Assembly: GCF_021608265.1 (NCBI RefSeq)
Contig: NZ_JAKIHP010000002.1
Coordinates: 1-64,000, forward strand
Length of the DNA: 64,000 bases
Direction of reading: 5' to 3'
Source: Flavobacterium wongokense
Lineage (GTDB): Bacteria; Bacteroidota; Bacteroidia; Flavobacteriales; Flavobacteriaceae
Shown: one piece after another, positions 1 through 64,000 of the stretch
How positions within the stretch are numbered: position 1 is the first letter of the stretch
Layout of the letters: the number at the start of each line of letters is the position of its first letter
The notes under the pieces: generated by a model
Seen by the model: only the letters and a program-made list of their open reading frames with translations
What the model was told of the DNA's origin: nothing
The model's database searches: none
Program-made: the position numbers and the translations under genes

Positions 1-1
1 C

Positions 2-214
2 TGGGGATTGAGCGGACAGAACGGAGCGAGGATTTACATCTTTGACCGTTATGGCAAACTGCTCAAACAGATCAGTGCCAACGGACCGGGATGGGATGGA
101 ACGTTTAACGGACACCTGTTGCCTGCAGATGATTACTGGTTTACGGTTGACTTCATTGAACCAACCACAGCACTGCCGTCAACCTTTAAGGCACACTTTA
201 CACTGAAGCGATAA
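2..214 (+). CDS. C-terminal end of a T9SS type B sorting-domain protein (5' partial)
   Basis: Only the last 70 codons are in the window; the frame is open from base 2, so the true start lies upstream. The residues include IFDRYGKLLKQ, GWDGTFNG, LPADDYWF and a terminal FKAHFTLKR, the pattern of the gliding-motility-associated type B C-terminal domain that directs large surface proteins through the type IX secretion system. The domain is a secretion signal, so the function of the missing part cannot be told. A strong hairpin terminator follows 34 bases after the stop. Family assignment is confident; the passenger is unknown. Confidence 0.85.
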   Translation, partial: WGLSGQNGARIYIFDRYGKLLKQISANGPGWDGTFNGHLLPADDYWFTVDFIEPTTALPSTFKAHFTLKR

Positions 215-243
215 AGAGAGCCACAAAGTGGCAAAGTTTATAA

Positions 244-273
244 AAAAAGCCCTGACTCAGTCAGGGCTTTTTT
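244..273 (+). terminator. Rho-independent terminator after the T9SS gene
   Basis: AGCCCTGACT and AGTCAGGGCT form a near-perfect inverted repeat at 248-268, followed by a run of T to 273 and preceded by A residues, so it could work in both directions. Confidence 0.85.
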
Positions 274-304
274 ATTGATGCCTTTTATATTTTACATAAT
301 CCAC

Positions 305-345
305 TATCTATGCTTTATCTATGCTTTATCTATGAAGTATCTATA
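305..345. repeat. 11-bp direct tandem repeat
   Basis: The unit TATCTATGCTT occurs at 305-315 and 316-326, a variant TATCTATGAAG at 327-337, and a partial unit TATCTATA follows. It lies in the non-coding stretch between the T9SS gene and ssrA. No function is evident; slippage could change its copy number. Confidence 0.8.
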
Positions 346-356
346 GAGCAGCTCAC

Positions 357-455
357 GTGTCCTTAGCCCCGATAGGAGCGGCATCCTTTTTTAGGACTGG
401 CCGAAACGAAGTGAAGGCACATCCTAAAAAAGATATAGCGGATAGCGGGACGATT
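357..455 (+). repeat. Structured repeat element (possible ncRNA), copy 1
   Basis: The stretch starts near AGCCCCGATAGGAGCGGCAT and ends near GATATAGCGGATAGCGGGAC. The central arms CATCCTTTTTTAGGA (near 389-403) and TCCTAAAAAAGAT (near 422-434) are complementary, so the RNA could fold into a long hairpin. A related element lies at 30865-30940, where AG-C-GA-A-GC-GAC positions recur. From memory, flavobacterial genomes carry many such copies; it may correspond to a named Rfam motif such as Flavo-1, which I could not check. An open frame of 77 codons across it looks like chance. The rest of 456-580 holds nothing I recognise. Confidence 0.5.
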
Positions 456-580
456 AGTGGAAAGGAAGGCAAGTGGCTGCTTCTAATAAAAAAAATCATT
501 CAAGTACAGGAGAGTTGCTGCGCCCAGCTCTGTTATTCCAAAACTGCAAATGCAATTTGCTACCTTTTAGAGGCAGACAT

Positions 581-633
581 ATTAAAATGAGAAAATCAGA
601 TCAAGCGAGCTTGTCTGATTTTCTCATTTTAAT
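581..633 (-). terminator. Long perfect palindrome, probable ssrA terminator
   Basis: The 20-base arms 581-600 and 614-633 are exactly complementary, and the centre CAAGCGAGCTTG is itself a palindrome, giving a stem of about 26 pairs with one bulged base. It starts 20 bases past the mature 3' end of tmRNA on the minus strand. The T-rich arm ATTTTAAT would serve as the U tract. The symmetry would also stop transcripts arriving from the T9SS side. Confidence 0.7.
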
Positions 634-652
634 ACGCAAACTGCGCTTGATG

Positions 653-1047
653 TGGAGTCGGGGAGAGTCGAACTCCCGTCCAAACAAGCAACTAAAATGC
701 TTTCTACACGTTTAGTCCCTGATTAGGTTTTCGACATCAGGTTATGCCAAAGACAGCGACCCAATGCTTAGCTCTATGAGTGTCAGAAAGGATTCAGAAC
801 ATTACCTTTCCTAGGTTTACTTTTACGGTTCCCCAAAACCAGACGCCATAAACCAAGGCTTCTGAGGAGAATCCAGCTTCTCGTCCTTGACGAGACTAGG
901 CAAATCGTACTAAACTTCGGATTAAGCAGCTAAAGCGTAATTATTTTCGCCGTTTATAAGTTCGTGTCTTTGGATTTACGAGCAAAAGGCACAATGCTCG
1001 ACGTGCTTACAATTCAATTCGACTTGCTGTCAAAACCAGTCGACCCC
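653..1047 (-). ncRNA. ssrA: Transfer-messenger RNA (tmRNA)
   Basis: tmRNA rescues stalled ribosomes by adding a degradation tag. On the minus strand the RNA begins GGGGTCGACTGG at 1047 and ends CGACTCC plus discriminator A at 653; these ends pair as the 7-bp acceptor stem, and the 3' part carries the T-arm GGGAGTTCGACTCTCCC. CCA is not encoded, because the next bases are CAT. The tag frame lies at 922-951 and reads GENNYALAA followed by TAA, the form expected in flavobacteria. Total length is about 395 nt. A TACTTTTG box upstream and a long palindrome downstream complete the unit. Confidence 0.96.
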
Positions 1048-1080
1048 AAATGGATTTTTGAGTTAACAAAAATTGTTCTG

Positions 1081-1088
1081 CAAAAGTA
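1081..1088 (-). promoter_or_regulatory. -7 box of the ssrA promoter
   Basis: Read on the minus strand this is TACTTTTG, matching the Bacteroidota -7 consensus TAnnTTTG. It sits 34 bases upstream of the mature 5' end of tmRNA, leaving a short leader to be trimmed. I find no clear TTG at the -33 position. It lies just past the stop of the 38-codon gene. Confidence 0.6.
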
Positions 1089-1098
1089 ATTGATTAAA

Positions 1099-1215
1099 TC
1101 AGAATTTACCAAGCAACCAATAAATAATTATAAAAATTATAATCATTGAAAGGCAGCCACCTCCCAATTTTTTTGCCGTGAAACCAGCAATGAGTGTTTT
1201 AAAGAATCCGTTCAT
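1099..1215 (-). CDS. 38-residue membrane microprotein, conserved-looking
   Basis: The 38-codon frame starts at ATG 1213-1215 and stops at TGA 1099-1101. Its product begins MNGFFKTLIAGF, continues TAKKLGGGCLSM and ends in a single hydrophobic helix, IIIFIIIYWLLGKF. From memory, flavobacterial genomes contain similar tiny proteins with an AKKLGGGC core and one membrane helix; no function is known to me. It lies 32 bases downstream of the next minus-strand gene and so may share its transcript. The non-random order, amphipathic start, Gly-Gly-Gly-Cys turn then membrane span, argues that it is a real gene despite the length. Confidence 0.7.
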   Translation of the reverse strand: MNGFFKTLIAGFTAKKLGGGCLSMIIIFIIIYWLLGKF

Positions 1216-1247
1216 GATGTTTAGTATTGGTTAGATTTATAAAAAAA

Positions 1248-1481
1248 TTAAGGCTCGACATTTTGATCCTTGTCGTCCAGTTGTAAATCGATCGTTGGTT
1301 TCCCGTTATCAAAATTGGCATCGTTTGTAGAAACCTCGTCGTGGTCTTTGTAGCGATGGTCGCGGGTATTATCCCTAATGTTATCGGGATTTCGCTGATT
1401 GGAATTTTGATAGTCTTTCTGTCCGTCGTGTTGGTGGCCCGAATTTCCTTTTCCGGAAGCACCGTTGTTAAGTGTTGCCAT
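1248..1481 (-). CDS. Small hydrophilic protein of unknown function
   Basis: The product is 77 residues, rich in Asn, Asp, Gln, Lys and His, with no hydrophobic core, so it is probably disordered and cytoplasmic. It starts MATLNNGASGKGNSGHQHDG and ends DDKDQNVEP. The A-rich leader before the ATG is usual for this group, and no SD is seen. A competing minus-strand frame of 120 codons (1199-1561) covers the same DNA, but its start falls in a dispersed repeat and its composition looks random. The microprotein gene follows 32 bases on. Similar Asn/Asp-rich small proteins are common in Flavobacteriaceae; no role is assigned. Confidence 0.6.
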   Translation of the reverse strand: MATLNNGASGKGNSGHQHDGQKDYQNSNQRNPDNIRDNTRDHRYKDHDEVSTNDANFDNGKPTIDLQLDDKDQNVEP

Positions 1482-1499
1482 AATATGATGTTTGTTTTT

Positions 1500-1541
1500 A
1501 TTCCGCTGCGCTCCATACAGTTCGGCTCGCCTCGAGTTCCC
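1500..1541. repeat. Dispersed repeat, copy A
   Basis: The plus strand has GCGCTCCATACAG, then TTCGGCTCGCCTCGAG. The same 13-mer followed by CTGGGCAGCGCCTC occurs at 14978-15005, and a shortened relative, CGAGGCGAAGCCGAACTGAG, lies inside rho (22536-22555). Copies A and C are in untranslated DNA upstream of minus-strand genes. Confidence 0.6.
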
Positions 1542-1610
1542 AAAGTTAGAAATGGAAACACTGTTTTGTATTACGCAATTATGTGAAAATGTTATAAGAT
1601 ATAAATAAAG

Positions 1611-1633
1611 AAAGCCCTTGAAAAAGGGCTTTT
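1611..1633. terminator. Bidirectional terminator after the VOC gene
   Basis: AAAGCCCTT and AAGGGCTTT form a 9-bp stem around GAAA, with T runs on both sides. On the minus strand it follows the restored stop of the VOC gene at 1655 and so ends the long catabolic operon. Confidence 0.75.
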
Positions 1634-1654
1634 GAAGTTTTTGTAATTGTGTAG

Positions 1655-2028
1655 CTATCCTAAAGTAAATTCAGGATTATAGATTAATCCAATGACATTG
1701 TCCCAAGGATCTTTGAGTGTGGCAAAACAATTTCGCCACCAACATTCTGCGGGTTTTCGAAAGCGGTAGCGCCTAAACTCAAAAAGAAATCAAAGGTTTC
1801 CTGAACATTATCCACACCCCAATAACTTACCACAGCATCTGAACGGTTTAACGGAGTTTCTCCTTCGGGGTGCAACCCCAATTCGTAACCACCAATATTG
1901 AAACCAACATAAAACGGCTGGTCAAAATAAGGCTGGGTTTGAAATGCCTTTGCGTACCATTCCTTTGCTTTTGGAATGTCGTTGACTTTGTAGATTGTGG
2001 TTCGAAGACCATGAATTTGATTTTTCAT
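1655..2028 (-). CDS. VOC (glyoxalase/bleomycin-resistance) family protein, frameshifted near its C-terminus
   Basis: The frame begins MKNQIHGLRTTIYKVNDIPK and continues with FYVGFNIGGYELGLHP and VSYWGVDNVQETF, one VOC domain made of two beta-alpha-beta-beta-beta units that normally bind a metal and a small ligand. Read straight, it stops at 1684 after HSKILGTMSLD. Shifting frame by one base at the A run near 1723-1728 instead gives ATLKDPWDNVIGLIYNPEF with a stop at 1655-1657, the family's usual ending. The span of 374 bases is one short of a whole number of codons, so a base is missing, either a sequencing error or a real mutation. It is the last gene of the catabolic operon; a role as isomerase or lyase there is only a guess. 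Confidence 0.8.
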
Positions 2029-2031
2029 AGC

Positions 2032-2781
2032 TTAATATTTACCATTCAATAATTCTCCTCCAATAGCTGACTTAGCTTCAATGCCGAGCTTTTTCATCAT
2101 TTCGTAAGTGGTGCAGACTGCGGCCGAAGTTACCGGAATTCCGGTTTCTGCCTGAATCAAATCGACGGCTTCCAGTGACGGCATCTGTACGCAGGCTGAG
2201 ACTACCAGGACGTCAATATCAGTTAGGTCTAAACGCTTATAAATTTCCAAGAGGTTCATAGGGTTTTGAGCGGCAACTTCAAGGTTGTCCGGAATTTCGA
2301 GCGCAATGCTTTCCTTGACTTTTATTCCCTGATGTTCTATATAATCGACAACCATGTCGGTTAACGGGCGCATATAAGGTGTTATAATCGAAATTTGTTT
2401 GGCACCTAAAACCTTCAAACCATTTATCAATGCTCCGGCTGAAGTGACAATTGGTGTTGGAAAATCATTGGCAACGGTTTCCTGGTGCAGGTTTACTTCC
2501 GACACGCAATGATACCCTCGTCCCATACTCATAATCGCAACCAGGCACGCATAACCCATCACATCAACATGTGCATCCGATAACTCCTGTGCGCATTTGA
2601 GGCTCATCGCATCCATGGCTTCGAGTTCTTCCTTGGTTACTTTTTTCATCCTCATTCGGCTGCTGTGAAACGTAAAACGTTCGGGCAGGATTGTTTCCCT
2701 GGAGCGGAAAATTGCAGGAATTTCGGTTTCCATGGTTACGTTTGATGATGGCACGATTTGGCCTATTCTGTATTTCTTCAT
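2032..2781 (-). CDS. Maleate cis-trans isomerase (Asp/Glu racemase superfamily)
   Basis: This enzyme converts maleate to fumarate for the TCA cycle. The N-terminal PSSNVTMETEIP (11-22) is the family signature, and the two catalytic cysteines are at about residue 79 (GYACLV) and residue 197 (VSACVQMPSLE). At 249 residues it has the usual length and no signal peptide, so it is cytoplasmic. Its start overlaps the stop of the upstream methyltransferase gene by 4 bases, which suggests translational coupling. Next to an FAH-type hydrolase and a gentisate-type dioxygenase it implies that the pathway releases free maleate rather than using a glutathione-dependent maleylpyruvate isomerase. Arylmalonate decarboxylase relatives are the main alternative. 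Confidence 0.85.
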   Translation of the reverse strand: MKKYRIGQIVPSSNVTMETEIPAIFRSRETILPERFTFHSSRMRMKKVTKEELEAMDAMSLKCAQELSDAHVDVMGYACLVAIMSMGRGYHCVSEVNLHQETVANDFPTPIVTSAGALINGLKVLGAKQISIITPYMRPLTDMVVDYIEHQGIKVKESIALEIPDNLEVAAQNPMNLLEIYKRLDLTDIDVLVVSACVQMPSLEAVDLIQAETGIPVTSAAVCTTYEMMKKLGIEAKSAIGGELLNGKY

Positions 2782-3404
2782 TTTGTTGCAATTAGTATTA
2801 AGTCAGTTGTGTCTTGTTGGTTGTGAAGGTATTTTTTTCGCTGAATATCGATTATCTTAAAACCATTATTCTCAAGCGTCTCAGTAAGATAATCGGCCTG
2901 ATGGAAATTTTGATACATGGCATCACCGGTACTTCCTGTTTTAAATCCCGATTTGGAATTATCGTCTTCCATCGTACTTAGGTATAGAACACCATTTGGA
3001 TTCAGGATATGCTTTGAATCTTCAATAAATTGGATGGCTTCCTTTTTCGAAAGATAGGGTAGTCCAAATCCACACATCACAGCATCAAAAGTGGTGTCCA
3101 GATTTTCAATATCCCTAAAATCAAGTAATTGAAAATCGGCAGTTGGGTTGTTTATTTTTCCTAATTCAATCATATTCGGAGCCAAATCGGTTGCCAGGAT
3201 TTTAAAATCGGGACGCTTTTCCAAAAGGTATTTGGTGATATTCCCCGGTCCACATGCCAATTCTAAAATGCTTGGATTTTCCTTTTTGATGCTTTGGCAA
3301 AATGTATCAAATGAATCGTGGTACAACGATACATCCATAAACCTCTCCTGATATGCATGGGCAAGTTTGTTGAAAACGTTAACTGCGATTTTGGTCTGAT
3401 CCAT
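2778..3404 (-). CDS. Class I SAM-dependent methyltransferase
   Basis: The 208-residue protein has the SAM-binding motif I LELACGPGN (about 47-55), an acidic motif II ending ATDLAPNMI, and the motif IV-like FDAVMCGFGLPYL. It resembles small-molecule methyltransferases of the UbiE/COQ5 type and is cytoplasmic. It sits between the FAH hydrolase gene (2 bases away) and maleate isomerase (4-base overlap), so it is expressed with the pathway, but no methyl transfer is needed in gentisate-type catabolism. It could act on a side product, cofactor or signal. The substrate cannot be told from sequence. Confidence 0.8.
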   Translation of the reverse strand: MDQTKIAVNVFNKLAHAYQERFMDVSLYHDSFDTFCQSIKKENPSILELACGPGNITKYLLEKRPDFKILATDLAPNMIELGKINNPTADFQLLDFRDIENLDTTFDAVMCGFGLPYLSKKEAIQFIEDSKHILNPNGVLYLSTMEDDNSKSGFKTGSTGDAMYQNFHQADYLTETLENNGFKIIDIQRKKYLHNQQDTTDLILIATK

Positions 3405-3406
3405 TT

Positions 3407-4318
3407 TTATTTTAAATCCCTTACTGTATTTGTTATGGTTCCAATTCCTTCCACGGTTGCTTCGATTACGTCGCCATCATACAGCCATTCCTGAGGGTCA
3501 CGGCCGGCACCAACACCCGAAGGAGTTCCGGTTGCGATGATGTCGCCGGCTTCCAAAGTGAAAACCGTACTCAAATCCTCAATCAAATCGTTGATGTTGA
3601 ACAATAGGAATTTTGTATTTGCATTTTGCTTTTCAACGCCGTTTACCTTTAAGGATAAATTCAGGTTGTGTGGATTTTCAATTTCGTCTTTAGTAACCAA
3701 AATAGGTCCCATTGGTGCAAAAGTATCCTGTCCTTTGGAAACAATCCATTGCCCTTCACGACGACAGTCACGTGCCGAAACATCATTAATCACGGTGTAT
3801 CCAAAAACATAATCCATAGCATCGGCTTTGGAAACGTATTTCCCTTTTTTGCCAATCACCACAGCCAATTCGACTTCCCAATCCAACTGCGAAGTTAGTT
3901 TGGTGTTTTTAATGATATCGGTATTAGTTGCTGTAACCGTTGTTGGTGGTTTTGAAAAAATGATGGGCTTTTGCGGTAGTTTTCCGGTTGTATCTAAAGT
4001 ACGAGCGCTTTCGGCAACGTGTTCTGTATAATTCAGGCCAATACCGATAATGTTTTTCCTTGGTTTTGGAATAGGGGCACAGAAGGTAACTTCGCTTATT
4101 TCATAAGCGATTTCCTTTAAAAATGCTGGCTCTGTATCGGCAACCATATCATTAAGCTCTTCTACCAATTCATAACCCATGTCAATTAGTTCCAACATCG
4201 AAGAAGGCAATGGGAAGTTTGATATTTCCCCAAAATCCTCCATATCGATTACCTGGTTATTGTGGATGAATCCTAAGCGTGGTTCTGAATTTTCAGTAGT
4301 GTAAGTAAGTAATTTCAT
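3407..4318 (-). CDS. FAH-family hydrolase, probable maleyl- or fumarylpyruvate hydrolase
   Basis: These enzymes cut the C-C bond of a beta-diketo acid after ring opening, here releasing pyruvate plus a C4 acid. The 303-residue protein has the FAH core: GIGLNYTEH (92-100), metal-binding acids in DWEVELAVVIGK (about 146-157), INDVSARD (177-184) and the late TGTPSGVGAGRDP loop. The N-terminal domain of about 80 residues is of the type found in fumarylpyruvate hydrolases. It follows the dioxygenase gene after 26 bases. With maleate isomerase in the operon the likely product is maleate, or maleamate if the substrate carries nitrogen. Substrate choice is inference. Confidence 0.85.
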   Translation of the reverse strand: MKLLTYTTENSEPRLGFIHNNQVIDMEDFGEISNFPLPSSMLELIDMGYELVEELNDMVADTEPAFLKEIAYEISEVTFCAPIPKPRKNIIGIGLNYTEHVAESARTLDTTGKLPQKPIIFSKPPTTVTATNTDIIKNTKLTSQLDWEVELAVVIGKKGKYVSKADAMDYVFGYTVINDVSARDCRREGQWIVSKGQDTFAPMGPILVTKDEIENPHNLNLSLKVNGVEKQNANTKFLLFNINDLIEDLSTVFTLEAGDIIATGTPSGVGAGRDPQEWLYDGDVIEATVEGIGTITNTVRDLK

Positions 4319-4344
4319 TTTTTATATATGTCAGATTCTGTTTT

Positions 4345-5448
4345 CTAAAGTTGGTGGCCGTTGTTCTCAGTATATTCCCTTCCCTGGAACAATCCAAGGC
4401 TTTCGATTACCGGTAAATCATTAAAGCTGAACAAACAGGCATCTTCGGTATCTGAAGCATTGTGATGTTCGTGCCAAGCCCAGGAAGGAACACAGAAAAT
4501 ATCACGTTCTTTCCAATCAAAGCGTTGCCCGTTGATGATGGAGTAACCACTTCCTTTGGCACATTGATATACAAATGAACCTGTATGTTTGTGCGCTTTT
4601 CCTTTGAAGCCGCCAGGCAGTAACTGGATTGACGCTCCCATGGTCTGCATTACATGACCGCCTGTCATTGGGTTGGTGTACTTCATTAGGATTCCGTCAA
4701 AAGCATTTGGCTGGTTTACTTTGGCAGCTTCCAATAAAGCCGGATAGACTTTTTTCCAGGAATATTTGAATAAAGGTGAATAGGGTTTATCCCAAACCAC
4801 ATCTGCCGGAACCAATCCATTTCCGTCAAACGATAATGGCAAATGATTTACAGGTGAGATGTGCGCCTGTTTGCCATCATAAACGGCATAATCATTAGCT
4901 TCCAAAGCATTGACCAATGGAATATCCAAGCCATCCTGCCAAATACAGGTTTTACCGCCTTCTTCAACACCGTGCTCATGCCAGGTGGAATTGGGAGTAA
5001 TCACAAAGTCATTGACTTCAAGCATAATTTTATTCCCATCCACTACGGTATAACCTTTATCGCCTTCCATGATAAAACGAAGTGCCGAAGCTTTGTGACG
5101 GTGTGCCGAAGTGCTTTCGCCCGGACGTGTAACCTGGATTCCTGTGTACAACCATCCGACTGCCGCCGAAACGTCTTTTCGTTTGTCGTTTACCAGATAA
5201 ACCACTCTTCGTCCTGCCTGTTCGGGAGTCACCAATTCGGATGACTTCAGAACCAGACTTCGTAAATCTTCATATTTCCATAGCATCGGAACGGAATTGC
5301 TTCGTGGTTCCCAAGGTTCAATATCATTGGCAACGGTCCATAAGGCACCAGCTCCAAGGGTTTCGAGTTCTTTATAGTAAGCCAGTAATTCAGGTGAATC
5401 CTGAACACGTGCTCTACCAATCTGATCGTCTGAATGGTTCTCGTTCAT
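4345..5448 (-). CDS. Gentisate 1,2-dioxygenase-type ring-cleaving enzyme (bicupin)
   Basis: The family opens the ring of gentisate between the carboxyl-bearing carbon and its ortho neighbour. The 367-residue protein has two cupin domains. The first holds iron ligands His116, His118 (SAHRHKAS) and His157 (STWHEHG); the second keeps KAHKHTGS and AWHEHHN. ALWTVANDIEPWEPRSN near the start is also typical of gentisate dioxygenases. It follows the nitrilase gene after one base. An amino-bearing substrate such as 5-hydroxyanthranilate would give an amide instead of a free acid, which would fit the neighbouring C-N hydrolase; sequence alone cannot separate gentisate, salicylate and amino analogues. 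Confidence 0.85.
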   Translation of the reverse strand: MNENHSDDQIGRARVQDSPELLAYYKELETLGAGALWTVANDIEPWEPRSNSVPMLWKYEDLRSLVLKSSELVTPEQAGRRVVYLVNDKRKDVSAAVGWLYTGIQVTRPGESTSAHRHKASALRFIMEGDKGYTVVDGNKIMLEVNDFVITPNSTWHEHGVEEGGKTCIWQDGLDIPLVNALEANDYAVYDGKQAHISPVNHLPLSFDGNGLVPADVVWDKPYSPLFKYSWKKVYPALLEAAKVNQPNAFDGILMKYTNPMTGGHVMQTMGASIQLLPGGFKGKAHKHTGSFVYQCAKGSGYSIINGQRFDWKERDIFCVPSWAWHEHHNASDTEDACLFSFNDLPVIESLGLFQGREYTENNGHQL

Positions 5449-5449
5449 C

Positions 5450-6430
5450 TTATTTTTTATTAAATTCTTCGTGATTGTCTATGAATGTAATTTTTCTTGT
5501 TGGAGCGGTATTTACCCGCAAATCAAAAATATCAAAGCGGTTGTAATGCCCAAGAATGTCATGCATCTGTTTGGGCTGGATGCATTTTTCCAAATCGATA
5601 TCAGCATAAACAATCCCTTCATCGTCAATTAAGGGTTCGCCAACTACAGCGCCATTTGGCCCAATGATTCCTGAGAAAGCCGAGTTTTTACGCGTTAGTA
5701 ATTCTTCAACATTAGGAACATCATCTTTCAAAGCTTCCATGATCTCTTTTGAAATTGTGGAGCAGGAAACGATTGTAAACAGCTTCCCTTCGAATGAATG
5801 CGCCGCTGCTCTAATCTTAATCGCTTCAGCCATATTGTAATCGGGTGGAGCTACCGGAAGTGAAATATAATTGGCAATATGGATTAATTCGCCCTGCGAC
5901 AGCAACGTAAAACGAGCCAAGGTGTTGGTGTTTTCGCCACAGGCCAAAGTTCCGATTGGTCCAATTTCGGTATCGTAAACTTTTAGGGATGAACCATCAC
6001 CTGAAGTCCACGTTAATTTTTCTGCCCAGGTTGGGACTAATTTTCGGTGTTTTCCAATAAGTTTTCCATTATTGTCAATGATGAGATTGGTATTGTAGAT
6101 TTCGCCATAACTATCACCGCGTTCGTTGATTCCGATAACAATATGGCAATTATGGTTTTTTGCTGCTTCGTATAATGGTTTCATTGCATCATCATCTACT
6201 TTCACCGAAGATTTATACAACTGCTCATACCATTTGCTTCCCTGAACCGGCGTCATAATCCAGTTCCAATAAGGATAACCGGCAACAAATACTTCGGGAA
6301 ACGCCACGAGATTGGCACCATTTGCAGTAGCTTCCTTTACAAAAGAAACCGCTTTTTCAATTGTTTTTTCAACATTGAGGAAAGCTGGTGATGTTTGTAC
6401 GGCTGCAGCCTTGAATTTTTTGAATTCCAC
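5450..6430 (-). CDS. Nitrilase-superfamily carbon-nitrogen hydrolase
   Basis: The Glu-Lys-Cys triad is visible as Glu46 (AFPEVFVAGYP), Lys130 (HRKLVPT) and Cys164 (TLACGENTN). The family hydrolyses nitriles or amides to acid plus ammonia. HRKLVPT and the long C-terminus resemble the true nitrilase branch, but the Cys is followed by Gly-Glu-Asn where Trp-Glu is more common. At 326 residues it has normal length, without a signal. It lies within 1 and 10 bases of its neighbours in an aromatic-acid operon. A tempting job is removal of ammonia from an amide formed by ring cleavage of an amino-aromatic acid; that is inference, and a nitrile substrate is equally open. Confidence 0.85.
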   Translation of the reverse strand: MEFKKFKAAAVQTSPAFLNVEKTIEKAVSFVKEATANGANLVAFPEVFVAGYPYWNWIMTPVQGSKWYEQLYKSSVKVDDDAMKPLYEAAKNHNCHIVIGINERGDSYGEIYNTNLIIDNNGKLIGKHRKLVPTWAEKLTWTSGDGSSLKVYDTEIGPIGTLACGENTNTLARFTLLSQGELIHIANYISLPVAPPDYNMAEAIKIRAAAHSFEGKLFTIVSCSTISKEIMEALKDDVPNVEELLTRKNSAFSGIIGPNGAVVGEPLIDDEGIVYADIDLEKCIQPKQMHDILGHYNRFDIFDLRVNTAPTRKITFIDNHEEFNKK

Positions 6431-6440
6431 TTTATTAGAG

Positions 6441-6872
6441 TTATGAGTTATGATTTATGAACTTAGATATTTTTTCTTTCATATAGTCGTTGAAAGGCTC
6501 GGCTTTGATGTTATTCCGGTCTTCGGCAATAGCGACATTTACTAAGGCCACTTCGCCTTCAAGGCAGGTTTTGCCGTTTTCATCCTCAAAGCGGAAACCG
6601 CAATTCACCGAAGCTCCGCCGAGGTTGATGACCCAGAGTTTTTTGGTTAAGGTTTCTCCCAAACGCGCTGCTTTTTTGAACTGTACTTTCAAATCTACTG
6701 TCGGAATTCCGTTGGTTTCATGGATTTTGGAAAAAGGGCGTTCTAAGGCTTCCTCAAACCAATCTTCGACCAAATCGTTGAGCATTTCGAGGAAACGCGG
6801 ATAGAAAACAATTCCCGCATAATCAACATGCTTGAAACGGATTTTTTCTGTTTTTACGAAAGGTTGGTTCAT
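6441..6872 (-). CDS. Hotdog-fold acyl-CoA thioesterase (4-hydroxybenzoyl-CoA thioesterase-like)
   Basis: The protein has 143 residues. FKHVDYAGIVFYPRFLEM (13-30) is the hotdog signature with the catalytic Asp17, as in 4-hydroxybenzoyl-CoA thioesterase. In this operon it would release the hydroxylated aromatic acid from CoA before ring cleavage, as in the Streptomyces salicylyl-CoA to gentisate route. The protein is cytoplasmic. Its ATG lies only 2 bases past the stop of an unrelated T9SS protein gene. Family is confident; the substrate is inferred from the adjacent ligase, hydroxylase and dioxygenase. Confidence 0.82.
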   Translation of the reverse strand: MNQPFVKTEKIRFKHVDYAGIVFYPRFLEMLNDLVEDWFEEALERPFSKIHETNGIPTVDLKVQFKKAARLGETLTKKLWVINLGGASVNCGFRFEDENGKTCLEGEVALVNVAIAEDRNNIKAEPFNDYMKEKISKFINHNS

Positions 6873-6874
6873 GA

Positions 6875-8422
6875 TTATTCTTTTATGAATTTTGATTGGT
6901 ATTTATTTGCTCCTGAAAATGCCTGTATAAAATACATGCCAATCGATAAGTTTCCAATATCGATCTGATTGATTCTTTCGGTTTGTGTGATAATAATTTT
7001 GCCTGTCAAATCTGTGATAATGCATTTATCCATAATAGCATTGTCGGGTGACTCAAATTTGATAATATCCTTACCCGGATTTGGATAGATTGCCAATTGA
7101 TAAGGGTTAAATTCATTCATTGATAAACTGTCTGCTGATAATTTTGCTACAAACGCATCAGCCCCGCCACCATGAAAACCAGGGAAAGTTGTACTTGTGA
7201 CAATATTACCGGATAGTATATAACCATTATCATTTGTCTGGTCCAAATAATGGGCATAAGTATAGGCATCGCTTCTGCCTACTGATTTTTGCCAAAGGAT
7301 ATTTCCGTTTTGAGCATTAAGCTTAACTACCCATATATCGCCCATCCCATTAAAATCGGCGACATCGCCGGTAGCTGATGAAACTGAAGTAGAAAAAACG
7401 TAATTGCCATCGTTCGCCTGCATAATATTTCCAAATTGAACAGATGCGCCATTATTGCCATAAGTCCTTGCCCATAATACCGTTCCTGCAGCGTCTAATT
7501 TTAGTATGCCGTTATATCCATTTCCATTGCTGGGAAAAGGAGCTGTGTGGTTTGCGCTGCCCAGAATTATATACTCACCGCTGGAAGTAGTATTTATTTT
7601 GTAGCCTTCGCTACCGCCCTGCATTATTCTTTGCCACTGAATCGTACCTGTACTACTAATTTTAACTACCCACATATTGGTGTAGGTATTTGATGCCTGA
7701 AGACCCAACAAGTCTCCATCTGTTGATTTAGAGCCTCCTGTAAAAACATAACCGCCATCGGCCGATAGGGTTATAGATCTTCCATAATCATAATTGGAAC
7801 CTCCATAGGTTTTTTGCCATTCTATGATTCCGGTGGCACTCAATTTTACAACCCAGGCGTCATTGTAGGTTCCATGTAACCCAGAAACATCAAAATTATT
7901 ACTTATTGTACTTCCAATTACAATATAACCGCCGTCTGGAGTCTGCTTAATGTCTCTGGCTACTTCATTTAAAGAACCGCCCAGGGCTTTCTGCCATTCA
8001 AGATTCCCTGTGCTTGAGATTTTTATGACCCAAAAATCTTCTCTGTAATCATTACTATGAACTCCGGTAACATCGCCATCGTTTGGATAAGTAGCATATC
8101 CTGCTATAATATATCCTCCGTCAGTGGTTTGGGCAATACTATATATTTCTTCATCGCCCGTTCCTCCAAAGGTCTTTTGCCACTGTATCGTTCCGTCTGC
8201 GGCTAGCTTTACTACCCAAAAATCTTCAATAGTTCCGTGTAACCCCGAGACTTGTCCATCATTGGAAAAAGTATAGGCTCCAACAATATAACCTCCGTCA
8301 GAAGTATGCTTTATACATCGTGCTTCATCCGCTTTTGACCCGCCAAAGTATTTTTGCCATTCTAATGTAGGTGCCTGTGCGAAGCAATTAATGGAAAATA
8401 ATAATAATAGAATTTTTTTCAT
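6875..8422 (-). CDS. Secreted T9SS type A protein with repeated DGGY propeller motifs
   Basis: The 515-residue product has a signal peptide (MKKILLLLFSINCFAQ) and about seven repeats of roughly 55 residues containing TIQWQKTFGG and DGGYIIAG, likely beta-propeller blades. It ends with a type A sorting domain: LAIYPNPGKDIIKF, then GKIIITQ and GMYFIQAF. It should be exported and anchored or released at the cell surface. Oddly it lies inside a cytoplasmic catabolic operon, 2 bases before the thioesterase and 9 bases after the glutamate-synthase-like gene. It may help bind the substrate outside, or may have been inserted without a functional link. Confidence 0.85.
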   Translation of the reverse strand: MKKILLLLFSINCFAQAPTLEWQKYFGGSKADEARCIKHTSDGGYIVGAYTFSNDGQVSGLHGTIEDFWVVKLAADGTIQWQKTFGGTGDEEIYSIAQTTDGGYIIAGYATYPNDGDVTGVHSNDYREDFWVIKISSTGNLEWQKALGGSLNEVARDIKQTPDGGYIVIGSTISNNFDVSGLHGTYNDAWVVKLSATGIIEWQKTYGGSNYDYGRSITLSADGGYVFTGGSKSTDGDLLGLQASNTYTNMWVVKISSTGTIQWQRIMQGGSEGYKINTTSSGEYIILGSANHTAPFPSNGNGYNGILKLDAAGTVLWARTYGNNGASVQFGNIMQANDGNYVFSTSVSSATGDVADFNGMGDIWVVKLNAQNGNILWQKSVGRSDAYTYAHYLDQTNDNGYILSGNIVTSTTFPGFHGGGADAFVAKLSADSLSMNEFNPYQLAIYPNPGKDIIKFESPDNAIMDKCIITDLTGKIIITQTERINQIDIGNLSIGMYFIQAFSGANKYQSKFIKE

Positions 8423-8431
8423 TGGATTAGA

Positions 8432-10012
8432 TTAGAATTTAGATGTGCTGGCTTTCTTCCAAAAGTACAAAAAATCCTTTGGAACGCTCTCTTCATTCAG
8501 CAAACTTCCTTTGACCAATTCGGGATAAATTTCGGAAAATGTCCTAACCTGAGTGCGGTCAATTCGTGTGCTCACGACATCGCGGGTAACATCATCTGGA
8601 TGTGCCAAACCGGCTGAAGCCATCAAATCCATGGCGCTTTTTACCGTTTCTTTCTGGAAACGTGCTACACGGATGCTTTTTTCTTCGGGAACGAGGCCTT
8701 TCATCAAATGGGGATCCTGTGTTGCCACTCCGGTTGGACAGGTATTCGCATGGCATTCCAACGCCTGGATGCAGCCTAAAGCAAACATCATTCCGCGTGC
8801 CGAATTGCATAAGTCGGCGCCAATTGATAGGTTTTTGATGATGTCAAAACCTGTGATGACCTTTCCGCTGCAGATGATTTTGATTTGGTCTTTGATTCCG
8901 AAACCGTTTAATGCATCATAAACAAACGCCAAAGCTTCACGCAAAGGCATTCCAACGTGGTCTGAATATTCCTGTGGTGCTGCTCCGGTTCCGCCTTCGC
9001 CACCGTCGACCGTTATAAAATCCAAATAGGTATTGGTTGCTATCATTGCTTTGCAGATGGACAGGAATTCCGATTTGTTTCCGATGCAGATTTTCATTCC
9101 AATAGGTTTTCCGCCTGAGCCTTTGCGCAGTAATTTTACAAAATCCATTAGTTCCAATGGTGTTGTGAATGCGGAATGGGTAGGAGGAGAGACCACGTCT
9201 TTCCCTTTTGAAACCAAACGTATTGCTGCGATTTCATCGGTTACTTTTTCTTTGGGTAGGATTCCGCCATGGCCTGGTTTAGCGCCTTGGGAAAATTTGA
9301 TTTCTATCATTTTTACGTTGGGCAAAATTGCTCTTTCCACAAAGGCGTCATAATTAAATGTCCCATCTTCATTGCGGCAGCTGAAATAACCGGTTCCAAT
9401 ATTCCAAACGACATCGCCACCCTGCAAATGATACGGAGACAATCCGCCTTCGCCGGTATTATGGTAGAATTTTCCCATTTTGGCTCCGTTGTTTAAAGCC
9501 AGTATGGCATTTTTGCTCAATGAACCAAAACTCATGGCGCTGATGTTGAACAAACTCGCCTCATAGGGTTTGTCGCATTGCGAAGAACCAATCCGTACGC
9601 GTGGATTATCATTTACATTTGAAAAGGAAATAGCCCTAATGCTGTGGTTTATCCATTCATAACCTTCGTCATACACATTGAGCTGCGTCCCGAATGGCAT
9701 GGTGTCGTTTTCCTTTTTGCTTCGTTGGTAGACCAGGCTTCGCTGTAAACGGTTGAATGGTTTGCCATCGGTATCCGTTTCGACAAAATACTGACGGATT
9801 TCAGGGCCTATGGATTCCAACAAATAACGCATCCTGCCCAAAAGCGGGAAGTTCCTGCGGATGCTTTTTTTGGATTGGAACATATCATACAATCCCATGG
9901 CAATTAGTGGAATTATAATCAATAATAAGAAACTGAATTTCAAATTGACATACATCAGCATGCCGATTATGGCGAGTGATGTTATTGCAAAAAGGACAAA
10001 TGCTTTTCTCAT
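8432..10012 (-). CDS. FMN-binding glutamate synthase family protein (membrane-anchored GltS-like domain)
   Basis: The 526-residue protein starts with two hydrophobic segments (about 4-24 and 26-44), then a glutamate-synthase central and FMN domain: ISAMSFGSLS, GEGGLSPYH, SQGAKPGHGG, TVDGGEGGTGAAP. A 3Fe-4S site with spacing C-x5-C-x4-C is seen in CIQALECHANTC. It lacks the glutaminase domain of full GOGAT, so it would need ammonia or another amino donor; the physiological reaction of this stand-alone family is not settled. The 4-base overlap with the CoA ligase gene binds it to the aromatic operon, where it might capture ammonia released from a nitrogen-containing substrate. That link is inference. 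Confidence 0.85.
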   Translation of the reverse strand: MRKAFVLFAITSLAIIGMLMYVNLKFSFLLLIIIPLIAMGLYDMFQSKKSIRRNFPLLGRMRYLLESIGPEIRQYFVETDTDGKPFNRLQRSLVYQRSKKENDTMPFGTQLNVYDEGYEWINHSIRAISFSNVNDNPRVRIGSSQCDKPYEASLFNISAMSFGSLSKNAILALNNGAKMGKFYHNTGEGGLSPYHLQGGDVVWNIGTGYFSCRNEDGTFNYDAFVERAILPNVKMIEIKFSQGAKPGHGGILPKEKVTDEIAAIRLVSKGKDVVSPPTHSAFTTPLELMDFVKLLRKGSGGKPIGMKICIGNKSEFLSICKAMIATNTYLDFITVDGGEGGTGAAPQEYSDHVGMPLREALAFVYDALNGFGIKDQIKIICSGKVITGFDIIKNLSIGADLCNSARGMMFALGCIQALECHANTCPTGVATQDPHLMKGLVPEEKSIRVARFQKETVKSAMDLMASAGLAHPDDVTRDVVSTRIDRTQVRTFSEIYPELVKGSLLNEESVPKDFLYFWKKASTSKF

Positions 10013-11595
10013 GATTTTAATTTGAATCGTTGTATTTTTCCCGTTTCCGTTTTGGGTAAAGCTTCGGTAAAATAAATAACCCTAGGGTATTTATATGGAG
10101 CTGCTACTTCCTTGAACCAGTGTTGTATATGGTTTTTCATGTTGTCTGTGGCTTTACCTTTTTCTTTCAGTACAATGTGCGCACAAACGAGCATTCCACG
10201 TTCCTCATCAGGTAAGCCGACTACCGCGCATTCCAATATATCTTCGTGTGTTAAAAGTACGCTTTCTACTTCAATCGCAGCGATATTGTAACCCGAAGAA
10301 ATGATCATATCGTCACCACGGGCGACAAACCAAAAATGACCCTCTTTATCCTGACGGAAAATATCACCGGTAATGTTCCAGCCGTTTTCAACATATTCTT
10401 TCTGCTTTTCAATGCGGTTTAAATATTTACAGCCGGTCACACCACGGACAGCCAATCTTCCCGGTTCGTTTGTTGGGACATCATTTCCGTTTTTGTCAAT
10501 GATTTTGGCTTCGTAACCTGTGACTGCAACTCCGGTTGCGCCAGGTTTCATGTTTTCAGTATTGGATGAAATGAAAATGTGGAGCATTTCTGTCGAACCA
10601 ATCCCGTCAATAATTTTCAAACCTGTGGCGTCGTACCAATCCTGCCAAACCTTTAACGGTAGGGTTTCTCCGGCTGAGACACATTTGCGTAAGCTGGAAA
10701 CATCAAACTCCTTTACTTTGGAGGTTATCACGCGCCAGGCTGTTGGTGCAGTAAAGCAAATCGTGATTTTATGCTCCTGGATTGCCTGTAAAAGCATATC
10801 CGGTGTTGGTTTTTCTATCAAAAAGGTGGAAGCGCCAAAATACATTGGAAACAAAACCAATCCGCCCAAACCAAAGGTAAAACCTAATGGCGGGCTTCCG
10901 GTAAAAATATCTTTTTGTGTTGGTTGTAATGAATAAGGGGGAAATGCTTCGCAAATGTTCAGGATGTCTTTGTGGTAATGCGAGGTCATTTTTGGCAAAC
11001 CGGTTGTTCCTGAGGTAAAGCCAATTAAAGCAATCGAATCTGATTTTGAATGATAATTGGTAAACGTTTTTGGCTTCGACTGCATTAAGGTTTCCAATTC
11101 ATCATAAAAAGAAATCCTTTTAATGAACTCCGATTTTACGAGATTCATTTCATCCTGCAATCCTTTTTCACATAAGGCATGAGAGATTTCGGCACAGTCA
11201 ATTATAGTGGTTAATTCCTTTGAGCGAAGTAAGGGCATTGTGGCTACTACAATTCCGCCGGCCTTTAAAATGGCAAACCAACAGGCAACCATCATCGGAT
11301 TATTAGCGGAACGAATCAATACGCGGTTTCCCGATTGCAATCCCAAATCATCAACCAAAACATGTGCAAGCTGATTGGCTTTTTCGTATAAATCATTGTA
11401 AGTCCATACTGTTTCAAAAGTCCGGATGCAGGGATTACTGCCTCGTCCTTCCTTAATGTGATTATCAAGCAAAGCATCGACACAATTCAGCATTTCAGGA
11501 TGGGTGAACTGAGGCAAATCCAGAAAAACATAATCGGGCTGTAAGTCAGATGCGGGTAAATGTTCGTGCGCGAAATTGTCGGTGTAATGTTTCAT
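10009..11595 (-). CDS. Aryl-CoA ligase, 2-aminobenzoate-CoA ligase-like (AMP-binding)
   Basis: This ANL-family enzyme makes an aryl-CoA through an aryl-AMP. The 528-residue protein has the P-loop IGFTSGTTGLPKM (191-203), the GIGSTEM motif, VARGDDMIISSGYNI and the C-terminal lysine in LPKTETGKIQRF. From memory, FDLPQF-like and NCVDALLDNHI segments near the start and VLIRSANNPMMVACW resemble 2-aminobenzoate-CoA ligases more than acetyl-CoA synthetases. It would activate anthranilate or salicylate in the cytoplasm as the first pathway step. Both ends overlap neighbouring genes by 4 bases (glutamate synthase-like and hydroxylase). Confidence 0.85.
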   Translation of the reverse strand: MKHYTDNFAHEHLPASDLQPDYVFLDLPQFTHPEMLNCVDALLDNHIKEGRGSNPCIRTFETVWTYNDLYEKANQLAHVLVDDLGLQSGNRVLIRSANNPMMVACWFAILKAGGIVVATMPLLRSKELTTIIDCAEISHALCEKGLQDEMNLVKSEFIKRISFYDELETLMQSKPKTFTNYHSKSDSIALIGFTSGTTGLPKMTSHYHKDILNICEAFPPYSLQPTQKDIFTGSPPLGFTFGLGGLVLFPMYFGASTFLIEKPTPDMLLQAIQEHKITICFTAPTAWRVITSKVKEFDVSSLRKCVSAGETLPLKVWQDWYDATGLKIIDGIGSTEMLHIFISSNTENMKPGATGVAVTGYEAKIIDKNGNDVPTNEPGRLAVRGVTGCKYLNRIEKQKEYVENGWNITGDIFRQDKEGHFWFVARGDDMIISSGYNIAAIEVESVLLTHEDILECAVVGLPDEERGMLVCAHIVLKEKGKATDNMKNHIQHWFKEVAAPYKYPRVIYFTEALPKTETGKIQRFKLKS

Positions 11596-13895
11596 GATTT
11601 CTTATTACTCTTCGGTTTCAATGCTTTTTTCATGCCTTCGGTTTGTTTTCTTTCGGATGCCTTTAGCGGATATAAATGGGAGATTCCCATTTTGTATTGA
11701 TTAGGGATGTCATTGGTTTCAAACTGCTCATAAGCCTGCGCGTTGCGGACAAAATTCGCGTCGAGCAATAATGGCCTGCCCAATGCCACTAAATCGGCTC
11801 TTCCGTTTAGGATTATGGTATTGATTTGATCAATGTCCTGGATGTAGCCTGTCGTAATGGTTGGGATATGGACTGTATTGCGTACCAAATCAGAAAAAGG
11901 CGTCTGCCACATCCTTCCTGTTTGAGGCTTTTGTCCAGCGACGGTATTTCCTGTGGAAACGTTTATAATGTCGGCACCAGCATTTTTAAAAGCAGCTGCA
12001 ATCGATAGGACATCATCTTCAGAAATTCCGTTTTCTGCCCAATCTGATGCTGAAATACGGACTGAAATTGGTTTCTCTTTTGGGAAAGCATTTCTCATTT
12101 CATTAAAAACGCGCAATGGAAATTTCAATCTGTTTTCGATTCTTCCGCCAAATTCGTCTGTTCGGATATTGGTTAAGGGCGATAAAAAGGAAGCCAGTAA
12201 AAATCCATGATGCGCTTGTAATTCAATCATATCGAAACCAGCATCATGGGCATTTTTTGCAGCCTGGACAAACTGGTTTGTGATCAAATCCATATCGGCT
12301 AAATCCATTTCTTTTGGAACCGCAAAAATTTCATTAAACGCTATTGGCGAAGCTGAAATCAATTCCCATGGGTTTTGCATCGCTTCGGTTTCCCAAGGTC
12401 TTTTTGCTGCTCCTTTTCTTCCGGAATGTCCCAATTGGATTCCGATTTTTGTTTGTGTATTTTTATGGATAAAATCCGTTATAGATTTCCATTTAAGTAT
12501 TTGTTCCTGAGTGTAAATGCCTGTGCAACCTAAAGTGATTCGGCCTGTTTCGGAAACGGCAGTCATCTCGGCTATAATTAGCCCAACACCACCAGTTGCA
12601 CGGCTTCCGTAATGTACCAAATGCCAGTCGTTGACCACTCCGTTTTCGGCGGAATATTGCCCCATTGCAGACATAACTATTCGGTTTGATAAAGTCATAT
12701 TGCGTAAGCTAAATTGTGTAAATGCCGCCGAAGTTGAATTTTGAATTTTAAATTTTGAATTTTGAATTTCCAAAAACTCGTTCAGGACTTTATCCGTAAA
12801 CGATTTATCACGTAGGCGCAGGTTTTCATAAGTTACTTTTTTGGCTCTAGTCATGCAACCGAAAGCAAACTGATAAAAGGAATGTTGGTTGTTCCGGTCC
12901 ATGTTTTCAAACCAATCTAATGAAACCAAAGCAGCATGCTGAATCATTTCAACCGTATTCCGGCGTGTTTTGTCATATTGCTCAAAAGCTGCGGGAACAT
13001 TTGTTGGATTTGCAATTACTGCATCTGACAAACCAATGGCTGAATCCATTGCCAGTTTTGTTCCCGAACCAATGGAGAAATGCGCTGTGGCTTTGGCATC
13101 GCCTAATAGAACAATATTGTTGTGATACCATTTTTCGTTGGTTATATGCGGGAATTGGCGCCAATGCGATTTGTTTGAAATCAGTCCGTGGCCATCCAAT
13201 TCTTCCTTGAATATTCCGGAAATTTTGGCAATGGTATCTTCTTCGTTAGTGACTTCAAATCCGTGTTTCTGCCAGGTTTCGTCGCTGCATTCAAAAATCC
13301 AGGTACTCATTCCCGGTTGGTATTGATAGGTGTGGGCCACAATCAATCCGTGAGGAGTAGTTCGAAAAAAATAGGTAAAAGCGTCTAACGGTTTTGTAGA
13401 ACCCAGCCAGACGAAGCGGTTTTTCTTTAGTGAAATTTTGGTTCCAAAATCGGATGCATATTGATTTCTTATGGTGCTTGCAATTCCGTCACAGGCCACG
13501 ATGATGTCTGAATCCTTAAACTGACTGACATCTTCAATGTTTTGTTCAAAATGAAGATTGACACCTTCTTCCGTGCATCGTTGCTGGAGTAGCTGCAATA
13601 ATTTTTTTCGGGAACAGCCACAGAATCCGTTTCCTGCGATGCTTACAGTTTGTCCGTCACGCGCAATGATGATGTCGTCCCAATAGGCAAAATTGCTTCG
13701 GATTAGTTCGTACGATTTTAAATCACGCGAAAGGAATTCGCCCAAAGTTTCATCCGAAAACACAACGCCAAATCCGAAACTATCATCGGCCTTGTTGCGT
13801 TCGTAGACATCAATCTGGCAATTGGGCATTGCTTTTTTGGTGAGTATTGAAAAGTATAATCCGCCAGGGCCACCGCCAATTACTGATATTCGCAT
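11592..13895 (-). CDS. Bifunctional aryl-CoA 5-hydroxylase/oxidoreductase (FAD monooxygenase fused to OYE-like reductase)
   Basis: The 767-residue protein joins two enzymes. Residues 1 to about 370 form an FAD aromatic hydroxylase: GGGPGG (7-12), the DG-type motif ACDGIAS and GDAKATAHFSIGSG. Residues about 390-740 form an old-yellow-enzyme barrel: NRIVMSAMGQYS, HYGSRATGGVGLIIAE, QLGHSGRKG and LQAHHGFLLASFLSP. The layout matches 2-aminobenzoyl-CoA monooxygenase/reductase and proteins named salicylyl-CoA 5-hydroxylase/oxidoreductase. It would hydroxylate the CoA ester para to the amino or hydroxy group. The linker (about 375-388) is encoded by a simple AT repeat. It overlaps the ligase gene by 4 bases. 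The role of the reductase half is uncertain, as the ring must stay aromatic for the dioxygenase. Confidence 0.85.
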   Translation of the reverse strand: MRISVIGGGPGGLYFSILTKKAMPNCQIDVYERNKADDSFGFGVVFSDETLGEFLSRDLKSYELIRSNFAYWDDIIIARDGQTVSIAGNGFCGCSRKKLLQLLQQRCTEEGVNLHFEQNIEDVSQFKDSDIIVACDGIASTIRNQYASDFGTKISLKKNRFVWLGSTKPLDAFTYFFRTTPHGLIVAHTYQYQPGMSTWIFECSDETWQKHGFEVTNEEDTIAKISGIFKEELDGHGLISNKSHWRQFPHITNEKWYHNNIVLLGDAKATAHFSIGSGTKLAMDSAIGLSDAVIANPTNVPAAFEQYDKTRRNTVEMIQHAALVSLDWFENMDRNNQHSFYQFAFGCMTRAKKVTYENLRLRDKSFTDKVLNEFLEIQNSKFKIQNSTSAAFTQFSLRNMTLSNRIVMSAMGQYSAENGVVNDWHLVHYGSRATGGVGLIIAEMTAVSETGRITLGCTGIYTQEQILKWKSITDFIHKNTQTKIGIQLGHSGRKGAAKRPWETEAMQNPWELISASPIAFNEIFAVPKEMDLADMDLITNQFVQAAKNAHDAGFDMIELQAHHGFLLASFLSPLTNIRTDEFGGRIENRLKFPLRVFNEMRNAFPKEKPISVRISASDWAENGISEDDVLSIAAAFKNAGADIINVSTGNTVAGQKPQTGRMWQTPFSDLVRNTVHIPTITTGYIQDIDQINTIILNGRADLVALGRPLLLDANFVRNAQAYEQFETNDIPNQYKMGISHLYPLKASERKQTEGMKKALKPKSNKKS
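12734..12772. repeat. In-gene AT-rich repeat at the hydroxylase-reductase junction
   Basis: TTGAATTTTGAATTT and close variants repeat about four times. Translated on the minus strand they give the linker EIQNSKFKIQNST between the two domains. Nothing similar occurs elsewhere in the gene. Confidence 0.75.
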
Positions 13896-13897
13896 AA

Positions 13898-14350
13898 TTA
13901 TTTTTTCATAAAATCAAAGGAACCTTTTCTGAGGTTGATTCCAAATTCGATATAGGCTTTAAGGCACGACAGGAAATTGGACCAGCCAAAGGAATTACCG
14001 GACAGCCATTTGAGTCCGGCTTCATTGTTCTCCATGCTTTTTTCAGAGATTTTTACCAAGGTAAAATTATCGCCAACGGTAGAAAGTCTTATTTCAACCA
14101 AGAGGTCTTTTCCGCTGTTTTCCCAATAGAAGGAAATTAGGCTTTGTTCGGCCTTGACCACTTTTACCGGAACTTCCATGTCAAATTCGGGGAATTTCCA
14201 GACAAGGTTTTTGCCTTCTTCCATTCTGCCGGTACTTTGTGAGATGAAATAATTGCACATTTTTTCCGGGTTGGCAATGGCTTCAAAAACTTCGTTGATT
14301 GGTTTTGAAATCTGCATTGCAACATTTATTTCTAATACATCCGTTTTCAT
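13898..14350 (-). CDS. SRPBCC (AHSA1-type) domain protein
   Basis: The 150-residue protein has the START-like ligand-binding pattern: MQISKPINEVFEAIANPEKM near the start, a central VWKFPEFDMEVPVKV strand region, and a C-terminal helix with SGNSFGWSNFLSCLKAYIEF typical of AHSA1/polyketide-cyclase relatives. Such proteins bind small hydrophobic molecules or act as chaperone-like cofactors. It is cytoplasmic. The gene sits between the flavin reductase (1 base) and hydroxylase (2 bases) genes, so it is coexpressed with the upper pathway and could bind the aromatic substrate. No enzymatic residues are evident, and the function is unknown. Confidence 0.75.
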   Translation of the reverse strand: MKTDVLEINVAMQISKPINEVFEAIANPEKMCNYFISQSTGRMEEGKNLVWKFPEFDMEVPVKVVKAEQSLISFYWENSGKDLLVEIRLSTVGDNFTLVKISEKSMENNEAGLKWLSGNSFGWSNFLSCLKAYIEFGINLRKGSFDFMKK

Positions 14351-14351
14351 A

Positions 14352-14957
14352 TTAGTTTCTTTTTACAGAGAAAAGCTCTCCAATTTTTGCATAATGCGAT
14401 CCTGCCAATCGGGAAACTGGCCTGTAATTTTCGAGATTGATTTTGTAATTGTCCAATAAAACATTTTCATCAAAATGCATCATTACAATACGGCCAATCA
14501 CTACGCAAGCGCCACCATGTTTGTGTCCTTCCAGGAAATAGTGATGTACCAGTTCGCATTCGAGTGTGATTGGACTTTCCTTTACACGCATGGGTTTTAC
14601 TTTCTGCGACGCGATGGGAGTGACTCCGGCCAATTCAAATTCGTCTATATCGGAATGAACTGCCTGCGCAGTCATATTCATTTGTTCGACCAACTCTTCG
14701 GTAACCATATTCACTACAAATTGTTTGGTAGCCAGTACATTGTTGAGCGTATCCTTGTTGGAATCGTTTCCTCTTCCTGTTGAAAACATTACGTGTGGCG
14801 GATCATCGCCAACAGCATTGAAATAGGAGAAAGGGGCAAGATTGTTAATTCCGTTTTCACTGACACTTGAAATCCAGCCAATGGGCCTTGGGATGATTGT
14901 GCCTGTTAAGAGTTTGTAAACGGCAGTATGTTCTAATTCGTTTGGGTCAAATTGCAT
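14352..14957 (-). CDS. Flavin reductase-like FMN-binding protein
   Basis: The 201-residue protein belongs to the DIM6/NTAB split-barrel family: KLLTGTIIPRPIGWISS, NLAPFSYFNAVGDDPP and TLNNVLATKQFVVN form the FMN-binding fold. Members either reduce flavin for a partner oxygenase or act as flavoredoxins. It is the first gene of the 13-gene catabolic operon. The FAD hydroxylase downstream is of the kind that reduces its own flavin, so this protein may instead serve another redox step. The leader carries dispersed repeat C, and no clear -7/-33 promoter was found in the 100 bases upstream. Confidence 0.82.
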   Translation of the reverse strand: MQFDPNELEHTAVYKLLTGTIIPRPIGWISSVSENGINNLAPFSYFNAVGDDPPHVMFSTGRGNDSNKDTLNNVLATKQFVVNMVTEELVEQMNMTAQAVHSDIDEFELAGVTPIASQKVKPMRVKESPITLECELVHHYFLEGHKHGGACVVIGRIVMMHFDENVLLDNYKINLENYRPVSRLAGSHYAKIGELFSVKRN

Positions 14958-14969
14958 GTTATTCCTTTA

Positions 14970-15013
14970 TTTTGGAGCGCTCCATACAGCTGGGCAGCGC
15001 CTCTTGTGTTCGG
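14970..15013. repeat. Dispersed repeat, copy C, in the leader of the catabolic operon
   Basis: GCGCTCCATACAGCTGGGCA followed by GCGCCTC matches copy A at 1508-1534. It includes the small palindrome GGAGCGCTCC. It lies 13-56 bases before the first start codon of the operon, so it would be in the 5' untranslated RNA. Confidence 0.6.
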
Positions 15014-15057
15014 TACACAAAATAACAAAAAAAAGCCGAATTATTATACTGATTTAT

Positions 15058-15492
15058 TTAGCCCAGATAAAGAAATTCCTTGTCCGTTGGATTAAAGTTT
15101 TCCCAGTCAATCGATAATACATAATTGATGGCTTTTCTGAGTGCACCCACAGATGCTGGTTTGCGAATATAAAGATTGGCTCCCATTTTTTTACACAATT
15201 CAATATCTGCCGGATTGCTTGAGGTTGTAAAAATCACTACAGGAACATTTTCAATGTTGGCTGATGCTTTGATTTCACGCAGGACATCAAAACCCGACTT
15301 GACGGGCATGTTCAGGTCAAGGAAAATAACAGAGGCGCGTGGTGGCGGATTGTGAAGGGATTTTAGTAGTTTATCTCCTTCTTCAAACAGGCAAACGGGT
15401 TTGTCTATTTCCAATAGTGCTTCCTTAAAAAAATCCAGGTCATCTACATCGTCATCGGCATAAAAAATCGAAGTTAGTTGCTGTTCTTCCAT
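15058..15492 (-). CDS. Single-domain response regulator
   Basis: The 144-residue protein is a CheY-like receiver only. The acidic pocket is YADDDVDD (about 11-18), the phosphoacceptor is Asp59 in VIFLDLNMP, Thr90 lies in IFTTSS and the conserved Lys111 is in YIRKPA. No output domain is attached, so it would act through protein contacts or phosphotransfer. The gene follows the large PAS kinase gene on the same strand after about 107 bases, so the pair is probably cognate. The catabolic operon starts 100 bases further on; a regulatory link to it is possible but not shown, as this protein cannot bind DNA by itself. Confidence 0.9.
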   Translation of the reverse strand: MEEQQLTSIFYADDDVDDLDFFKEALLEIDKPVCLFEEGDKLLKSLHNPPPRASVIFLDLNMPVKSGFDVLREIKASANIENVPVVIFTTSSNPADIELCKKMGANLYIRKPASVGALRKAINYVLSIDWENFNPTDKEFLYLG

Positions 15493-15599
15493 TATGCAAA
15501 ATTCGCAGTTAATTGTGGTTATAAGTGGTGAAGATACGCATTAAATAGCCATTAATCGCATTTCGTAAGGTTTAATTTTTGGTTTTCTTTAACAGTTGC

Positions 15600-18500
15600 T
15601 TATTTACCGCCATTTATCGGGATATAAATATTAAATGTGGCACCTTGTCCTAATGCACCTTTTGCGGTTATGACGCCGTTGTGGTTGTCCACAATTTTCT
15701 TTACGATGGCCAAACCGATTCCGGTTCCCTGATAGACTTCCTTACCATGTAGGCGTTGAAATACCTCAAAGATTTTATCGCTGTATTGTTGTTCAAATCC
15801 GATTCCGTTATCGGAGAAGGTGATGTGGCAGTATTTTGTTTTTGGATCAAGTTTGTCATTATCGGTGTCTTTGCCTTTAACAATTTCCCCTTTAATGGTA
15901 ATGTGCGGAGGTACATTTTCGCGGGAGAATTTTAAGGAATTGCTCGCCAGGTTGAACATTAACTGATGGAACTGGAAAGGAATGATTTCGGCTTCGCCCA
16001 ATTTGCCAATTTCAATCGTTCCGTTCTTCAGCTGCAATTCTTCTTTCAGGTCTTCCTTCACCTCCTCAACAATGTCATTAAGATTTGTTTTCTTGAGTTT
16101 TACTTCCTGTGTATTGGTGCGCGAATAGGCAAGCAGGTCGTTGATTAAGGTCTGCATCCTTTTGGCAGCATTCTGCATCCGCTTGAATTTATCTTTTGCA
16201 TTTTCGGATAAATTTTCAGATTCCCTTTCTGCAATCTGATCGGCAAAGGTTTGTATTTTTCGCAGTGGTTCCTGTAAATCATGGCTGGAAATATAAGCAA
16301 AGGATTGCAATTCTTTGTTCATCTTTTCGAGTTCACGATTTTTCTGTTCCAAGATTTCGGAATTGAGTTTTATTTTGTCGTCTGCCTCTTTTTTGAATGT
16401 GAGGTCGTGTGTCATTTTGGAATAACCGATAATTTCACCTGATTCATTATGGACAGCGGTGATAACCACATTTGCCCAAAATCGGGTGCCATCTTTTCTA
16501 ACACGCCAACCTTCATGAACATACCTTCCGTATTTTGCAGCATGGTTTAAAACGTATTGTGGAAGGTTTGATTTTTGGTCTTCCGGGGTATAGAAATTTG
16601 AAAAACTCTTTCCAACAATTTCGTCAGCTTTATAGCCTTTGATTTTTTCGGCTCCTTTGTTCCAGTTTTCTACAATTCCTTCATTATTCAGATACAATAT
16701 GGCATAATCCTGGACTTCTTCAACCATCAAATGATAACGTTCTTCACTTTGTTTAAGCGTTTCATTAAGGTTATTAAGCTCTTTGGTTCGTTCGTTAACC
16801 TGCTTCTCAAGTTCTTGTGTGAATTCTTTCTGATCCTGGATATCGGTACTTGTTCCAACCCACATCTGGATTTCACCATTCTCACCCTTCTGAGGAATGG
16901 CACGGCTCAATTGCCAACGATAGATTCCGTCAAAGCGGCGGAAACGATGCTGGTAAAGAAAGTCCTTGCCTGTAACAATCGATTCCATCCACAATCTTAT
17001 ATTCTCATCCCTGTCATCAGGATGCACGATGTCCAGCCATCCTTTTTCATAAATTTGTTTTAAGGACATGCCTGAATAATCCAAAACGGACTGGTTGAAA
17101 TAATTCAGGTTTCCTTCAATATCTGCCGTCCAGATGTGCTGTGGCATGGAGTCGGCAAGAAGCCTGAATTTCTGCTCATTTTTTACCAATAGTAATTGGG
17201 CGTCTCGTTCCTTTGTGATATCCCGAATGGTTCCGACCATTTTTATAGGTTGGTTTTCTTCATCGTAAAAAACCTTTCCTCTTCCTTCCATCCAATGAAT
17301 GGATTTGTCATCCCAGATCAAACGGGCTTCGTAATTGAGTATGCCTGTTGCAAGTGCAGTAGCAAGTGCCTTATTACGATTTTCCAGATCGTCAGGATGA
17401 AGGTATTTTATCAGCTGCTCATGGGTGAGTTTTTTGTATTCCTTTGAACCGCTGATAATTTCCAGATATCTTTGGGAATATATTGCTTCGTGGGTTTTAA
17501 GATTCAACTCCCAGGTTCCTAATTCACTGGCTTCAATAACGATATTGAGCCTTTCCTCATTGCGCTCTATTTTTTTGCGCGACTGTACTTTTTCGGTTAC
17601 TTCGGTAACTGTAACGATAATCCCCGAAATGCTTCCATCATCTTCTTTCAAAGGGTGGTAAAGGAAATCGAAATAAAAGGTGCCAAGCTGTTCGTTACGC
17701 ACAAGCGGTATAGGAACCTCATAACCATGATACGCAACGCCTGTTTCCCGTACTCCATCCAATAAATGTTGGACGGTTTCTTTTACTTCGGGTAATGAAT
17801 CAAACAAGGGTTTATGCAAAAAGGTTTCTTCCTTTCGGTCAACAAGCTGCAGGTAAGCGTCATTAGCCATTTCAACCACATAATCCTTTCCTCTTAAAAT
17901 GGTAATTCCCACAGGTGCCTGTTTTACGGTATTCCTAAAACGCGCATCGCTTTCTTCGATTTTTTTGCGCGATGCTACTTTTTCTGTGACATCAGTAACC
18001 GTCACGATCATTCCGGAAATGGAACCATCATCCTCTTTTAACGGATGGTATACAAAGTCGAAGTTGCAAAACTCCAATCGGTTATTCCTTTTAAGCGGCA
18101 CGGTTACTTCGTATCCATGAAAAGGTTCACCAGTATCCATAACATGATCCATAAGGCTCAGGGTACTTTCCTTTGCTTCCGGAATAGAGTCAAATAAGGG
18201 CAGTCCAACAAATTCACTTTCGTTAAAATCAACAATTTGCATATAGGCATCGTTGACCATTTCTACCACATAATCTTTTCCGCGTAAGATAATGATGCCA
18301 ACGGGCGCTTGCTTTACCGTGTTTCGGAAACGCGTGTCTCCTTCCTCTATTTTTTGTTTGGCCAGATTTAGTTCGGTTAGGTCAACTCCCGTATTCATTA
18401 CGCCGTAAATATTCCCCGAAAGGTCATAAAGTGGCGTAAAATCGTAATTGAAATAATAAGTGCCTTTTTTCCCATTGACAATAAGTTCCAATGGCGTGTT

Positions 18501-19640
18501 TTGGGTATGGAATGCTTTTCCAGTAGAATATACTTCCTTTATCTGTTCAAATACCGATTGCCCTGCAAGTTCAGGAAGGATTTCAGTAAAAGTTTTGCCG
18601 ATAACGTCGTTTCCTTTTCCCCAAATATCAATAATGGCCTGATTCGCCAATTCCACCCGCATTTCTTCACCTGTATATACCGCTATGGCAAAAGGAGCGT
18701 TTTCTACCAGAGCACGTACTTTTTGTTCTGTTTCCTCCAATTTGGTACGATCGATAACCTGTTTGGTGACATCGGCTGCAGAAGCTACAATTCCTGTAAT
18801 CTCACCATTAGCTTCGCGTAATGGCTCGTATACAAAATTAAGGTAAGTGTTTTCCAGTTTTCCGGTTCGGGGCAACGAAACGAGGCGCTCATTGGCTTCA
18901 AATTTTTCTCCCGTCGCATAAACGCTTTCCAGTAATACTTCGAAACCCTGCTCTCTTGCTTCAGGTAATCCTTCAAAAAGAGGTTTATTCAGTACATCAG
19001 CTTCGTCCTTACCCCATATCTGAAGCATCAGGTTATTGGCAATCTCAACAACGAAGTCTTTGCCTTTTAAAATACACATCGCCAACGGTGCCTGCCTGAT
19101 ATTATTATAGAATCTTTGGTTGCTTTCACTAAGATGGTTAAGCAAATTTACCTTTTCGGTAGTTTCATTGCAGGTGACAAACACTCCGGCGGGTTTCCCC
19201 GATTCGTCATTTACTGGGCTGTAACTGAAGGTCCAGTAAACATCTTCCATCTTCCCATTGCGGTAAATAGGAAGGAGCAAATCTTCAAACCAACTTGCTT
19301 CTCCTTTTTCCAGCGCGTTATCAATTAGCGGTTTGATATCTTTCCAGATTTCCTTCCAGAAATCTTCACCGCGCCCTCCCAATATATCGGGATGCTTTCC
19401 ATTATTGCCAAGGCTTGGGCGATACCCATCGTTATAGAAGCATATCAGTTCCTGCCCCCAAAAAAGGAACATCGGGAATTTTGAATTAAGTAGGATACTG
19501 AGTGTTATACGTAAACTCTGTGGCCAGGTCTCAGGATTTCCAAGCGGATTTTTACTCCAGTCCTTTTCACGCATTAGCTGCCCCATTTCACCTCCTCCAG
19601 CAAGAAATTGTAAATCAGAATTGGTAATTTTTGGCATCAT
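15600..19640 (-). CDS. Multi-PAS cytoplasmic sensor histidine kinase
   Basis: The 1346-residue protein has about eight PAS-type modules: about 30-165, 172-297, 305-430, 433-560, 561-690, 692-815, 820-945 and 965-1090. The third pair in this row (433-560 and 561-690) is nearly identical in sequence. Then come a HisKA domain with the phosphoacceptor in SSHDLQEPLRKI (near 1118) and an ATPase domain with NLASNSLKFSR, FSDNGIGFEQ and GTGIGLAIVKKIV. There are no membrane helices, so it is a soluble sensor, perhaps of redox state, light or small ligands. The response regulator gene follows. It is divergent from acs. Two Met codons start the frame; the first is used here. Confidence 0.92.
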   Translation of the reverse strand: MMPKITNSDLQFLAGGGEMGQLMREKDWSKNPLGNPETWPQSLRITLSILLNSKFPMFLFWGQELICFYNDGYRPSLGNNGKHPDILGGRGEDFWKEIWKDIKPLIDNALEKGEASWFEDLLLPIYRNGKMEDVYWTFSYSPVNDESGKPAGVFVTCNETTEKVNLLNHLSESNQRFYNNIRQAPLAMCILKGKDFVVEIANNLMLQIWGKDEADVLNKPLFEGLPEAREQGFEVLLESVYATGEKFEANERLVSLPRTGKLENTYLNFVYEPLREANGEITGIVASAADVTKQVIDRTKLEETEQKVRALVENAPFAIAVYTGEEMRVELANQAIIDIWGKGNDVIGKTFTEILPELAGQSVFEQIKEVYSTGKAFHTQNTPLELIVNGKKGTYYFNYDFTPLYDLSGNIYGVMNTGVDLTELNLAKQKIEEGDTRFRNTVKQAPVGIIILRGKDYVVEMVNDAYMQIVDFNESEFVGLPLFDSIPEAKESTLSLMDHVMDTGEPFHGYEVTVPLKRNNRLEFCNFDFVYHPLKEDDGSISGMIVTVTDVTEKVASRKKIEESDARFRNTVKQAPVGITILRGKDYVVEMANDAYLQLVDRKEETFLHKPLFDSLPEVKETVQHLLDGVRETGVAYHGYEVPIPLVRNEQLGTFYFDFLYHPLKEDDGSISGIIVTVTEVTEKVQSRKKIERNEERLNIVIEASELGTWELNLKTHEAIYSQRYLEIISGSKEYKKLTHEQLIKYLHPDDLENRNKALATALATGILNYEARLIWDDKSIHWMEGRGKVFYDEENQPIKMVGTIRDITKERDAQLLLVKNEQKFRLLADSMPQHIWTADIEGNLNYFNQSVLDYSGMSLKQIYEKGWLDIVHPDDRDENIRLWMESIVTGKDFLYQHRFRRFDGIYRWQLSRAIPQKGENGEIQMWVGTSTDIQDQKEFTQELEKQVNERTKELNNLNETLKQSEERYHLMVEEVQDYAILYLNNEGIVENWNKGAEKIKGYKADEIVGKSFSNFYTPEDQKSNLPQYVLNHAAKYGRYVHEGWRVRKDGTRFWANVVITAVHNESGEIIGYSKMTHDLTFKKEADDKIKLNSEILEQKNRELEKMNKELQSFAYISSHDLQEPLRKIQTFADQIAERESENLSENAKDKFKRMQNAAKRMQTLINDLLAYSRTNTQEVKLKKTNLNDIVEEVKEDLKEELQLKNGTIEIGKLGEAEIIPFQFHQLMFNLASNSLKFSRENVPPHITIKGEIVKGKDTDNDKLDPKTKYCHITFSDNGIGFEQQYSDKIFEVFQRLHGKEVYQGTGIGLAIVKKIVDNHNGVITAKGALGQGATFNIYIPINGGK

Positions 19641-19704
19641 TAAAAAATTGTTAGGATTACGAAGTTAAGGAAATTATTTTGTTTTAACACAGGTTAATAT
19701 ATTA

Positions 19705-19761
19705 CAGCAGGCGAATATAGGCTTCCATCAGAAGAATATTAGCTGCCATCAGGAGAATATT
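19705..19761. promoter_or_regulatory. Three phased 15-bp direct repeats between the kinase gene and acs
   Basis: CAGCAGGCGAATATA (19705-19719), CATCAGAAGAATATT (19726-19740) and CATCAGGAGAATATT (19747-19761) start exactly 21 bp apart, two turns of B-DNA. The consensus is CAKCAGRMGAATATW. They lie 45-101 bases before the acs start, and upstream of the divergent kinase gene. They look like binding sites for a transcription regulator acting from one face of the helix. Confidence 0.7.
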
Positions 19762-19805
19762 AACGGAATGTTTATATTTACACTACAAAAAATATTGAAT
19801 CAACC

Positions 19806-21713
19806 ATGAGCTACTACAAAATACTCAATTTAGAGCATTATTTTAAAATGTATAAAAAGTCAATCCGTGAGCCCAGAAAGTTTTGGGATAAGATTGCAGA
19901 AGAAAATTTCACCTGGTATCAAAAATGGGAAAAGGTGTTTGAGGTAAATTTCCAGGAAGCCAGCTTTAAATGGTTTATTGATGCCAAAGTCAATATTACC
20001 AAGAATTGCATTGACAGGCATTTGGCAAGAAGAGGCGATAAAACCGCTATCATTTTCGAACCTAACAATCCGAATGAAGACGCAATCCATATAACGTATA
20101 ACCAACTTTACGATAAAGTTGCCCGCATGGCCAACGTACTTCGTGAGCAAGGTGTGAAAAAAGGGGACAGGGTTTGCATTTACCTCCCAATGATTCCCGA
20201 ATTGGCAATTGCGACTTTGGCCTGCGCCCGAATTGGTGCTGTGCATTCGGTAGTGTTTGCCGGGTTTTCAGCTACGGCTGTTGGAGCGCGTATCAATGAC
20301 TGCGAATGTAAAATGGTCATTACCTCTGACGGAAGTTATCGTGGTGATAAGACTATAGATTTAAAGGGAATTGTTGATGAGGCTTTGGAAAAAACTCCTT
20401 GTGTTGAAAAAGTATTGGTAGTCAAACGAACCAATACCAATGTTTCGATGAAGGAAGGACGTGACATTTGGCTACAGCCGTTGCTTGATGCTGCGATTCC
20501 GAATAATGTTGCCGAGATTATGGATGCTGAAGACCCGTTATTTATTTTGTATACTTCGGGTTCAACAGGTAAGCCAAAAGGAATGGTGCATTCTACAGCG
20601 GGTTATATGGTTTATACTGCCTATACTTTTAAGAATGTTTTTGCGTATGAAGAGAATGATATTTTTTGGTGTACAGCCGACATTGGCTGGATAACCGGAC
20701 ACTCTTATATTTTATACGGACCTTTATTAAATGGAGCAACAACTGTAATCTTTGAAGGTGTTCCATCTTACCCAGATTACAGCCGTTTTTGGGAAGTAAT
20801 CGAAAAGCACAATATCACACAATTTTATACAGCGCCAACAGCAATCAGGGCTTTAGCAAAAGAAAGCCTGGATTATGTGCAGCGTTTTCCATTGAGTTCA
20901 TTGAAAGTCATTGGCTCAGTGGGAGAACCTATAAACGAAGAGGCATGGCATTGGTATAACGACCATGTAGGAGGAAAGCGATGCCCATTGGTAGATACCT
21001 GGTGGCAGACCGAAACTGGTGGAATCATGATTTCGCCTATTCCATTTGTAACGCCAACAAAACCAACGTATGCTTCACTTCCGTTACCCGGAATCCAACC
21101 TGTTTTGATGGATGAACTACGCAATGAAATAGAAGGAAACCAGGTTACCGGAAGTTTGTGCATTAAGTTTCCATGGCCGGCTATAGCAAGAACCATTTGG
21201 GGAGACCATCAGCGTTATAAGGAAACTTATTTTACAGCATTCCCCGGCAAATATTTTACCGGTGACGGCGCTTTGCGCGATGAAGTGGGTTATTACCGAA
21301 TTACAGGAAGGGTAGACGATGTCATTATCGTTTCGGGGCATAATTTGGGAACCGCGCCTATTGAGGATTCCATAAATGAACATCCGGCGATTGCTGAAAG
21401 TGCCATTGTTGGTTTTCCGCATGATATCAAAGGAAATGCTTTGTATGGTTTTATCATTTTGAAGGAAATAGGAGAGAGCAGGGATAAGGATAATCTGGCC
21501 AAGGAAATCAATCAATTAATTTCAGACCAAATCGGCCCAATAGCAAAACTGGATAAAATCCAATTTGTATCGAATCTGCCAAAAACACGGTCAGGTAAGA
21601 TCATGCGTAGGATTTTAAGAAAGATTGCCGAAGGCGACTTTAGTAATTTTGGGGATACATCAACTTTACTCAATCCCGAAATTGTGGATGAAATCAAAAA
21701 CGGAAAAATATAA
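19806..21713 (+). CDS. acs: Acetyl-CoA synthetase (acetate-CoA ligase)
   Basis: It makes acetyl-CoA from acetate, ATP and CoA in the cytoplasm. The 635-residue length and the motifs fit Acs: YTSGSTGKPKGMVH (about 249-262), CTADIGWITGHSY, VDTWWQTETGG, YFTGDGALRD, GRVDDVIIVSGH and the C-terminal catalytic lysine in LPKTRSGKIMRR, the site usually acetylated. The Trp in WWQTETG restricts the pocket to acetate. Three phased repeats precede the gene; a weak -7-like box TATATTTA lies at 19773-19780. A terminator follows directly. Propionate-CoA ligase is a less likely reading. Confidence 0.95.
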   Translation: MSYYKILNLEHYFKMYKKSIREPRKFWDKIAEENFTWYQKWEKVFEVNFQEASFKWFIDAKVNITKNCIDRHLARRGDKTAIIFEPNNPNEDAIHITYNQLYDKVARMANVLREQGVKKGDRVCIYLPMIPELAIATLACARIGAVHSVVFAGFSATAVGARINDCECKMVITSDGSYRGDKTIDLKGIVDEALEKTPCVEKVLVVKRTNTNVSMKEGRDIWLQPLLDAAIPNNVAEIMDAEDPLFILYTSGSTGKPKGMVHSTAGYMVYTAYTFKNVFAYEENDIFWCTADIGWITGHSYILYGPLLNGATTVIFEGVPSYPDYSRFWEVIEKHNITQFYTAPTAIRALAKESLDYVQRFPLSSLKVIGSVGEPINEEAWHWYNDHVGGKRCPLVDTWWQTETGGIMISPIPFVTPTKPTYASLPLPGIQPVLMDELRNEIEGNQVTGSLCIKFPWPAIARTIWGDHQRYKETYFTAFPGKYFTGDGALRDEVGYYRITGRVDDVIIVSGHNLGTAPIEDSINEHPAIAESAIVGFPHDIKGNALYGFIILKEIGESRDKDNLAKEINQLISDQIGPIAKLDKIQFVSNLPKTRSGKIMRRILRKIAEGDFSNFGDTSTLLNPEIVDEIKNGKI

Positions 21714-21719
21714 ACAAAT

Positions 21720-21751
21720 AAAAAACCCGAATCATTGATTCGGGTTTTTTG
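21720..21751 (+). terminator. Terminator after acs
   Basis: AAAAACCCGAATC (21721-21733) pairs with GATTCGGGTTTTT (21737-21749) around a 3-base loop, followed by T. It can also serve the converging DUF4293 gene. Confidence 0.88.
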
Positions 21752-21778
21752 CAGCACTAAAAAACTAAGTTTATAGGT

Positions 21779-22186
21779 TTATCGCAATCGATCCACAGAT
21801 TTTACGAGATCTTCGTCCTTTTTGATGGCTTTGTTGGCCAAAACCAAAAATACGATAGAAAAAATAGGTAAGAACATCCCAACACCTTTCTCAGAAATAG
21901 CTGTTTCTCCAGATGCGGTTAGTGTTCGATACACAAATAATCCTAATAAAATTAAATTCAATATTATATTCAATCTGCCCATGACAAATTGTTGTTGTCT
22001 TTTTGTATGTGATAGGATGCTTAAAAAGGTCAAAGTATTACTCAGTCCTAATAGTATAACATATACCATTTCAGCCATAAAATAAAAAGGTTTTCCTGCC
22101 GCATCTTTCCATAATGGAAATACGAATGGCAAAACCAAGGTTGTAATAAGGCAAAGAATCAGATAATAAGTTTGTGGTCTAAACAT
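21779..22186 (-). CDS. DUF4293-type small membrane protein
   Basis: Taken from the ATG at 22184-22186, the product has 135 residues and begins MFRPQTYYLILCLITTLVL. A longer frame to 22276 exists, but its extra 30 residues look random and the downstream ATG is preceded by an A-rich leader. About four hydrophobic helices are visible: near 7-25, 38-60, 72-92 and 103-122. The pattern matches DUF4293 proteins, common in Bacteroidota next to rho. The function is unknown. The gene is divergent from rho and converges on acs. Confidence 0.75.
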   Translation of the reverse strand: MFRPQTYYLILCLITTLVLPFVFPLWKDAAGKPFYFMAEMVYVILLGLSNTLTFLSILSHTKRQQQFVMGRLNIILNLILLGLFVYRTLTASGETAISEKGVGMFLPIFSIVFLVLANKAIKKDEDLVKSVDRLR

Positions 22187-22238
22187 CTTTTTTGAATAAT
22201 CTGACGCAAAAATAAAGTTTCTTTTTAAAAAAATACTA

Positions 22239-22268
22239 TTGCATGATAAAATTTTATTTGTATTATTG
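22239..22268 (+). promoter_or_regulatory. Possible rho promoter
   Basis: TTG at 22239-22241 and TATTATTG at 22261-22268 are 19 bases apart, close to the TTG-N17-20-TAnnTTTG rule with one mismatch. It would give a leader of about 100 nt, room for the autoregulation usual in rho genes. Confidence 0.4.
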
Positions 22269-22376
22269 CAGTACAAATCCGCACGAACTTCATCAATCGG
22301 ATTTTTCCAAGCATTGAATCTACCCTCATTTTCTCTGAATTCCCAATTAAAATCACTTACGATATAAATACTATTT

Positions 22377-24074
22377 ATGTTTGATATTTCTGCCCTTAAA
22401 GAAATGAAGCTTGCTGAGCTTCAGGAAATTGCCAAATTAGCCCAAACCATAAAAGTCACGGGCGCCAAAAAAGATACGTTGATTGCCCAGATTTTGGAAC
22501 ACCAAAATAAAACTGCTGAAGCTGACAGCCCAACCCGAGGCGAAGCCGAACTGAGCGAAGCTAAAACATCAACTGAAAAAACAGCAGAAACTAAAGTTAA
22601 GCGGGCACGAATTGCTCCTGAAACCAAAAAGCCAGCCGAATCACCACAAAATGATTTGTTTACTTCAGATGTTGTGGCTGAACCAGCTGAAGAGAAACCC
22701 GCTTTTCAAAACAAGAATGCAAAGTTCAAAAAACCCTTCGATAAAAAGAAGAACAACGAGCCAACTATAGTTCCTGAAGAATCCGAAGCCACAGAAAGTG
22801 ATATAATAGAAGCTCCGGTTAGCGAAGAAGAAACCAATTCTACTCCGCAGAACGGCAATCAGGAACAAAAACACAAGCATCAGAATGGCAATGCCAACAA
22901 TAACAATCCAAATTTTAAAGGAAAAAAACAAAACAATTTCAGGGATTCTGATTTTGAGTTTGACGGAATCATAGAAAGCGAAGGCGTTCTGGAAATGATG
23001 CCCGATGGTTATGGATTCCTGCGTTCTTCCGATTATAATTATCTGGCTTCGCCTGATGATATTTACCTATCGACATCCCAAATCCGTTTGTTTGGGTTAA
23101 AAACCGGAGATACCGTGAAAGGTGTGGTTCGCCCGCCAAAAGAAGGAGAAAAATTCTTTCCATTGGTAAAAGTATTAAAGATAAACGGACATGACCCGCA
23201 AGTGGTTCGTGACCGTGTTTCATTCGAGCATTTAACTCCGATATTCCCTCAGGAAAAATTCAATATAGCCGATAAGCAGGCAAGCGTTTCTACACGAGTA
23301 ATCGATTTGTTCTCTCCAATCGGAAAAGGGCAACGTGGAATGATTGTGGCGCAGCCAAAAACTGGTAAAACAATGTTGCTAAAAGACATTGCCAACGCCA
23401 TTGCTGCCAATCATCCTGAAGTTTACCTGATTGTGTTGCTAATTGATGAGCGTCCGGAAGAGGTTACCGACATGCAGCGTTCGGTTCGAGGTGAAGTTAT
23501 TGCTTCAACATTCGACCGTGAACCATCAGAGCATGTGAAAATTGCCAATATCGTTTTGGAGAAATCAAAACGTTTGGTAGAATGCGGGCACGATGTAGTG
23601 GTTTTATTGGATTCGATTACACGTTTGGCAAGAGCTTACAATACGGTTCAGCCTGCATCCGGGAAAGTGCTTTCGGGTGGAGTTGATGCCAACGCACTGC
23701 AAAAACCAAAACGTTTCTTTGGAGCGGCACGTAATGTAGAAAACGGTGGTTCATTAAGTATCATTGCAACTGCATTAACAGAAACAGGTTCGAAAATGGA
23801 CGAAGTTATCTTTGAGGAATTCAAAGGAACCGGTAATATGGAATTGCAGTTGGATAGAAAAATTGCCAACCGTAGAATCTTCCCTGCTATCGATTTGACT
23901 TCTTCAAGCACGCGTCGTGACGATTTATTATTGGAACCAAGCACGTTGCAAAGAATGTGGATACTGCGTAAATTCCTTGCCGATATGAATCCGGTTGAAT
24001 CGATGGATACGATAAACGACAAAATCAAGAAAACCCGAAACAACGAGGAATTCCTCATTTCGATGAATGACTAA
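22377..24074 (+). CDS. rho: Transcription termination factor Rho with a long charged N-terminal insert
   Basis: Rho is the hexameric RNA helicase that ends many transcripts. The 565-residue protein has the Rho N-terminal domain ([15 protein letters not shown]), then a low-complexity insert of roughly 150 residues (about 40-195), rich in Glu, Lys, Asn and Pro, then the RNA-binding cold-shock-like domain ([15 protein letters not shown]) and the ATPase: Walker [12 protein letters not shown], Walker [17 protein letters not shown]-loop region [16 protein letters not shown]. Bacteroidota Rho proteins typically carry such inserts. A stretch reading [13 protein letters not shown] (near 50-63) is encoded by a relative of the dispersed repeats A and C. 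A terminator follows. Confidence 0.96.
22528..22562. repeat. Dispersed repeat relative (copy B), in frame inside rho
   Basis: CGAGGCGAAGCCGAACTGAG followed by CGAAGC resembles the complement of copy A (CTCGAGGCGAGCCGAACTG, then GAGCGCAGC). It codes for [13 protein letters not shown] within the disordered N-terminal part of Rho. Confidence 0.45.
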
Positions 24075-24080
24075 AATTGC

Positions 24081-24111
24081 AAACCCCAACTGAAAGGTTG
24101 GGTTTTTTTTT
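24081..24111 (+). terminator. Terminator after rho
   Basis: CCCAAC (24085-24090) pairs with GTTGGG (24097-24102), flanked by A and followed by nine T. Confidence 0.85.
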
Positions 24112-24176
24112 ATGCGAAAATGTCATCTTGTCATATTGAGTCAGCCCAAAACTGACAATTTATAACAATTCTTCCG

Positions 24177-24194
24177 TTGGCATAGTAGTTGCCA
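24177..24194 (+). promoter_or_regulatory. Sigma-54-like promoter before dnaK
   Basis: TTGGCATAGTAGTTGCCA matches the RpoN pattern TGGCA-N6-TTGC, with GG (24179-24180) and GC (24191-24192) separated by exactly 10 bases. Transcription would begin near 24204 and give a leader of about 72 nt. An imperfect inverted repeat, ATTGAGTCAG and CTGACAAT (about 24135-24159), lies upstream and could be an activator site. I see no TAnnTTTG box here. The five-base arms TGGCA and TGCCA are also symmetric, so an operator is an alternative. Confidence 0.4.
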
Positions 24195-24261
24195 TTTCCG
24201 AAACCGTACAACACAAAAGTACTATTCACTCGTAGAGGAATAATCAAAAAAACAAAACCTA

Positions 24262-24267
24262 AAAGGA
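24262..24267 (+). promoter_or_regulatory. Strong Shine-Dalgarno site of dnaK
   Basis: AAGGAG lies 9 bases before the dnaK ATG. Most genes in this window have only A-rich leaders, as is normal in Bacteroidota, so a canonical SD is unusual and marks efficient initiation. Confidence 0.6.
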
Positions 24268-24276
24268 GATAAAAAA

Positions 24277-26163
24277 ATGGGAAAAATAATTGGAATTGAC
24301 TTAGGAACGACGAATTCCTGCGTAGCCGTAATGGAAGGACAGGAAGCAGTAGTTATCCCTAATTCAGAAGGAAAAAGAACAACACCATCCATCATCGCAT
24401 TCGTTGAAGGAGGTGAAATTAAAGTTGGTGACCCTGCAAAAAGACAAGCGGTAACAAATCCAACAAAAACAGTTGGTTCTATCAAACGTTTTATGGGGCA
24501 CACTTTTGCTGAAACTCAGAATGAAGCAAAAAAAATACCTTACAATGTGGTAAAAGGAGACAACAATACACCACGTGTTGATATTGATGGTCGTTTGTAT
24601 ACACCACAGGAATTGTCAGCAATGACACTTCAAAAAATGAAAAAAACAGCTGAAGACTATTTAGGCCAAACAGTTACCGAAGCAGTTATTACTGTTCCGG
24701 CATACTTTAATGATGCGCAACGCCAGGCTACAAAAGAAGCTGGTGAAATTGCCGGACTTAAAGTAATGAGAATCATCAACGAGCCAACTGCTGCGGCATT
24801 AGCTTACGGATTGGACAAAAAAGGACACGATCAAAAAATCGCAGTATACGATTTAGGTGGAGGTACTTTTGATATTTCCATCCTTGAATTAGGAGACGGG
24901 GTTTTCGAAGTATTGTCTACAAATGGTGATACACACTTAGGTGGAGATGACTTTGACCAAACCATCATCGATTGGTTGGCAGACGAATTCAAAGCTGAAG
25001 AAGGAATTGACTTGAGATTAGATCCAATGTCATTGCAAAGAATTAAGGAAGCTGCTGAAAAAGCGAAAATCGAATTGTCATCTTCTGCAGAAACAGAAAT
25101 CAATTTGCCTTACGTTACCGCTACAGCTTCAGGACCAAAACACTTGGTAAAAAAATTAACAAGAGCTAAATTTGAGCAATTGTCTGATGCATTGGTAAAA
25201 CGTTCAATGGAACCAGTTGCCAAAGCTTTGAAAGATGCAGGTTTATCTACTTCTGATATTGACGAAATCATCTTGGTTGGTGGTTCTACAAGAATGCCAA
25301 GAATTGCTGATGAAGTTGAAAAATTCTTTGGTAAAAAAGCATCAAAAGGAGTAAACCCTGATGAGGTTGTAGCGATTGGAGCTGCAATCCAGGGTGGAGT
25401 TTTATCAGGAGATGTAAAAGATGTATTGTTGTTAGACGTTACGCCTTTATCACTTGGTATCGAAACTATGGGTAATGTGATGACTAAATTAATTGAGTCC
25501 AACACAACCATCCCAACCAAAAAGTCACAAGTATTCTCAACTGCTGCGGATAACCAGCCAAGTGTTGAAATCCACGTATTGCAGGGAGAAAGGACAATGG
25601 CTGCGGATAACAAAACCATCGGACGTTTCCACTTAGACGGAATCCCGCCAGCACCAAGAGGTGTTCCTCAAATTGAAGTTACTTTTGATATCGATGCGAA
25701 TGGTATCATCAAAGTTTCGGCTACAGATAAAGGAACAGGAAAATCGCATGACATCCGTATCGAAGCTTCATCTGGTTTAACAGCTGAAGAAATCGAAAGA
25801 ATGAAAAAAGATGCTGAGATGAATGCAGATGCAGATAGAATTGCAAGAGAAAAAGCAGAAAAATTGAACGAAGCTGACAGTATGATTTTCCAAACGGAAA
25901 GTCAATTGAAGGAAATCGGAGAAAAATTATCTGACGACCATAAAGTGGCTATCGAATCAGCATTGACTGAATTGAAAGCGGCACACCAGGCTCAGGATTT
26001 GGATGCTATCCAAAAAGGCCTTGACAGTGTAAACGCAGCATGGAAAACAGCTACTGAAGCAATGTATGCACAAGGCGAAGCTGGTCAGGCACAGGATGCA
26101 CAGCCACAAGCAGAAAACTCTGGAGATAATACACAAGATGTAGAATTCGAAGAAGTAAAGTAA
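24277..26163 (+). CDS. dnaK: Molecular chaperone DnaK (Hsp70)
   Basis: DnaK folds proteins in cycles of ATP hydrolysis with DnaJ and GrpE. The 628-residue protein has all Hsp70 signatures: [14 protein letters not shown] (5-18), [14 protein letters not shown] (about 190-203) and [12 protein letters not shown] (about 330-341), followed by the linker [13 protein letters not shown] and the peptide-binding domain with an acidic C-terminal tail. No dnaJ or grpE lies beside it, so it is a stand-alone unit. It has its own strong SD, a sigma-54-like upstream site and a downstream terminator. Confidence 0.98.
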
Positions 26164-26188
26164 TTTAAAAGGTATTAAATTATTATAG

Positions 26189-26218
26189 AAACCGGGTAAG
26201 CAATTATCCGGTTTTTTA
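26189..26218 (+). terminator. Terminator after dnaK
   Basis: AAACCGGGTAA pairs with TTATCCGGTTT around GCAA, with one mismatch and a following T run. Confidence 0.85.
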
Positions 26219-26226
26219 TTTAACAG

Positions 26227-26254
26227 TTGCGGAATAAATTATTTTGTACATTGG
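26227..26254 (+). promoter_or_regulatory. Possible promoter of the secreted protein gene at 26284
   Basis: TTG (26227-26229) and TACATTGG (26247-26254) are 17 bases apart. A start of transcription near 26260 supports ATG 26284 over the earlier in-frame TTG. Confidence 0.4.
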
Positions 26255-26283
26255 CAAACTGTTTAATCGAATTATTACTTGTT

Positions 26284-26865
26284 ATGAAAAAAATATTTTT
26301 GTTTTTATGTGTTGGCTTGTTGACTGTTAATGGTTTTGGCCAAAAAAAGAAAGCTGGTGCAAAAAAAACGGCTACAACTGTAGCGGCATTACCTAAACTT
26401 GACAACTTACAGGTTGAGGTAAAAAACGGTAAGTTTCAGATTATTGTTAGCGAAAAAGGGAAAACCAATGATATGCTTGTGGTTAAGGATGTTGATGCCG
26501 GGTTCGCTCCGAAAGACTGCAAACTAAGTTCGTTTATCGCAAGTGGCGTTAAATTGTATTTGCTTACATGGACAGAATTAAGCGTGACTAAATCAACAAA
26601 TAAAACAGAAGAGAAAACCACTATCTATTCGGTGATTTATGAATTGACGTCTAAAAAACAAGTGTATTCCAATTACCAGTTGACAAATCACATTACCGAA
26701 GTAGTATCTTTGGGTGGTACAGCTGCAACAGAAACCCAGGAAAAGATGAGGCGTGAAGGATTTGAGTTTATACTAAATCCCGACGGTTCTGTAACCCAGA
26801 AAGGAAAGAACCAGCAAATGACATTTGTATACGATAAGGACAAAATGGAGTTTAAGAAGAAATAA
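26284..26865 (+). CDS. Secreted protein of unknown function
   Basis: From ATG 26284 the product has 193 residues and begins with a signal peptide, MKKIFLFLCVGLLTVNGFGQ, followed by a Lys/Ala-rich stretch. The mature part has alternating strands (LQVEVKNGKFQIIVSEKGK, KLYLLTWTELSV, TTIYSVIYELTSKKQVY) and ends with a FEFILNPDGSVTQKG segment, so a beta-rich fold is likely. An upstream in-frame TTG at 26227 overlaps the predicted promoter and is not used here. I do not recognise the family. The gene stands alone between two terminators and is probably periplasmic or surface-exposed. Confidence 0.7.
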   Translation: MKKIFLFLCVGLLTVNGFGQKKKAGAKKTATTVAALPKLDNLQVEVKNGKFQIIVSEKGKTNDMLVVKDVDAGFAPKDCKLSSFIASGVKLYLLTWTELSVTKSTNKTEEKTTIYSVIYELTSKKQVYSNYQLTNHITEVVSLGGTAATETQEKMRREGFEFILNPDGSVTQKGKNQQMTFVYDKDKMEFKKK

Positions 26866-26898
26866 AAAAATCCTCTCAGCAATGAGAGGATTTTTTTT
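26865..26898. terminator. Bidirectional terminator between converging genes
   Basis: AAAAAATCCTCTCA pairs with TGAGAGGATTTTTT around GCAA. It ends the gene on the plus strand and the CarboxypepD-like gene on the minus strand. Confidence 0.9.
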
Positions 26899-26905
26899 AT
26901 GATAA

Positions 26906-27589
26906 TTAGTTTTTCTTTTTTTTCTTTGATGGAACGACATACCCCAGATAAATAAGTTCTTTATCCTTAGAAGTCGCTTCCTTTAAAACAATTTTCTTTT
27001 GTTTATTGGATTGACTGGCTTTGAATTCAAAATTATCGTAACCAACATATGTAACAACAATAACGTCGTCAATTTTGGCTTTAATTGTAAATACCCCATC
27101 AAAATCAGTTTGCACATGCACATCAGTACCTTTTACGGAAACAGTCGCGCCAGGAAGCTGTCCACTTTTATCTGAAACAATTCCGGAAACCTCAATTTCA
27201 GGATTAGTTGCAACTTCTCCTTGTTTGATAGGTGCAGCTGGTTTGCCAACAATCTTTCTGTCTGTTTGTTCCGTTTTTATAGGCTCTCCCTGAGCTGTGG
27301 CTTCATGAGTTCCCAATCCAAGAAAACTAATGATTGCTGAGGATGCTGCCATCCAAATGGAATTTTTCCTTTCGGGTTTTATTAAATCACGATTAAGCTG
27401 GGTTTCCATGAACCGACCGCAAAGATTTTCATTTTGCTGGAAGGCTGTTACAATTTCCCGGTCGGAAGATTTTGTAAAATCGAAAACTTTCTTTTGACAG
27501 GAATTGCAGAATCTACCTTTGTCTTCAGGTGTCATGCCTTCCCAGTTTTCATGGCAGGGCTTCGGTATGGAGATGTTGATTTTGGTCAT
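26906..27589 (-). CDS. Membrane protein with an N-terminal Cys motif and a carboxypeptidase-regulatory-like domain
   Basis: The 227-residue protein has three visible parts. Residues 1-60 carry Cys and His in PCHENWEGMTPEDKGRFCNS followed by CQKKVFDFT, possibly a small metal-binding knuckle. A hydrophobic segment (about 76-96, IWMAASSAIISFLGLG) follows. Residues about 128-210 form a CarboxypepD_reg-like beta sandwich: VSGIVSDKSGQLPGATVSVK, DFDGVFTIKA and VVTYVGYDN. This domain is common in SusC-type proteins and Bacteroidota envelope sensors. The knuckle would be in the cytoplasm and the sandwich outside. Its role is unknown; it is divergent from nothing obvious and stands alone. Confidence 0.75.
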   Translation of the reverse strand: MTKINISIPKPCHENWEGMTPEDKGRFCNSCQKKVFDFTKSSDREIVTAFQQNENLCGRFMETQLNRDLIKPERKNSIWMAASSAIISFLGLGTHEATAQGEPIKTEQTDRKIVGKPAAPIKQGEVATNPEIEVSGIVSDKSGQLPGATVSVKGTDVHVQTDFDGVFTIKAKIDDVIVVTYVGYDNFEFKASQSNKQKKIVLKEATSKDKELIYLGYVVPSKKKKKN

Positions 27590-27652
27590 GGTAATAGTCG
27601 TTTCTTGTAAAGAGGTTTATTTTGACCAAAAGGTTGGAAGCGAATGAAAAAA

Positions 27653-28702
27653 TTATTCGCTTACTTTAATCTCAAACGTTTTATCCCAGTTTTTACCGGT
27701 CACAAAAATCGTGTTCGTTTTTTTGTTGTAAGCGATTCCGTTTAAGACATCTGCAGCTTTATTGGTTATTTTGGCTTTTAATGCAGTCAAATCCAATACA
27801 CCTTCAACAGCTCCGGTTTGTGGGTTGATTATCGCAATGGCATCTTTCTGCCAAATGTTGCCATAGATTTTTCCGTTAATCCATTCGAGTTCATTAACGG
27901 CTTGTATCTTACTGTCGTTAGTGTAAACATTTACATAATCAACCAGTTTTTGTGTTTCGGGATCCATGGTCCAGATTTTCTCCGTTCCGTCGGATTGATA
28001 AATGTTTTTACCATCGTTTGTCATTCCCCAACCTTCAATTGGCTTGTCAAATTTAAAGTCCTTGATTTTCTTCAACGTATTGGCATCATAAACAAAACCG
28101 GTAGCACTTTGCCAGGTTAGCTGGTAGATTTTTCCATTAATAACTGTTATCCCTTCTCCAAAATACTGCTGGTCGATGTCCACTTTCTTGTAAGCCTTGC
28201 CGGTTTTATAATCGATTTTGGCAAAATAGGATTTCCCGTTCTGCCCGGTGCTTTCCATCAAAGTGTCACGGAAGAATTCAAAACCTTCCGTAAAGGCATT
28301 GATATCGTGGTCATACGTATTGACGATGGTATATTTGAATAATTTTGGTACAATCCCCGAAGCAACTTCAACCCTGGTTTTGGTAGAAACGGTATCGCCT
28401 TCAAAATAAACCAAAGCTTTTACATTTTGATACCCCAATTTTTTTCCAGATAAATCCAAAGTAAATTTGCCGTTACCCTTTACCGAAGAAATTCTCTTGT
28501 CATTTACAAAATAGGCAATGCTGTCGATTGTTTTGTTTTTATTGTTGACCAAAGTAAAATCTACCTTGTCGGTAGCCTGGTACATTGGTTTTAAATTGTT
28601 TTCATCAAAGCTGAAGTATTTTTCTCTTTCGCTTTGGCTGTCCTGGCAGCTCACAATAATTAGTGCTAATAAAATGGTAATTAATGGGTTACGAAGTTTC
28701 AT
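27653..28702 (-). CDS. Glutaminyl-peptide cyclotransferase family lipoprotein
   Basis: The 349-residue protein has a lipoprotein signal, LLALIIVSCQDSQ, with Cys19 as the probable lipid site. From about residue 120 it shows the glutamine cyclotransferase five-bladed propeller: NTYDHDINAFTEGFEFF, LMESTGQNGKS, YFGEGITVINGKIYQLTW, GWGMTNDGKNIYQSDG, VNELEWINGKIYGNIW and VLNGIAYNKKTNTIFVTGK. Such enzymes turn N-terminal glutamine of exported proteins into pyroglutamate. Residues 20-115 form an extra beta domain of unknown role. It is likely anchored in the outer or inner membrane facing the periplasm. Confidence 0.87.
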   Translation of the reverse strand: MKLRNPLITILLALIIVSCQDSQSEREKYFSFDENNLKPMYQATDKVDFTLVNNKNKTIDSIAYFVNDKRISSVKGNGKFTLDLSGKKLGYQNVKALVYFEGDTVSTKTRVEVASGIVPKLFKYTIVNTYDHDINAFTEGFEFFRDTLMESTGQNGKSYFAKIDYKTGKAYKKVDIDQQYFGEGITVINGKIYQLTWQSATGFVYDANTLKKIKDFKFDKPIEGWGMTNDGKNIYQSDGTEKIWTMDPETQKLVDYVNVYTNDSKIQAVNELEWINGKIYGNIWQKDAIAIINPQTGAVEGVLDLTALKAKITNKAADVLNGIAYNKKTNTIFVTGKNWDKTFEIKVSE

Positions 28703-28754
28703 TTTTTGTAATTAATTTTTCACTCACAAATATATTTATATTGCTCTTAAATTC

Positions 28755-28784
28755 TTGCAAAAAAATAAAAAGATTGTATCTTTG
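28755..28784 (+). promoter_or_regulatory. Promoter of the SRP RNA gene
   Basis: TTG (28755-28757) and TATCTTTG (28777-28784) are 19 bases apart and match the Bacteroidota sigma-A consensus fully. Transcription would begin near 28787-28790. Confidence 0.85.
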
Positions 28785-28786
28785 CA

Positions 28787-28884
28787 CCGGCAAGTCCTAC
28801 ACGACCAGCTCCTACAAAATCCTCCAGGATGGGAACATAGCAAAGGTATGTGGTTGTAGCGGTGCGATGTAGGTCGCTTGCCAT
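28787..28884 (+). ncRNA. ffs: Small signal recognition particle RNA (4.5S)
   Basis: The RNA pairs with Ffh to deliver nascent membrane proteins. Its ends pair as GGCAAG (28789-28794) with CTTGCC (28877-28882), and the arms TCCTACA and TGTAG extend the rod. The apical part reads CCTCCAGGATGGGAACATAG and then CAAAGG, the Bacteroidota form of helix 8 with its GGAA-type loop and AGCA side. Length is about 98 nt. A full consensus promoter lies before it and a T run after it. The identification rests on helix 8 and overall shape; a covariance search would settle it. Confidence 0.82.
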
Positions 28885-28899
28885 TTTTTCAAAAACACG

Positions 28900-28928
28900 T
28901 CCCGAAGTTCTCGGGATTTTTTATTTTT
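28900..28928 (+). terminator. Second terminator after ffs
   Basis: TCCCGA and TCGGGA pair around AGTTC, followed by TTTTTTATTTTT. A shorter T run at 28884-28889 already closes the SRP RNA. Confidence 0.75.
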
Positions 28929-28935
28929 ACAGCAT

Positions 28936-29934
28936 ATGGTTTTATCATGGCAAATAGTACGATTTCAACTCAAGGAAACCTTTGCCATTGCCTATGGAAA
29001 TTACAACCATCGGGAAGCCTTGATCATTACCCTTGAAAAAAATGGTTTTAAAGGTTATGGCGAATGTACTTCAATTGATTACTACCACATCAGCCTTTCC
29101 GATTTTGAGCAGATTTTGACTAAGATTAAAACGAAGATTGAAAGTAAAAAAATACTTCATCCCGCTGATTTTTATGGTTTTCTTTTAGAATTGGATTTGC
29201 CAAGCTTCCTTCGTTCGGCTTTGGATTGCGCCTATTGGGATTTGTTTGGCAAACTGGAAAGGAAGAGTTTTTTAGAATTAAACAATATCAATTATAAAAG
29301 TCTTCCGGATTCCTCAATTACGATTAGCGTGGATACGGTTCAAAATCAAATCAGGAAAATCAATCAGTCTAAGTGGTCGAAATTCAAAGTCAAGTGCAAC
29401 CATTTTGACAAAAATGACATTTCCACATTATTGGAATTGGATAAAAACCTGGCATTGGATTCCAATGGAAGTTTCACAAAGGAGAACTGCCTTTGGCTGC
29501 AGGAAAATGAATTGGTTTCAAAATTCGCCTATCTCGAACAGCCAATGAAACCCGGAGTTGATAATTATGAAATTTTAAATTCTGATCAATCTGCCAATTG
29601 GATGGCAGATGAGGATTGCCAGGATGTTTCTGTTTTAAAGGATTTGAATCAGCATTATAGGAGTGTTAACATTAAACTGGTCAAATGTGGTGGATTGACT
29701 CCGGCCATAGAAATGATTGTTGTTGCCAAAGAGCTGGGTTATAAAATTATGATTGGCTGCATGACTGAATCAACTATTGGGATTTCAGCCGGAGCTGTAT
29801 TGGCGCCGTTTTGCAATTTTGCCGATTTGGATGGAGCCAATTTGATTGCGAATGACATTGCCAAAGGAAGCGAAATCGTCAATGGTAAAATCCATTTGAG
29901 TCAAAATCATGGTTTGGGCATCAAAATAAACTAA
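28936..29934 (+). CDS. Dipeptide epimerase (enolase superfamily, muconate-lactonizing subgroup)
   Basis: The 332-residue protein has the enolase-superfamily layout: capping domain first, then a barrel with KxK (SKFKVKCN, about 152-159), metal acids in LALDSNGS, YLEQP and MADEDC, and the opposite lysine in VNIKLVKCGG. The late DLDGANLI motif is typical of L-Ala-D/L-Glu epimerases, which act on murein-derived dipeptides during peptidoglycan recycling. o-Succinylbenzoate synthase is a close alternative, but no menaquinone genes lie near. It is cytoplasmic and is followed by an SDR gene after 26 bases, probably in one transcript. Confidence 0.8.
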   Translation: MVLSWQIVRFQLKETFAIAYGNYNHREALIITLEKNGFKGYGECTSIDYYHISLSDFEQILTKIKTKIESKKILHPADFYGFLLELDLPSFLRSALDCAYWDLFGKLERKSFLELNNINYKSLPDSSITISVDTVQNQIRKINQSKWSKFKVKCNHFDKNDISTLLELDKNLALDSNGSFTKENCLWLQENELVSKFAYLEQPMKPGVDNYEILNSDQSANWMADEDCQDVSVLKDLNQHYRSVNIKLVKCGGLTPAIEMIVVAKELGYKIMIGCMTESTIGISAGAVLAPFCNFADLDGANLIANDIAKGSEIVNGKIHLSQNHGLGIKIN

Positions 29935-29960
29935 TTACCTTTATCATTAAATATAAAAAC

Positions 29961-30770
29961 ATGAGCAAAGTAGTATTAATAACAGGCGGTTCTTCGGGTA
30001 TTGGAAAAGCGATTGGAGAATATTTATTCCACAAAGGTTTTACCGTTTATGGAACCAGCCGAAACCCGGAGAAGGTTGCCAATTCGATATTCCCTTTAAT
30101 CGCTTTGGATGTGCGAAGTGTTGAGAGCATTCAGCAAGCGGTTGAAAAAGTAATTTCGATTTCTAAGCGGATTGATGTTGTGATTAATAATGCCGGAGTT
30201 GGAATTACCGGACCAATTGAGGAAACCCCAACTGATGAGATGCGGAATAATTTTGAGACTAATTTTTTCGGTCCAATTGAAGTCATCAAGGCGGCTTTGC
30301 CACAAATGCGCGAACAAAAATCGGGTTTAATAATTAACATTACTTCGATAGCAGGGTATATGGGTCTGCCGTATCGTGGAATTTATTCGGCCTCAAAAGG
30401 CGCATTGGAATTGGTTACCGAAGCAATAAGCATTGAGGTAAAACCATTCGGAATCAACGTTGTCAATATCGCACCGGGAGAATTTGCCACTGAAATTGCT
30501 TCGCGTCGTTACCATGCGCCCATTAATGAAGACTCGGTTTATAAAACGGCTTATGAAAATACGTTGGGAATGATGAATTCGCACATGCATAGTGGCGACA
30601 ATCCAGATGATTTGGCTGCAGTGGTTTTTCAGATCATTAATAACAAGAATCCAAAACTACATTATAAGGAAGGTGCATTCATGCAGAAATTCTCGATTGT
30701 TTTAAAACGGATTCTGCCCGACAGGATTTACGAAAGCATGCTGATGAATCATTATAAGCTCGAAAAGTAG
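29961..30770 (+). CDS. Short-chain dehydrogenase/reductase
   Basis: The 269-residue protein has the Rossmann motif TGGSSGIGKAIG (8-19), NNAGVGITG (about 76-84), the catalytic Ser in NITSIAGYMG and YSASKGALEL with the catalytic Tyr and Lys. Length is typical of classical SDRs; NADP(H) is likely because of the TSRNPEK segment after strand two. It is cytoplasmic. It follows the dipeptide epimerase gene after 26 bases on the same strand, but no shared pathway is obvious. The substrate, a ketone or alcohol, cannot be told. A pair of inverted 22-bp repeats follows the stop. Confidence 0.88.
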   Translation: MSKVVLITGGSSGIGKAIGEYLFHKGFTVYGTSRNPEKVANSIFPLIALDVRSVESIQQAVEKVISISKRIDVVINNAGVGITGPIEETPTDEMRNNFETNFFGPIEVIKAALPQMREQKSGLIINITSIAGYMGLPYRGIYSASKGALELVTEAISIEVKPFGINVVNIAPGEFATEIASRRYHAPINEDSVYKTAYENTLGMMNSHMHSGDNPDDLAAVVFQIINNKNPKLHYKEGAFMQKFSIVLKRILPDRIYESMLMNHYKLEK

Positions 30771-30836
30771 CAAAGTTGCAGAGTCGCAAAGTAGCAAAGT
30801 AAAAAAACTCTGGAACTTTGCGACTTTGCCACTTTG
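30771..30836. repeat. 22-bp inverted repeat built from CAAAGT units
   Basis: The left arm (30771-30792) and right arm (30815-30836) are complementary at 20 of 22 positions. Each arm holds three CAAAGT or GCAAAGT units. A fragment of the same kind, CCACAAAGTGGCAAAGTTT, lies at 222-239. The hairpin could act as a terminator for the SDR gene; units of this kind appear dispersed. Confidence 0.65.
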
Positions 30837-30860
30837 AAACTTAAAAATATTGTACTTTTG
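30834..30860 (+). promoter_or_regulatory. Promoter before the structured element and fsa
   Basis: TTG (30834-30836) and TACTTTTG (30853-30860) are 16 bases apart, close to the Bacteroidota consensus. It would start an RNA that contains the element at 30865-30940 and then the aldolase gene. Confidence 0.6.
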
Positions 30861-30864
30861 CACC

Positions 30865-30940
30865 GAGTTTGCGTTAGGGATAGAGGCAGGCACCCTGTGC
30901 AGCCGAAAGCCCGACCCGTTTGAAGAACGGGGAACGCCCA
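30865..30940 (+). repeat. Structured element (possible ncRNA or leader), copy 2
   Basis: GCGTT (30871-30875) can pair with AACGC at the far end, enclosing AGGGATAGAGGCAGGCACCC and AGCCGAAAGCCCGACC with a small hairpin CCCG-TTTGAAGAA-CGGG. AGGATAG-type and AGC-GA-AGC-GAC positions are shared with copy 1 at 357-455. It directly follows a promoter and ends about 34 bases before the aldolase start, so it may be a 5' leader, a separate RNA, or both. Confidence 0.5.
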
Positions 30941-30973
30941 CATTTTGAACACAACTTTTTTAAAATAAATTTT

Positions 30974-31630
30974 ATGAAATTTTTTATTGACACTGCCAAT
31001 TTAAATGAAATTAAGGAAGCTCAGGACATGGGTGTTCTTGACGGAGTAACAACAAATCCTTCGTTGATGGCAAAAGAAGGAATCACTGGGAAAAACAACA
31101 TTTTGAAACACTATGTTGACATTTGCAACATTGTAGATGGAGACGTAAGTGCCGAAGTTATTGCCATTGATTATGACGGAATGATTAAGGAAGGTGAGGA
31201 GTTGGCCGATTTGCATCCGCAGATTGTGGTAAAGCTGCCAATGACCAAAGAGGGTGTAAAAGCCTGTAAATATTTCTCTGATAAAGGAGTGAAAACGAAT
31301 GTGACTTTGGTATTCTCTGCAGGCCAGGCCATTTTGGCTGCAAAAGCGGGCGCAACTTATGTTTCGCCGTTCTTAGGAAGGCTGGATGATATTTCAACTG
31401 ATGGTTTGGCCTTGATTCAGGAGATCCGTGAAATTTATGATAATTATGCCTTTGAAACAGAAATCCTTGCGGCTTCAATCCGTCACACGATGCACGTTGT
31501 AAATTGCGCCAAAATTGGAGCTGATGTAATGACCGGACCATTATCCTCTATCACAGGATTGTTGAAACACCCTTTAACAGACCTTGGTTTGGCTCAGTTC
31601 TTAGCAGATTATGCTAAAGGAAACAAATAA
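30974..31630 (+). CDS. fsa: Fructose-6-phosphate aldolase/transaldolase (TalC type)
   Basis: The product from ATG 30974 has 218 residues and begins [20 protein letters not shown]; an earlier in-frame ATG at 30920 lies within the structured element and is not used. DGVTTNPSL (about 22-30), the Schiff-base lysine in [10 protein letters not shown] and [11 protein letters not shown] with SPFLGRLDD are the small transaldolase family hallmarks. It either transfers dihydroxyacetone units in the pentose phosphate pathway or cleaves fructose-6-phosphate; sequence does not decide. It is cytoplasmic. A structured element and promoter lie directly upstream, and a terminator follows. Confidence 0.88.
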
Positions 31631-31648
31631 TAGATTTAATCTAAAATG

Positions 31649-31680
31649 AAAAAGGCTTTCAATTTTGAAAGCCTTTTTTT
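31649..31680 (+). terminator. Terminator after fsa
   Basis: AAAAAGGCTTTC pairs with GAAAGCCTTTTT around AATTTT, followed by T. Confidence 0.9.
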
Positions 31681-31697
31681 ATGTCCGTTACCTAAAC

Positions 31698-33107
31698 TTA
31701 TTTTAGGTTGTTTTCAAACTGTGAGTCAAAGATGTTGACGAAGGCATTTTTGATTAGGCCTTTATCGCCAAGGATAATCGTTCTATGGATTTTGTTGATT
31801 GCCCATTTGTTTTTGAGGTTTTCAAAATCGGAACAATGTAGTTCGGTAATGCCGTCAAATTTATATTTCTGGAGTGTTTTAATCCAATCTTCACCGCTGT
31901 CATTAATGTTTACGGCCACAAAATTGTATTGTGGGTATTTCGATTTTAATTCCATTACCTTTTTATGGACCGCTTCAAAATGGGATTTGGCATTTACCGT
32001 CCAGAAGAAAAATATGGTGTTTGGCTTGGTAACATTTGTTGAAGATACTGTAGTTCCTGTTGCATCAACCAAACTCACTTCAGGAAGTTCATAACCCACT
32101 TTCAGCATCTGTATGGCATTGCAGATGGTTGTAATCTCGTTCTTTTTACTCTTATCGGTTGAAAGCCTTTTATAGGTTTGTAAGAACTTATTGTTATTGG
32201 CCATATTTTGGTCTTCAAGCAAATAAGTGAAAGCAATGTTGTTGAGTATATTGTTCTTAACCGTTTTATCTTTAATCAAAGTATCGGCAATGGTCATTTT
32301 GTTGATGTTGGTCTTCAGTGCCAAATCGGTTTCAGAAAAATGGTTGTGGTAGTTGATGGTTCCCATATTGTTCAGCATGTGTGATAAATACATCACATAC
32401 GGAGCATAACTGGAAAGTTCTACATTATTGAAATCAATCTTTTTGCGGTAGTCGTAATAATCGCCCGGAAGTTTTTCAATCATATCTTCACCGGTCCTTA
32501 TTTTATGAACGAGTGGATACAATTCCTTTTTCGAATAATAGTTAAAATCCAAGGAAGCTTTTGCAAAAACATCAAAGTCTTCGCTCCATTTTATTTCTGC
32601 TTTTCTAGTATTATAAAAACGGGTTTCTTTGGCATAGGTTGAATCTATTTCCTTTGAAAAGTCTTCGAAATTGTCATCAAAAAATTCGAACATTTTGTAT
32701 TTGTCCTTCTCATTTTTCAGAAACATTTCCATCAGGAAATTGTTCTTTTCTTCGCCACGCCCACAAAAAACAACAGATTCGTCAAAATCCTTGGAGTTCA
32801 CACGCACCATAATACTGTCGTTTTTATCAAAGTAAACATATTGGTATTCTGGTTCGTGCTTAAAGCTGTAAAGTCCCGGTGCCAGCGAATCAAACTGAAT
32901 GAAGAAACGGTTGTTTTTGTCCAGCTTGAGAGTGTCAATCACTTCATTATCCTTGCAGAAAAGTACGTAAGGATTGTTGGGATTAACAATTTCCCCTCCA
33001 AAATAAGCAACATACTCGCAGCCTTTGAATTCGTTTTTACACGAACTAAAAAGTACGATTATGGGAATAAGGAAACCTAAAACTTTTATATTGTGAATCT
33101 TGTGCAT
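31698..33107 (-). CDS. Thioredoxin-fold lipoprotein lacking the CXXC motif
   Basis: The 469-residue product from ATG 33105-33107 starts with a lipoprotein signal, MHKIHNIKVLGFLIPIIVLF then SSC. A start seven codons earlier is possible but leaves a worse signal. Residues about 20-110 resemble the DUF4369 N-terminal domain of TlpA-like proteins, and the last 130 residues form a thioredoxin fold: ELPEVSLVDATGT, NTIFFFWTVNAKSHFEAVHK, YNFVAVNINDSG and HRTIILGDKG. Where redox-active members have WCxxC, this one has WTVNAKS, so it cannot exchange disulfides in that way. It probably faces the periplasm and may bind partners. The gene stands alone. Confidence 0.8.
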   Translation of the reverse strand: MHKIHNIKVLGFLIPIIVLFSSCKNEFKGCEYVAYFGGEIVNPNNPYVLFCKDNEVIDTLKLDKNNRFFIQFDSLAPGLYSFKHEPEYQYVYFDKNDSIMVRVNSKDFDESVVFCGRGEEKNNFLMEMFLKNEKDKYKMFEFFDDNFEDFSKEIDSTYAKETRFYNTRKAEIKWSEDFDVFAKASLDFNYYSKKELYPLVHKIRTGEDMIEKLPGDYYDYRKKIDFNNVELSSYAPYVMYLSHMLNNMGTINYHNHFSETDLALKTNINKMTIADTLIKDKTVKNNILNNIAFTYLLEDQNMANNNKFLQTYKRLSTDKSKKNEITTICNAIQMLKVGYELPEVSLVDATGTTVSSTNVTKPNTIFFFWTVNAKSHFEAVHKKVMELKSKYPQYNFVAVNINDSGEDWIKTLQKYKFDGITELHCSDFENLKNKWAINKIHRTIILGDKGLIKNAFVNIFDSQFENNLK

Positions 33108-33248
33108 TAATTTGAGACTAGTAAACAAAATTAATCTGATACTTTTGATTTTACTGTTAATCTATAGTTAAAGTTAAACTGCGGTAAATATGCTGTTTTC
33201 TCATTAATTACACAACATTTTTTTAACTAAAATATGCTTTATTTTAAC

Positions 33249-33256
33249 TACTTTTG
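33249..33256 (+). promoter_or_regulatory. -7 box before the ABC-F gene
   Basis: TACTTTTG fits TAnnTTTG and lies 25 bases before the ATG. No TTG is seen at the matching -33 distance. Confidence 0.5.
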
Positions 33257-33272
33257 CACCGAAATTTAATAA

Positions 33273-34901
<1,629 letters not shown>

Positions 34902-34905
34902 CAAA

Positions 34906-34937
34906 AAAAAACTCCCGCTATTTGGCGGGAGTTTTTA
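34906..34937. terminator. Bidirectional terminator after the ABC-F gene
   Basis: AAAAACTCCCGC pairs with GCGGGAGTTTTT across a short loop. It serves the ABC-F gene and the converging MORN gene. Confidence 0.9.
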
Positions 34938-35621
34938 TTAAGGATTTATAAGTTCTACTTCGTATTTACCGGGTTTCAGGATTTCGAAGGTAAAGTAACA
35001 TTGGACAATGTTTCCACTTTTGTTGACTGTAAAACTGACTTCACAATTAACCGGTAAGTTGTAATTGGTTATTGATAAACTTTTACCCTGAGGCATCATC
35101 TGTCCCGAAGTGGGAACGATCTTGAAACTGCTGGGAACGTATTTCATTCCTCCTTTTATTACCGAAAAAGTAATGCCTTCTGAATTATCGTCTACTTTTT
35201 TAATGGAATAACTTTCAATTCCGGATATGTTTGAAACAATATAAAGCTCTGCAGGGTCTGTGATGCCGACATAATCACCATTTACCCAATAGCCTTTTTG
35301 TGTCATTGCATTCCCGGCTAAAGAAAAATTAAAAACCCCCTTGCCATTTTTCAGTCCTTTGCTGAAATACCCCGAAAAAGTATTCCCGTTTTTATAGGTG
35401 TATTTTCCTTTGCCATCGGGTAAGCCATTTTTGAATTCACCGCTGTAAGTATCCTCACCCTTTGCGGTTCCCTTTCCATGGGCAAGGCCGTTTTTAATAT
35501 CGCCTTTATAGCTTTTTGAAATTTCACTCATTAAAACACTTGTGGAATCTATTTGTTGAGCGAATAGTTGTGTTGTCGTAAGCAATACAATGCTCATTAA
35601 CAACCAGTATTTTTTAGCCAT
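34938..35621 (-). CDS. Secreted MORN-repeat protein
   Basis: The 227-residue product has a signal peptide (MAKKYWLLMSIVLLTTTQLF then AQ). Residues about 38-100 hold three to four MORN units: YKGDIKNGLAHGKG, YSGEFKNGLPDGKG, FSGYFSKGLKNGKG. The rest (about 120-227) is beta-rich and unassigned. MORN units usually bind lipid or other proteins and often occur in envelope proteins of Bacteroidota. The protein should be periplasmic or outer-membrane associated. It lies on the same strand as two T9SS genes but is separated from them by a terminator. Confidence 0.85.
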   Translation of the reverse strand: MAKKYWLLMSIVLLTTTQLFAQQIDSTSVLMSEISKSYKGDIKNGLAHGKGTAKGEDTYSGEFKNGLPDGKGKYTYKNGNTFSGYFSKGLKNGKGVFNFSLAGNAMTQKGYWVNGDYVGITDPAELYIVSNISGIESYSIKKVDDNSEGITFSVIKGGMKYVPSSFKIVPTSGQMMPQGKSLSITNYNLPVNCEVSFTVNKSGNIVQCYFTFEILKPGKYEVELINP

Positions 35622-35680
35622 TATTTTAATCCTTTTGAATTTGTTTCAAAAATAGCAAAATCCATGACTATATTCCTAAA

Positions 35681-35714
35681 TATAAAAAAACTCCCAAGTG
35701 TAAGCTCGGGAGTC
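35681..35714 (-). terminator. Terminator after the RCC1-like gene
   Basis: ACTCCC (35690-35695) pairs with GGGAGT (35708-35713); on the minus strand a run of seven T follows. The half ACTCCCAAGTGT is the same as in the terminator at 37190-37224. Confidence 0.8.
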
Positions 35715-35728
35715 ATGATTTTAAATAA

Positions 35729-37129
35729 TTAGTTTTTGAGAAGTTTAATATTTTGTAATTTTTCGCCTGCAGTAATCTTTATCAGATAAGTTCCTTTAAC
35801 CAATTGTGACACATTTAATTGATGTTGATTTGCTGGTGAAGTCAGTGTTTCCGAATTAATCAATCTTCCCTGTATATCGAACAATTCAATATTTTGAATT
35901 GGAGTTTGGTTTGTTTCTATGGTTACAAAATCATTTGCCGGATTTGGATAGAGTTTGGCTGAGTCGGCATTTAGGGTTATTTCCTCATTATCCAGCGTCC
36001 TGCAATTATTGACTGAGCTTGGAAAAAGCACATAATCAGCGGTGTTGCCAATTCCCAGAAGAAAACCAAAATTAAGTCCCCATGACCAATTAGCACCAGC
36101 AGTTGTCATGGCGAAAGTATTGTGTGAGCCCACGGCAACGCTCATCCAATTGGTACCCGAACCTACCTGGATTGGAGATAATACGCCAACAAAATTATCC
36201 CTAGTTCCATTCCCAATTTGCCCGGCATTGTTCAAACCCCATTCCCAAATGGTTCCATCAGACCTCAGGGCTACATTATGACCAACTCCTGTTGCAACTT
36301 TAGTAAAAGTACCCGCAATTGCAATTTGAGTCCATGTATTTTTATCTACTGTTGTACCGTCTCCCAATTGTCCAATTGTATTTACACCGGTTGACCATAA
36401 AGTGCCATCTGTTTTTACGGCAATGCTGTGGGCATTACCACCTGAAATTTGTGCCCAGTTGGTACCTGTTCCAATCTGTGTTGGGACAATTTTATCAACA
36501 TTGGTACCATCTCCTAAACTTCCATAGGCATTAAATCCCCATCCCCATAAAGAGCCATTGGTTTTGATGCCAAAGGAATGATAATAGCCTTGGTAGATAT
36601 TCTGCCAGTCGTTGGCAGTTCCAATCTGCGTAGGAACCAGTCGGTCGATTAAGGTTCCGTCACCGATATTCCCATCGGCATTTTGTCCCCATCCCCAAAG
36701 CGTTCCGTTTGTTTTTATAGCCATTGAATGAAATCTTCCTGTAGTAACCATTCTCCAATCGCTGTCTGTTCCTATCTGTGTTGGAACTGTAATCTCGTTT
36801 CGAGTGCCATTGCCTAAAAAACCAAGATGGTTTTCTCCCCAGGCCCATAATGTACCGTCACTTTTTATAGCTAATGTCCAATAATCGCCCACGGCTACCT
36901 GTGCCCAGTCTGAATCGGTTCCAACCTGTATCGGATTAGTACTCGCTGTTGTTGTTCCGTTTCCTAGCTGATGGTTGGAGTTTCCTCCCCATATCCATAA
37001 GGTATGGTCAGCCCGTAATGCAACGCTATGAATCCTGCCGCCTTTCATTTCCATCCAGCAAGGTTGTGCAATGCCGAATTGGGTTAAAAAAAGAAAGGCA
37101 AATGTTAAGTAGGTGAAGTTTGTTTTCAT
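35729..37129 (-). CDS. Secreted RCC1-repeat protein with T9SS type A sorting domain
   Basis: The 466-residue product has a signal peptide (MKTNFTYLTFAFLFLTQFGI then AQ) and about seven RCC1-like blades of roughly 50 residues with the pattern SDGTLWAWGENHLGFLGNGT, likely one beta-propeller. The end is a type A sorting domain: KLYPNPANDFVTIET, IELFDIQGRLI and GTYLIKITAGEKLQNIKLLKN. It should be exported across the outer membrane. RCC1-type propellers bind proteins or sugars; the target is unknown. It follows a larger T9SS gene on the same strand, each with its own terminator. Confidence 0.9.
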   Translation of the reverse strand: MKTNFTYLTFAFLFLTQFGIAQPCWMEMKGGRIHSVALRADHTLWIWGGNSNHQLGNGTTTASTNPIQVGTDSDWAQVAVGDYWTLAIKSDGTLWAWGENHLGFLGNGTRNEITVPTQIGTDSDWRMVTTGRFHSMAIKTNGTLWGWGQNADGNIGDGTLIDRLVPTQIGTANDWQNIYQGYYHSFGIKTNGSLWGWGFNAYGSLGDGTNVDKIVPTQIGTGTNWAQISGGNAHSIAVKTDGTLWSTGVNTIGQLGDGTTVDKNTWTQIAIAGTFTKVATGVGHNVALRSDGTIWEWGLNNAGQIGNGTRDNFVGVLSPIQVGSGTNWMSVAVGSHNTFAMTTAGANWSWGLNFGFLLGIGNTADYVLFPSSVNNCRTLDNEEITLNADSAKLYPNPANDFVTIETNQTPIQNIELFDIQGRLINSETLTSPANQHQLNVSQLVKGTYLIKITAGEKLQNIKLLKN

Positions 37130-37189
37130 GATGTTTTTTGTTTATAACTACTAGTAACAAAAACTTAAAAAGGTTGCTCTGACTATGAC

Positions 37190-37224
37190 AAAAAAAAACT
37201 CCCAAGTGTGAAACTTGGGAGTTT
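37190..37224 (-). terminator. Terminator after the 1007-residue T9SS gene
   Basis: ACTCCCAAGT (37198-37207) and ACTTGGGAGT (37213-37222) form a perfect 10-bp stem; on the minus strand eight or more T follow. Confidence 0.9.
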
Positions 37225-37243
37225 TAAAGGAATTGTTTATGTA

Positions 37244-40200
37244 TTATTCTTTGATGACCTTGGCATACATCACTTCATTTCCGGTGAATATTTTCACGAT
37301 GTAATTTCCGGTTTTCAAAGCGCTTAGGTTTATTGTATTATTGGATACGCCACTTGTAATAATAACTCTTCCACTTACATCATAGATTTCCGCTTTTGTA
37401 ATTTCAATTGTAGTTTCAAAATGCAGATTGTCCTTTACAGGGTTTGGGTAGGCAACCAGTTTAGGATGTATAGCTGAGTCATCCATTCCTAAATTCTGTA
37501 TGGTCGTTACGAATGTATTGGTAACGACGGGAGCATTATAATCAAAGTAAATATTGGCTGAGTTGCTAAAGGTAGTTCCGTTTGTTAAAGTTGATTTCAG
37601 CTTTATTTTGAAAACAATATACCCATACCTCAATTCGCTTGGCGTGCCCGGAAGCATAATGTTTTCAAAGAAGAATTCCACTTTATTGTTCTCGGTAACG
37701 GTCATTCTAAAAGGATGGCTTGCATCAATTGCCTGAATGCTGTTAACGTCAAACTTGGCCGTATTGATAACATCCTTAACAACTACATTGATGGCTTCTG
37801 CGCTTCCGGTATTTTCAAAGCGTATCATATAGTTTACATAATCCCCAATTTTAATAGTGCCAACCGAACTTCCTTCCAAGCAGGTTTTATCATTTGGATC
37901 ATGTGAATTCCGAACTACCTGATTTAGGTTAAAAACATTATCGTTTGGAGTTTCATCGGCTAAGACAGGATTAATCGTAGCTGCGTAATGAAGCGGGCTT
38001 CCATCGTCTAATGGAGGAGTTTCCGTTGGAGTATTCAGGTTCATTTCTACAACTATCTGTTTTGTTTCAAATCGGTTTAAATTGAAATCCCAATTCAGCA
38101 TTCCCGTTGACTGGCTTGTTGGAGCTACAGATGAGGCAACCAAATCCATCACAGCATCATCGTATTGGAAGGCAAGATTGCCAGACAGCACTGTGGTACC
38201 TTTGTTTTTGTAGATGATTTTATATTTGGCATTGAGTCCGGGACGCGCAACATTGATTGGAATAATTGTCACATCCAAATCGTTGTGGGTTCCATTTGGC
38301 ACAATGCAGATATCCTGGGTTTGAATATTGTCGTAAGTTGTAAAGCTGGAAGCGAAAGGTGTTGGAACAACAAAATATCCCGGATTTTCAAAAACAGGAA
38401 CCGAGGTGTAATTTCCAAGCCCTAAATATTGTAAATAATCACCGGTAGCGTTAGAGGCAGTGTAACTGTTTACTAGCCCGGCCGTAGATTTTATGTTCAT
38501 ATTTGGGACAATAACATCGTTGTTATCGCAACCATTTGCATCACCGTCAAACCGTACTTTTCCAATAAGGCTGTTGAAACTTCCTTCTGGTGCCAACGTC
38601 TCGCAATAATTTGTCACAACAGTATTGGCAGGAAGATCCCAATTAGACATTCCGTTAGGGAAAATCGCATTGTCATAATCAGTATTGTCAATGCAGAGCG
38701 TTAAGCCGTTGCCATCATTGTAAATGTCGCCATCATTGTCTTCGACACCATTTTTAATGGATAAATATCTTAGTTTCGGATAGGTGATGTCAATCTGAGG
38801 TAAAGCAGTACAACCGCTTAAGTCAATTGACAAATCATTGACAGGAAATGTCGGTTGGGTTATAGTAGTAAAATTGGTGAGTTCAAAGTGATTAAAATTT
38901 GGCAGATGACCAAAATCCAAAGTATTAAAAAAGCTGTCGTAAGCTATGAAATTAGTAAAAAACTGACTCGTTATTGGAAAAGGATTTACGATTCTACAGT
39001 ATTGTAATTTTACTTTTTTCAGTTTGCTGCTTTGGTCGATGTTATTTAACGTAATGCCTTGATTTGACCATTCAGAGTCTGAAGAATTAAATATATAACC
39101 ATTAAAGTCAATCTCTTCCAAATTATTTGCAGGCGCAAGATTAATATTGATATTCAAAAAATTAATGAATTGAGGAAGCTGGCTAAGGATACCTATTTTT
39201 TTTAGGTTTACGTTTTGTGAAAAATCCAAATTACCCGTTGGTAGTTCCTGAAAGCTCACTTCTGATAAATTGGGATTATTACCAAAATTTATTGTGAACT
39301 GCATTCCGGGATTATCATCTCCATCAAATGAAATGTCGTGGGTTGTAAATTTCTCCAAATGGGTTAGGGGCGAAAGGTCTAAATTTAGTATCGGATTATA
39401 ATTCCTTAAAAAATTCAGTTCCTTCAGGTTAGGGAAATCTGTTGGATTGAATATCTGGCAGGTAGGACAACCCGTAGACGGATTTGCAGGATCGGTAGAA
39501 GCAAAAGTCAGCGATTCTAAATTGTGGAAATTCCCTATAGGCAAACCACCGAAAAATTGACCGATTACCAATGTTTTTATGTTTTGCGGATAAACAGGAG
39601 CATCCAACGGATTGTAATCGGTGAATGTCATTACGGCTGCATCTCCATTTGAAGTAAAATTGGTGCCTAGATATAGACGGTTTACCTGCATGTGGTATTT
39701 AAGGGCGGAATAAGGAAAGTTAATCCCAAATTTATTTATGGTTATATCCTGAAGCGCAAGTCTTTTTAAATAATTGATACTTAGGAAAACAGGAGTCATT
39801 CCCCTAAAAGTTTTTAATGTTGCCGTAGGCGAATCATAAGTAAGTGTTGAAGTCCCGGTACTTAATAATAGGGTTTCCAAATTTGCCTTTGTTCCAAGAT
39901 TAAGGCTTCCTATAGCTATATCTATATAATTAATAAGATTCAATCCGGTTAAATCTGCTACTCCCGATAAAGGATTACCGGTGCAGACCAGTTTTGTCAG
40001 ATTTGTAAAGCTATTAATTCCAACCAGGCTGGCAATGCCTGAGGATGAAATATTAAGTTCACTTACCTGCTGCGCTTCGGTTTCCTGTATTTCACCATCG
40101 GCATTGGCATCGACTGCAAAATAACTTCCGCCCAGGTTTTTTGCGGTAGTATTGCTCGCGGAAGAGTTTACAATTTTGGTTTTAAAATTGGCGTTTCCGA

Positions 40201-40267
40201 AAGTTACATTCTGTGCAGATAAAATGTTGCCTGCAATAACAGAAAGAAAGAGTATTTTTAATTTCAT
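37244..40267 (-). CDS. Large secreted LRR-like protein with DUF11-like and T9SS type A domains
   Basis: The 1007-residue protein has a signal peptide (first 19 residues, LKILFLSVIAGNILSAQ), a calcium-type loop DANADGEIQETE (53-64), then a long irregular leucine-rich region (about 70-570) with units such as LEKFTTHDISFD and LKELNFLRNYNP. A second part contains CDNNDV and the segment HDPNDKTCLEGSSVGTIKIG, which leads a DUF11-like conserved-repeat domain (about 790-920). The end is a sorting domain with LVAYPNPVKDNLHFE and GNYIVKIFTGNEVMYAKVIKE. It is expected at the surface and may mediate adhesion or binding. The function is not known. Confidence 0.88.
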   Translation of the reverse strand: MKLKILFLSVIAGNILSAQNVTFGNANFKTKIVNSSASNTTAKNLGGSYFAVDANADGEIQETEAQQVSELNISSSGIASLVGINSFTNLTKLVCTGNPLSGVADLTGLNLINYIDIAIGSLNLGTKANLETLLLSTGTSTLTYDSPTATLKTFRGMTPVFLSINYLKRLALQDITINKFGINFPYSALKYHMQVNRLYLGTNFTSNGDAAVMTFTDYNPLDAPVYPQNIKTLVIGQFFGGLPIGNFHNLESLTFASTDPANPSTGCPTCQIFNPTDFPNLKELNFLRNYNPILNLDLSPLTHLEKFTTHDISFDGDDNPGMQFTINFGNNPNLSEVSFQELPTGNLDFSQNVNLKKIGILSQLPQFINFLNININLAPANNLEEIDFNGYIFNSSDSEWSNQGITLNNIDQSSKLKKVKLQYCRIVNPFPITSQFFTNFIAYDSFFNTLDFGHLPNFNHFELTNFTTITQPTFPVNDLSIDLSGCTALPQIDITYPKLRYLSIKNGVEDNDGDIYNDGNGLTLCIDNTDYDNAIFPNGMSNWDLPANTVVTNYCETLAPEGSFNSLIGKVRFDGDANGCDNNDVIVPNMNIKSTAGLVNSYTASNATGDYLQYLGLGNYTSVPVFENPGYFVVPTPFASSFTTYDNIQTQDICIVPNGTHNDLDVTIIPINVARPGLNAKYKIIYKNKGTTVLSGNLAFQYDDAVMDLVASSVAPTSQSTGMLNWDFNLNRFETKQIVVEMNLNTPTETPPLDDGSPLHYAATINPVLADETPNDNVFNLNQVVRNSHDPNDKTCLEGSSVGTIKIGDYVNYMIRFENTGSAEAINVVVKDVINTAKFDVNSIQAIDASHPFRMTVTENNKVEFFFENIMLPGTPSELRYGYIVFKIKLKSTLTNGTTFSNSANIYFDYNAPVVTNTFVTTIQNLGMDDSAIHPKLVAYPNPVKDNLHFETTIEITKAEIYDVSGRVIITSGVSNNTINLSALKTGNYIVKIFTGNEVMYAKVIKE

Positions 40268-40380
40268 AAATACTATGTTTTGATGTTTTGACAGTTGTAT
40301 ACCAATAAGATATAGGTGATAAATGTAATAAAAATTTTATTCAGAAACATTTTACTTTTGAACATAATTTTTAGCATCAG

Positions 40381-40411
40381 TTGACACACTCAATAAAAAA
40401 TACTACTTTTA
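40381..40411 (+). promoter_or_regulatory. Possible pyrRB promoter
   Basis: TTG (40381-40383) and TACTTTTA (40404-40411) are 20 bases apart, just upstream of pyrR. A second -7-like box, TACTTTTG, lies at 40353-40360. No attenuator hairpin is visible before pyrR. Confidence 0.5.
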
Positions 40412-40430
40412 CAACCCAAACAACACTATC

Positions 40431-40964
40431 ATGAGTCAAAAAGTATTGCTCACTTCAAAAGAAGTCAATATCATACTCCATCGTTTGGCTTGTCAGTTAA
40501 TCGAAAACCACCTCGATTTTTCCAATTCAGTACTTATCGGAATCCAGCCAAGAGGTGTTTCACTCGCACAACGATTGAAGACTATTTTAGAAACCGATTA
40601 CAAGATCAAGAACATACCACTCGGATTTTTGGATATCACATTTTTCCGTGATGATTTCCGTCGTGGCGAAAAGCAACTGGAAGCCAATAAAACGCAAATC
40701 GATTTTTTGGTAGAAGATAAAAAAGTCGTCTTTATTGATGACGTACTTTTTACAGGAAGAAGCATTCGTGCAGCATTAACCGCAATACAGTCTTTCGGAA
40801 GGCCTTCAGAAATAGAATTGTTGGTACTCATAGACAGGAGATTCAGCCGTCATCTGCCAATCCAGCCCGATTACAGAGGCCGTCAGGTAGACGTGATAAA
40901 TGATGAAAATGTAAAAGTCTGCTGGAAGGAAAAAGACGGAGAAGATGCAGTATACCTGATGTAA
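40431..40964 (+). CDS. pyrR: Bifunctional PyrR: pyrimidine regulator/uracil phosphoribosyltransferase
   Basis: The 177-residue protein is a type I phosphoribosyltransferase with the PRPP loop VVFIDDVLFTGRSIRAAL (about 98-115). VLIGIQPRGVSLAQRL and PLGFLDITFFRDDF are PyrR features. In Bacillus-like bacteria PyrR binds pyr mRNA to attenuate transcription and also makes UMP from uracil. Here it precedes pyrB after 49 bases, so the operon context holds, but I see no PyrR-type attenuator in the short leader. The RNA-binding role in this organism is therefore uncertain; the transferase activity is likely. Cytoplasmic. Confidence 0.92.
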   Translation: MSQKVLLTSKEVNIILHRLACQLIENHLDFSNSVLIGIQPRGVSLAQRLKTILETDYKIKNIPLGFLDITFFRDDFRRGEKQLEANKTQIDFLVEDKKVVFIDDVLFTGRSIRAALTAIQSFGRPSEIELLVLIDRRFSRHLPIQPDYRGRQVDVINDENVKVCWKEKDGEDAVYLM

Positions 40965-41013
40965 TATAATAATTTAGATTGAACAGACACACAACAATAA
41001 CAACACAACAACA

Positions 41014-41940
41014 ATGTCCGAACTATCAGTCAACCATTTATTAGGCATAAAATATCTGAACAAAAAAGATATTGATTTGATTTTTGAAACGGCAGACCAT
41101 TTCAAGGAAGTGATCAATCGTCCCATCAAAAAAGTGCCTTCGCTGCGCGACATTACCATTGCCAATATTTTTTTTGAAAACAGTACACGAACCAAACTCT
41201 CATTCGAACTGGCACAAAAAAGGCTTTCCGCTGATGTAATTAGTTTTTCAACGGCGCAGTCTTCGGTAAAAAAAGGGGAAACGCTGATTGATACTGTAAA
41301 CAATATCCTTTCGATGAAAGTGGATATGGTTGTGATGCGCCATGCCAATCCCGGAGCGGCTTATTTTCTGTCACAAAATGTAAAGGCAAGCATCATTAAC
41401 GCTGGCGACGGGGCACACGAACACCCAACGCAGGCACTTTTGGACAGTTATTCCATAAGGGAAAGACTGGGCAAAGTAGGAGGAAAGAAGGTGGTAATTG
41501 TAGGTGATATTTTGCACTCGAGAGTGGCTTTGTCCAACATTTATGCACTACAGATGCAGGGCGCAGAAGTAAAAGTCTGCGGGCCAAAAACACTAATCCC
41601 GAAATACATTGAAAGCCTTGGTGTAACGGTTGAACCCAATTTGAGAAAAGCCCTGGAATGGTGCGATGTAGCGAATATGTTACGTGTTCAGAACGAGCGG
41701 ATGGATGTGAATTATTTCCCTTCCACACGAGAATATGCCCAACAATATGGTGTAGACAAGCAACTTTTGGATTCCTTGGGCAAGGAAATTGTCATCATGC
41801 ATCCCGGACCAATAAACAGAGGTGTAGAAATCACTTCAGATGTAGCTGATTCTAAACAATCGGTCATCTTAGACCAGGTTGAAAACGGCGTAGCCATAAG
41901 AATGGCGGTCATTTATCTTTTGGCTTCTAAAATACAGTAA
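41014..41940 (+). CDS. pyrB: Aspartate carbamoyltransferase catalytic subunit
   Basis: It makes N-carbamoyl-aspartate from carbamoyl phosphate and aspartate, the committed step of pyrimidine synthesis. The 308-residue protein has the carbamoyl-phosphate motif ENSTRTKLSFE (about 54-64), MRHANPGAAYFLS, INAGDGAHEHPTQALLD (about 128-144), ILHSRVALSN and IMHPGPINRGVEI. Ornithine carbamoyltransferase is excluded by HPTQALLD and the late PGPINRG. No pyrI lies beside it. It is second in the pyrR-pyrB operon, and a strong terminator follows. Confidence 0.97.
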   Translation: MSELSVNHLLGIKYLNKKDIDLIFETADHFKEVINRPIKKVPSLRDITIANIFFENSTRTKLSFELAQKRLSADVISFSTAQSSVKKGETLIDTVNNILSMKVDMVVMRHANPGAAYFLSQNVKASIINAGDGAHEHPTQALLDSYSIRERLGKVGGKKVVIVGDILHSRVALSNIYALQMQGAEVKVCGPKTLIPKYIESLGVTVEPNLRKALEWCDVANMLRVQNERMDVNYFPSTREYAQQYGVDKQLLDSLGKEIVIMHPGPINRGVEITSDVADSKQSVILDQVENGVAIRMAVIYLLASKIQ

Positions 41941-41943
41941 TAA

Positions 41944-41972
41944 AAAAGTCCCGAATTATTCGGGACTTTTCT
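41944..41972. terminator. Bidirectional terminator after pyrB
   Basis: AAAAGTCCCGAA pairs with TTCGGGACTTTT around TTA, with A and T flanks. It also ends the converging DUF349 gene. Confidence 0.9.
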
Positions 41973-41973
41973 T

Positions 41974-44205
41974 TTATTCAGTTTTGATACTTCTAAGTTG
42001 TTTTAGCTTTTCTTTCCAGGTAGCCAATTCTTCTTTTTGTTTCTCAATGTTTTTCATTACTTCCTTTACCATTGGATTATCTGATTTTGCATTGGCAAAA
42101 AATTGAATGTTGTTCTCCAACTGGAAAAGATTTCCTTGTACTTCATCAATCTTACGCATGATGAATACTTTTTCGTTGTCTAATTTTCGGGTGTTATCAG
42201 CGCCAGAAAGGTTATCAATTCTGTTGGCATAACGCGCCATTTCATTATCCTTCTTGCTTGAGCTCAGTTTTTCGAACAGGAAATCAAGGATTTTATTGAA
42301 TTTGCCTTCAATATGTCGGCGTGCGAATGGCACTTTTCCAAAGCCTTTCCAGGTTTCGATGTGGGCTTTTATCGCATCCAAATCGGTTTTATGATCGCCA
42401 ACCAATTCGAAACCTTTGATGGTTTCAAGATATGCTTTCTTGCTTTCAAAAGCCTGTAATTCTTCTTCGTTAACTTCAGATTTCTGCTCTTTCAGCTTTT
42501 CAAAATATTCGTTGCAGGCAGCCCTGAATTCCGCCCAAAGTTTGTCTGAAAACTTTCTTGGAACATGTCCAATGGTTTTCCACTCTTCCTGGATTTGCTT
42601 GAATATTGGAGTAGTTGCTGCATAATCGGTACTTTCCTTTAGTTCATTTGCTTTGGCAACCAAAGCCTGTTTTTTGGAAAGGTTATCGTTCTGGTCTTTT
42701 TTGATGTCTTTATAGAAAGAGTTTTTCAATACATTGAAACTTCTCACTGCATTTTTGAAGTCGTTCCAGGTTTGGTCTGTAACTTCAGCCGGAACTTTCC
42801 CTGCGCTGAAGAACTGATTGCGCAAAGCCTCCACTTTTTCAATCTGGCCTAACCAGGCTGCATGGGAGTTTACTTTTTCCTGAGCCAAAACCTCGATTTG
42901 GGCAATGATTTCTTTTTTCTTGTCTAAATTTCCTTTTTCAACTTCGCGAAGCTGTTCAAACAAACCTTCGCGTTTGTCGTGCATCTGCTTGGTCAGTTCA
43001 CTGAATTTGTTCCAAATTTCCTCACGGTTTTCTCTCGAAACCGGACCGATATCCTCTTTCCAGATGCGGTGTAAATCCTGTAATTCACGGAATGCTTTGT
43101 TAACGTCTTCCTCTTTTACCAATTCTTCAACGCGCTCAATGATCTTAAGCTTCTGAACCAAATTGTGTTTGAAATCCAAATCACGGATTTCACGGTCCAA
43201 ATGCAATACATCATAGAAATTCTCTAAATGGAAATGGTAGTTATTCCAAACGTGGTTGTATTTGTCTTTTGGAATTGGTCCAGCCACTTTCCAACGGTCA
43301 CGGATATCATTGAATTTCTTCAAAGTAACCGGAATGCTGTCTTGGCTGTGTATTAGGTTTTTCAATTCCTCTACAATTGCCAACCTGTTTTCTAAGTTAG
43401 ATTTAAGGCTGTTTTGTAGGCTTTGGAAATGATTATTTTTCTTGTCTCTGTATTGAGAGTATAATTGGTCAAATTTTGCTTTTAAAGGGAAATGATAATG
43501 AAAATCCTCGGTAGTTTCCGGATTTTCAGCATGGAATTCCTCTTTCTTTTCATCAATGAAATGATGGTATTTTGATAAGAATGATTTTTTTAATTCTTCA
43601 ACGTGGTCCTTAACTGACATCATTTTTTCGACAGCAACCAATACGGCTAATTCGTCAACCAATTGCTCCATTGACAAGGTATCGTAATCCAGCATAGGAA
43701 TGTCGTGACGCTCTTTTAAAGTTTCGTCTTCGCTTTCCTCAGCGTTTACCTCTTCAATGGCACTGATCACCGATTGGCTGTCAGATTCAATCATTGGAGA
43801 ATCATCTTCCGCCTGTTCGTCAGTTAATTCAATAACTTCTTCTTCAGCTTCAGGTTCAGCTACAACAGCTTCGACAGTTTCTTCAACAAGCGCTTCTTTT
43901 TCGGCAGCAACTTCAAGTTCGTCTTCTGTAAGTGACTCAGTTAAAACAGCTACTTTCTCTTCAGTAGCTTCTTCAACCGGAGCTTCAGCTTCAATTTCCG
44001 TCGCAGTTTCCTCCACAGTTTCTTCTGCAACTTCCTCAACAGGAACTTCTACTTCTGCAGTTGCTTCTTCGGCTTCTACTACAGCTTCGTTTTCCTCCTG
44101 GACTTCAACAGGAATTTCTTGATTTTCAGCCGTTGTCACTTCTTGTGATTCATTAGCCACGTTTCCATCTGCATCTTGCAGGTTATCATTCTTTTCTTCT
44201 AACAT
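41974..44205 (-). CDS. DUF349-repeat protein with acidic N-terminus
   Basis: The 743-residue protein begins with about 165 residues that are mostly Glu, Ala, Val and Thr and look disordered. It then has about five DUF349 repeats of roughly 70-75 residues, each a charged helical unit with a Trp pair, for example FNDIRDRWKVAGPIPKDKY, LQDLHRIWKEDIGPVSRENR and FKQIQEEWKTIGHVPRKFSD. A coiled coil closes the protein. There is no signal or membrane helix. DUF349 proteins are widespread in Bacteroidota and their function is not established to my knowledge. The acidic part creates a long Ser/Thr-rich false frame on the other strand. Confidence 0.88.
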   Translation of the reverse strand: MLEEKNDNLQDADGNVANESQEVTTAENQEIPVEVQEENEAVVEAEEATAEVEVPVEEVAEETVEETATEIEAEAPVEEATEEKVAVLTESLTEDELEVAAEKEALVEETVEAVVAEPEAEEEVIELTDEQAEDDSPMIESDSQSVISAIEEVNAEESEDETLKERHDIPMLDYDTLSMEQLVDELAVLVAVEKMMSVKDHVEELKKSFLSKYHHFIDEKKEEFHAENPETTEDFHYHFPLKAKFDQLYSQYRDKKNNHFQSLQNSLKSNLENRLAIVEELKNLIHSQDSIPVTLKKFNDIRDRWKVAGPIPKDKYNHVWNNYHFHLENFYDVLHLDREIRDLDFKHNLVQKLKIIERVEELVKEEDVNKAFRELQDLHRIWKEDIGPVSRENREEIWNKFSELTKQMHDKREGLFEQLREVEKGNLDKKKEIIAQIEVLAQEKVNSHAAWLGQIEKVEALRNQFFSAGKVPAEVTDQTWNDFKNAVRSFNVLKNSFYKDIKKDQNDNLSKKQALVAKANELKESTDYAATTPIFKQIQEEWKTIGHVPRKFSDKLWAEFRAACNEYFEKLKEQKSEVNEEELQAFESKKAYLETIKGFELVGDHKTDLDAIKAHIETWKGFGKVPFARRHIEGKFNKILDFLFEKLSSSKKDNEMARYANRIDNLSGADNTRKLDNEKVFIMRKIDEVQGNLFQLENNIQFFANAKSDNPMVKEVMKNIEKQKEELATWKEKLKQLRSIKTE

Positions 44206-44337
44206 TTTGTAAAATGTTTTAAGGGTTACACAATATGAGGGCGAAAGATAAGAAACACGCTCTAAAATTCAAAGTAAAACAACGCTTTATGTACTATATT
44301 TGGGGTATTTCGGCTACTTTTTCGATTAAAAACAAAA

Positions 44338-44364
44338 AAACGCTGTTGAATTTCAACAGCGTTT
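44338..44364 (-). terminator. Terminator after the endonuclease gene
   Basis: AAACGCTGTTGAA and TTCAACAGCGTTT form a 13-bp perfect stem; T follows on the minus strand. Confidence 0.9.
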
Positions 44365-44388
44365 AGGGTATAATTGGAATTATTAAAT

Positions 44389-45552
44389 CTAGTTTATCAA
44401 TACTTTTTTGGTAACTGAATTAGTAGCAGAGGATAATTTTACAAAATAAAATCCTTTTGGCAGGTTACTAATTGTGTAGTTGTTATTTTCAAAAGTTGGG
44501 TTTTTTATTTGTTGTAAAACCTGGCCGTTGATGGTAATGATATCAATTTGATCAAGCGCGATGCCTGTAGAAATATTTACCACATCTCTGGATGGATTTG
44601 GGTAAATTGAAACCGTTGCCAAAGAATCAAAATCTGAAACTGCTAAAGGCAATCCCCAAATGGTAGTTGCCCATTCCGGATGGTCAATGAATGGATTCCT
44701 GTTGCCCTGACGTGCATAGATTGCGTCATTTCGTTCAATTTCCCTAGCACTAACAGGGTCTTGAGTGTTCCATGTCAGTAGGATATTTAAAAATGTTTGC
44801 GAAAAGGTATGGCCACTTGTACCATCAAAAATAACTTTTGCTTCAGAAGAAGTCGTAGTGAAGAATCCCACTAACTGGTCTTCATATCTTGTTGCAAAAT
44901 AAAATATAACTCGTGCAATGTCACCTTTAAATGCATCCAAAGGTTCAAAAACCTTTGATGAATAACCGGCAGAATATCCAGAGTTGACGTTGTTGCCTAA
45001 TTTGGAACCATTTTGTGTGGCACATGGCGTGTTTGTTGCGCCAGCATTACATGGATTTGTAGTTGCCGCTACCACGCCGTAAGGATGGTCATCTCTCCAA
45101 CCGTTAACTTTTCCATCAGTAGGAAGTACCGAGTGCGCATCTGAATACATAGGCTGAACACCATTTCCAAAATAACTTTGAGGTATTACATGCTCACGGT
45201 TGTAGCAACCGCCTTCAGCGCTGTAAGAACCACATTGATTGGTATTGATAACAAAATTATAAGGATCTGCACCTGTTGGATTTTCAGAATAAAGATCTAT
45301 AAGCGTATCATCATTTTCATACTGATGATCCCTGTCTGAAGTTTCATAAGTAGTCCACAAACCGGCATATCCTCTGTCGTTATGATCTTTAATGATATTG
45401 AATAATTGGGTTTTTAAGGTGTAACCAGTTCCTGTAGCTGTGTTGTAATATCCCGGCGGAATTGAATTGGTTGACAACGTTACCGCTGATTTGTCCTGGG
45501 CAATTCCAATAACGGTAAAACTTAAAAATAATAAGGTTAAGATTTTTTTCAT
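44389..45552 (-). CDS. Secreted endonuclease I family nuclease with T9SS type A domain
   Basis: The 387-residue product has a signal peptide (MKKILTLLFLSFTVIGIAQ) and an Endonuclease_1 domain (about 35-295). The nuclease motif is YNREHVIPQSYFGN (117-130) with catalytic His121, followed by AHSVLPTDGKVNGWRDDHPY and a late ERNDAIYARQGNRNPFIDHP. The end is a sorting domain: SIYPNPSRDVVNIS, IDIITINGQVLQQI and GFYFVKLSSATNSVTKKVL. It would degrade DNA or RNA outside the cell, for nutrients or biofilm breakdown. It follows the RNA methyltransferase gene after 8 bases and may be cotranscribed with it. Confidence 0.93.
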   Translation of the reverse strand: MKKILTLLFLSFTVIGIAQDKSAVTLSTNSIPPGYYNTATGTGYTLKTQLFNIIKDHNDRGYAGLWTTYETSDRDHQYENDDTLIDLYSENPTGADPYNFVINTNQCGSYSAEGGCYNREHVIPQSYFGNGVQPMYSDAHSVLPTDGKVNGWRDDHPYGVVAATTNPCNAGATNTPCATQNGSKLGNNVNSGYSAGYSSKVFEPLDAFKGDIARVIFYFATRYEDQLVGFFTTTSSEAKVIFDGTSGHTFSQTFLNILLTWNTQDPVSAREIERNDAIYARQGNRNPFIDHPEWATTIWGLPLAVSDFDSLATVSIYPNPSRDVVNISTGIALDQIDIITINGQVLQQIKNPTFENNNYTISNLPKGFYFVKLSSATNSVTKKVLIN

Positions 45553-45560
45553 TTGTGTTT

Positions 45561-46781
45561 TTATATTTCTTTTTTTCTTTCTAACAGCGCCATATAAAAC
45601 CCGTCGAAACCAGTTTCCTGGGCCAGGATTTTGGTTTCCTTAACAAAGGTAAAGCTTTTTCCAGCTTCAGTTGTTAAAAAACGCTTAATTTGTTCCTGAT
45701 TTTCAGACGGTAAGACCGAACAGGTTGCATAAACCAATTTTCCTCCGGGCTTTACTATTTTGGAATAATTTTCCAAAACTTCTGCCTGTACCTTTTTGAT
45801 ATTATCTATAAATTCAGGCTGTAATTTCCATTTGGCGTCCGGATTTCTTTTTAATACACCCAAACCGCTGCATGGTGCGTCAATTAAAACCCTATCGGCT
45901 TTTTCGTGGAGTTTTTTGATGACTTTGGTTGTATCGATTATTCGGTATTCTATATTGAAAGCGCCGTTTCTTTTAGCCCTTAATTTCAATTGTTTCAATT
46001 TGCTTTCGTACAAATCCATTGCTATCAATTGCCCTTTGTTCTGCATTAGTGATGCCATGTGCAATGTTTTGCCACCAGCACCAGCGCAGGTATCTACAAC
46101 CCTCATTCCGGGTTGAACATCAAGGAAAGCTGCAACCAATTGAGAGGAAGCGTCCTGAACTTCGAACAATCCTTCCTTGAAGGCATCAGTTAAAAATACA
46201 TTGGCTCTTTCTTTTAACACCAAAGCATCTGGCTGGTCTGCCAAAAATTCGGTTTCAATATTTAAATCCATCAAAATAGCGCGAAGCACTTCTTTTGTGG
46301 TTTTTAAGGTGTTTACACGAAGGATCACTTTCGCAGGTTGGTTTTGAGCCGCAATCTCTTTGGTCCAAACCTCTTCACCTAATTCCTTAGCGCCTAATTC
46401 ATCCATCCAATCCGGAATAGACTCACGCATTTTCCTAATTTTGGAAAGTTCGTCAAATCTTCCTTTGATTTTTCGTGCCGGTGTTCCTTCCAATTGTCTC
46501 CAATCGGGAATCGGATAACCCCGCAATACTGCCCAAACTGCAAACATGCGCCACAAATCATCTCTATTGAAAGGTTCTTTTACTTCGGCGATTTCGGCAT
46601 ATAATCTTTTCCAACGAACAATTTCGTAGATAGTTTCGGCAACGAATTTTCGGTCGGAACTTCCCCAACGTTTGTCTTTTTTCAAGGCACGGGCAACTAC
46701 TTTATCGGCATATTCCCCTTCATTGAAGATTGCATTTAAAGAGTCGATTGTTGTATAAACTAGATTTCGGTGTAATCGCAT
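45561..46781 (-). CDS. RsmB/NOP-type RNA (cytosine-5) methyltransferase
   Basis: The 406-residue enzyme has the SAM motif VVDTCAGAGGKTLHMASLM, DAPCSGLGVLKRNPDAKW with the release Cys, and LVYATCSVLPSENQEQI with the catalytic Cys. VQDASSQLVAAFLDV precedes the core, as in RsmB/NOP2 proteins, which make m5C in ribosomal or transfer RNA. An N-terminal helical region (1 to about 150) resembles a NusB-like domain in outline. It is cytoplasmic. It lies directly upstream of the secreted endonuclease gene. The exact target base is not clear; 16S rRNA is a usual one. Confidence 0.9.
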   Translation of the reverse strand: MRLHRNLVYTTIDSLNAIFNEGEYADKVVARALKKDKRWGSSDRKFVAETIYEIVRWKRLYAEIAEVKEPFNRDDLWRMFAVWAVLRGYPIPDWRQLEGTPARKIKGRFDELSKIRKMRESIPDWMDELGAKELGEEVWTKEIAAQNQPAKVILRVNTLKTTKEVLRAILMDLNIETEFLADQPDALVLKERANVFLTDAFKEGLFEVQDASSQLVAAFLDVQPGMRVVDTCAGAGGKTLHMASLMQNKGQLIAMDLYESKLKQLKLRAKRNGAFNIEYRIIDTTKVIKKLHEKADRVLIDAPCSGLGVLKRNPDAKWKLQPEFIDNIKKVQAEVLENYSKIVKPGGKLVYATCSVLPSENQEQIKRFLTTEAGKSFTFVKETKILAQETGFDGFYMALLERKKEI

Positions 46782-46878
46782 GTTGTAAAAAAATGAGCGC
46801 GCAAAGATATTGCTTTTTTATTGGCTATTTGTTAATTTTTAAAGTTTTAAAAATCAAATAATCTGATATTCAAATCCA

Positions 46879-48849
46879 TTAACGAATGCGACACATTTCA
46901 AATTTCTCAGGAGCGTGGAGTACCATTGGGAATTGCTCTACTTTTACAGAGCTGCTATCCAATCCAAATCCTTTCTCTTCAGACAAACTCATTTTTTTGA
47001 GTAAGAAATAACTGTTCATTACAATTTTCTCAAAGAAAGTTAAATCGCTGTCATTAGAAAGGAATTTCTCCGAAAGGACAAATTTAAAGTCACCAATAAT
47101 GTTGTTTTTGTTCAGCGATTCATAACGGCTGGTAACGTCAACTTCACCATTCTGAACCATATCGCGGATTACTTCCTTGAACATCAGGTTGATTTTTGTA
47201 GGTTCCCTAAAGCCTAAATTGAAGTCAACGCGGTATAAATCGTCCCTTACAATTTCGGTAACACGATATTCCCTTTTATAAGGTTCGCTAAGGATATTTA
47301 CATGGACAAACCAATACATATCGGCACGCTTTGGTCTTTTCTGAAGAATGGAATACATTACTTTTTCTTCGATTTCATCCGTACGTGTCGAGTTGGTCAT
47401 ATAAATCAAATGTGTAGCATATTTCGGAATAGACAAATCCACGCTTAACTCAGCCAGTACTTTTTTGTAGCTTTCAATTTTAACAATTTTGGTGTAGGCC
47501 TTGCTGATTTTCTTAGCCAGGAACCAAACCGTCATGATACCAATCAATACACATGCTATCATTAATGTTACATAACCTCCATGCGGGAATTTATCAAGAT
47601 TAGCTATAAGGAAACTTATTTCAATACACAGATAAAGCGCAATAACAGGAACAATAATGAACATGGAAACTCTTTTCATTATCAGATAATAATTCAAAAG
47701 AATAGTAGTCATAATCATGCATAAAACGATTGCCAAGCCGTAAGCAGCCTCCATATTTCCTGATTCTTCAAAGTGAAGCACAATTCCAACACATCCAATG
47801 AACAGTAGCCAGTTTATTGATGGAATGTATAATTGTCCTTTTAAGTCGGTTGGGTATTTGATTTTAACCTTTGGCCAGAAGTTTAGCCTCATCGCTTCAT
47901 TGATAAGGGTAAAAGAACCGCTGATCAATGCCTGCGAAGCAATTACTGCAGCCATGGTTGCAATGATGATTCCGATAGGTTGGAACCAACTTTCCATTAT
48001 TAAATAAAAAGGGTTGGCGTTGGAATTATTTCCACTTAAATGGTATAAAGTATCGCCTTTATGTTTTATCAGATAAGCTCCTTGACCAAAGTAGTTCAAT
48101 ACCAATGTTGCTTTTACAAAAATCCAGCTGATACGGATGTTTTTCCTTCCACAGTGCCCCATATCTGAATACAAGGCTTCAGCTCCGGTTGTACATAAAA
48201 ATACGAAACCTAAAACATAAAACCCGTCAGGGTGGATTTTTAATAAATGATAGGCATAGTAAGGATTCAATGCATGGAATACTTCAAGATTGGAACCGAT
48301 TTGGATGATACCCAGAATACCAAGCATGCTAAACCAGATAAGCATCATAGGGGCAAAAAACTTGCCCACCAACTTAGTTCCAAATTGTTGGATGGTAAAT
48401 AATATGAAAAGGATTCCAATAACGATTGGGACAGTATTGATACTTGGATAAAACGTCCGGATTCCTTCTACAGCGGAAGATACAGAAATAGGAGGAGTGA
48501 TGATTCCGTCTGCTAAAAGTGCACTACCGCCAATAATTGCAGGAACGATCAGCCATTGGATTTTGGTTCGTTTGACTAAAGCATACAAGGCAAAAATTCC
48601 ACCTTCACCATGATTGTCAGCACTCAGTGTAATGATTACATATTTCAAAGTCGTTTGAAGCGTCAGTGTCCAAAAAATACAGGATAGTCCTCCCAGGATT
48701 ATATCTTCGTCAATAACATGCTTTAATCCGATTATGGCTTTCATTACATATAACGGAGAAGTTCCGATATCGCCATAAATAATTCCTAACGTAATAAGTA
48801 AACCTGCAACACTAAGATTGCTATGGAGTTTTTGATTATGGGCACCCAT
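46879..48849 (-). CDS. kup: KUP-family potassium uptake protein
   Basis: The 656-residue protein is a KUP/HAK/KT proton-coupled potassium symporter in the inner membrane. GIIYGDIGTSPLYVMKAIIG (about 22-41) is the first-helix signature, followed by ADNHGEGGIFALYALVKR and ADGIITPPISVSSAVEGI. About twelve membrane helices occupy residues 15-450, and a cytoplasmic C-terminal domain of about 200 residues follows. The length matches the family. It stands alone between a terminator upstream and the RNA methyltransferase gene downstream. No regulatory riboswitch for potassium or c-di-AMP is visible in the 80-base leader. Confidence 0.96.
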   Translation of the reverse strand: MGAHNQKLHSNLSVAGLLITLGIIYGDIGTSPLYVMKAIIGLKHVIDEDIILGGLSCIFWTLTLQTTLKYVIITLSADNHGEGGIFALYALVKRTKIQWLIVPAIIGGSALLADGIITPPISVSSAVEGIRTFYPSINTVPIVIGILFILFTIQQFGTKLVGKFFAPMMLIWFSMLGILGIIQIGSNLEVFHALNPYYAYHLLKIHPDGFYVLGFVFLCTTGAEALYSDMGHCGRKNIRISWIFVKATLVLNYFGQGAYLIKHKGDTLYHLSGNNSNANPFYLIMESWFQPIGIIIATMAAVIASQALISGSFTLINEAMRLNFWPKVKIKYPTDLKGQLYIPSINWLLFIGCVGIVLHFEESGNMEAAYGLAIVLCMIMTTILLNYYLIMKRVSMFIIVPVIALYLCIEISFLIANLDKFPHGGYVTLMIACVLIGIMTVWFLAKKISKAYTKIVKIESYKKVLAELSVDLSIPKYATHLIYMTNSTRTDEIEEKVMYSILQKRPKRADMYWFVHVNILSEPYKREYRVTEIVRDDLYRVDFNLGFREPTKINLMFKEVIRDMVQNGEVDVTSRYESLNKNNIIGDFKFVLSEKFLSNDSDLTFFEKIVMNSYFLLKKMSLSEEKGFGLDSSSVKVEQFPMVLHAPEKFEMCRIR

Positions 48850-48929
48850 TGTAAGTTGTTAAAAAAACGGATACAAATGTACTACATTTTTAAATTAATT
48901 ATTTTTTTAAGGACTTAATTTTGGCTTAT

Positions 48930-48962
48930 AAAAAAAGCACCACATTTCTGTAGTGCTTTTCT
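48930..48962 (-). terminator. Terminator after the repeat-rich secreted protein gene
   Basis: AAAGCACTACA pairs with TGTGGTGCTTT, with one G-U pair, around GAAA on the minus strand, followed by T. Confidence 0.85.
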
Positions 48963-48996
48963 TCAACAATTTAAACTATAACTATTCAACTTAACT

Positions 48997-50283
48997 TTAA
49001 CCTCTTCTATTTCCGTTTCCTCTCGAATTTCCTCCGCCACCACCTCTTGGTTGCGAATTTTCTCTTTGTTGGGAATATTCTCTTGGGGCAGAACTTCTTG
49101 GGGATTCATTCCTTTGTGCACTTCTTGGAGATTCACTTCTCGGACTTTCATATCCACGTGAATTTCCTTGTGGCGCATTACTTCTTGGTGATTCAGTACT
49201 TCTGGTATTTCCATAAGTTCTTGGAGTTTCAGAACTTCCAGACCCATATGTTCTTGGTGATTCAGTGCTTCCAGTACTGCCATAAGTTCTTGGAGATTCA
49301 CCATTTCGGGTGTTTCCATATGTTCTAGGCGTTGATTCGCTGGTAACTTCTCTTCCGTTTTGTACACTTACACTTCTTGGAGACTCAACACCTCTTGTGC
49401 TGCCTTGGGTTCTTGGGGTTGAACCGCCTTTCACTTCATTTGAACCAACACCTCTTACACCTCTTGGAGAATCATACCCTGTATTATTTCGGGTGTTATT
49501 ATTTGCAACAGTGCCTCTTGTATTTGAAACCTGTGGTTTTCTGTTTTGAACCAATTCCCTTCGGTTTGTGTAACCCGTATTTCTTTGTGCAAATGAACGG
49601 CCTGGATATTGTCTTTCGTATGCATTTCCTCTTCTTCCATTATAATAATTGTTGTAGGCAACGCTACAATTCCTGTAATTTACATAATTATAATGATGAT
49701 GATGATTTATATAAATACCTATGTGATTATGATATGTGTAAACAGGGAAAGGAGACCAGGCAACATAAAAGCTTGGGTAATATCCCCAATACCATGAAGA
49801 ATAATATGGCCTGTAACTGCTTACCCAAAAAGTGGTATAAATTACAGGAGTATAGGCGTATACTGGCTCATAGATATAATTATTACCATACATGTAAACA
49901 TCTCCTACAACCTGAACCTGAACTTTATTGTATCGGTCTCTTTCAACTTCAACCGTTGCAATATCCTGAAAAGTATCAAGGCCAAGGACAGATTGAATTA
50001 TGATTAAGTGCGCACTTCCTTCAACTGTCTCAATAACACGTAAATAATCAACACGATTATCACCATTCAAGTCCAGATTCGAAATCTGAGCATTTGGATC
50101 ATTCAATCTTCTTTCAAAATCAGCTAAGTCACGCGAATCACCAAAAATTGATGCTACAGCACGCAGATCCAAGTTGTCACTAATATCCGAATTGGTTGCA
50201 GTAACAGTAGTCCTGTCCTGTGCAAAGACACTTGTAACACTCCATAAGAAAAGTATCGTCAAGGATAAAATTTTAGTTTTCAT
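48997..50283 (-). CDS. Secreted Tyr-rich protein with Ser-Pro-Arg tandem repeats
   Basis: The 428-residue product has a signal peptide (MKTKILSLTILFLWSVTSVF then AQ). Residues about 25-130 form a small beta domain with the loop DLNGDNRVDYLRVIE, perhaps calcium-binding. Residues 130-215 are rich in Tyr, His and Trp (SSWYWGYYPSFYVAW). From about 260 to 405 the sequence is made of 12-14-residue units such as ESPRTYGSTGST and ETPRTYGNTRST, and it ends in Gly-Arg repeats. The basic, flexible tail may bind nucleic acid or acidic polysaccharide. No family name is known to me. The DNA repeats create long open frames on the other strand. Confidence 0.85.
   Translation of the reverse strand: MKTKILSLTILFLWSVTSVFAQDRTTVTATNSDISDNLDLRAVASIFGDSRDLADFERRLNDPNAQISNLDLNGDNRVDYLRVIETVEGSAHLIIIQSVLGLDTFQDIATVEVERDRYNKVQVQVVGDVYMYGNNYIYEPVYAYTPVIYTTFWVSSYRPYYSSWYWGYYPSFYVAWSPFPVYTYHNHIGIYINHHHHYNYVNYRNCSVAYNNYYNGRRGNAYERQYPGRSFAQRNTGYTNRRELVQNRKPQVSNTRGTVANNNTRNNTGYDSPRGVRGVGSNEVKGGSTPRTQGSTRGVESPRSVSVQNGREVTSESTPRTYGNTRNGESPRTYGSTGSTESPRTYGSGSSETPRTYGNTRSTESPRSNAPQGNSRGYESPRSESPRSAQRNESPRSSAPREYSQQRENSQPRGGGGGNSRGNGNRRG
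49080..49400. repeat. Imperfect coding tandem repeats (Ser-Pro-Arg units)
   Basis: Units of about 36-42 bases built around TTCTTGG and CCATAAGTTCTTGGAG recur at least seven times and encode the SPRTYG-like units of the minus-strand protein. Such tracts can change copy number by slippage. Confidence 0.75.
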
Positions 50284-50391
50284 AATTATAAGTATTTAGT
50301 ATTTGGATAATTTTTTAATCGAACATCCAATTACTGTGCCACAACTTTTTTTTAATGCATTTTAATCCAATCTTAACTTAGTTAAAGTTTA

Positions 50392-50399
50392 TACATTTG
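50392..50399 (+). promoter_or_regulatory. -7 box before the BNR-like lipoprotein gene
   Basis: TACATTTG fits TAnnTTTG. Transcription would start near 50406, after the alternative ATG at 50397, so ATG 50421 is the better start. No TTG is seen at -33. Confidence 0.55.
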
Positions 50400-50420
50400 C
50401 TTATCCTTCAATTGTTTCCA

Positions 50421-51473
50421 ATGAAAAATATATTCCTGGCTCTTATTGTTTTTAATCTTTTTGCAAACTGCAAATCGGGTTCGGTTTCTGAAAATGAACC
50501 TTTTAAATCGGTTTCGGTTGATACAATCTTAAATGATAAAATAAGCATTAGGGCTATTCTAATTGATAAGGATAAGATTTGGTATGCAGCGGATAAAAGC
50601 CGGATGGGGTATTACGATTTTAAAACGCTTACGCATTTGCAAAAGACAATTGCCAATACGGATGAAAAACTAGAGTTCAGGTCAATTGCACAAAATACAA
50701 AATCAATTTTCATCGCCAATATTGGAAATCCGGCCAACGTTTTTAAGGTAAACAAATCTGATATGAGCTTTCAGAAAGTTTATATGGAAAACAACGAAAA
50801 GGCATTTTATGATGCGATGAATTTCTGGAATGAAAAAAAAGGCATAGCTATTGGAGATCCAACCGAAAATTGTCTTTCGGTATTGATAACAAGGGACGCA
50901 GGTAAAACATGGAAGAAAACTTCTTGTCTAGCTTTGCCAAAAGTTGAAAATGGTGAAGCCGCATTTGCTGCAAGCAATACTAATATCTGCATCAAAGGAA
51001 ACAAAACCTGGGTAGTTTCCGGAGGTAAGAGAGCAAGGGTTTTTTATTCTCCCGATAAAGGGAATACTTGGGAAGTTTTTGAAACACCTATTGTGCAAGG
51101 GCAGGAGATGACAGGAATTTTTACTGCAAATTTTTATAATGGAAAACTTGGAATAATCGCTGGTGGAAATTATGAAATCCCGGAACTGAATTCCAGAAAC
51201 AAGGCGATATCCTTTGATGGAGGAAAAACATGGGGATTGATTGCAGAGAAATCAGGGTTTGGATATGCATCATGCATTCAGTATGTTCCTAAATCCAAAG
51301 GTAAGCAGTTGGTTTCTGTAGGACTCACAGGCTTATATTATTCATCTGATGGCGGATTTAAATGGAAACAGCTTTTAAATGATAAAACACTTTATACGAT
51401 TCGATTCCTTGATGAAAATACTGCCTTTGCTGCCGGAAAGGATAAAATCATCAAAATTGAATTCAAAAAATAA
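50421..51473 (+). CDS. BNR/sialidase-like beta-propeller lipoprotein
   Basis: From ATG 50421 the product has 350 residues with a lipoprotein signal, MKNIFLALIVFNLFANC, Cys17 being the probable lipid site. The mature part shows BNR/Ycf48-type repeats: VLITRDAGKTWKKTS, VFYSPDKGNTWEVFE, ISFDGGKTWGLIAE and LYYSSDGGFKWKQLL, with about 60 residues per blade. Flavobacterial relatives are often named oxidoreductase without evidence. It is likely a periplasmic or surface propeller, perhaps an assembly factor or glycan binder. The start is backed by the -7 box at 50392. It ends in the shared convergent terminator. Confidence 0.82.
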   Translation: MKNIFLALIVFNLFANCKSGSVSENEPFKSVSVDTILNDKISIRAILIDKDKIWYAADKSRMGYYDFKTLTHLQKTIANTDEKLEFRSIAQNTKSIFIANIGNPANVFKVNKSDMSFQKVYMENNEKAFYDAMNFWNEKKGIAIGDPTENCLSVLITRDAGKTWKKTSCLALPKVENGEAAFAASNTNICIKGNKTWVVSGGKRARVFYSPDKGNTWEVFETPIVQGQEMTGIFTANFYNGKLGIIAGGNYEIPELNSRNKAISFDGGKTWGLIAEKSGFGYASCIQYVPKSKGKQLVSVGLTGLYYSSDGGFKWKQLLNDKTLYTIRFLDENTAFAAGKDKIIKIEFKK

Positions 51474-51492
51474 AGAGAGCATTGCTCTCTTT
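51472..51492. terminator. Shared terminator spanning both stop codons of converging genes
   Basis: AAAGAGAGC pairs with GCTCTCTTT around ATT. The stop of the plus-strand gene (51471-51473) and that of the minus-strand gene (51491-51493) lie in the two arms. The T run is better on the minus strand. Confidence 0.7.
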
Positions 51493-51949
51493 ACCTACCT
51501 AATTTCCTATCACGATACTGTTGCAGTAACTTGCGATTGAAATTTTCTTCTGCTTTTTTAAGTTTAAGAATTTTTAGTGGTGATATGACACCTTTCAGGC
51601 TGGCTACAAATTTCTTTCTTGCCTGGTATAATTCATCTTCACTGCTTTCCATTTGAGCCAGCAAACTTGCTGCTTCCTTATCTGATAATTTATCAAATGA
51701 ATCATCATCCATTCTGTCTAAATAACCTTTTATCCTTTGTTTTTTAATTTCCTGCTGTTTGTCTTCATATGCATTGAACAACGGCCAGAACTTTGTAGCT
51801 TCATCAGGAGTCAATGCCAATTCGTTGGTAATGAAAGCTACCTTTAGCGATTTAATCTGTTCTTTCTTTTTGCGGAATGGTCCGTCCTGAGCGATTGCAT
51901 TTATAGAAATGAAAACTATAAGTAGCGGAAGTATATTTTTGATTTTCAT
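51491..51949 (-). CDS. Periplasmic Spy/CpxP-like protein of an ECF sigma module
   Basis: The 152-residue product has a signal peptide (MKIKNILPLLIVFISINAIAQ) and is otherwise helical and charged, with LTPDEATKFWPLFNAYEDKQ as the core motif, close to the LTxxQ motif of Spy/CpxP. In Flavobacteriia such proteins are often called sensor of ECF-type sigma factor. It would sit in the periplasm. It is third in the operon with the sigma factor and a membrane protein (4 bases after the latter), so it may report envelope stress to the membrane partner. The signalling role is inference. Confidence 0.82.
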   Translation of the reverse strand: MKIKNILPLLIVFISINAIAQDGPFRKKKEQIKSLKVAFITNELALTPDEATKFWPLFNAYEDKQQEIKKQRIKGYLDRMDDDSFDKLSDKEAASLLAQMESSEDELYQARKKFVASLKGVISPLKILKLKKAEENFNRKLLQQYRDRKLGR

Positions 51950-51953
51950 AATG

Positions 51954-52367
51954 TTAGTTTATTATGTATTCTTCTAAATTTGAATTTGATTTTAGTGCTT
52001 CTTCGATTTCCCTGTCGTCAACATTGAGTTCCATTTTCATTTTATCAATGTCTTCCTGTTCCAATAAATCTACAATTTCATCCTGGGATATTGTAGACTG
52101 ATATGCTATATAATTTTCAAGGATTTGAGTATCTACTTCTTCCTTTTGTGTTGAATAGTTATTGAATAATGGAATTGAAAGCATTATCATAAGAATCGCT
52201 GCTGTTGCAAAATACCAGTTTTTTTTTCTATTGAATATCGAAATGACTTTCGGCTCTTCTTTTGGCAGTCTTAATAAGACCTTTTCCTGAAATGTATCAA
52301 AATAACCTTCAGGTATTGTAAATCCTGAAGTAATTTTTGGTTCATTATCTAGTTTGAAATCTTTCAT
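51954..52367 (-). CDS. Membrane protein, possible anti-sigma factor
   Basis: The 137-residue protein has a cytoplasmic N-terminus (1 to about 48) with GFTIPEGYFDTFQEKVLLRL, one membrane helix (about 51-68, WYFATAAILMIMLSIPLF) and an acidic periplasmic part (LENYIAYQSTISQDEIVDLL). No classic zinc anti-sigma motif (HxxxCxxC) is visible. Its place between the ECF sigma factor (30 bases upstream) and the Spy-like protein suggests that it holds the sigma factor at the membrane. It could also be a different kind of regulator. I know no precise family name. Confidence 0.7.
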   Translation of the reverse strand: MKDFKLDNEPKITSGFTIPEGYFDTFQEKVLLRLPKEEPKVISIFNRKKNWYFATAAILMIMLSIPLFNNYSTQKEEVDTQILENYIAYQSTISQDEIVDLLEQEDIDKMKMELNVDDREIEEALKSNSNLEEYIIN

Positions 52368-52397
52368 GGGCGTTTGACAAAATTAAGGTTAAATGGT

Positions 52398-52940
52398 TTA
52401 ATTGCCTTTGACAAATTCTTCAATTTTCTTTACAGCATGATGATAGGATGCTTTTAAAGCACCAACAGACGTTCCTAAAATCTCCGACATGTGTTCGTAT
52501 TTTATTTCTTCGTAATATTTCATTTTAAAAACCAATTGTTGCTTTTGAGGCAAGCTGGCTATGGCTTTTTGCAACTTGATTTGGATTTCACTTCCGTCAA
52601 AATAAACATCAGCTTTTAGATTATCTACCAGTTTGGTCTGCAATGCTTCGCTGGTTGTTCCGTTTTTTTTAGCTTTCTGATTGATAAATGTTATGGCTTC
52701 GTTGGTTGCAATTCGATACATCCAGGAAAATAATTTGCTTTCCCCTTTGAAATCCTTCAGATACTGAAATACTTTTATAAAAGTATTTTGCAATACATCA
52801 TCTGCATCGTCGTGGTTTAAAACAATGTTGCGGATATGGCTGTATAGTGGGCGTTGATAATTGAGCAGGAGTTTTTGAAACGCAGCATTCTGCGTTTTCG
52901 GATTTAATAATTCCTGAATGAATTCCTTTTCGTCCTGCAA
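52398..52940 (-). CDS. ECF-type RNA polymerase sigma factor
   Basis: The 180-residue protein has region 2 with DADDVLQNTFIKVFQYLKDF and SWMYRIATNEAITF (about 38-85), and region 4 with LPQKQQLVFKMKYYEEIKYE and LGTSVGALKASYHHAVKKI (about 120-175). Regions 1 and 3 are absent, as in ECF sigma factors. It directs RNA polymerase to a regulon that usually includes its own operon. Two genes follow on the same strand: a membrane protein and a Spy-like periplasmic protein, together an envelope-response module. Specific targets cannot be told. Confidence 0.93.
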   Translation of the reverse strand: MQDEKEFIQELLNPKTQNAAFQKLLLNYQRPLYSHIRNIVLNHDDADDVLQNTFIKVFQYLKDFKGESKLFSWMYRIATNEAITFINQKAKKNGTTSEALQTKLVDNLKADVYFDGSEIQIKLQKAIASLPQKQQLVFKMKYYEEIKYEHMSEILGTSVGALKASYHHAVKKIEEFVKGN

Positions 52941-52990
52941 AGTGAAAATTTATCGGTTGGAATAAAGATAGCGTAAAAGGTTTAAACCAA

Positions 52991-54097
52991 TTAAAAATTA
53001 ATCTCGTCACCAGCCTTAGGTTCTGCAGGTGGTTTAGTATCTGTGTTTTCTGGTAAGACGACATTGGCAGGAAGTTCCACAGCTTTTGGAAATACCGGAA
53101 TGTAAATCTCGGTTATCCATTTTGATGGTTGCTTTACATCGTCGATGGTTTTTACATAAACTTCAGAATAATTACCTGCAAAATTTTGTTTTAAACCATT
53201 GTCGGCAATATATTTTTGTGCTTTTGCCCAGGCTTCCTTACTGTGTGAATAATCTCCTGTCAGGGTTGTTTTCAAACACGTAAACGCAATAATTTCTCCC
53301 GAAGTAACATCGCCTTCTGAGATGGAAATAAGTTGGCCGACAGGAACACAAACCGAAATAGTAGCAAAGTCATTGGCAACGTCATATTTATCATAACTTA
53401 CAAATGGTTTTCCTGTTGATGCAATTTTATTCTTTTTGAAAAAATGTATCATTCGTGCCATCATGATTTTGGTGTTTTTCGGAACGCTTTTAATATGGCA
53501 GGAAACGGTTTGTTTCAAACAAAAACCGGATGGACGTTGTACAATTCCGTTCACTTTGATGGAATAGGTTTTCATTTCATAGTGAAGCGTTTTATCTAAA
53601 TTACGCAGGCTTTTTTCATACACATCACCTACAATTGAAGTCACGCCGCCTTTAAAGAAACTCGATATCTTGGTCATAATATCCATTTTTCCTTTGGTGT
53701 GAATGGTTACTTTTGTTCCACCGATGGTATCCTTAAATTTCCATGAAATTGCAGCTGTCGTTCCATTATAATCTGCTTTTTGAGCGATACTGTCATTTTC
53801 CTTTACAAAAACGGTTTTGATTACACCTTCATCTGAACCATTATCCCAGGAACTTCTAGCACCATAACCAATCGTTTTTGCTCCATAATCGAATTTGAGT
53901 CCATTGTCTTTCTGCATCCACGAGCCAAAGGTTTCCCAGTTTTTATAATCATTCACATAATCAAAAACGGTTGTTCTTGATGTTTTGATAACACTGCTCC
54001 GTGTTACTTCAAAATCTCCTTTTTGAGTCGCCACATATACTGTAATCCCGACCAGTGCCAAAAGAATAAGCAAGAAGATGTATTTTAAAATTCTCAT
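52991..54097 (-). CDS. Membrane-anchored SRPBCC plus GyrI-like domain protein
   Basis: The 368-residue product has one N-terminal membrane helix (about 4-24, LKYIFLLILLALVGITVYVA). Residues about 30-170 are SRPBCC-like: FEVTRSSVIKTSRTTVFDYV, NYKNWETFGSWM and a long last helix. Residues about 200-335 resemble the GyrI/effector-binding (SOUL-like) domain, with YDVANDFATISVCVPVG and TGDYSHSKEAWAKAQKYI. A Pro-rich tail closes it. The combination binds small hydrophobic ligands in other proteins. The domains probably face the periplasm. It stands alone, divergent from the methyltransferase gene. Confidence 0.78.
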   Translation of the reverse strand: MRILKYIFLLILLALVGITVYVATQKGDFEVTRSSVIKTSRTTVFDYVNDYKNWETFGSWMQKDNGLKFDYGAKTIGYGARSSWDNGSDEGVIKTVFVKENDSIAQKADYNGTTAAISWKFKDTIGGTKVTIHTKGKMDIMTKISSFFKGGVTSIVGDVYEKSLRNLDKTLHYEMKTYSIKVNGIVQRPSGFCLKQTVSCHIKSVPKNTKIMMARMIHFFKKNKIASTGKPFVSYDKYDVANDFATISVCVPVGQLISISEGDVTSGEIIAFTCLKTTLTGDYSHSKEAWAKAQKYIADNGLKQNFAGNYSEVYVKTIDDVKQPSKWITEIYIPVFPKAVELPANVVLPENTDTKPPAEPKAGDEINF

Positions 54098-54182
54098 GAG
54101 GCGCCATTTTTAAAGTGACACAAAGTTATGAATTAAATGGTAGTAAATTGATTATATTTGTTTGTATTCAAAATTCTGATTG

Positions 54183-55790
54183 ATGAAAACAAAAAGTGAG
54201 CTACGCGGTATTTTATTCAGGCATTTAGACGGAATCGTTACAGTTCCGGTTGCCTATTCATTGCACAAAAAAGGTGTGCTTGAGTATATTTTACAACACG
54301 AAAAAGTCTCACTCAACGATGTCACAGAAAAGTTTAAAGCTAATGAAGGTTATCTCAATGTAGCACTTCGTGTTTTGGCATCACAAGGTTGGTTGAAACA
54401 GCACATTGACAATCAAAAGGATGTTATAAGTTTTGAAGTAACCGATAAGAGCAAAACTGCTTTTGGATTGATTCCGCTATACAAGGATGCTTTTGAGTTG
54501 ATGCAGTTTACCGAAAATTTTCATCCACGTAAGTTTGAAGTCGAACCTTTTGAAATGCTCAATCAATTGTTTGCCAAATATAAATCCAATTTCGGAATCC
54601 AGTTTTCCAATGATGAAAGCATTAGTGCGGTACAGGAGCAGATTTTATTTCATATTGAAGGTGTTTTGGTCGGCCCAACAATTGTAATGCTTGGAATGAC
54701 GGGAATGTTCCACAAGTATTTTATGGAAACCTCTTTTCGCCCTGAAGAATTTCACAAGAAACCCGAATGTTTCAAGGAAATCCTTGACTTCCTAACACAT
54801 CTGGATTGGTTTACCAAGAAAAATGACAACTATCAATTTACAGAAACCGGTTTGTTTTATGCCAAAAGAGCCGCAGCTTATGGTGTTACGGTTTCCTATA
54901 TTCCAACAATGCGCAAAATGGACGAACTGCTTTTTGGCAATGCTTCCATACTCCGAAACGTGGGCGAACACGAAAAGGAACAACACGTAGACCGTGAAAT
55001 GAATGTGTGGGGAAGTGGAGGCGCACATGCCGAATATTTTAAGATTGTTGACCAAATCATCATCGAACTGTTTAACAGGCCAATTGCAGAACAACCAATA
55101 GGAATACTGGATATGGGTTGTGGCAATGGTGCCTTTTTGGAACATATCTTTGATGTCATCGAACGCCAGACTTCGAGAGGAAAAATGCTCGATGAACATC
55201 CATTGTTCCTTGTTGGTGTTGATTACAATGAAGCTGCCCTTAAGGTCACACGAGCCAATTTGATCAAAGCTGATATTTGGGCAAAAGTAATTTGGGGTGA
55301 TATTGGAAGGCCAAAATTATTGGCGGAAACGCTTCAGGAGGATTACAATATCGATTTGAAGGAACTGCTCAACGTCAGGACTTTTTTAGACCATAACCGA
55401 ATCTGGGAAACTCCAACAACAAAAACGCCAAACCGCGTTAGCACTTCAACCGGAGCTTTTGCGCATCGCGGTCAGCGGATTAACAACAATGAGGTCGAAG
55501 ACAATTTGTTGGAACATCTGAAAAAATGGTCGCCATTTGTAGAGAAATTTGGATTGCTGATCATAGAATTGCATACCATTGCACCCGAATTAACCGCAGC
55601 GAACATTGGAAGGACAGCTGCTACAGCTTATGATGCCACGCATGGATTCTCCGATCAGTATATTGTAGAAATTGACGTATTGCACAAAATCGCGGCCGAA
55701 GCAGGACTGTTTTCAGACGATAAGGTCTTTACCAAATTTCCGAATGCTGATACTGCAACGGTTAGCGTGAATCTGTTGAAAGGAAAATAG
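54183..55790 (+). CDS. Large class I methyltransferase with two winged-helix segments
   Basis: The 535-residue product starts at ATG 54183; the preceding TTG is in frame but not needed. Residues about 1-95 (FRHLDGIVTVPVAYSLHKKG, then GYLNVALRVLASQGWL) and about 180-225 (KEILDFLTHLDWFTKK) look like winged-helix dimerisation units of O-methyltransferases. The SAM domain has ILDMGCGNGAFLEHI (about 303-317) and FLVGVDYNEAALK. The overall plan resembles the methyltransferases of polyketide loading modules such as AprA, more than primary metabolism enzymes. No biosynthetic genes lie near, so the substrate is open. Cytoplasmic. Confidence 0.72.
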   Translation: MKTKSELRGILFRHLDGIVTVPVAYSLHKKGVLEYILQHEKVSLNDVTEKFKANEGYLNVALRVLASQGWLKQHIDNQKDVISFEVTDKSKTAFGLIPLYKDAFELMQFTENFHPRKFEVEPFEMLNQLFAKYKSNFGIQFSNDESISAVQEQILFHIEGVLVGPTIVMLGMTGMFHKYFMETSFRPEEFHKKPECFKEILDFLTHLDWFTKKNDNYQFTETGLFYAKRAAAYGVTVSYIPTMRKMDELLFGNASILRNVGEHEKEQHVDREMNVWGSGGAHAEYFKIVDQIIIELFNRPIAEQPIGILDMGCGNGAFLEHIFDVIERQTSRGKMLDEHPLFLVGVDYNEAALKVTRANLIKADIWAKVIWGDIGRPKLLAETLQEDYNIDLKELLNVRTFLDHNRIWETPTTKTPNRVSTSTGAFAHRGQRINNNEVEDNLLEHLKKWSPFVEKFGLLIIELHTIAPELTAANIGRTAATAYDATHGFSDQYIVEIDVLHKIAAEAGLFSDDKVFTKFPNADTATVSVNLLKGK

Positions 55791-55791
55791 T

Positions 55792-55980
55792 TTAGTGTTT
55801 TGTCAAAATCTTGATGACAAACAATAAGGCGACAAAAAGCAGAAATCCTATCAGGATTTTATAACTTCCTTTATAAACCTTTTGGTGAAGCGCTTTGTCT
55901 TTGCCATAAGCGAAGTACGTTAGGATGACAAAAGCAACAAAAAACAGCGCGGCAAAAGTCCATTGACCAGTTGTGAACAT
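55792..55980 (-). CDS. Two-helix small membrane protein
   Basis: The 62-residue product has helices at about 8-25 (TFAALFFVAFVILTYFAY) and 41-59 (YKILIGFLLFVALLFVIKIL) with a basic loop KDKALHQKVYKGS between. It begins MFTTGQW and ends TKH. From memory this kind of protein is common in Flavobacteriaceae; no role is assigned. The stop is one base from the end of the methyltransferase gene on the other strand. The upstream gene on the plus strand is divergent. Coding is supported by the ordered helix-loop-helix pattern. Confidence 0.72.
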   Translation of the reverse strand: MFTTGQWTFAALFFVAFVILTYFAYGKDKALHQKVYKGSYKILIGFLLFVALLFVIKILTKH

Positions 55981-56057
55981 TTATTTCAAATTTTCAACAA
56001 ATTTACTCAAATGGATTGTAAAGTTGTATTTTGCATCAACAATAAATTTCAATACAA

Positions 56058-56441
56058 ATGCAAAAACAAATCAACGCAGTAAAAGAATTCCACACGGCTT
56101 TTGGCCTTGGAGTAAGCAACGAAATGAAAGCGGATTTAGGCGAATCAAAAAATATGTTGCGCTTTAACCTGATGAAGGAAGAAAACGAGGAATACCTTGA
56201 AGCTGTTCAAAATAATGACCTTGTAGAAATAGCCGATGCACTTGGTGACATGCTTTATATTTTATGCGGAACCATTTTGGAACACGGGCTGCAATACAAA
56301 ATCGAAGAGGTATTTGACGAAATTCAACGCAGCAATATGAGCAAGCTGGGCGAAAACGGCCAGCCTATCTATCGCGAAGACGGAAAAGTCATGAAAGGTC
56401 CTAATTATTTCAAACCCTGTTTTGAAGAAATATTGAGGTAA
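56058..56441 (+). CDS. MazG-like nucleoside triphosphate pyrophosphohydrolase
   Basis: The 127-residue protein shows the all-alpha NTP-PPase pattern: FNLMKEENEEYLEAVQNND (metal-binding EExxE) and EIADALGDMLYILCG with the second metal site ExxD. Such enzymes cleave NTPs or modified nucleotides to NMP and PPi, as housecleaning. The tail KVMKGPNYFKPCFEEILR is typical of the PRA-PH-like group. Cytoplasmic. It stands alone. The same frame family includes phage proteins, but there are no phage genes near. The A-rich leader is usual here. Confidence 0.85.
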   Translation: MQKQINAVKEFHTAFGLGVSNEMKADLGESKNMLRFNLMKEENEEYLEAVQNNDLVEIADALGDMLYILCGTILEHGLQYKIEEVFDEIQRSNMSKLGENGQPIYREDGKVMKGPNYFKPCFEEILR

Positions 56442-56444
56442 TAG

Positions 56445-56633
56445 TTACCCTTTCGCGATTTTATTATTCTGTAAAAGATGCCTTCTTAAAAAGCCACCAA
56501 ATACTAAAAATGAAATTCCAATGATCCATCTATGCGGATATAAAGATGAGGATGAATTTGTTAAGGCAATTACAAGGACTATAAAATTGATGATTGTAAG
56601 TGTCAGTAATAAAATAAAAATTGTTTTTCTCAT
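56445..56633 (-). CDS. Two-helix small membrane protein
   Basis: The 62-residue product has hydrophobic segments at about 4-24 (TIFILLLTLTIINFIVLVIA) and 36-50 (IIGISFLVFGGFL), ending in the basic tail RRHLLQNNKIAKG. It follows the YciI gene on the same strand after 12 bases, so it is probably the last gene of an alcohol dehydrogenase, YciI, membrane protein transcript. No family or function is known to me. Confidence 0.65.
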   Translation of the reverse strand: MRKTIFILLLTLTIINFIVLVIALTNSSSSLYPHRWIIGISFLVFGGFLRRHLLQNNKIAKG

Positions 56634-56645
56634 AAGTTGATGGTG

Positions 56646-57098
56646 TTAAAATCCTTTTTTCCAAACTTTATCGGAAGCATCCAGATATTCCTGCAAAGCT
56701 GCAGAACCATACCAAGGGTAGAGTTCAGCTTTCAGGAATTTTTCCTTTATGGCAGGATCGCTTTCCAATAATTTCTCGGCTTTTTCAACAGTTTTTACAT
56801 TCAGGATAAATAATCCACGCATGTCTTTATCGTTTTTGCCAAATGGACCTGCAACGACCAACTGTTTTAAATCGGCGAGCCTTTTGATATTTGCCAAATG
56901 CCCGGCAAAGCATTTGCTTTTGAACTCCTTATCTTCAGATTTGTTTTCGCCACTTTTGAGAATGACAAAAATATAATTCTTCATGCCATAATCATCGGCA
57001 CCAACCTTAGCTGCTAAGGCTTCGTCATATTTTGGATTGGTGGTTTGCCCCAACATGCAGCTGGTAACAAACAGGAATAGAATGCTAAAATACTTCAT
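56646..57098 (-). CDS. Exported YciI-family protein
   Basis: The 150-residue product has a signal peptide (MKYFSILFLFVTSCMLGQ), unusual for YciI proteins, which are mostly cytoplasmic. The core is ferredoxin-like: KNYIFVILKSGENKS, HLANIKRLADLKQLVVAGPF and the late DPAIKEKFLKAELYPWYGS, where the family has a conserved His-Asp pair; GHLANI gives the His. The reaction is unknown; some relatives are dehalogenase-like or regulatory. It follows the alcohol dehydrogenase gene after 17 bases on the same strand. The signal could also be a lipoprotein type, since a Cys is present (TSCML). Confidence 0.8.
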   Translation of the reverse strand: MKYFSILFLFVTSCMLGQTTNPKYDEALAAKVGADDYGMKNYIFVILKSGENKSEDKEFKSKCFAGHLANIKRLADLKQLVVAGPFGKNDKDMRGLFILNVKTVEKAEKLLESDPAIKEKFLKAELYPWYGSAALQEYLDASDKVWKKGF

Positions 57099-57115
57099 AT
57101 ATACTTCAATATAAA

Positions 57116-58174
57116 TTATGCTTTCAACGAACTCATATCAATTACAAACCTGTAGCGGACATCGCTTTTTAACATTCTTTCGTATGCTTCATTGATATCC
57201 TGCATTTTGATAATCTCTATCTCGGAAACAATATTGTGTTTGCCACAAAAATCCAGCATTTCCTGGGTTTCTGCAATTCCTCCAATTAAGGATGCTGCTA
57301 CGGCTTTTCTTCCCATAATCATTGGAACCGTATTTAGGATTGGATCTAATCCGCCCAAATATCCGACAAGGACCAAGGTTCCACTTATTGCCAAAGTTGC
57401 CACATAAGGATTGATATCATGTACATAAGGAACAGTATCAATGATCACGTCAAATTTCCCCTGAACTGAAGTCATTTGTGTATCGTCAGTGGTAATGACT
57501 ACGTAATCGGCACCTAAATCTTTAGCATCTTTTGTTTTGTCGGGACTTCTTGAAAACAAGGTTACTTCGGCACCCAGTCCTTTGGCTAACTTAATTGCCA
57601 TATGTCCTAATCCCCCTAAGCCTACGACCGCTACTTTTGAATTGGGACCAACGTTCCAATGCTTTAAAGGGGACCAGGTTGTGATACCGGCGCAAAGGAG
57701 CGGAGCTGTAGCGGCTAAATCGAGATTGGAAGGTACTTTAAGTACAAAGTGTTCTTCGACAACCACTTTTTCGGAATAGCCACCATAGGTCATTCCGCCT
57801 ATGTATTTATCAGGGCTGTTGTAAGTTCCTACCCAGCCATTCAAACAGTATTGTTCCAAATCCTGTTCACAGCTTTTGCAGGTTCCGCATGAGCCTACGA
57901 GGCATCCAACGGCGGCAAAATCACCTACCTTCAATTTTGTAACTTCACTTCCCACGCGCGTCACTTTACCAACAATTTCGTGGCCGGGAACTGCAGGATA
58001 AGTAGTGAAACCCCAATCGTTGCGGGCAGTATGTAAATCGGAGTGGCAGACACCGCAATACAGTATGTCGATTTCGATGTCTTTTGGATTTACCTCGCGA
58101 CGCTGTATGTTCATTTGGTTTAAATCGGCGTCTTTCGATTCGGTGCCGTATGCTTTAACTGTAGTTGTGCTCAT
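57116..58174 (-). CDS. Zinc-dependent alcohol dehydrogenase (YahK/cinnamyl-alcohol dehydrogenase type)
   Basis: The 352-residue protein is a medium-chain dehydrogenase. Catalytic zinc ligands are Cys43 (CGVCHSD) and GHE (64-66) with a later Cys; the structural zinc has Cys96, Cys99, Cys102 and Cys110. The cofactor motif is VGLGGLGHMAIKLAKGLG (about 184-201), and LFSRSPDKTKDA fits NADP(H). Relatives reduce aldehydes broadly. It is cytoplasmic, at the head of a three-gene minus-strand transcript with the YciI and small membrane protein genes. The substrate is unknown. Confidence 0.93.
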   Translation of the reverse strand: MSTTTVKAYGTESKDADLNQMNIQRREVNPKDIEIDILYCGVCHSDLHTARNDWGFTTYPAVPGHEIVGKVTRVGSEVTKLKVGDFAAVGCLVGSCGTCKSCEQDLEQYCLNGWVGTYNSPDKYIGGMTYGGYSEKVVVEEHFVLKVPSNLDLAATAPLLCAGITTWSPLKHWNVGPNSKVAVVGLGGLGHMAIKLAKGLGAEVTLFSRSPDKTKDAKDLGADYVVITTDDTQMTSVQGKFDVIIDTVPYVHDINPYVATLAISGTLVLVGYLGGLDPILNTVPMIMGRKAVAASLIGGIAETQEMLDFCGKHNIVSEIEIIKMQDINEAYERMLKSDVRYRFVIDMSSLKA

Positions 58175-58301
58175 GATGTTGTTTTTTTATAAAGGTAAGA
58201 AATATTTCTTTCCAACGTTCCAACGAAAGTTGCCGGTACTTCAACCAAAGCAACAGGACTTAAAAGCATGGATTACAAATTCGCGCTATCTTTTTATGGG
58301 A

Positions 58302-58925
58302 TTATTTATCTTTAGCAAAAAAGTAAGACACTTTGTTTTCCTTATCATCATAAGTCACAACTTCTTTATCACGATGTATGTTGAAATAAGAGGCAAGTGC
58401 AAAATCGCCTGAACACAATGCGGAATGCACCATAATGGCACTAAGGATTGCAATTTTAATTTCGGGTAATGTGAAGAAAAATATTGCCATTAAAGTGGAA
58501 GTTATAAATGCAAAAGGGGCGAGGGCTACAATCTTCATCTCCCGTTCGTTGACAACAAACTTATCGGCTACAGCCAAAAAGACAAACTTCCTTAGATTAA
58601 AATCAAATGAGGTATTCTTTGCTCCGGTCAGTTTATAAACCAGCAAATGTATCGTTTCATGAATAGGAATAATTGCAATCACAGCTATAGCACCGATGAA
58701 ACCATACAACAATTCCATTGGGATGTTGAGTGCCTTGGTATGATAATAATAGAAACAGCAGGTAAGCAACAGGCAGAATGCTGTTAAAATGCTTAAATAG
58801 TAAATAACCGAATAGAGAGTGGTTTTTTGGAAAGTGGTTTTTATAAACTGTACGAATAGGGTGTGCTCAAGTTTTTCAAGCAACACATAATTATTTTCTT
58901 CCAACTGCTCTGGAGCTAGTTTCAT
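58302..58925 (-). CDS. DUF3267 membrane protein, putative metalloprotease-like
   Basis: The 207-residue protein has about four hydrophobic helices (near 38-60, 72-92, 128-148 and 152-170). HETIH at 89-93 is a zinc-protease-like motif in a membrane segment, as in DUF3267 proteins, which resemble site-2 proteases in miniature. GDFALASYF later in the chain may supply a further ligand. No activity has been shown for the family to my knowledge. It stands alone, between the dehydrogenase gene and the SLOG-TM gene, all on the minus strand but separated by gaps above 120 bases. Confidence 0.82.
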   Translation of the reverse strand: MKLAPEQLEENNYVLLEKLEHTLFVQFIKTTFQKTTLYSVIYYLSILTAFCLLLTCCFYYYHTKALNIPMELLYGFIGAIAVIAIIPIHETIHLLVYKLTGAKNTSFDFNLRKFVFLAVADKFVVNEREMKIVALAPFAFITSTLMAIFFFTLPEIKIAILSAIMVHSALCSGDFALASYFNIHRDKEVVTYDDKENKVSYFFAKDK

Positions 58926-59055
58926 GTTTATTATTTTGACTATTGGTAGCTGGAATACCCAAAAAGTTACCGTTTAGAAGCTTCGGCATAAATTTGTGAT
59001 GTAAAATAATATTTTCCCGTTTTCCCGTTTATTATGGTCATATTAAAGTCTTTAT

Positions 59056-60453
59056 TTACATCCCTGTTGGCTTTTCTTTGCTGTCTATCAGTATTGTCCA
59101 TGAAGAGTTTTCCTCATCCATTTTTTGCCTGATGCTATTGGCGATTAGCTGTAGTTCATCGCTTGAAGTTACTTTGTCAAGGTCATTTTTTGCGGTTTCA
59201 AAAAATAAGATCATGTTTTTAGATTCCTTCATCAACCTTTTCCATTCATTAAGGAATTTTATCGATTCGATAGCGATGTAACTTGGCGGAAGGATTAATG
59301 CGGCAAATAATAATATCTCATGTGGCATATGTATATCCTTAAGTCGTTCAAAATAATCCAATTCAATTGCCGCACTAAAGAATTCACACAAAACGGTTAT
59401 GGCAAAAAGTACTTCTAATGCTGTTTGTATATTTTCTGCCCAATCGAGTGGTTTTTCAATTTTCTTCGCCCTGATTTGAGAATGGTAATGGATTTGATCA
59501 TCGATTAACTCCTTTAGTTTCTTTTTGGAATATTTAAGGTCAAATTTTTTTAGCGTCTTTTTGCTTAAATCAATCTCTATTTGCTTTACTGCTTCTGAAA
59601 TATATTCGACATCTGTCAATGGTGTTATCTGTATATTTAATTTGTCATAAGTTTCAAGTACTCTTAGGCGTTCGGTTTCCCTGCGTTTAATTATGGTAGT
59701 GTCCCGAATGCCCTTCTTTTTTTTGAATTTTTTTGCCACGATAACAAATACGGCAAAAATTAAAGCTGCTTCGAGCGTAACAAGCAAAAAGAATGTTTCA
59801 TTAGTAATCTTTTCCTTAAATGGTACGATTATACTAACCGCCAATGCTGAAACCCATGAGAAGAGGACACACAAATACCAAAGTAAAAAAAAGGTTTTCT
59901 TTGCTTTCATTGCCTCTGTATCTGTTGTTTTTCGAAGCATTTGGATTTTGGACTTGTAGGCCTCAATCTTATAAAGCTTTATTCCTTTTTGTTCACAATA
60001 CTCAACGATGTCGCCGGTTCCGCCTTTTCCTTCGGGTTTTTCATTGTCGTATACCGCTATCATTACGTCTACGCGATTACAAATATGAATGCCTGCGTTG
60101 TAATAGGCATCGTCCCTTTCTTCCTGGTTTTGTATGGGATTAGGGTTTATTACACTAATGGCATCATTATACTTTGAAGTCCAACTTTTTAAATTGTTAA
60201 GCCTTTGTGGAGTATCAAAATCATTCTCGTATTCCTTCTGATTAAAAGGGAGTATTATTTTTAGTGGAGCACTAAATGATTCTACTGAAACTTCAGCAAA
60301 CAGGGTGTCAGCCCCATAGGCCAATGAGGTCCAGGATTCAAACTCTGTAGCATTATTATCGGCAAGGATTTTTTGGATCTTGGATTTTAAATCACTTTTA
60401 ACCTTATTGTGGTCATACAAATTCCGATGACCTGTAATACCTATTTTTAACAT
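59056..60453 (-). CDS. SLOG-domain protein with four membrane helices (orphan nucleotide-sensor-like effector)
   Basis: The 465-residue protein joins two parts. Residues 1 to about 165 match the SLOG (Rossmann-like, DprA/LOG superfamily) pattern: MLKIGITGHRNLYD, TSLAYGADTLFAEV, ILPFNQKEY, YYNAGIHICNRVDVMIAVYD and GKGGTGDIVEYCEQKG. Residues about 188-410 hold helix pairs near 188-210, 221-241, 345-368 and 382-402, with a charged helical loop between. The layout resembles SLOG plus SLATT-type effectors, which are thought to sense a nucleotide and perforate membranes in antiphage systems. No nucleotide cyclase or other partner lies near. The defence role is inference; the leader is AT-rich. Confidence 0.72.
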   Translation of the reverse strand: MLKIGITGHRNLYDHNKVKSDLKSKIQKILADNNATEFESWTSLAYGADTLFAEVSVESFSAPLKIILPFNQKEYENDFDTPQRLNNLKSWTSKYNDAISVINPNPIQNQEERDDAYYNAGIHICNRVDVMIAVYDNEKPEGKGGTGDIVEYCEQKGIKLYKIEAYKSKIQMLRKTTDTEAMKAKKTFFLLWYLCVLFSWVSALAVSIIVPFKEKITNETFFLLVTLEAALIFAVFVIVAKKFKKKKGIRDTTIIKRRETERLRVLETYDKLNIQITPLTDVEYISEAVKQIEIDLSKKTLKKFDLKYSKKKLKELIDDQIHYHSQIRAKKIEKPLDWAENIQTALEVLFAITVLCEFFSAAIELDYFERLKDIHMPHEILLFAALILPPSYIAIESIKFLNEWKRLMKESKNMILFFETAKNDLDKVTSSDELQLIANSIRQKMDEENSSWTILIDSKEKPTGM

Positions 60454-60738
60454 GTCTCACCTTAAAATTATTTTAAACCATAGATAGTAAGCAAGAACAG
60501 GTAGGAAGTGGGAGAGTAAAAGGCTAATGTAATATTTTTTTTTAATAAATAAACAACTAAAATTCAGTTTATTAATATATTTTCTTACTATTTCCCAAAT
60601 AACCATTCAAAAGCAATTTGTCATTTTGAGAATTTTTATAATCAGAATTGATTGTGGTAATTGTATAAAAATCACTTTCAACCTTATAATGAAATTGGTT
60701 GTAATTATCGTCAACTTTGAGATACTAAATTGCCAATT

Positions 60739-61050
60739 ATGAAAAAGATATTCATGGCATTTGCCACTACGATGATGTTTGGTTATGCCTCGGCCCAAAT
60801 GGAACCTAAAACTACTACAGTTAAGAAAGATGATACGACAGGAGTGCAGGTATTGCGCAGACCGCCGGATAAAACTGTTATTGCGAATAAAAGTATTCTT
60901 AAAAGGAATACGCTTGATGCTGGTATGGGAAAACCAGATCCAATCAAGAAGGATATCCACTCCAATGAACCTGTACCCAAACCTGCACCAACAACACAAT
61001 CAAGGGTTGAAGCCGTTGTGGATACCATTACACCAAAACCTAAAAGATAA
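60739..61050 (+). CDS. Small secreted Pro/Lys-rich protein
   Basis: From ATG 60739 the product has 103 residues with a signal peptide, MKKIFMAFATTMMFGYASAQ, cut after Gln or Ala. An earlier in-frame start 9 bases upstream is possible. The mature part is hydrophilic, with VLRRPPDKTVIANKSILKR, DPIKKDIHSNEPVPKPAPTT and a final TITPKPKR, no clear domain and probably disordered. It stands alone after a 285-base AT-rich gap that holds no other feature I can support. A terminator-like hairpin follows. Function unknown. Confidence 0.75.
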   Translation: MKKIFMAFATTMMFGYASAQMEPKTTTVKKDDTTGVQVLRRPPDKTVIANKSILKRNTLDAGMGKPDPIKKDIHSNEPVPKPAPTTQSRVEAVVDTITPKPKR

Positions 61051-61052
61051 AA

Positions 61053-61077
61053 AAACTCCCGGTTTCCCGAGAGTTTA
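61053..61077. terminator. Weak bidirectional terminator
   Basis: AAACTC-CGG pairs with CCG-GAGTTT around TTTC with one mismatch; A flank on the left. It separates the small secreted protein from converging ilvE. Confidence 0.6.
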
Positions 61078-61100
61078 ATTAGTTTAGGTTTTATTGGTTG

Positions 61101-62165
61101 TTAAATCTTCACAGTCCAGCCAAAGGTGTCTTCAGCCAGTTTGTATTGTATTTTCGTTAATTTGTCTTTTAATTGTAAAGCAACTGAGTTTTCCAGTTTT
61201 GGCAATTCATAATAATGTTCTTTGTACTGGAATCCAACAATTGGACTGACTACTGCTGCAGTTCCGGCACCGAAGATTTCCTTAAGGCTTCCGTCTTTGG
61301 CTCCTTGTACCAATTCTTCTACCAATACCGATCGTTCTTCAACCTTGATGCCTTCACGTTTTGCAAGGTCGATTAAACTTTTTCGTGTAACACCGTCAAG
61401 GATTCGTTCGCTTGTTGGTGCCGTACATATCGTATCATTAATGCGGAAGAATACATTCATCGTCCCGGCTTCTTCAAGTTTGGTATGTGTGGCGTCATCG
61501 GTCCAAATGATTTGCTGGAATCCTTTTTCCTGAGCTAATTTTTGCGGGTAAAACTGAGAAGAATAATTTCCGGCAGCTTTTGCAGCACCAATACCACCAT
61601 TGGCAGCACGGCTATAATGCTCAGCAATGATTACCTTCACTTCGCCTGAATAGTACGAACGGGCAGGAGATAGGATAATCATGAAACGGTATTGTGTTGA
61701 GGGTTGTGCAATTACTCCCGAACCAATCGCAATCATAAATGGCCTGATGTACAAGGTATTTCCTAGCCCTTTTTTAACCCAGTCGCGTTCGATGTCAAGG
61801 ATGATTTTCAATCCACCAATAAATATATCTTCTGTAATTTCAGGCATCGCCATACGCACCGCTGATTTGTTGAAACGGTCAAGATTTTGATCAGGCCTGA
61901 ACAACCAGATTTCCTCATTCTCATCGCGATAGGCTTTCATCCCTTCAAAAATTGCCTGCCCGTAGTGGAAGACTTTTGCAGAAGGATCAATCATAAAAGG
62001 CTCGTAAGGCTTGATTGTTGGTTTTCCCCATTTTCCTTCCTTGAAATCACAAACCAGCATGTGGTCTGTAAATACATTTCCGAAGGCTATGTTTTCAAAA
62101 TCGACTTCACTGATTTTAGAGGTTTTAGCTCTTACTATATCGATTTCGCTGGTAGTTTTTAACAT
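61101..62165 (-). CDS. ilvE: Branched-chain amino acid aminotransferase
   Basis: It moves the amino group between glutamate and the keto acids of valine, leucine and isoleucine. The 354-residue protein is a fold-type IV PLP enzyme of the longer bacterial type: FHYGQAIFEGMKAYRDENEE (about 66-85), YIRPFMIAIGSG, GIGAAKAAGNYSSQFYPQKL with the PLP lysine, IIWTDDATHTKLEEAG and VTRKSLIDLAKREG. D-amino acid transaminase relatives are shorter. It is cytoplasmic and stands alone here; the ilv and leu biosynthesis genes are not in the window. Confidence 0.95.
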   Translation of the reverse strand: MLKTTSEIDIVRAKTSKISEVDFENIAFGNVFTDHMLVCDFKEGKWGKPTIKPYEPFMIDPSAKVFHYGQAIFEGMKAYRDENEEIWLFRPDQNLDRFNKSAVRMAMPEITEDIFIGGLKIILDIERDWVKKGLGNTLYIRPFMIAIGSGVIAQPSTQYRFMIILSPARSYYSGEVKVIIAEHYSRAANGGIGAAKAAGNYSSQFYPQKLAQEKGFQQIIWTDDATHTKLEEAGTMNVFFRINDTICTAPTSERILDGVTRKSLIDLAKREGIKVEERSVLVEELVQGAKDGSLKEIFGAGTAAVVSPIVGFQYKEHYYELPKLENSVALQLKDKLTKIQYKLAEDTFGWTVKI

Positions 62166-62291
62166 AATGTGCGTATTAGATTTAGCTTAGAAAACAATTC
62201 AAATCCCTGACAGTTAATCTTTTACAATTTGTTTTCTTGAAATAATGGTTGTGTTGTTAGTATTTTGTAAAACTAATAAAAAAACAGTAGC

Positions 62292-62316
62292 ATTTTGCAA
62301 TGGCAAAATTTTTTTT
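62292..62316 (+). terminator. Orphan hairpin with T run
   Basis: ATTTTGC (62292-62298) pairs with GCAAAAT (62303-62309) around AATG, followed by seven T. No gene on the plus strand ends before it within 1.2 kb, so it may close a small RNA starting in 62166-62290, or be chance. Confidence 0.4.
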
Positions 62317-62388
62317 GAATTGCTGGTTTTTAGCCTGTTTCACTGATTGATTCCGCAATAAAAAGTGAAATTAATTGTTAATTTATTC

Positions 62389-62417
62389 TTGGAGTTTTGC
62401 CAAACTGCTTATATTCG
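62389..62417 (+). promoter_or_regulatory. Promoter of the DUF4920 gene
   Basis: TTG (62389-62391) and TATATTCG (62410-62417) are 18 bases apart. The expected start near 62423 leaves a 17-base leader before ATG 62440. Confidence 0.6.
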
Positions 62418-62439
62418 CAACTCAATAAAAACTATACTT

Positions 62440-62928
62440 ATGAAGAAAATAAACCTAATCTTAGTAATGCTGTTATTGGTTGGAACATCAATGATGGCGC
62501 AAAAGAAAACAGCCTTTAATCCAAACGATTATGCTTCATTTGGAGAAAAATTCAAGGTAGAACGTGTTTATAACAAAGCAGAAATGCTTAAAAAATACAA
62601 AAAGCTTAAAAAAGGAGATACGCTGACGGTTCAGTTTGAATCTGATATCAAATCGGTTTGCAAGAAGAAAGGCTGCTGGATGAAAATGCAGTTGGCTGGT
62701 GATGATGATTCCTTTGTAAGATTTAAGGATTATGGTTTCTTCGTTCCGTTGAACGCAGACAACAGCAAAGCCATTGTGAAAGGAAAGGCATTTGTTGATA
62801 TTGTTTCTGTTGAGGAATTGAAGCATTATGCAAAAGATGGTGGTAAATCGGCTGCAGAAATCGCTAAGATCACCAAGCCTGAAACTACTTATGCATTTAC
62901 TGCAGATGGAGTTTACATCCTGAAATAA
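62440..62928 (+). CDS. DUF4920 secreted protein
   Basis: From ATG 62440 the product has 162 residues with a signal peptide, MKKINLILVMLLLVGTSMMA. The earlier in-frame ATG at 62365 lies upstream of the promoter and is not used. The mature part has ASFGEKFKVERVYNKAEMLK, DIKSVCKKKGCWMKMQL and YGFFVPLNADNSKAIVKGKA, the beta-rich DUF4920 pattern with a close Cys pair (CKKKGC). The family has no known function; the Cys pair may bind metal or heme-linked partners. It is followed after 12 bases by a CxxCH lipoprotein gene and then mnmD, probably one transcript. Confidence 0.82.
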   Translation: MKKINLILVMLLLVGTSMMAQKKTAFNPNDYASFGEKFKVERVYNKAEMLKKYKKLKKGDTLTVQFESDIKSVCKKKGCWMKMQLAGDDDSFVRFKDYGFFVPLNADNSKAIVKGKAFVDIVSVEELKHYAKDGGKSAAEIAKITKPETTYAFTADGVYILK

Positions 62929-62940
62929 TTTCCCTTACGG

Positions 62941-63384
62941 ATGAAAAAAATACTCATACCTGTCTTAGTTTTTGGTTTGTTCTCCGCTTGTCAAAAGAAA
63001 GAGGAGCAAAAAGCAGAGCCTGAAAAATGCCCGCCTAAAAAGAAACTGGAAATGTATCAGATGTCGGAAATGGCGGCTTTGATGGAGCAGATGTATGTTG
63101 ATAATCTTCGTTTGAAGGAACGCATCCAAAAAGGAGAGGATGTTGGAGTATTTCCGGAACATTTCCTGAAAATAAATACGGCCAAATTTACTGATGAAAC
63201 TGATAACGATTTGTTTTTTAAGGTAAAGGCTAAAGAATATATAGCTGCGCAGCAATTGATTTATAGTGATACGAAGAATGCAAAACAGCATTTTAATGAG
63301 GGCGTTGACGCCTGTTTGGCATGCCATATGGAAAAATGCGGCGGGCCAATTCCGAGAATCAAGAAATTGTTTATCAAAGATTAA
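62941..63384 (+). CDS. Small lipoprotein with a CxxCH heme-binding motif
   Basis: The 147-residue product has a lipoprotein signal ending LFGLFSACQKK-like, with Cys17 as lipid site. Near the C-terminus, CLACH (about 124-128) is a single c-type heme motif, followed by MEKCGGPIPRI with Met and Cys as possible ligands. Two more helical parts (LEMYQMSEMAALMEQMYVDN) precede it. It could be a minimal cytochrome c-like protein of the periplasm. It lies 12 bases after the DUF4920 gene and 2 bases before mnmD. No partner oxidase is near, so the electron path is unknown. Confidence 0.78.
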   Translation: MKKILIPVLVFGLFSACQKKEEQKAEPEKCPPKKKLEMYQMSEMAALMEQMYVDNLRLKERIQKGEDVGVFPEHFLKINTAKFTDETDNDLFFKVKAKEYIAAQQLIYSDTKNAKQHFNEGVDACLACHMEKCGGPIPRIKKLFIKD

Positions 63385-63386
63385 TC

Positions 63387-64000
63387 TTGAAACGCGAGAT
63401 TATACAAACCAATGATGGTTCTACAACCATTCATTTGCCGGAGTGGAATGAAAGCTATCATTCAAAACACGGCGCAATCCAGGAAGCTTATCACGTATTC
63501 ATAAAGAATGGGCTGTCTCTTTTTGAGAGTATGCCCATTTCTATTTTGGAGATAGGTTTCGGTACTGGGCTGAATTCTTTTATCACTTTCGTGGAATCTA
63601 AAAAGAACAGTCAAAAAATTGACTACGTTGGAGTGGAAGCTTATCCTGTTGCGCTGGAAGAAGCCCTACAGATGAATTATGCCATTTCGATTGAGGAGAG
63701 CGAAAAGGACATGTTCAAAAAAATGCACGAAGTAGGCTGGGAAGAAAAGCATCAGCTTTCGGAAAACTTTTCGCTTACCAAACGCCAACAGTTCTTTCAG
63801 GATATCAATGATGAAAATGCTTTTGATTTGATTTATTTTGATGCCTTTGGTTTTAGGGTACAACCCGAACTTTGGAGCGAGGAAATATTTGAAGCGATGT
63901 TTAAAGCATTAAAAACCAATGGGATATTGGTTACGTATGCCTGTCGTACCTCGATTAAAAATGCGATGTTATCGGCAGGATTTTCTGTAAAAAAACTGCC
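63387..64000 (+). CDS. mnmD: tRNA (mnm5s2U34) methyltransferase MnmD, 3' partial
   Basis: The frame begins with TTG at 63387, 2 bases past the previous stop, and stays open for 204 codons to the window edge. It reads KREIIQTNDGSTTIHLPEWN, then SYHSKHGAIQEAYHVFI, and the SAM motif ILEIGFGTGLNSFITFVE, DYVGVEAYP and FDLIYFDAFGFRVQPELWS, the hallmark of the DUF752/MnmD domain. The enzyme methylates the wobble uridine in tRNAs such as those for Lys and Glu. No ATG lies near the start in this frame, so TTG is the only choice consistent with family length. The FAD-dependent MnmC part is not visible and may be absent, as in stand-alone MnmD. Confidence 0.88.
   Translation, partial: MKREIIQTNDGSTTIHLPEWNESYHSKHGAIQEAYHVFIKNGLSLFESMPISILEIGFGTGLNSFITFVESKKNSQKIDYVGVEAYPVALEEALQMNYAISIEESEKDMFKKMHEVGWEEKHQLSENFSLTKRQQFFQDINDENAFDLIYFDAFGFRVQPELWSEEIFEAMFKALKTNGILVTYACRTSIKNAMLSAGFSVKKL

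Follow-up and report, generated by a model that had tools for sequence, protein, structure and literature searches.

A 13-gene operon of Flavobacterium wongokense probably encodes the catabolism of anthranilate by a route in which the ring would be opened with its nitrogen attached and the nitrogen then removed as an amide. This reading best explains the gene content, co-occurrence and residues observed, from which we infer every substrate, the blunting of one enzyme half and the order of the steps. The ligase would convert anthranilate to anthraniloyl-CoA, which the FAD half of the hydroxylase would hydroxylate at C5, the ene-reductase half being blunted by a His-to-Gln change, so that, in this proposal, the ring would stay aromatic. 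The thioesterase would then release free 5-hydroxyanthranilate from 5-hydroxyanthraniloyl-CoA, and the bicupin dioxygenase would cleave between C1 and C2, so that the carbon bearing the amino group would become a carboxamide, giving maleamoylpyruvate. The FAH hydrolase and the nitrilase-branch hydrolase, in either order, would yield pyruvate, ammonia and maleate, the last of which maleate isomerase would convert to fumarate. The initial annotation had proposed this amide route together with capture of the ammonia by a glutamate synthase-like protein, and only the first of these proposals is well supported. The amide route is favoured by the co-occurrence of its genes in genomes, by quartets of lower-pathway genes behind anthranilate-forming modules and by a separate dioxygenase clade, with further support from the loss of a key hydroxylase residue and from a genome in which neither maiA nor a Rieske oxygenase finds a match anywhere.

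Operon layout and conservation

Within the window, the whole 64,000-nucleotide stretch analysed, the 13 genes form one run on the minus strand (1684-14957; Table 1), with spacings of -4 to 26 bases in the ORF list and three 4-base overlaps (2778-2781, 10009-10012 and 11592-11595). The gene count, strand, overlaps and upper end agree with the initial annotation, which had given gaps of up to 30 bases and a lower end at 1655; the largest gap is 26 and the final gene stops at 1684. The eight enzyme families it had named are matched by NCBIfam/Pfam profiles of the operon proteins, and Pfam adds a methyltransferase, a T9SS-tailed protein, an AHSA1/SRPBCC protein and a flavin reductase-like protein.

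Table 1. Genes of the operon in order of transcription, with supporting matches and locus counts in Flavobacterium
Feature	Coordinates	Strand	Basis
Flavin reductase-like protein, first operon gene, core	14352..14957	-	PF01613 89 bits; 70/80 loci
AHSA1/SRPBCC-like protein, accessory	13898..14350	-	PF08327; 19/80 loci
Predicted anthraniloyl-CoA/salicylyl-CoA 5-hydroxylase, C-terminal OYE domain, Gln560	11592..13895	-	NF006101 976 bits
Aryl-CoA ligase, anthranilate-type	10009..11595	-	46% identity to Rue61a pAL1 ligase
Glutamate synthase-like FMN protein, accessory	8432..10012	-	PF01645 285 bits; 44/80 loci
T9SS-tailed repeat protein, probably insert	6875..8422	-	PF18962 tail; 6/80 loci
4HBT thioesterase	6441..6872	-	PF13279/PF03061; 79/80 loci
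C-N hydrolase, nitrilase branch	5450..6430	-	PF00795; Glu46-Lys130-Cys164
Bicupin, proposed 5-hydroxyanthranilate (amino-gentisate) 1,2-dioxygenase	4345..5448	-	TIGR02272 302 bits, below cut-off 442
FAH-family acylpyruvase (proposed)	3407..4318	-	PF01557 235 bits; 73/80 loci
Class I methyltransferase, accessory	2778..3404	-	PF13649; 14/80 loci by tblastn
Maleate cis-trans isomerase	2032..2781	-	322 bits to 4fq7; Cys79 + Cys197
Glyoxalase/VOC-like ORF, accessory	1684..2028	-	Named by reading sequence, no Pfam match; 4/80 loci

The order and strand of the eight core genes are preserved in all 80 Flavobacterium loci fetched with the nitrilase, and the operon is thus not a chance assembly. All eight are present in 64 of these loci; of the 16 with core genes missing, 15 run into a contig or locus edge, and L058 (F. 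piscinae) is the sole incomplete locus whose stretch continues for 10 kb without the missing genes. Across near-complete Flavobacterium genomes the nitrilase, hydroxylase and dioxygenase each occur in 53 of 124, always jointly, while the three sets disagree in six genomes that are all only 62-85% complete. Locus counts mark the glutamate synthase-like, T9SS, methyltransferase, VOC and SRPBCC genes as accessory, and genes that interrupt the core elsewhere in the genus, read by eye, gave no hint of a common pathway function. The methyltransferase match in L069 (45%), one of the 14 counted, lies outside the operon. Flavin reductase-like homologues (31-36%) also occur near clade dioxygenases in L094, L096, L097, L098 and L110. 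A search for nitrilase orthologues elsewhere in Bacteroidota gave nine matches at E 1e-60 among 395 phylum genomes, six of them from the genus itself and the remaining three CWEN-type nitrilases at 41%, which were rejected as orthologues.

The suggested capture of ammonia by the glutamate synthase-like protein does not survive these counts. Its gene, upstream of the thioesterase gene in 43 of its 44 loci, is often present where the operon is not: a homologue (50-62% identity) occurs in 18 of 20 Flavobacterium genomes lacking the dioxygenase, and at E 1e-60 none is found in the carrier G048. The protein was rejected as a pathway step on both grounds.

The genome also encodes kynureninase and tryptophan dioxygenase (TDO). 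Each is found in 25 of 26 Flavobacterium genomes (6/6 carriers and 19/20 without the dioxygenase), and the pair was dismissed as a discriminating partner within the genus; being equally common with and without the dioxygenase, it shows only that anthranilate can be made.

Ligase, hydroxylase and Gln560

The ligase and the two-domain hydroxylase/reductase are shared with the aerobic 2-aminobenzoyl-CoA pathway of Azoarcus evansii and Arthrobacter Rue61a (ACMR), identities being measured against Rue61a. The ligase compared, which adjoins the hydroxylase on Rue61a pAL1, is presumably ARUE_113p00220, for which anthranilate-CoA ligase activity has been reported (PMC3534580). The hydroxylase, of 767 residues, joins an FAD monooxygenase half to an OYE (ene-reductase) half and is 44.5% identical to that of Rue61a; its 976.2 bits against NF006101 (bifunctional salicylyl-CoA 5-hydroxylase/oxidoreductase) fall below the cut-off of 1078, outside the family as defined. 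The HxxH reductase motif is replaced by QAHH at 560-563, with Gln560 in the position of the first His. Glutamine stands there in 77 of 77 readable enzymes of this type (72 Flavobacterium rows, the window and four proteobacterial rows), whereas all nine other hydroxylases have His. This site, one of just two fixed differences across 647 alignment columns, has changed three times on the hydroxylase tree.

All nine His-type loci have the HxxH site, and six of them carry the SDR, enoyl-CoA hydratase and acyl-CoA dehydrogenase of a beta-oxidation cluster. In contrast, the operon has neither HxxH nor beta-oxidation genes, none of these three families being found among its 13 proteins, and has a dioxygenase, a nitrilase and a maleate isomerase instead. 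The sole SDR match near the operon (28%) lies 15 kb off, at 29976. Replacement of the first His predicts the release of aromatic 5-hydroxyanthraniloyl-CoA, although presumed hydroxyanthraniloyl-CoA was seen in the His-type Rue61a too (PMC3534580), so that Gln is not essential for an aromatic product. The His-to-Gln change is a new observation, and the ene-reductase half would be blunted, as judged from its residues.

The dioxygenase clade

The dioxygenase scores 301.8 bits against TIGR02272 (gentisate 1,2-dioxygenase; curated cut-off 442.1) and 257.5 bits against NF049978 (5-aminosalicylate 1,2-dioxygenase MabB; cut-off 650), below both. The three-His iron site, Arg127, His162, Asp174 and Gln108 (SDO numbering) are kept in 98 of 98 clade rows, and the window enzyme thus retains the residues to which the excerpted text of PMC11264262 and PMC10306065 assigns iron, carboxylate and 5-hydroxyl roles in SDO and GDO. 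The second shell of the clade reads WHEH and WQD in all 98 rows, with E158 and Q171 as fixed changes, rather than the gentisate-type WHDH/WLD, which is found in five of six non-clade enzymes (the sixth has WHGH/WMD) and in the solved structure 2d40. The clade is split from the gentisate enzymes examined. The solved 3bu7 of Ruegeria, 60% identical, has WHEH/WQD and belongs to the clade, yet carries the PDB label gentisate 1,2-dioxygenase; a 2008 paper on this enzyme reportedly describes gentisate activity.

That label would be reconciled with anthranilate if deamination came first, 5-hydroxyanthranilate being turned into gentisate by the nitrilase-branch enzyme or spontaneous hydrolysis and then opened by an ordinary gentisate dioxygenase; such a route has been proposed for Nocardia opaca, for which a passage of PMC4539516 cites Cain 1968. 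We regard this as very unlikely, since the dioxygenase forms a clade of its own with both second-shell changes fixed. Moreover, the known substrates of C-N hydrolases are amides, nitriles and ureas, and not aryl amines. Under the amide route, the solved Ruegeria enzyme would itself be a 5-hydroxyanthranilate dioxygenase.

The nitrilase-branch enzyme, its neighbourhoods and known pathways

The nitrilase-branch enzyme has the superfamily triad E46, K130 and C164 in 97 of 97 clade rows, with the motif CGENTN, and scores 233.3 bits against TIGR04048 (Nit6803-type), below the cut-off of 502.6. It is proposed to act on the amide left by ring cleavage, either maleamate or maleamoylpyruvate. The nearest solved relatives are nitrilases and cyanide hydratases, with amidases far behind, which would suit an upstream role with a nitrile, for example indole-3-acetonitrile, as substrate and entry to a route from indole-acetate to anthranilate; five quartets indeed accompany iad-type genes. 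However, the nitrilase gene ends a median of 61 bases from the dioxygenase match in 78 Flavobacterium loci (200 bases or less in 64), and Embleya has the nitrilase with TDO and kynureninase, which need no nitrile step, making this the least probable of the readings weighed.

Outside Flavobacterium, the quartet of nitrilase, dioxygenase, FAH hydrolase and maleate isomerase occurs in eight of 15 records with differing upper modules: TDO and kynureninase in Embleya, and iorAB-type (iad-type oxidoreductase) genes in Ruegeria, Caballeronia, Shinella, Sagittula and Sulfitobacter. The iad loci for indole-3-acetate degradation, which hold iorAB, end in anthranilate, where the papers on them, in the portions available, also stop (PMC9613470 among them). 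In six of the 15 records the stretch holds neither an orthologous nitrilase nor the isomerase; four have a 30-34% nitrilase relative, which adjoins the dioxygenase in L094 (Novosphingobium) and L110 (33-34%), and in two none was seen. A NicF-type amidase was sought in these clusters; the YcaC-like isochorismatase of L094, about 5 kb from the dioxygenase, was not counted.

The ligase, 5-hydroxylase, thioesterase, gentisate-type bicupin and FAH hydrolase are held in common with the salicylyl-CoA/gentisate pathway, and a salicylate operon, running through salicylyl-CoA, gentisyl-CoA, gentisate and maleylpyruvate to pyruvate and maleate and thence fumarate, could use every core enzyme bar the nitrilase, whose job would be unrelated. 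The NCBI name of the hydroxylase family and the nearest named dioxygenase, a gentisate 1,2-dioxygenase, fit it, and the His-to-Gln change suits any route with an aromatic product. It is nonetheless unlikely: the nitrilase is retained as tightly as the other core genes and accompanies the lower module behind anthranilate-making (Embleya) or iad-type upper modules, and the clade dioxygenases stand apart from the gentisate enzymes. The four canonical gentisate loci read (L106-L109, flanks up to 7 kb) gave no match to the nitrilase or maleate isomerase, both present in the operon; one of them, L108, has maiA.

The maleate isomerase, matching 4fq7 (maleate cis-trans isomerase) at 322 bits across all 249 residues and with Cys79 and Cys197 in 80 of 80 rows, belongs to that family and is shared, with both Cys, with the maleamate branch of nicotinate and nicotine breakdown. 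The maleamate amidase of the nicotinate branch has an isochorismatase-type fold, whereas the operon would use a nitrilase-branch enzyme for the amide step, and none of its 13 proteins has a Pfam match to the isochorismatase type. Against the amide route stand the 3bu7 label, the six related clusters without an orthologous nitrilase, the non-discriminating kynureninase and TDO, the non-amidase relatives of the nitrilase, and the use that a gentisate route would also make of maleate isomerase.

No description of an amide route of anthranilate was found in the open-licence literature; PMC10005059 and PMC10293998 bring anthranilate, maleamate and maleate isomerase together, their available parts dealing with pyridine or nicotinate breakdown. 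A pathway-annotation resource omitted tryptophan via anthraniloyl-CoA, knowledge being too scant according to the excerpt of PMC9007349. The chances are evenly balanced that the ring-reductase half was blunted independently in three lineages (His to Gln, His taken as ancestral) and paired with an amino-ring-opening bicupin dioxygenase that gives a carboxamide and, last, a nitrilase-branch maleamate hydrolase, which would add one more CoA-linked route for anthranilate.

The breakdown routes of tryptophan, indole and auxin meet at anthranilate, for which the operon offers a lower pathway open to experimental test in 53 of the 124 near-complete Flavobacterium genomes sampled. The route would re-label a solved enzyme structure, 3bu7, and Gln560 leads to the hypothesis that a single residue decides whether such a bifunctional enzyme commits to ring reduction or to ring cleavage.

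The operon and its conservation

The 13-gene operon of Flavobacterium wongokense is a real, conserved catabolic operon. The initial annotation had proposed that it converts anthranilate via anthraniloyl-CoA to 5-hydroxyanthranilate, the ring of which is cleaved to a carboxamide that yields pyruvate, ammonia and maleate, the latter being isomerised to fumarate; we retain this amide route as the best reading of the operon and consider it probable. Family searches agree with the earlier names of the main enzymes and add flavin reductase-like, AHSA1/SRPBCC and T9SS-tailed proteins as well as a methyltransferase to the inventory; the last open reading frame, VOC-like by eye, has no Pfam match.

Features of the operon and its surroundings, and the gene of the solved dioxygenase 3bu7
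Feature	Record	Position	Strand	Remarks
13-gene operon	window	14957 down to 1684	minus	spacings -4 to 26 bases; three 4-base overlaps
Flavin reductase-like gene	window	14352-14957	minus	core gene
Response regulator and 1346-residue multi-PAS histidine kinase (by eye)	window	15058-19640	minus	directly upstream of operon
tmRNA gene	window	652-1047		tag GENNYALAA; just downstream of operon
3bu7 gene	L092, Ruegeria pomeroyi DSS-3 megaplasmid	10039-11163		in nitrilase/FAH/isomerase/iorAB cluster

Loci were fetched from named records with the nitrilase-branch C-N hydrolase (nitrilase), and in the best 80 of at least 539 confirmed relatives tblastn recovered the nitrilase in 80, thioesterase in 79, dioxygenase in 78, ligase in 74, FAH and hydroxylase in 73 each, isomerase in 72, flavin reductase-like gene in 70, and glutamate synthase-like gene in 44, with SRPBCC (19), methyltransferase (14), T9SS (6) and VOC (4) genes being rarer. 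The order and strand of the first eight, the core genes, are kept in 80 of 80 loci and the set is complete in 64; in the 16 incomplete loci, L058 excepted, a contig or locus edge precedes the missing genes by position. The nearest named operons belong to the genus Flavobacterium. The upstream response regulator is present in only 4 of the 80 loci. The core genes are often separated by unrelated ones, which by eye resemble secreted proteases, alpha/beta hydrolases, REP transposases and lipoproteins, so the operon seems insertion-tolerant. One locus carrying all eight core genes, with a nitrilase identity of 86-87%, comes from a record titled as a Bifidobacterium breve MAG (L075), which is probably mislabelled.

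A survey of 150 genomes of the genus gave 66 with the nitrilase, 68 with the hydroxylase, 64 with the dioxygenase and 63 with all three; the gene sets are mismatched in six genomes, which are 62 to 85% complete. Among the 124 with a completeness of at least 90% and a contamination of at most 5%, every one of these searches matched 53. In 395 genomes of the phylum, nine nitrilase matches were obtained at E 1e-60, six in the own genus and three at 41% identity. These counts therefore indicate that the nitrilase and the ring-cleavage genes act as one unit with a patchy distribution. In whole-genome searches, the nitrilase matches of six genomes (G221, G662, G664, G743, G766 and G768) contain one or two stop codons.

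The lower module in other phyla

Close relatives outside Bacteroidota were found in plasmid records, 17 of which hold a dioxygenase of at least 54% identity (next 42%); the region was read in 15, including H77 (locus L139), with H63 and H64 (N. humi) left out. Nitrilase, dioxygenase, FAH and isomerase genes stand together in eight of the 15, from Ruegeria (L092), Caballeronia (L093), Embleya (L099), two Shinella replicons (L101, L102), Sagittula (L103), Sulfitobacter (L104) and Leisingera (L105). The ninth record, L139, has the nitrilase whole, and its dioxygenase and isomerase match in pieces. Leisingera thetidis carries one nitrilase protein accession on two plasmids (L139 and L105), on one of which the dioxygenase beside it is unannotated and matches in three pieces.

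The neighbours of this quartet differ. Embleya has tryptophan 2,3-dioxygenase (370.3 bits, just below the cut-off of 390.7), an amidohydrolase and kynureninase (249.7 bits, above the cut-off of 246.4); L092, L093, L102, L103 and L104 have an iorAB-type 2-oxoacid oxidoreductase and an annotated thioesterase, joined by a 5-hydroxylase in L093 and a Cyclase-family gene in L093 and L102; L101 has an HsaA-like flavin monooxygenase, and no upper module was recognised in the fetched stretch of L105. According to a passage of PMC9613470, iad loci include iorA and iorB and convert indole-3-acetate to anthranilate; we infer that iorAB would convert isatinate to anthraniloyl-CoA. The quartet thus stands behind differing upper modules, several of which lead to an amino-bearing ring, in line with the amide route. 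Quartet loci without the hydroxylase may start from 5-hydroxyindoles or keep it elsewhere. As exceptions, the fetched stretches of Novosphingobium (L094, L110), Aminobacter (L097) and Tistrella (L098) hold another nitrilase-branch protein, 30-34% identical and with the motif CWENYMP, but show no isomerase, and in those of Cupriavidus (L095, close to IS elements) and Sulfitobacter alexandrii (L096) neither gene was seen.

In contrast, none of four canonical gentisate loci (Pseudomonas XWY-1, two Streptomyces and Alicyclobacillus) matched the nitrilase or isomerase within the fetched flanks; that of Pseudomonas comprises dioxygenase, FAH and maiA, and the annotated loci of S. atratus and Alicyclobacillus FAD monooxygenase, dioxygenase and FAH. 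In the F. wongokense genome (3.3 Mb, 99.94% complete), kynureninase and TDO are present, and neither maiA nor a Rieske oxygenase alpha subunit was found at E 0.001, searches which gave matches in three and four, respectively, of 14 control genomes. The isomerase aligns with the solved maleate cis-trans isomerase 4fq7, and both Cys are kept. The nitrilase keeps Glu-Lys-Cys, but its nearest solved relatives are nitrilases, and its proposed hydrolysis of maleamate or maleamoylpyruvate rests on gene context.

The hydroxylase and the fate of the ring

The operon's hydroxylase, an FAD monooxygenase joined to an ene-reductase (OYE) half, is of the same two-domain type as the enzyme of an established pathway that hydroxylates anthraniloyl-CoA and reduces its ring. 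The flavin reductase-like gene belongs to the core, yet this hydroxylase should not require a separate reductase; homologues occur near dioxygenases of the operon's clade in Novosphingobium, Aminobacter, Tistrella and Sulfitobacter alexandrii. In OYE enzymes, the first His of the HxxH motif binds the carbonyl of the enone being reduced. The closest solved OYE, 3hf3, carries this motif (ELHMAHG); the window has Gln560 in place of that His, as do 72 Flavobacterium rows of this operon and L093, L094, L095 and L110. These Gln-type rows all stand beside a dioxygenase of that clade, which for L058 and L084 lies beyond the fetched stretch. Position 560 is His in all nine others read (L133-L141), the non-Flavobacterium hydroxylases read being only 13 from a search that had matched 95 plasmid records. 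Six His-type loci (L134, L135, L136, L138, L139, L141) have SDR, enoyl-CoA hydratase and acyl-CoA dehydrogenase genes and L137 an SDR; the actinobacterial L133 and L140 have none of the three. Caballeronia sp. SBC1 has both kinds, Gln in its dioxygenase cluster (L093) and His in a beta-oxidation cluster (L138). In L139, the interrupted dioxygenase lies 19 kb from the His-type hydroxylase, outside the latter's cluster.

On a 21-row tree the Gln/His label changes three times, all forced by starred branches; the OYE family suggests that His is ancestral, in which case Gln arose three times, although one gain and two losses of Gln may account for the same pattern. Seven of 647 ungapped columns separate the two groups, and two of them are fixed differences located in the reductase half, Gln/His560 and Ala/Cys446. 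Our reading is that the reductase half is blunted, which would let aromatic 5-hydroxyanthraniloyl-CoA pass to the thioesterase. Gln speaks for an aromatic product and says nothing for amino over hydroxyl at C2. Strain Rue61a (His-type) does not grow on 5-hydroxyanthranilate, which it converts only cometabolically, or on gentisate, and a CoA ester was seen, in its authors' interpretation possibly cyclohexanedione-carboxyl-CoA (PMC3534580); we count both observations in favour of the blunted-reductase reading. Against it, a presumed hydroxyanthraniloyl-CoA was likewise observed in this strain (PMC3534580), which means that Gln is not needed for an aromatic product. The operon's ligase shares 46% identity with the Rue61a protein adjoining the hydroxylase, presumably the product of the gene for which anthranilate-CoA ligase activity was shown (PMC3534580).

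The dioxygenase and the proposed route

The window dioxygenase keeps the residues which hold iron, carboxylate and 5-hydroxyl in SDO/GDO enzymes (His119, His121, His160, Arg127, His162, Gln108, Asp174, Trp/Tyr104 and Arg83, as listed in passages of PMC11264262 and PMC10306065), so a 5-hydroxylated benzoate would be expected as its substrate, not anthranilate or salicylate itself. Among 98 rows of its clade, position 104 is Phe in six and the presumed Arg83 column Pro in one. All 98 rows have WHEH (Glu158) and WQD (Gln171), unlike the six non-clade rows, two of them near-identical Streptomyces, with WHDH/WLD in five and WHGH/WMD in one. In the second cupin, the three metal positions are all His in 97 of 98 clade rows versus one of six others. 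On the dioxygenase tree, the 22 clade rows form a single branch (support 100/99), although with long branches around it. Of the solved structures, 2d40, which we take to be the E. coli enzyme, has WHDH/WLD and 3bu7 has WHEH/WQD. A passage on ecGDO in PMC11264262 likewise ties 2d40 to E. coli.

The closest solved chain, 3bu7, is filed as a gentisate 1,2-dioxygenase, and its printed alignment agrees with the protein of Ruegeria L092, which shares 60% identity with the window dioxygenase. A 2008 paper reportedly described gentisate activity and two iron centres for this enzyme. This label and activity are the main evidence against strict specificity for 5-hydroxyanthranilate; the label may be wrong. 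No hydroxylase was found in the L092 stretch around the 3bu7 gene. A more distant relative, 5-nitrosalicylate dioxygenase, does not use 5-hydroxyanthranilate according to a passage of PMC10306065.

In the open-licence literature searched, no proposal was found for opening the ring of 5-hydroxyanthranilate to give an amide, although one may exist in print elsewhere; the nearest route there is that of Nocardia via 5-hydroxyanthranilate and gentisate, which a passage of PMC4539516 attributes to Cain 1968. The operon is assembled from known enzyme families; the residue-level hypothesis of how the ring stays aromatic is new.
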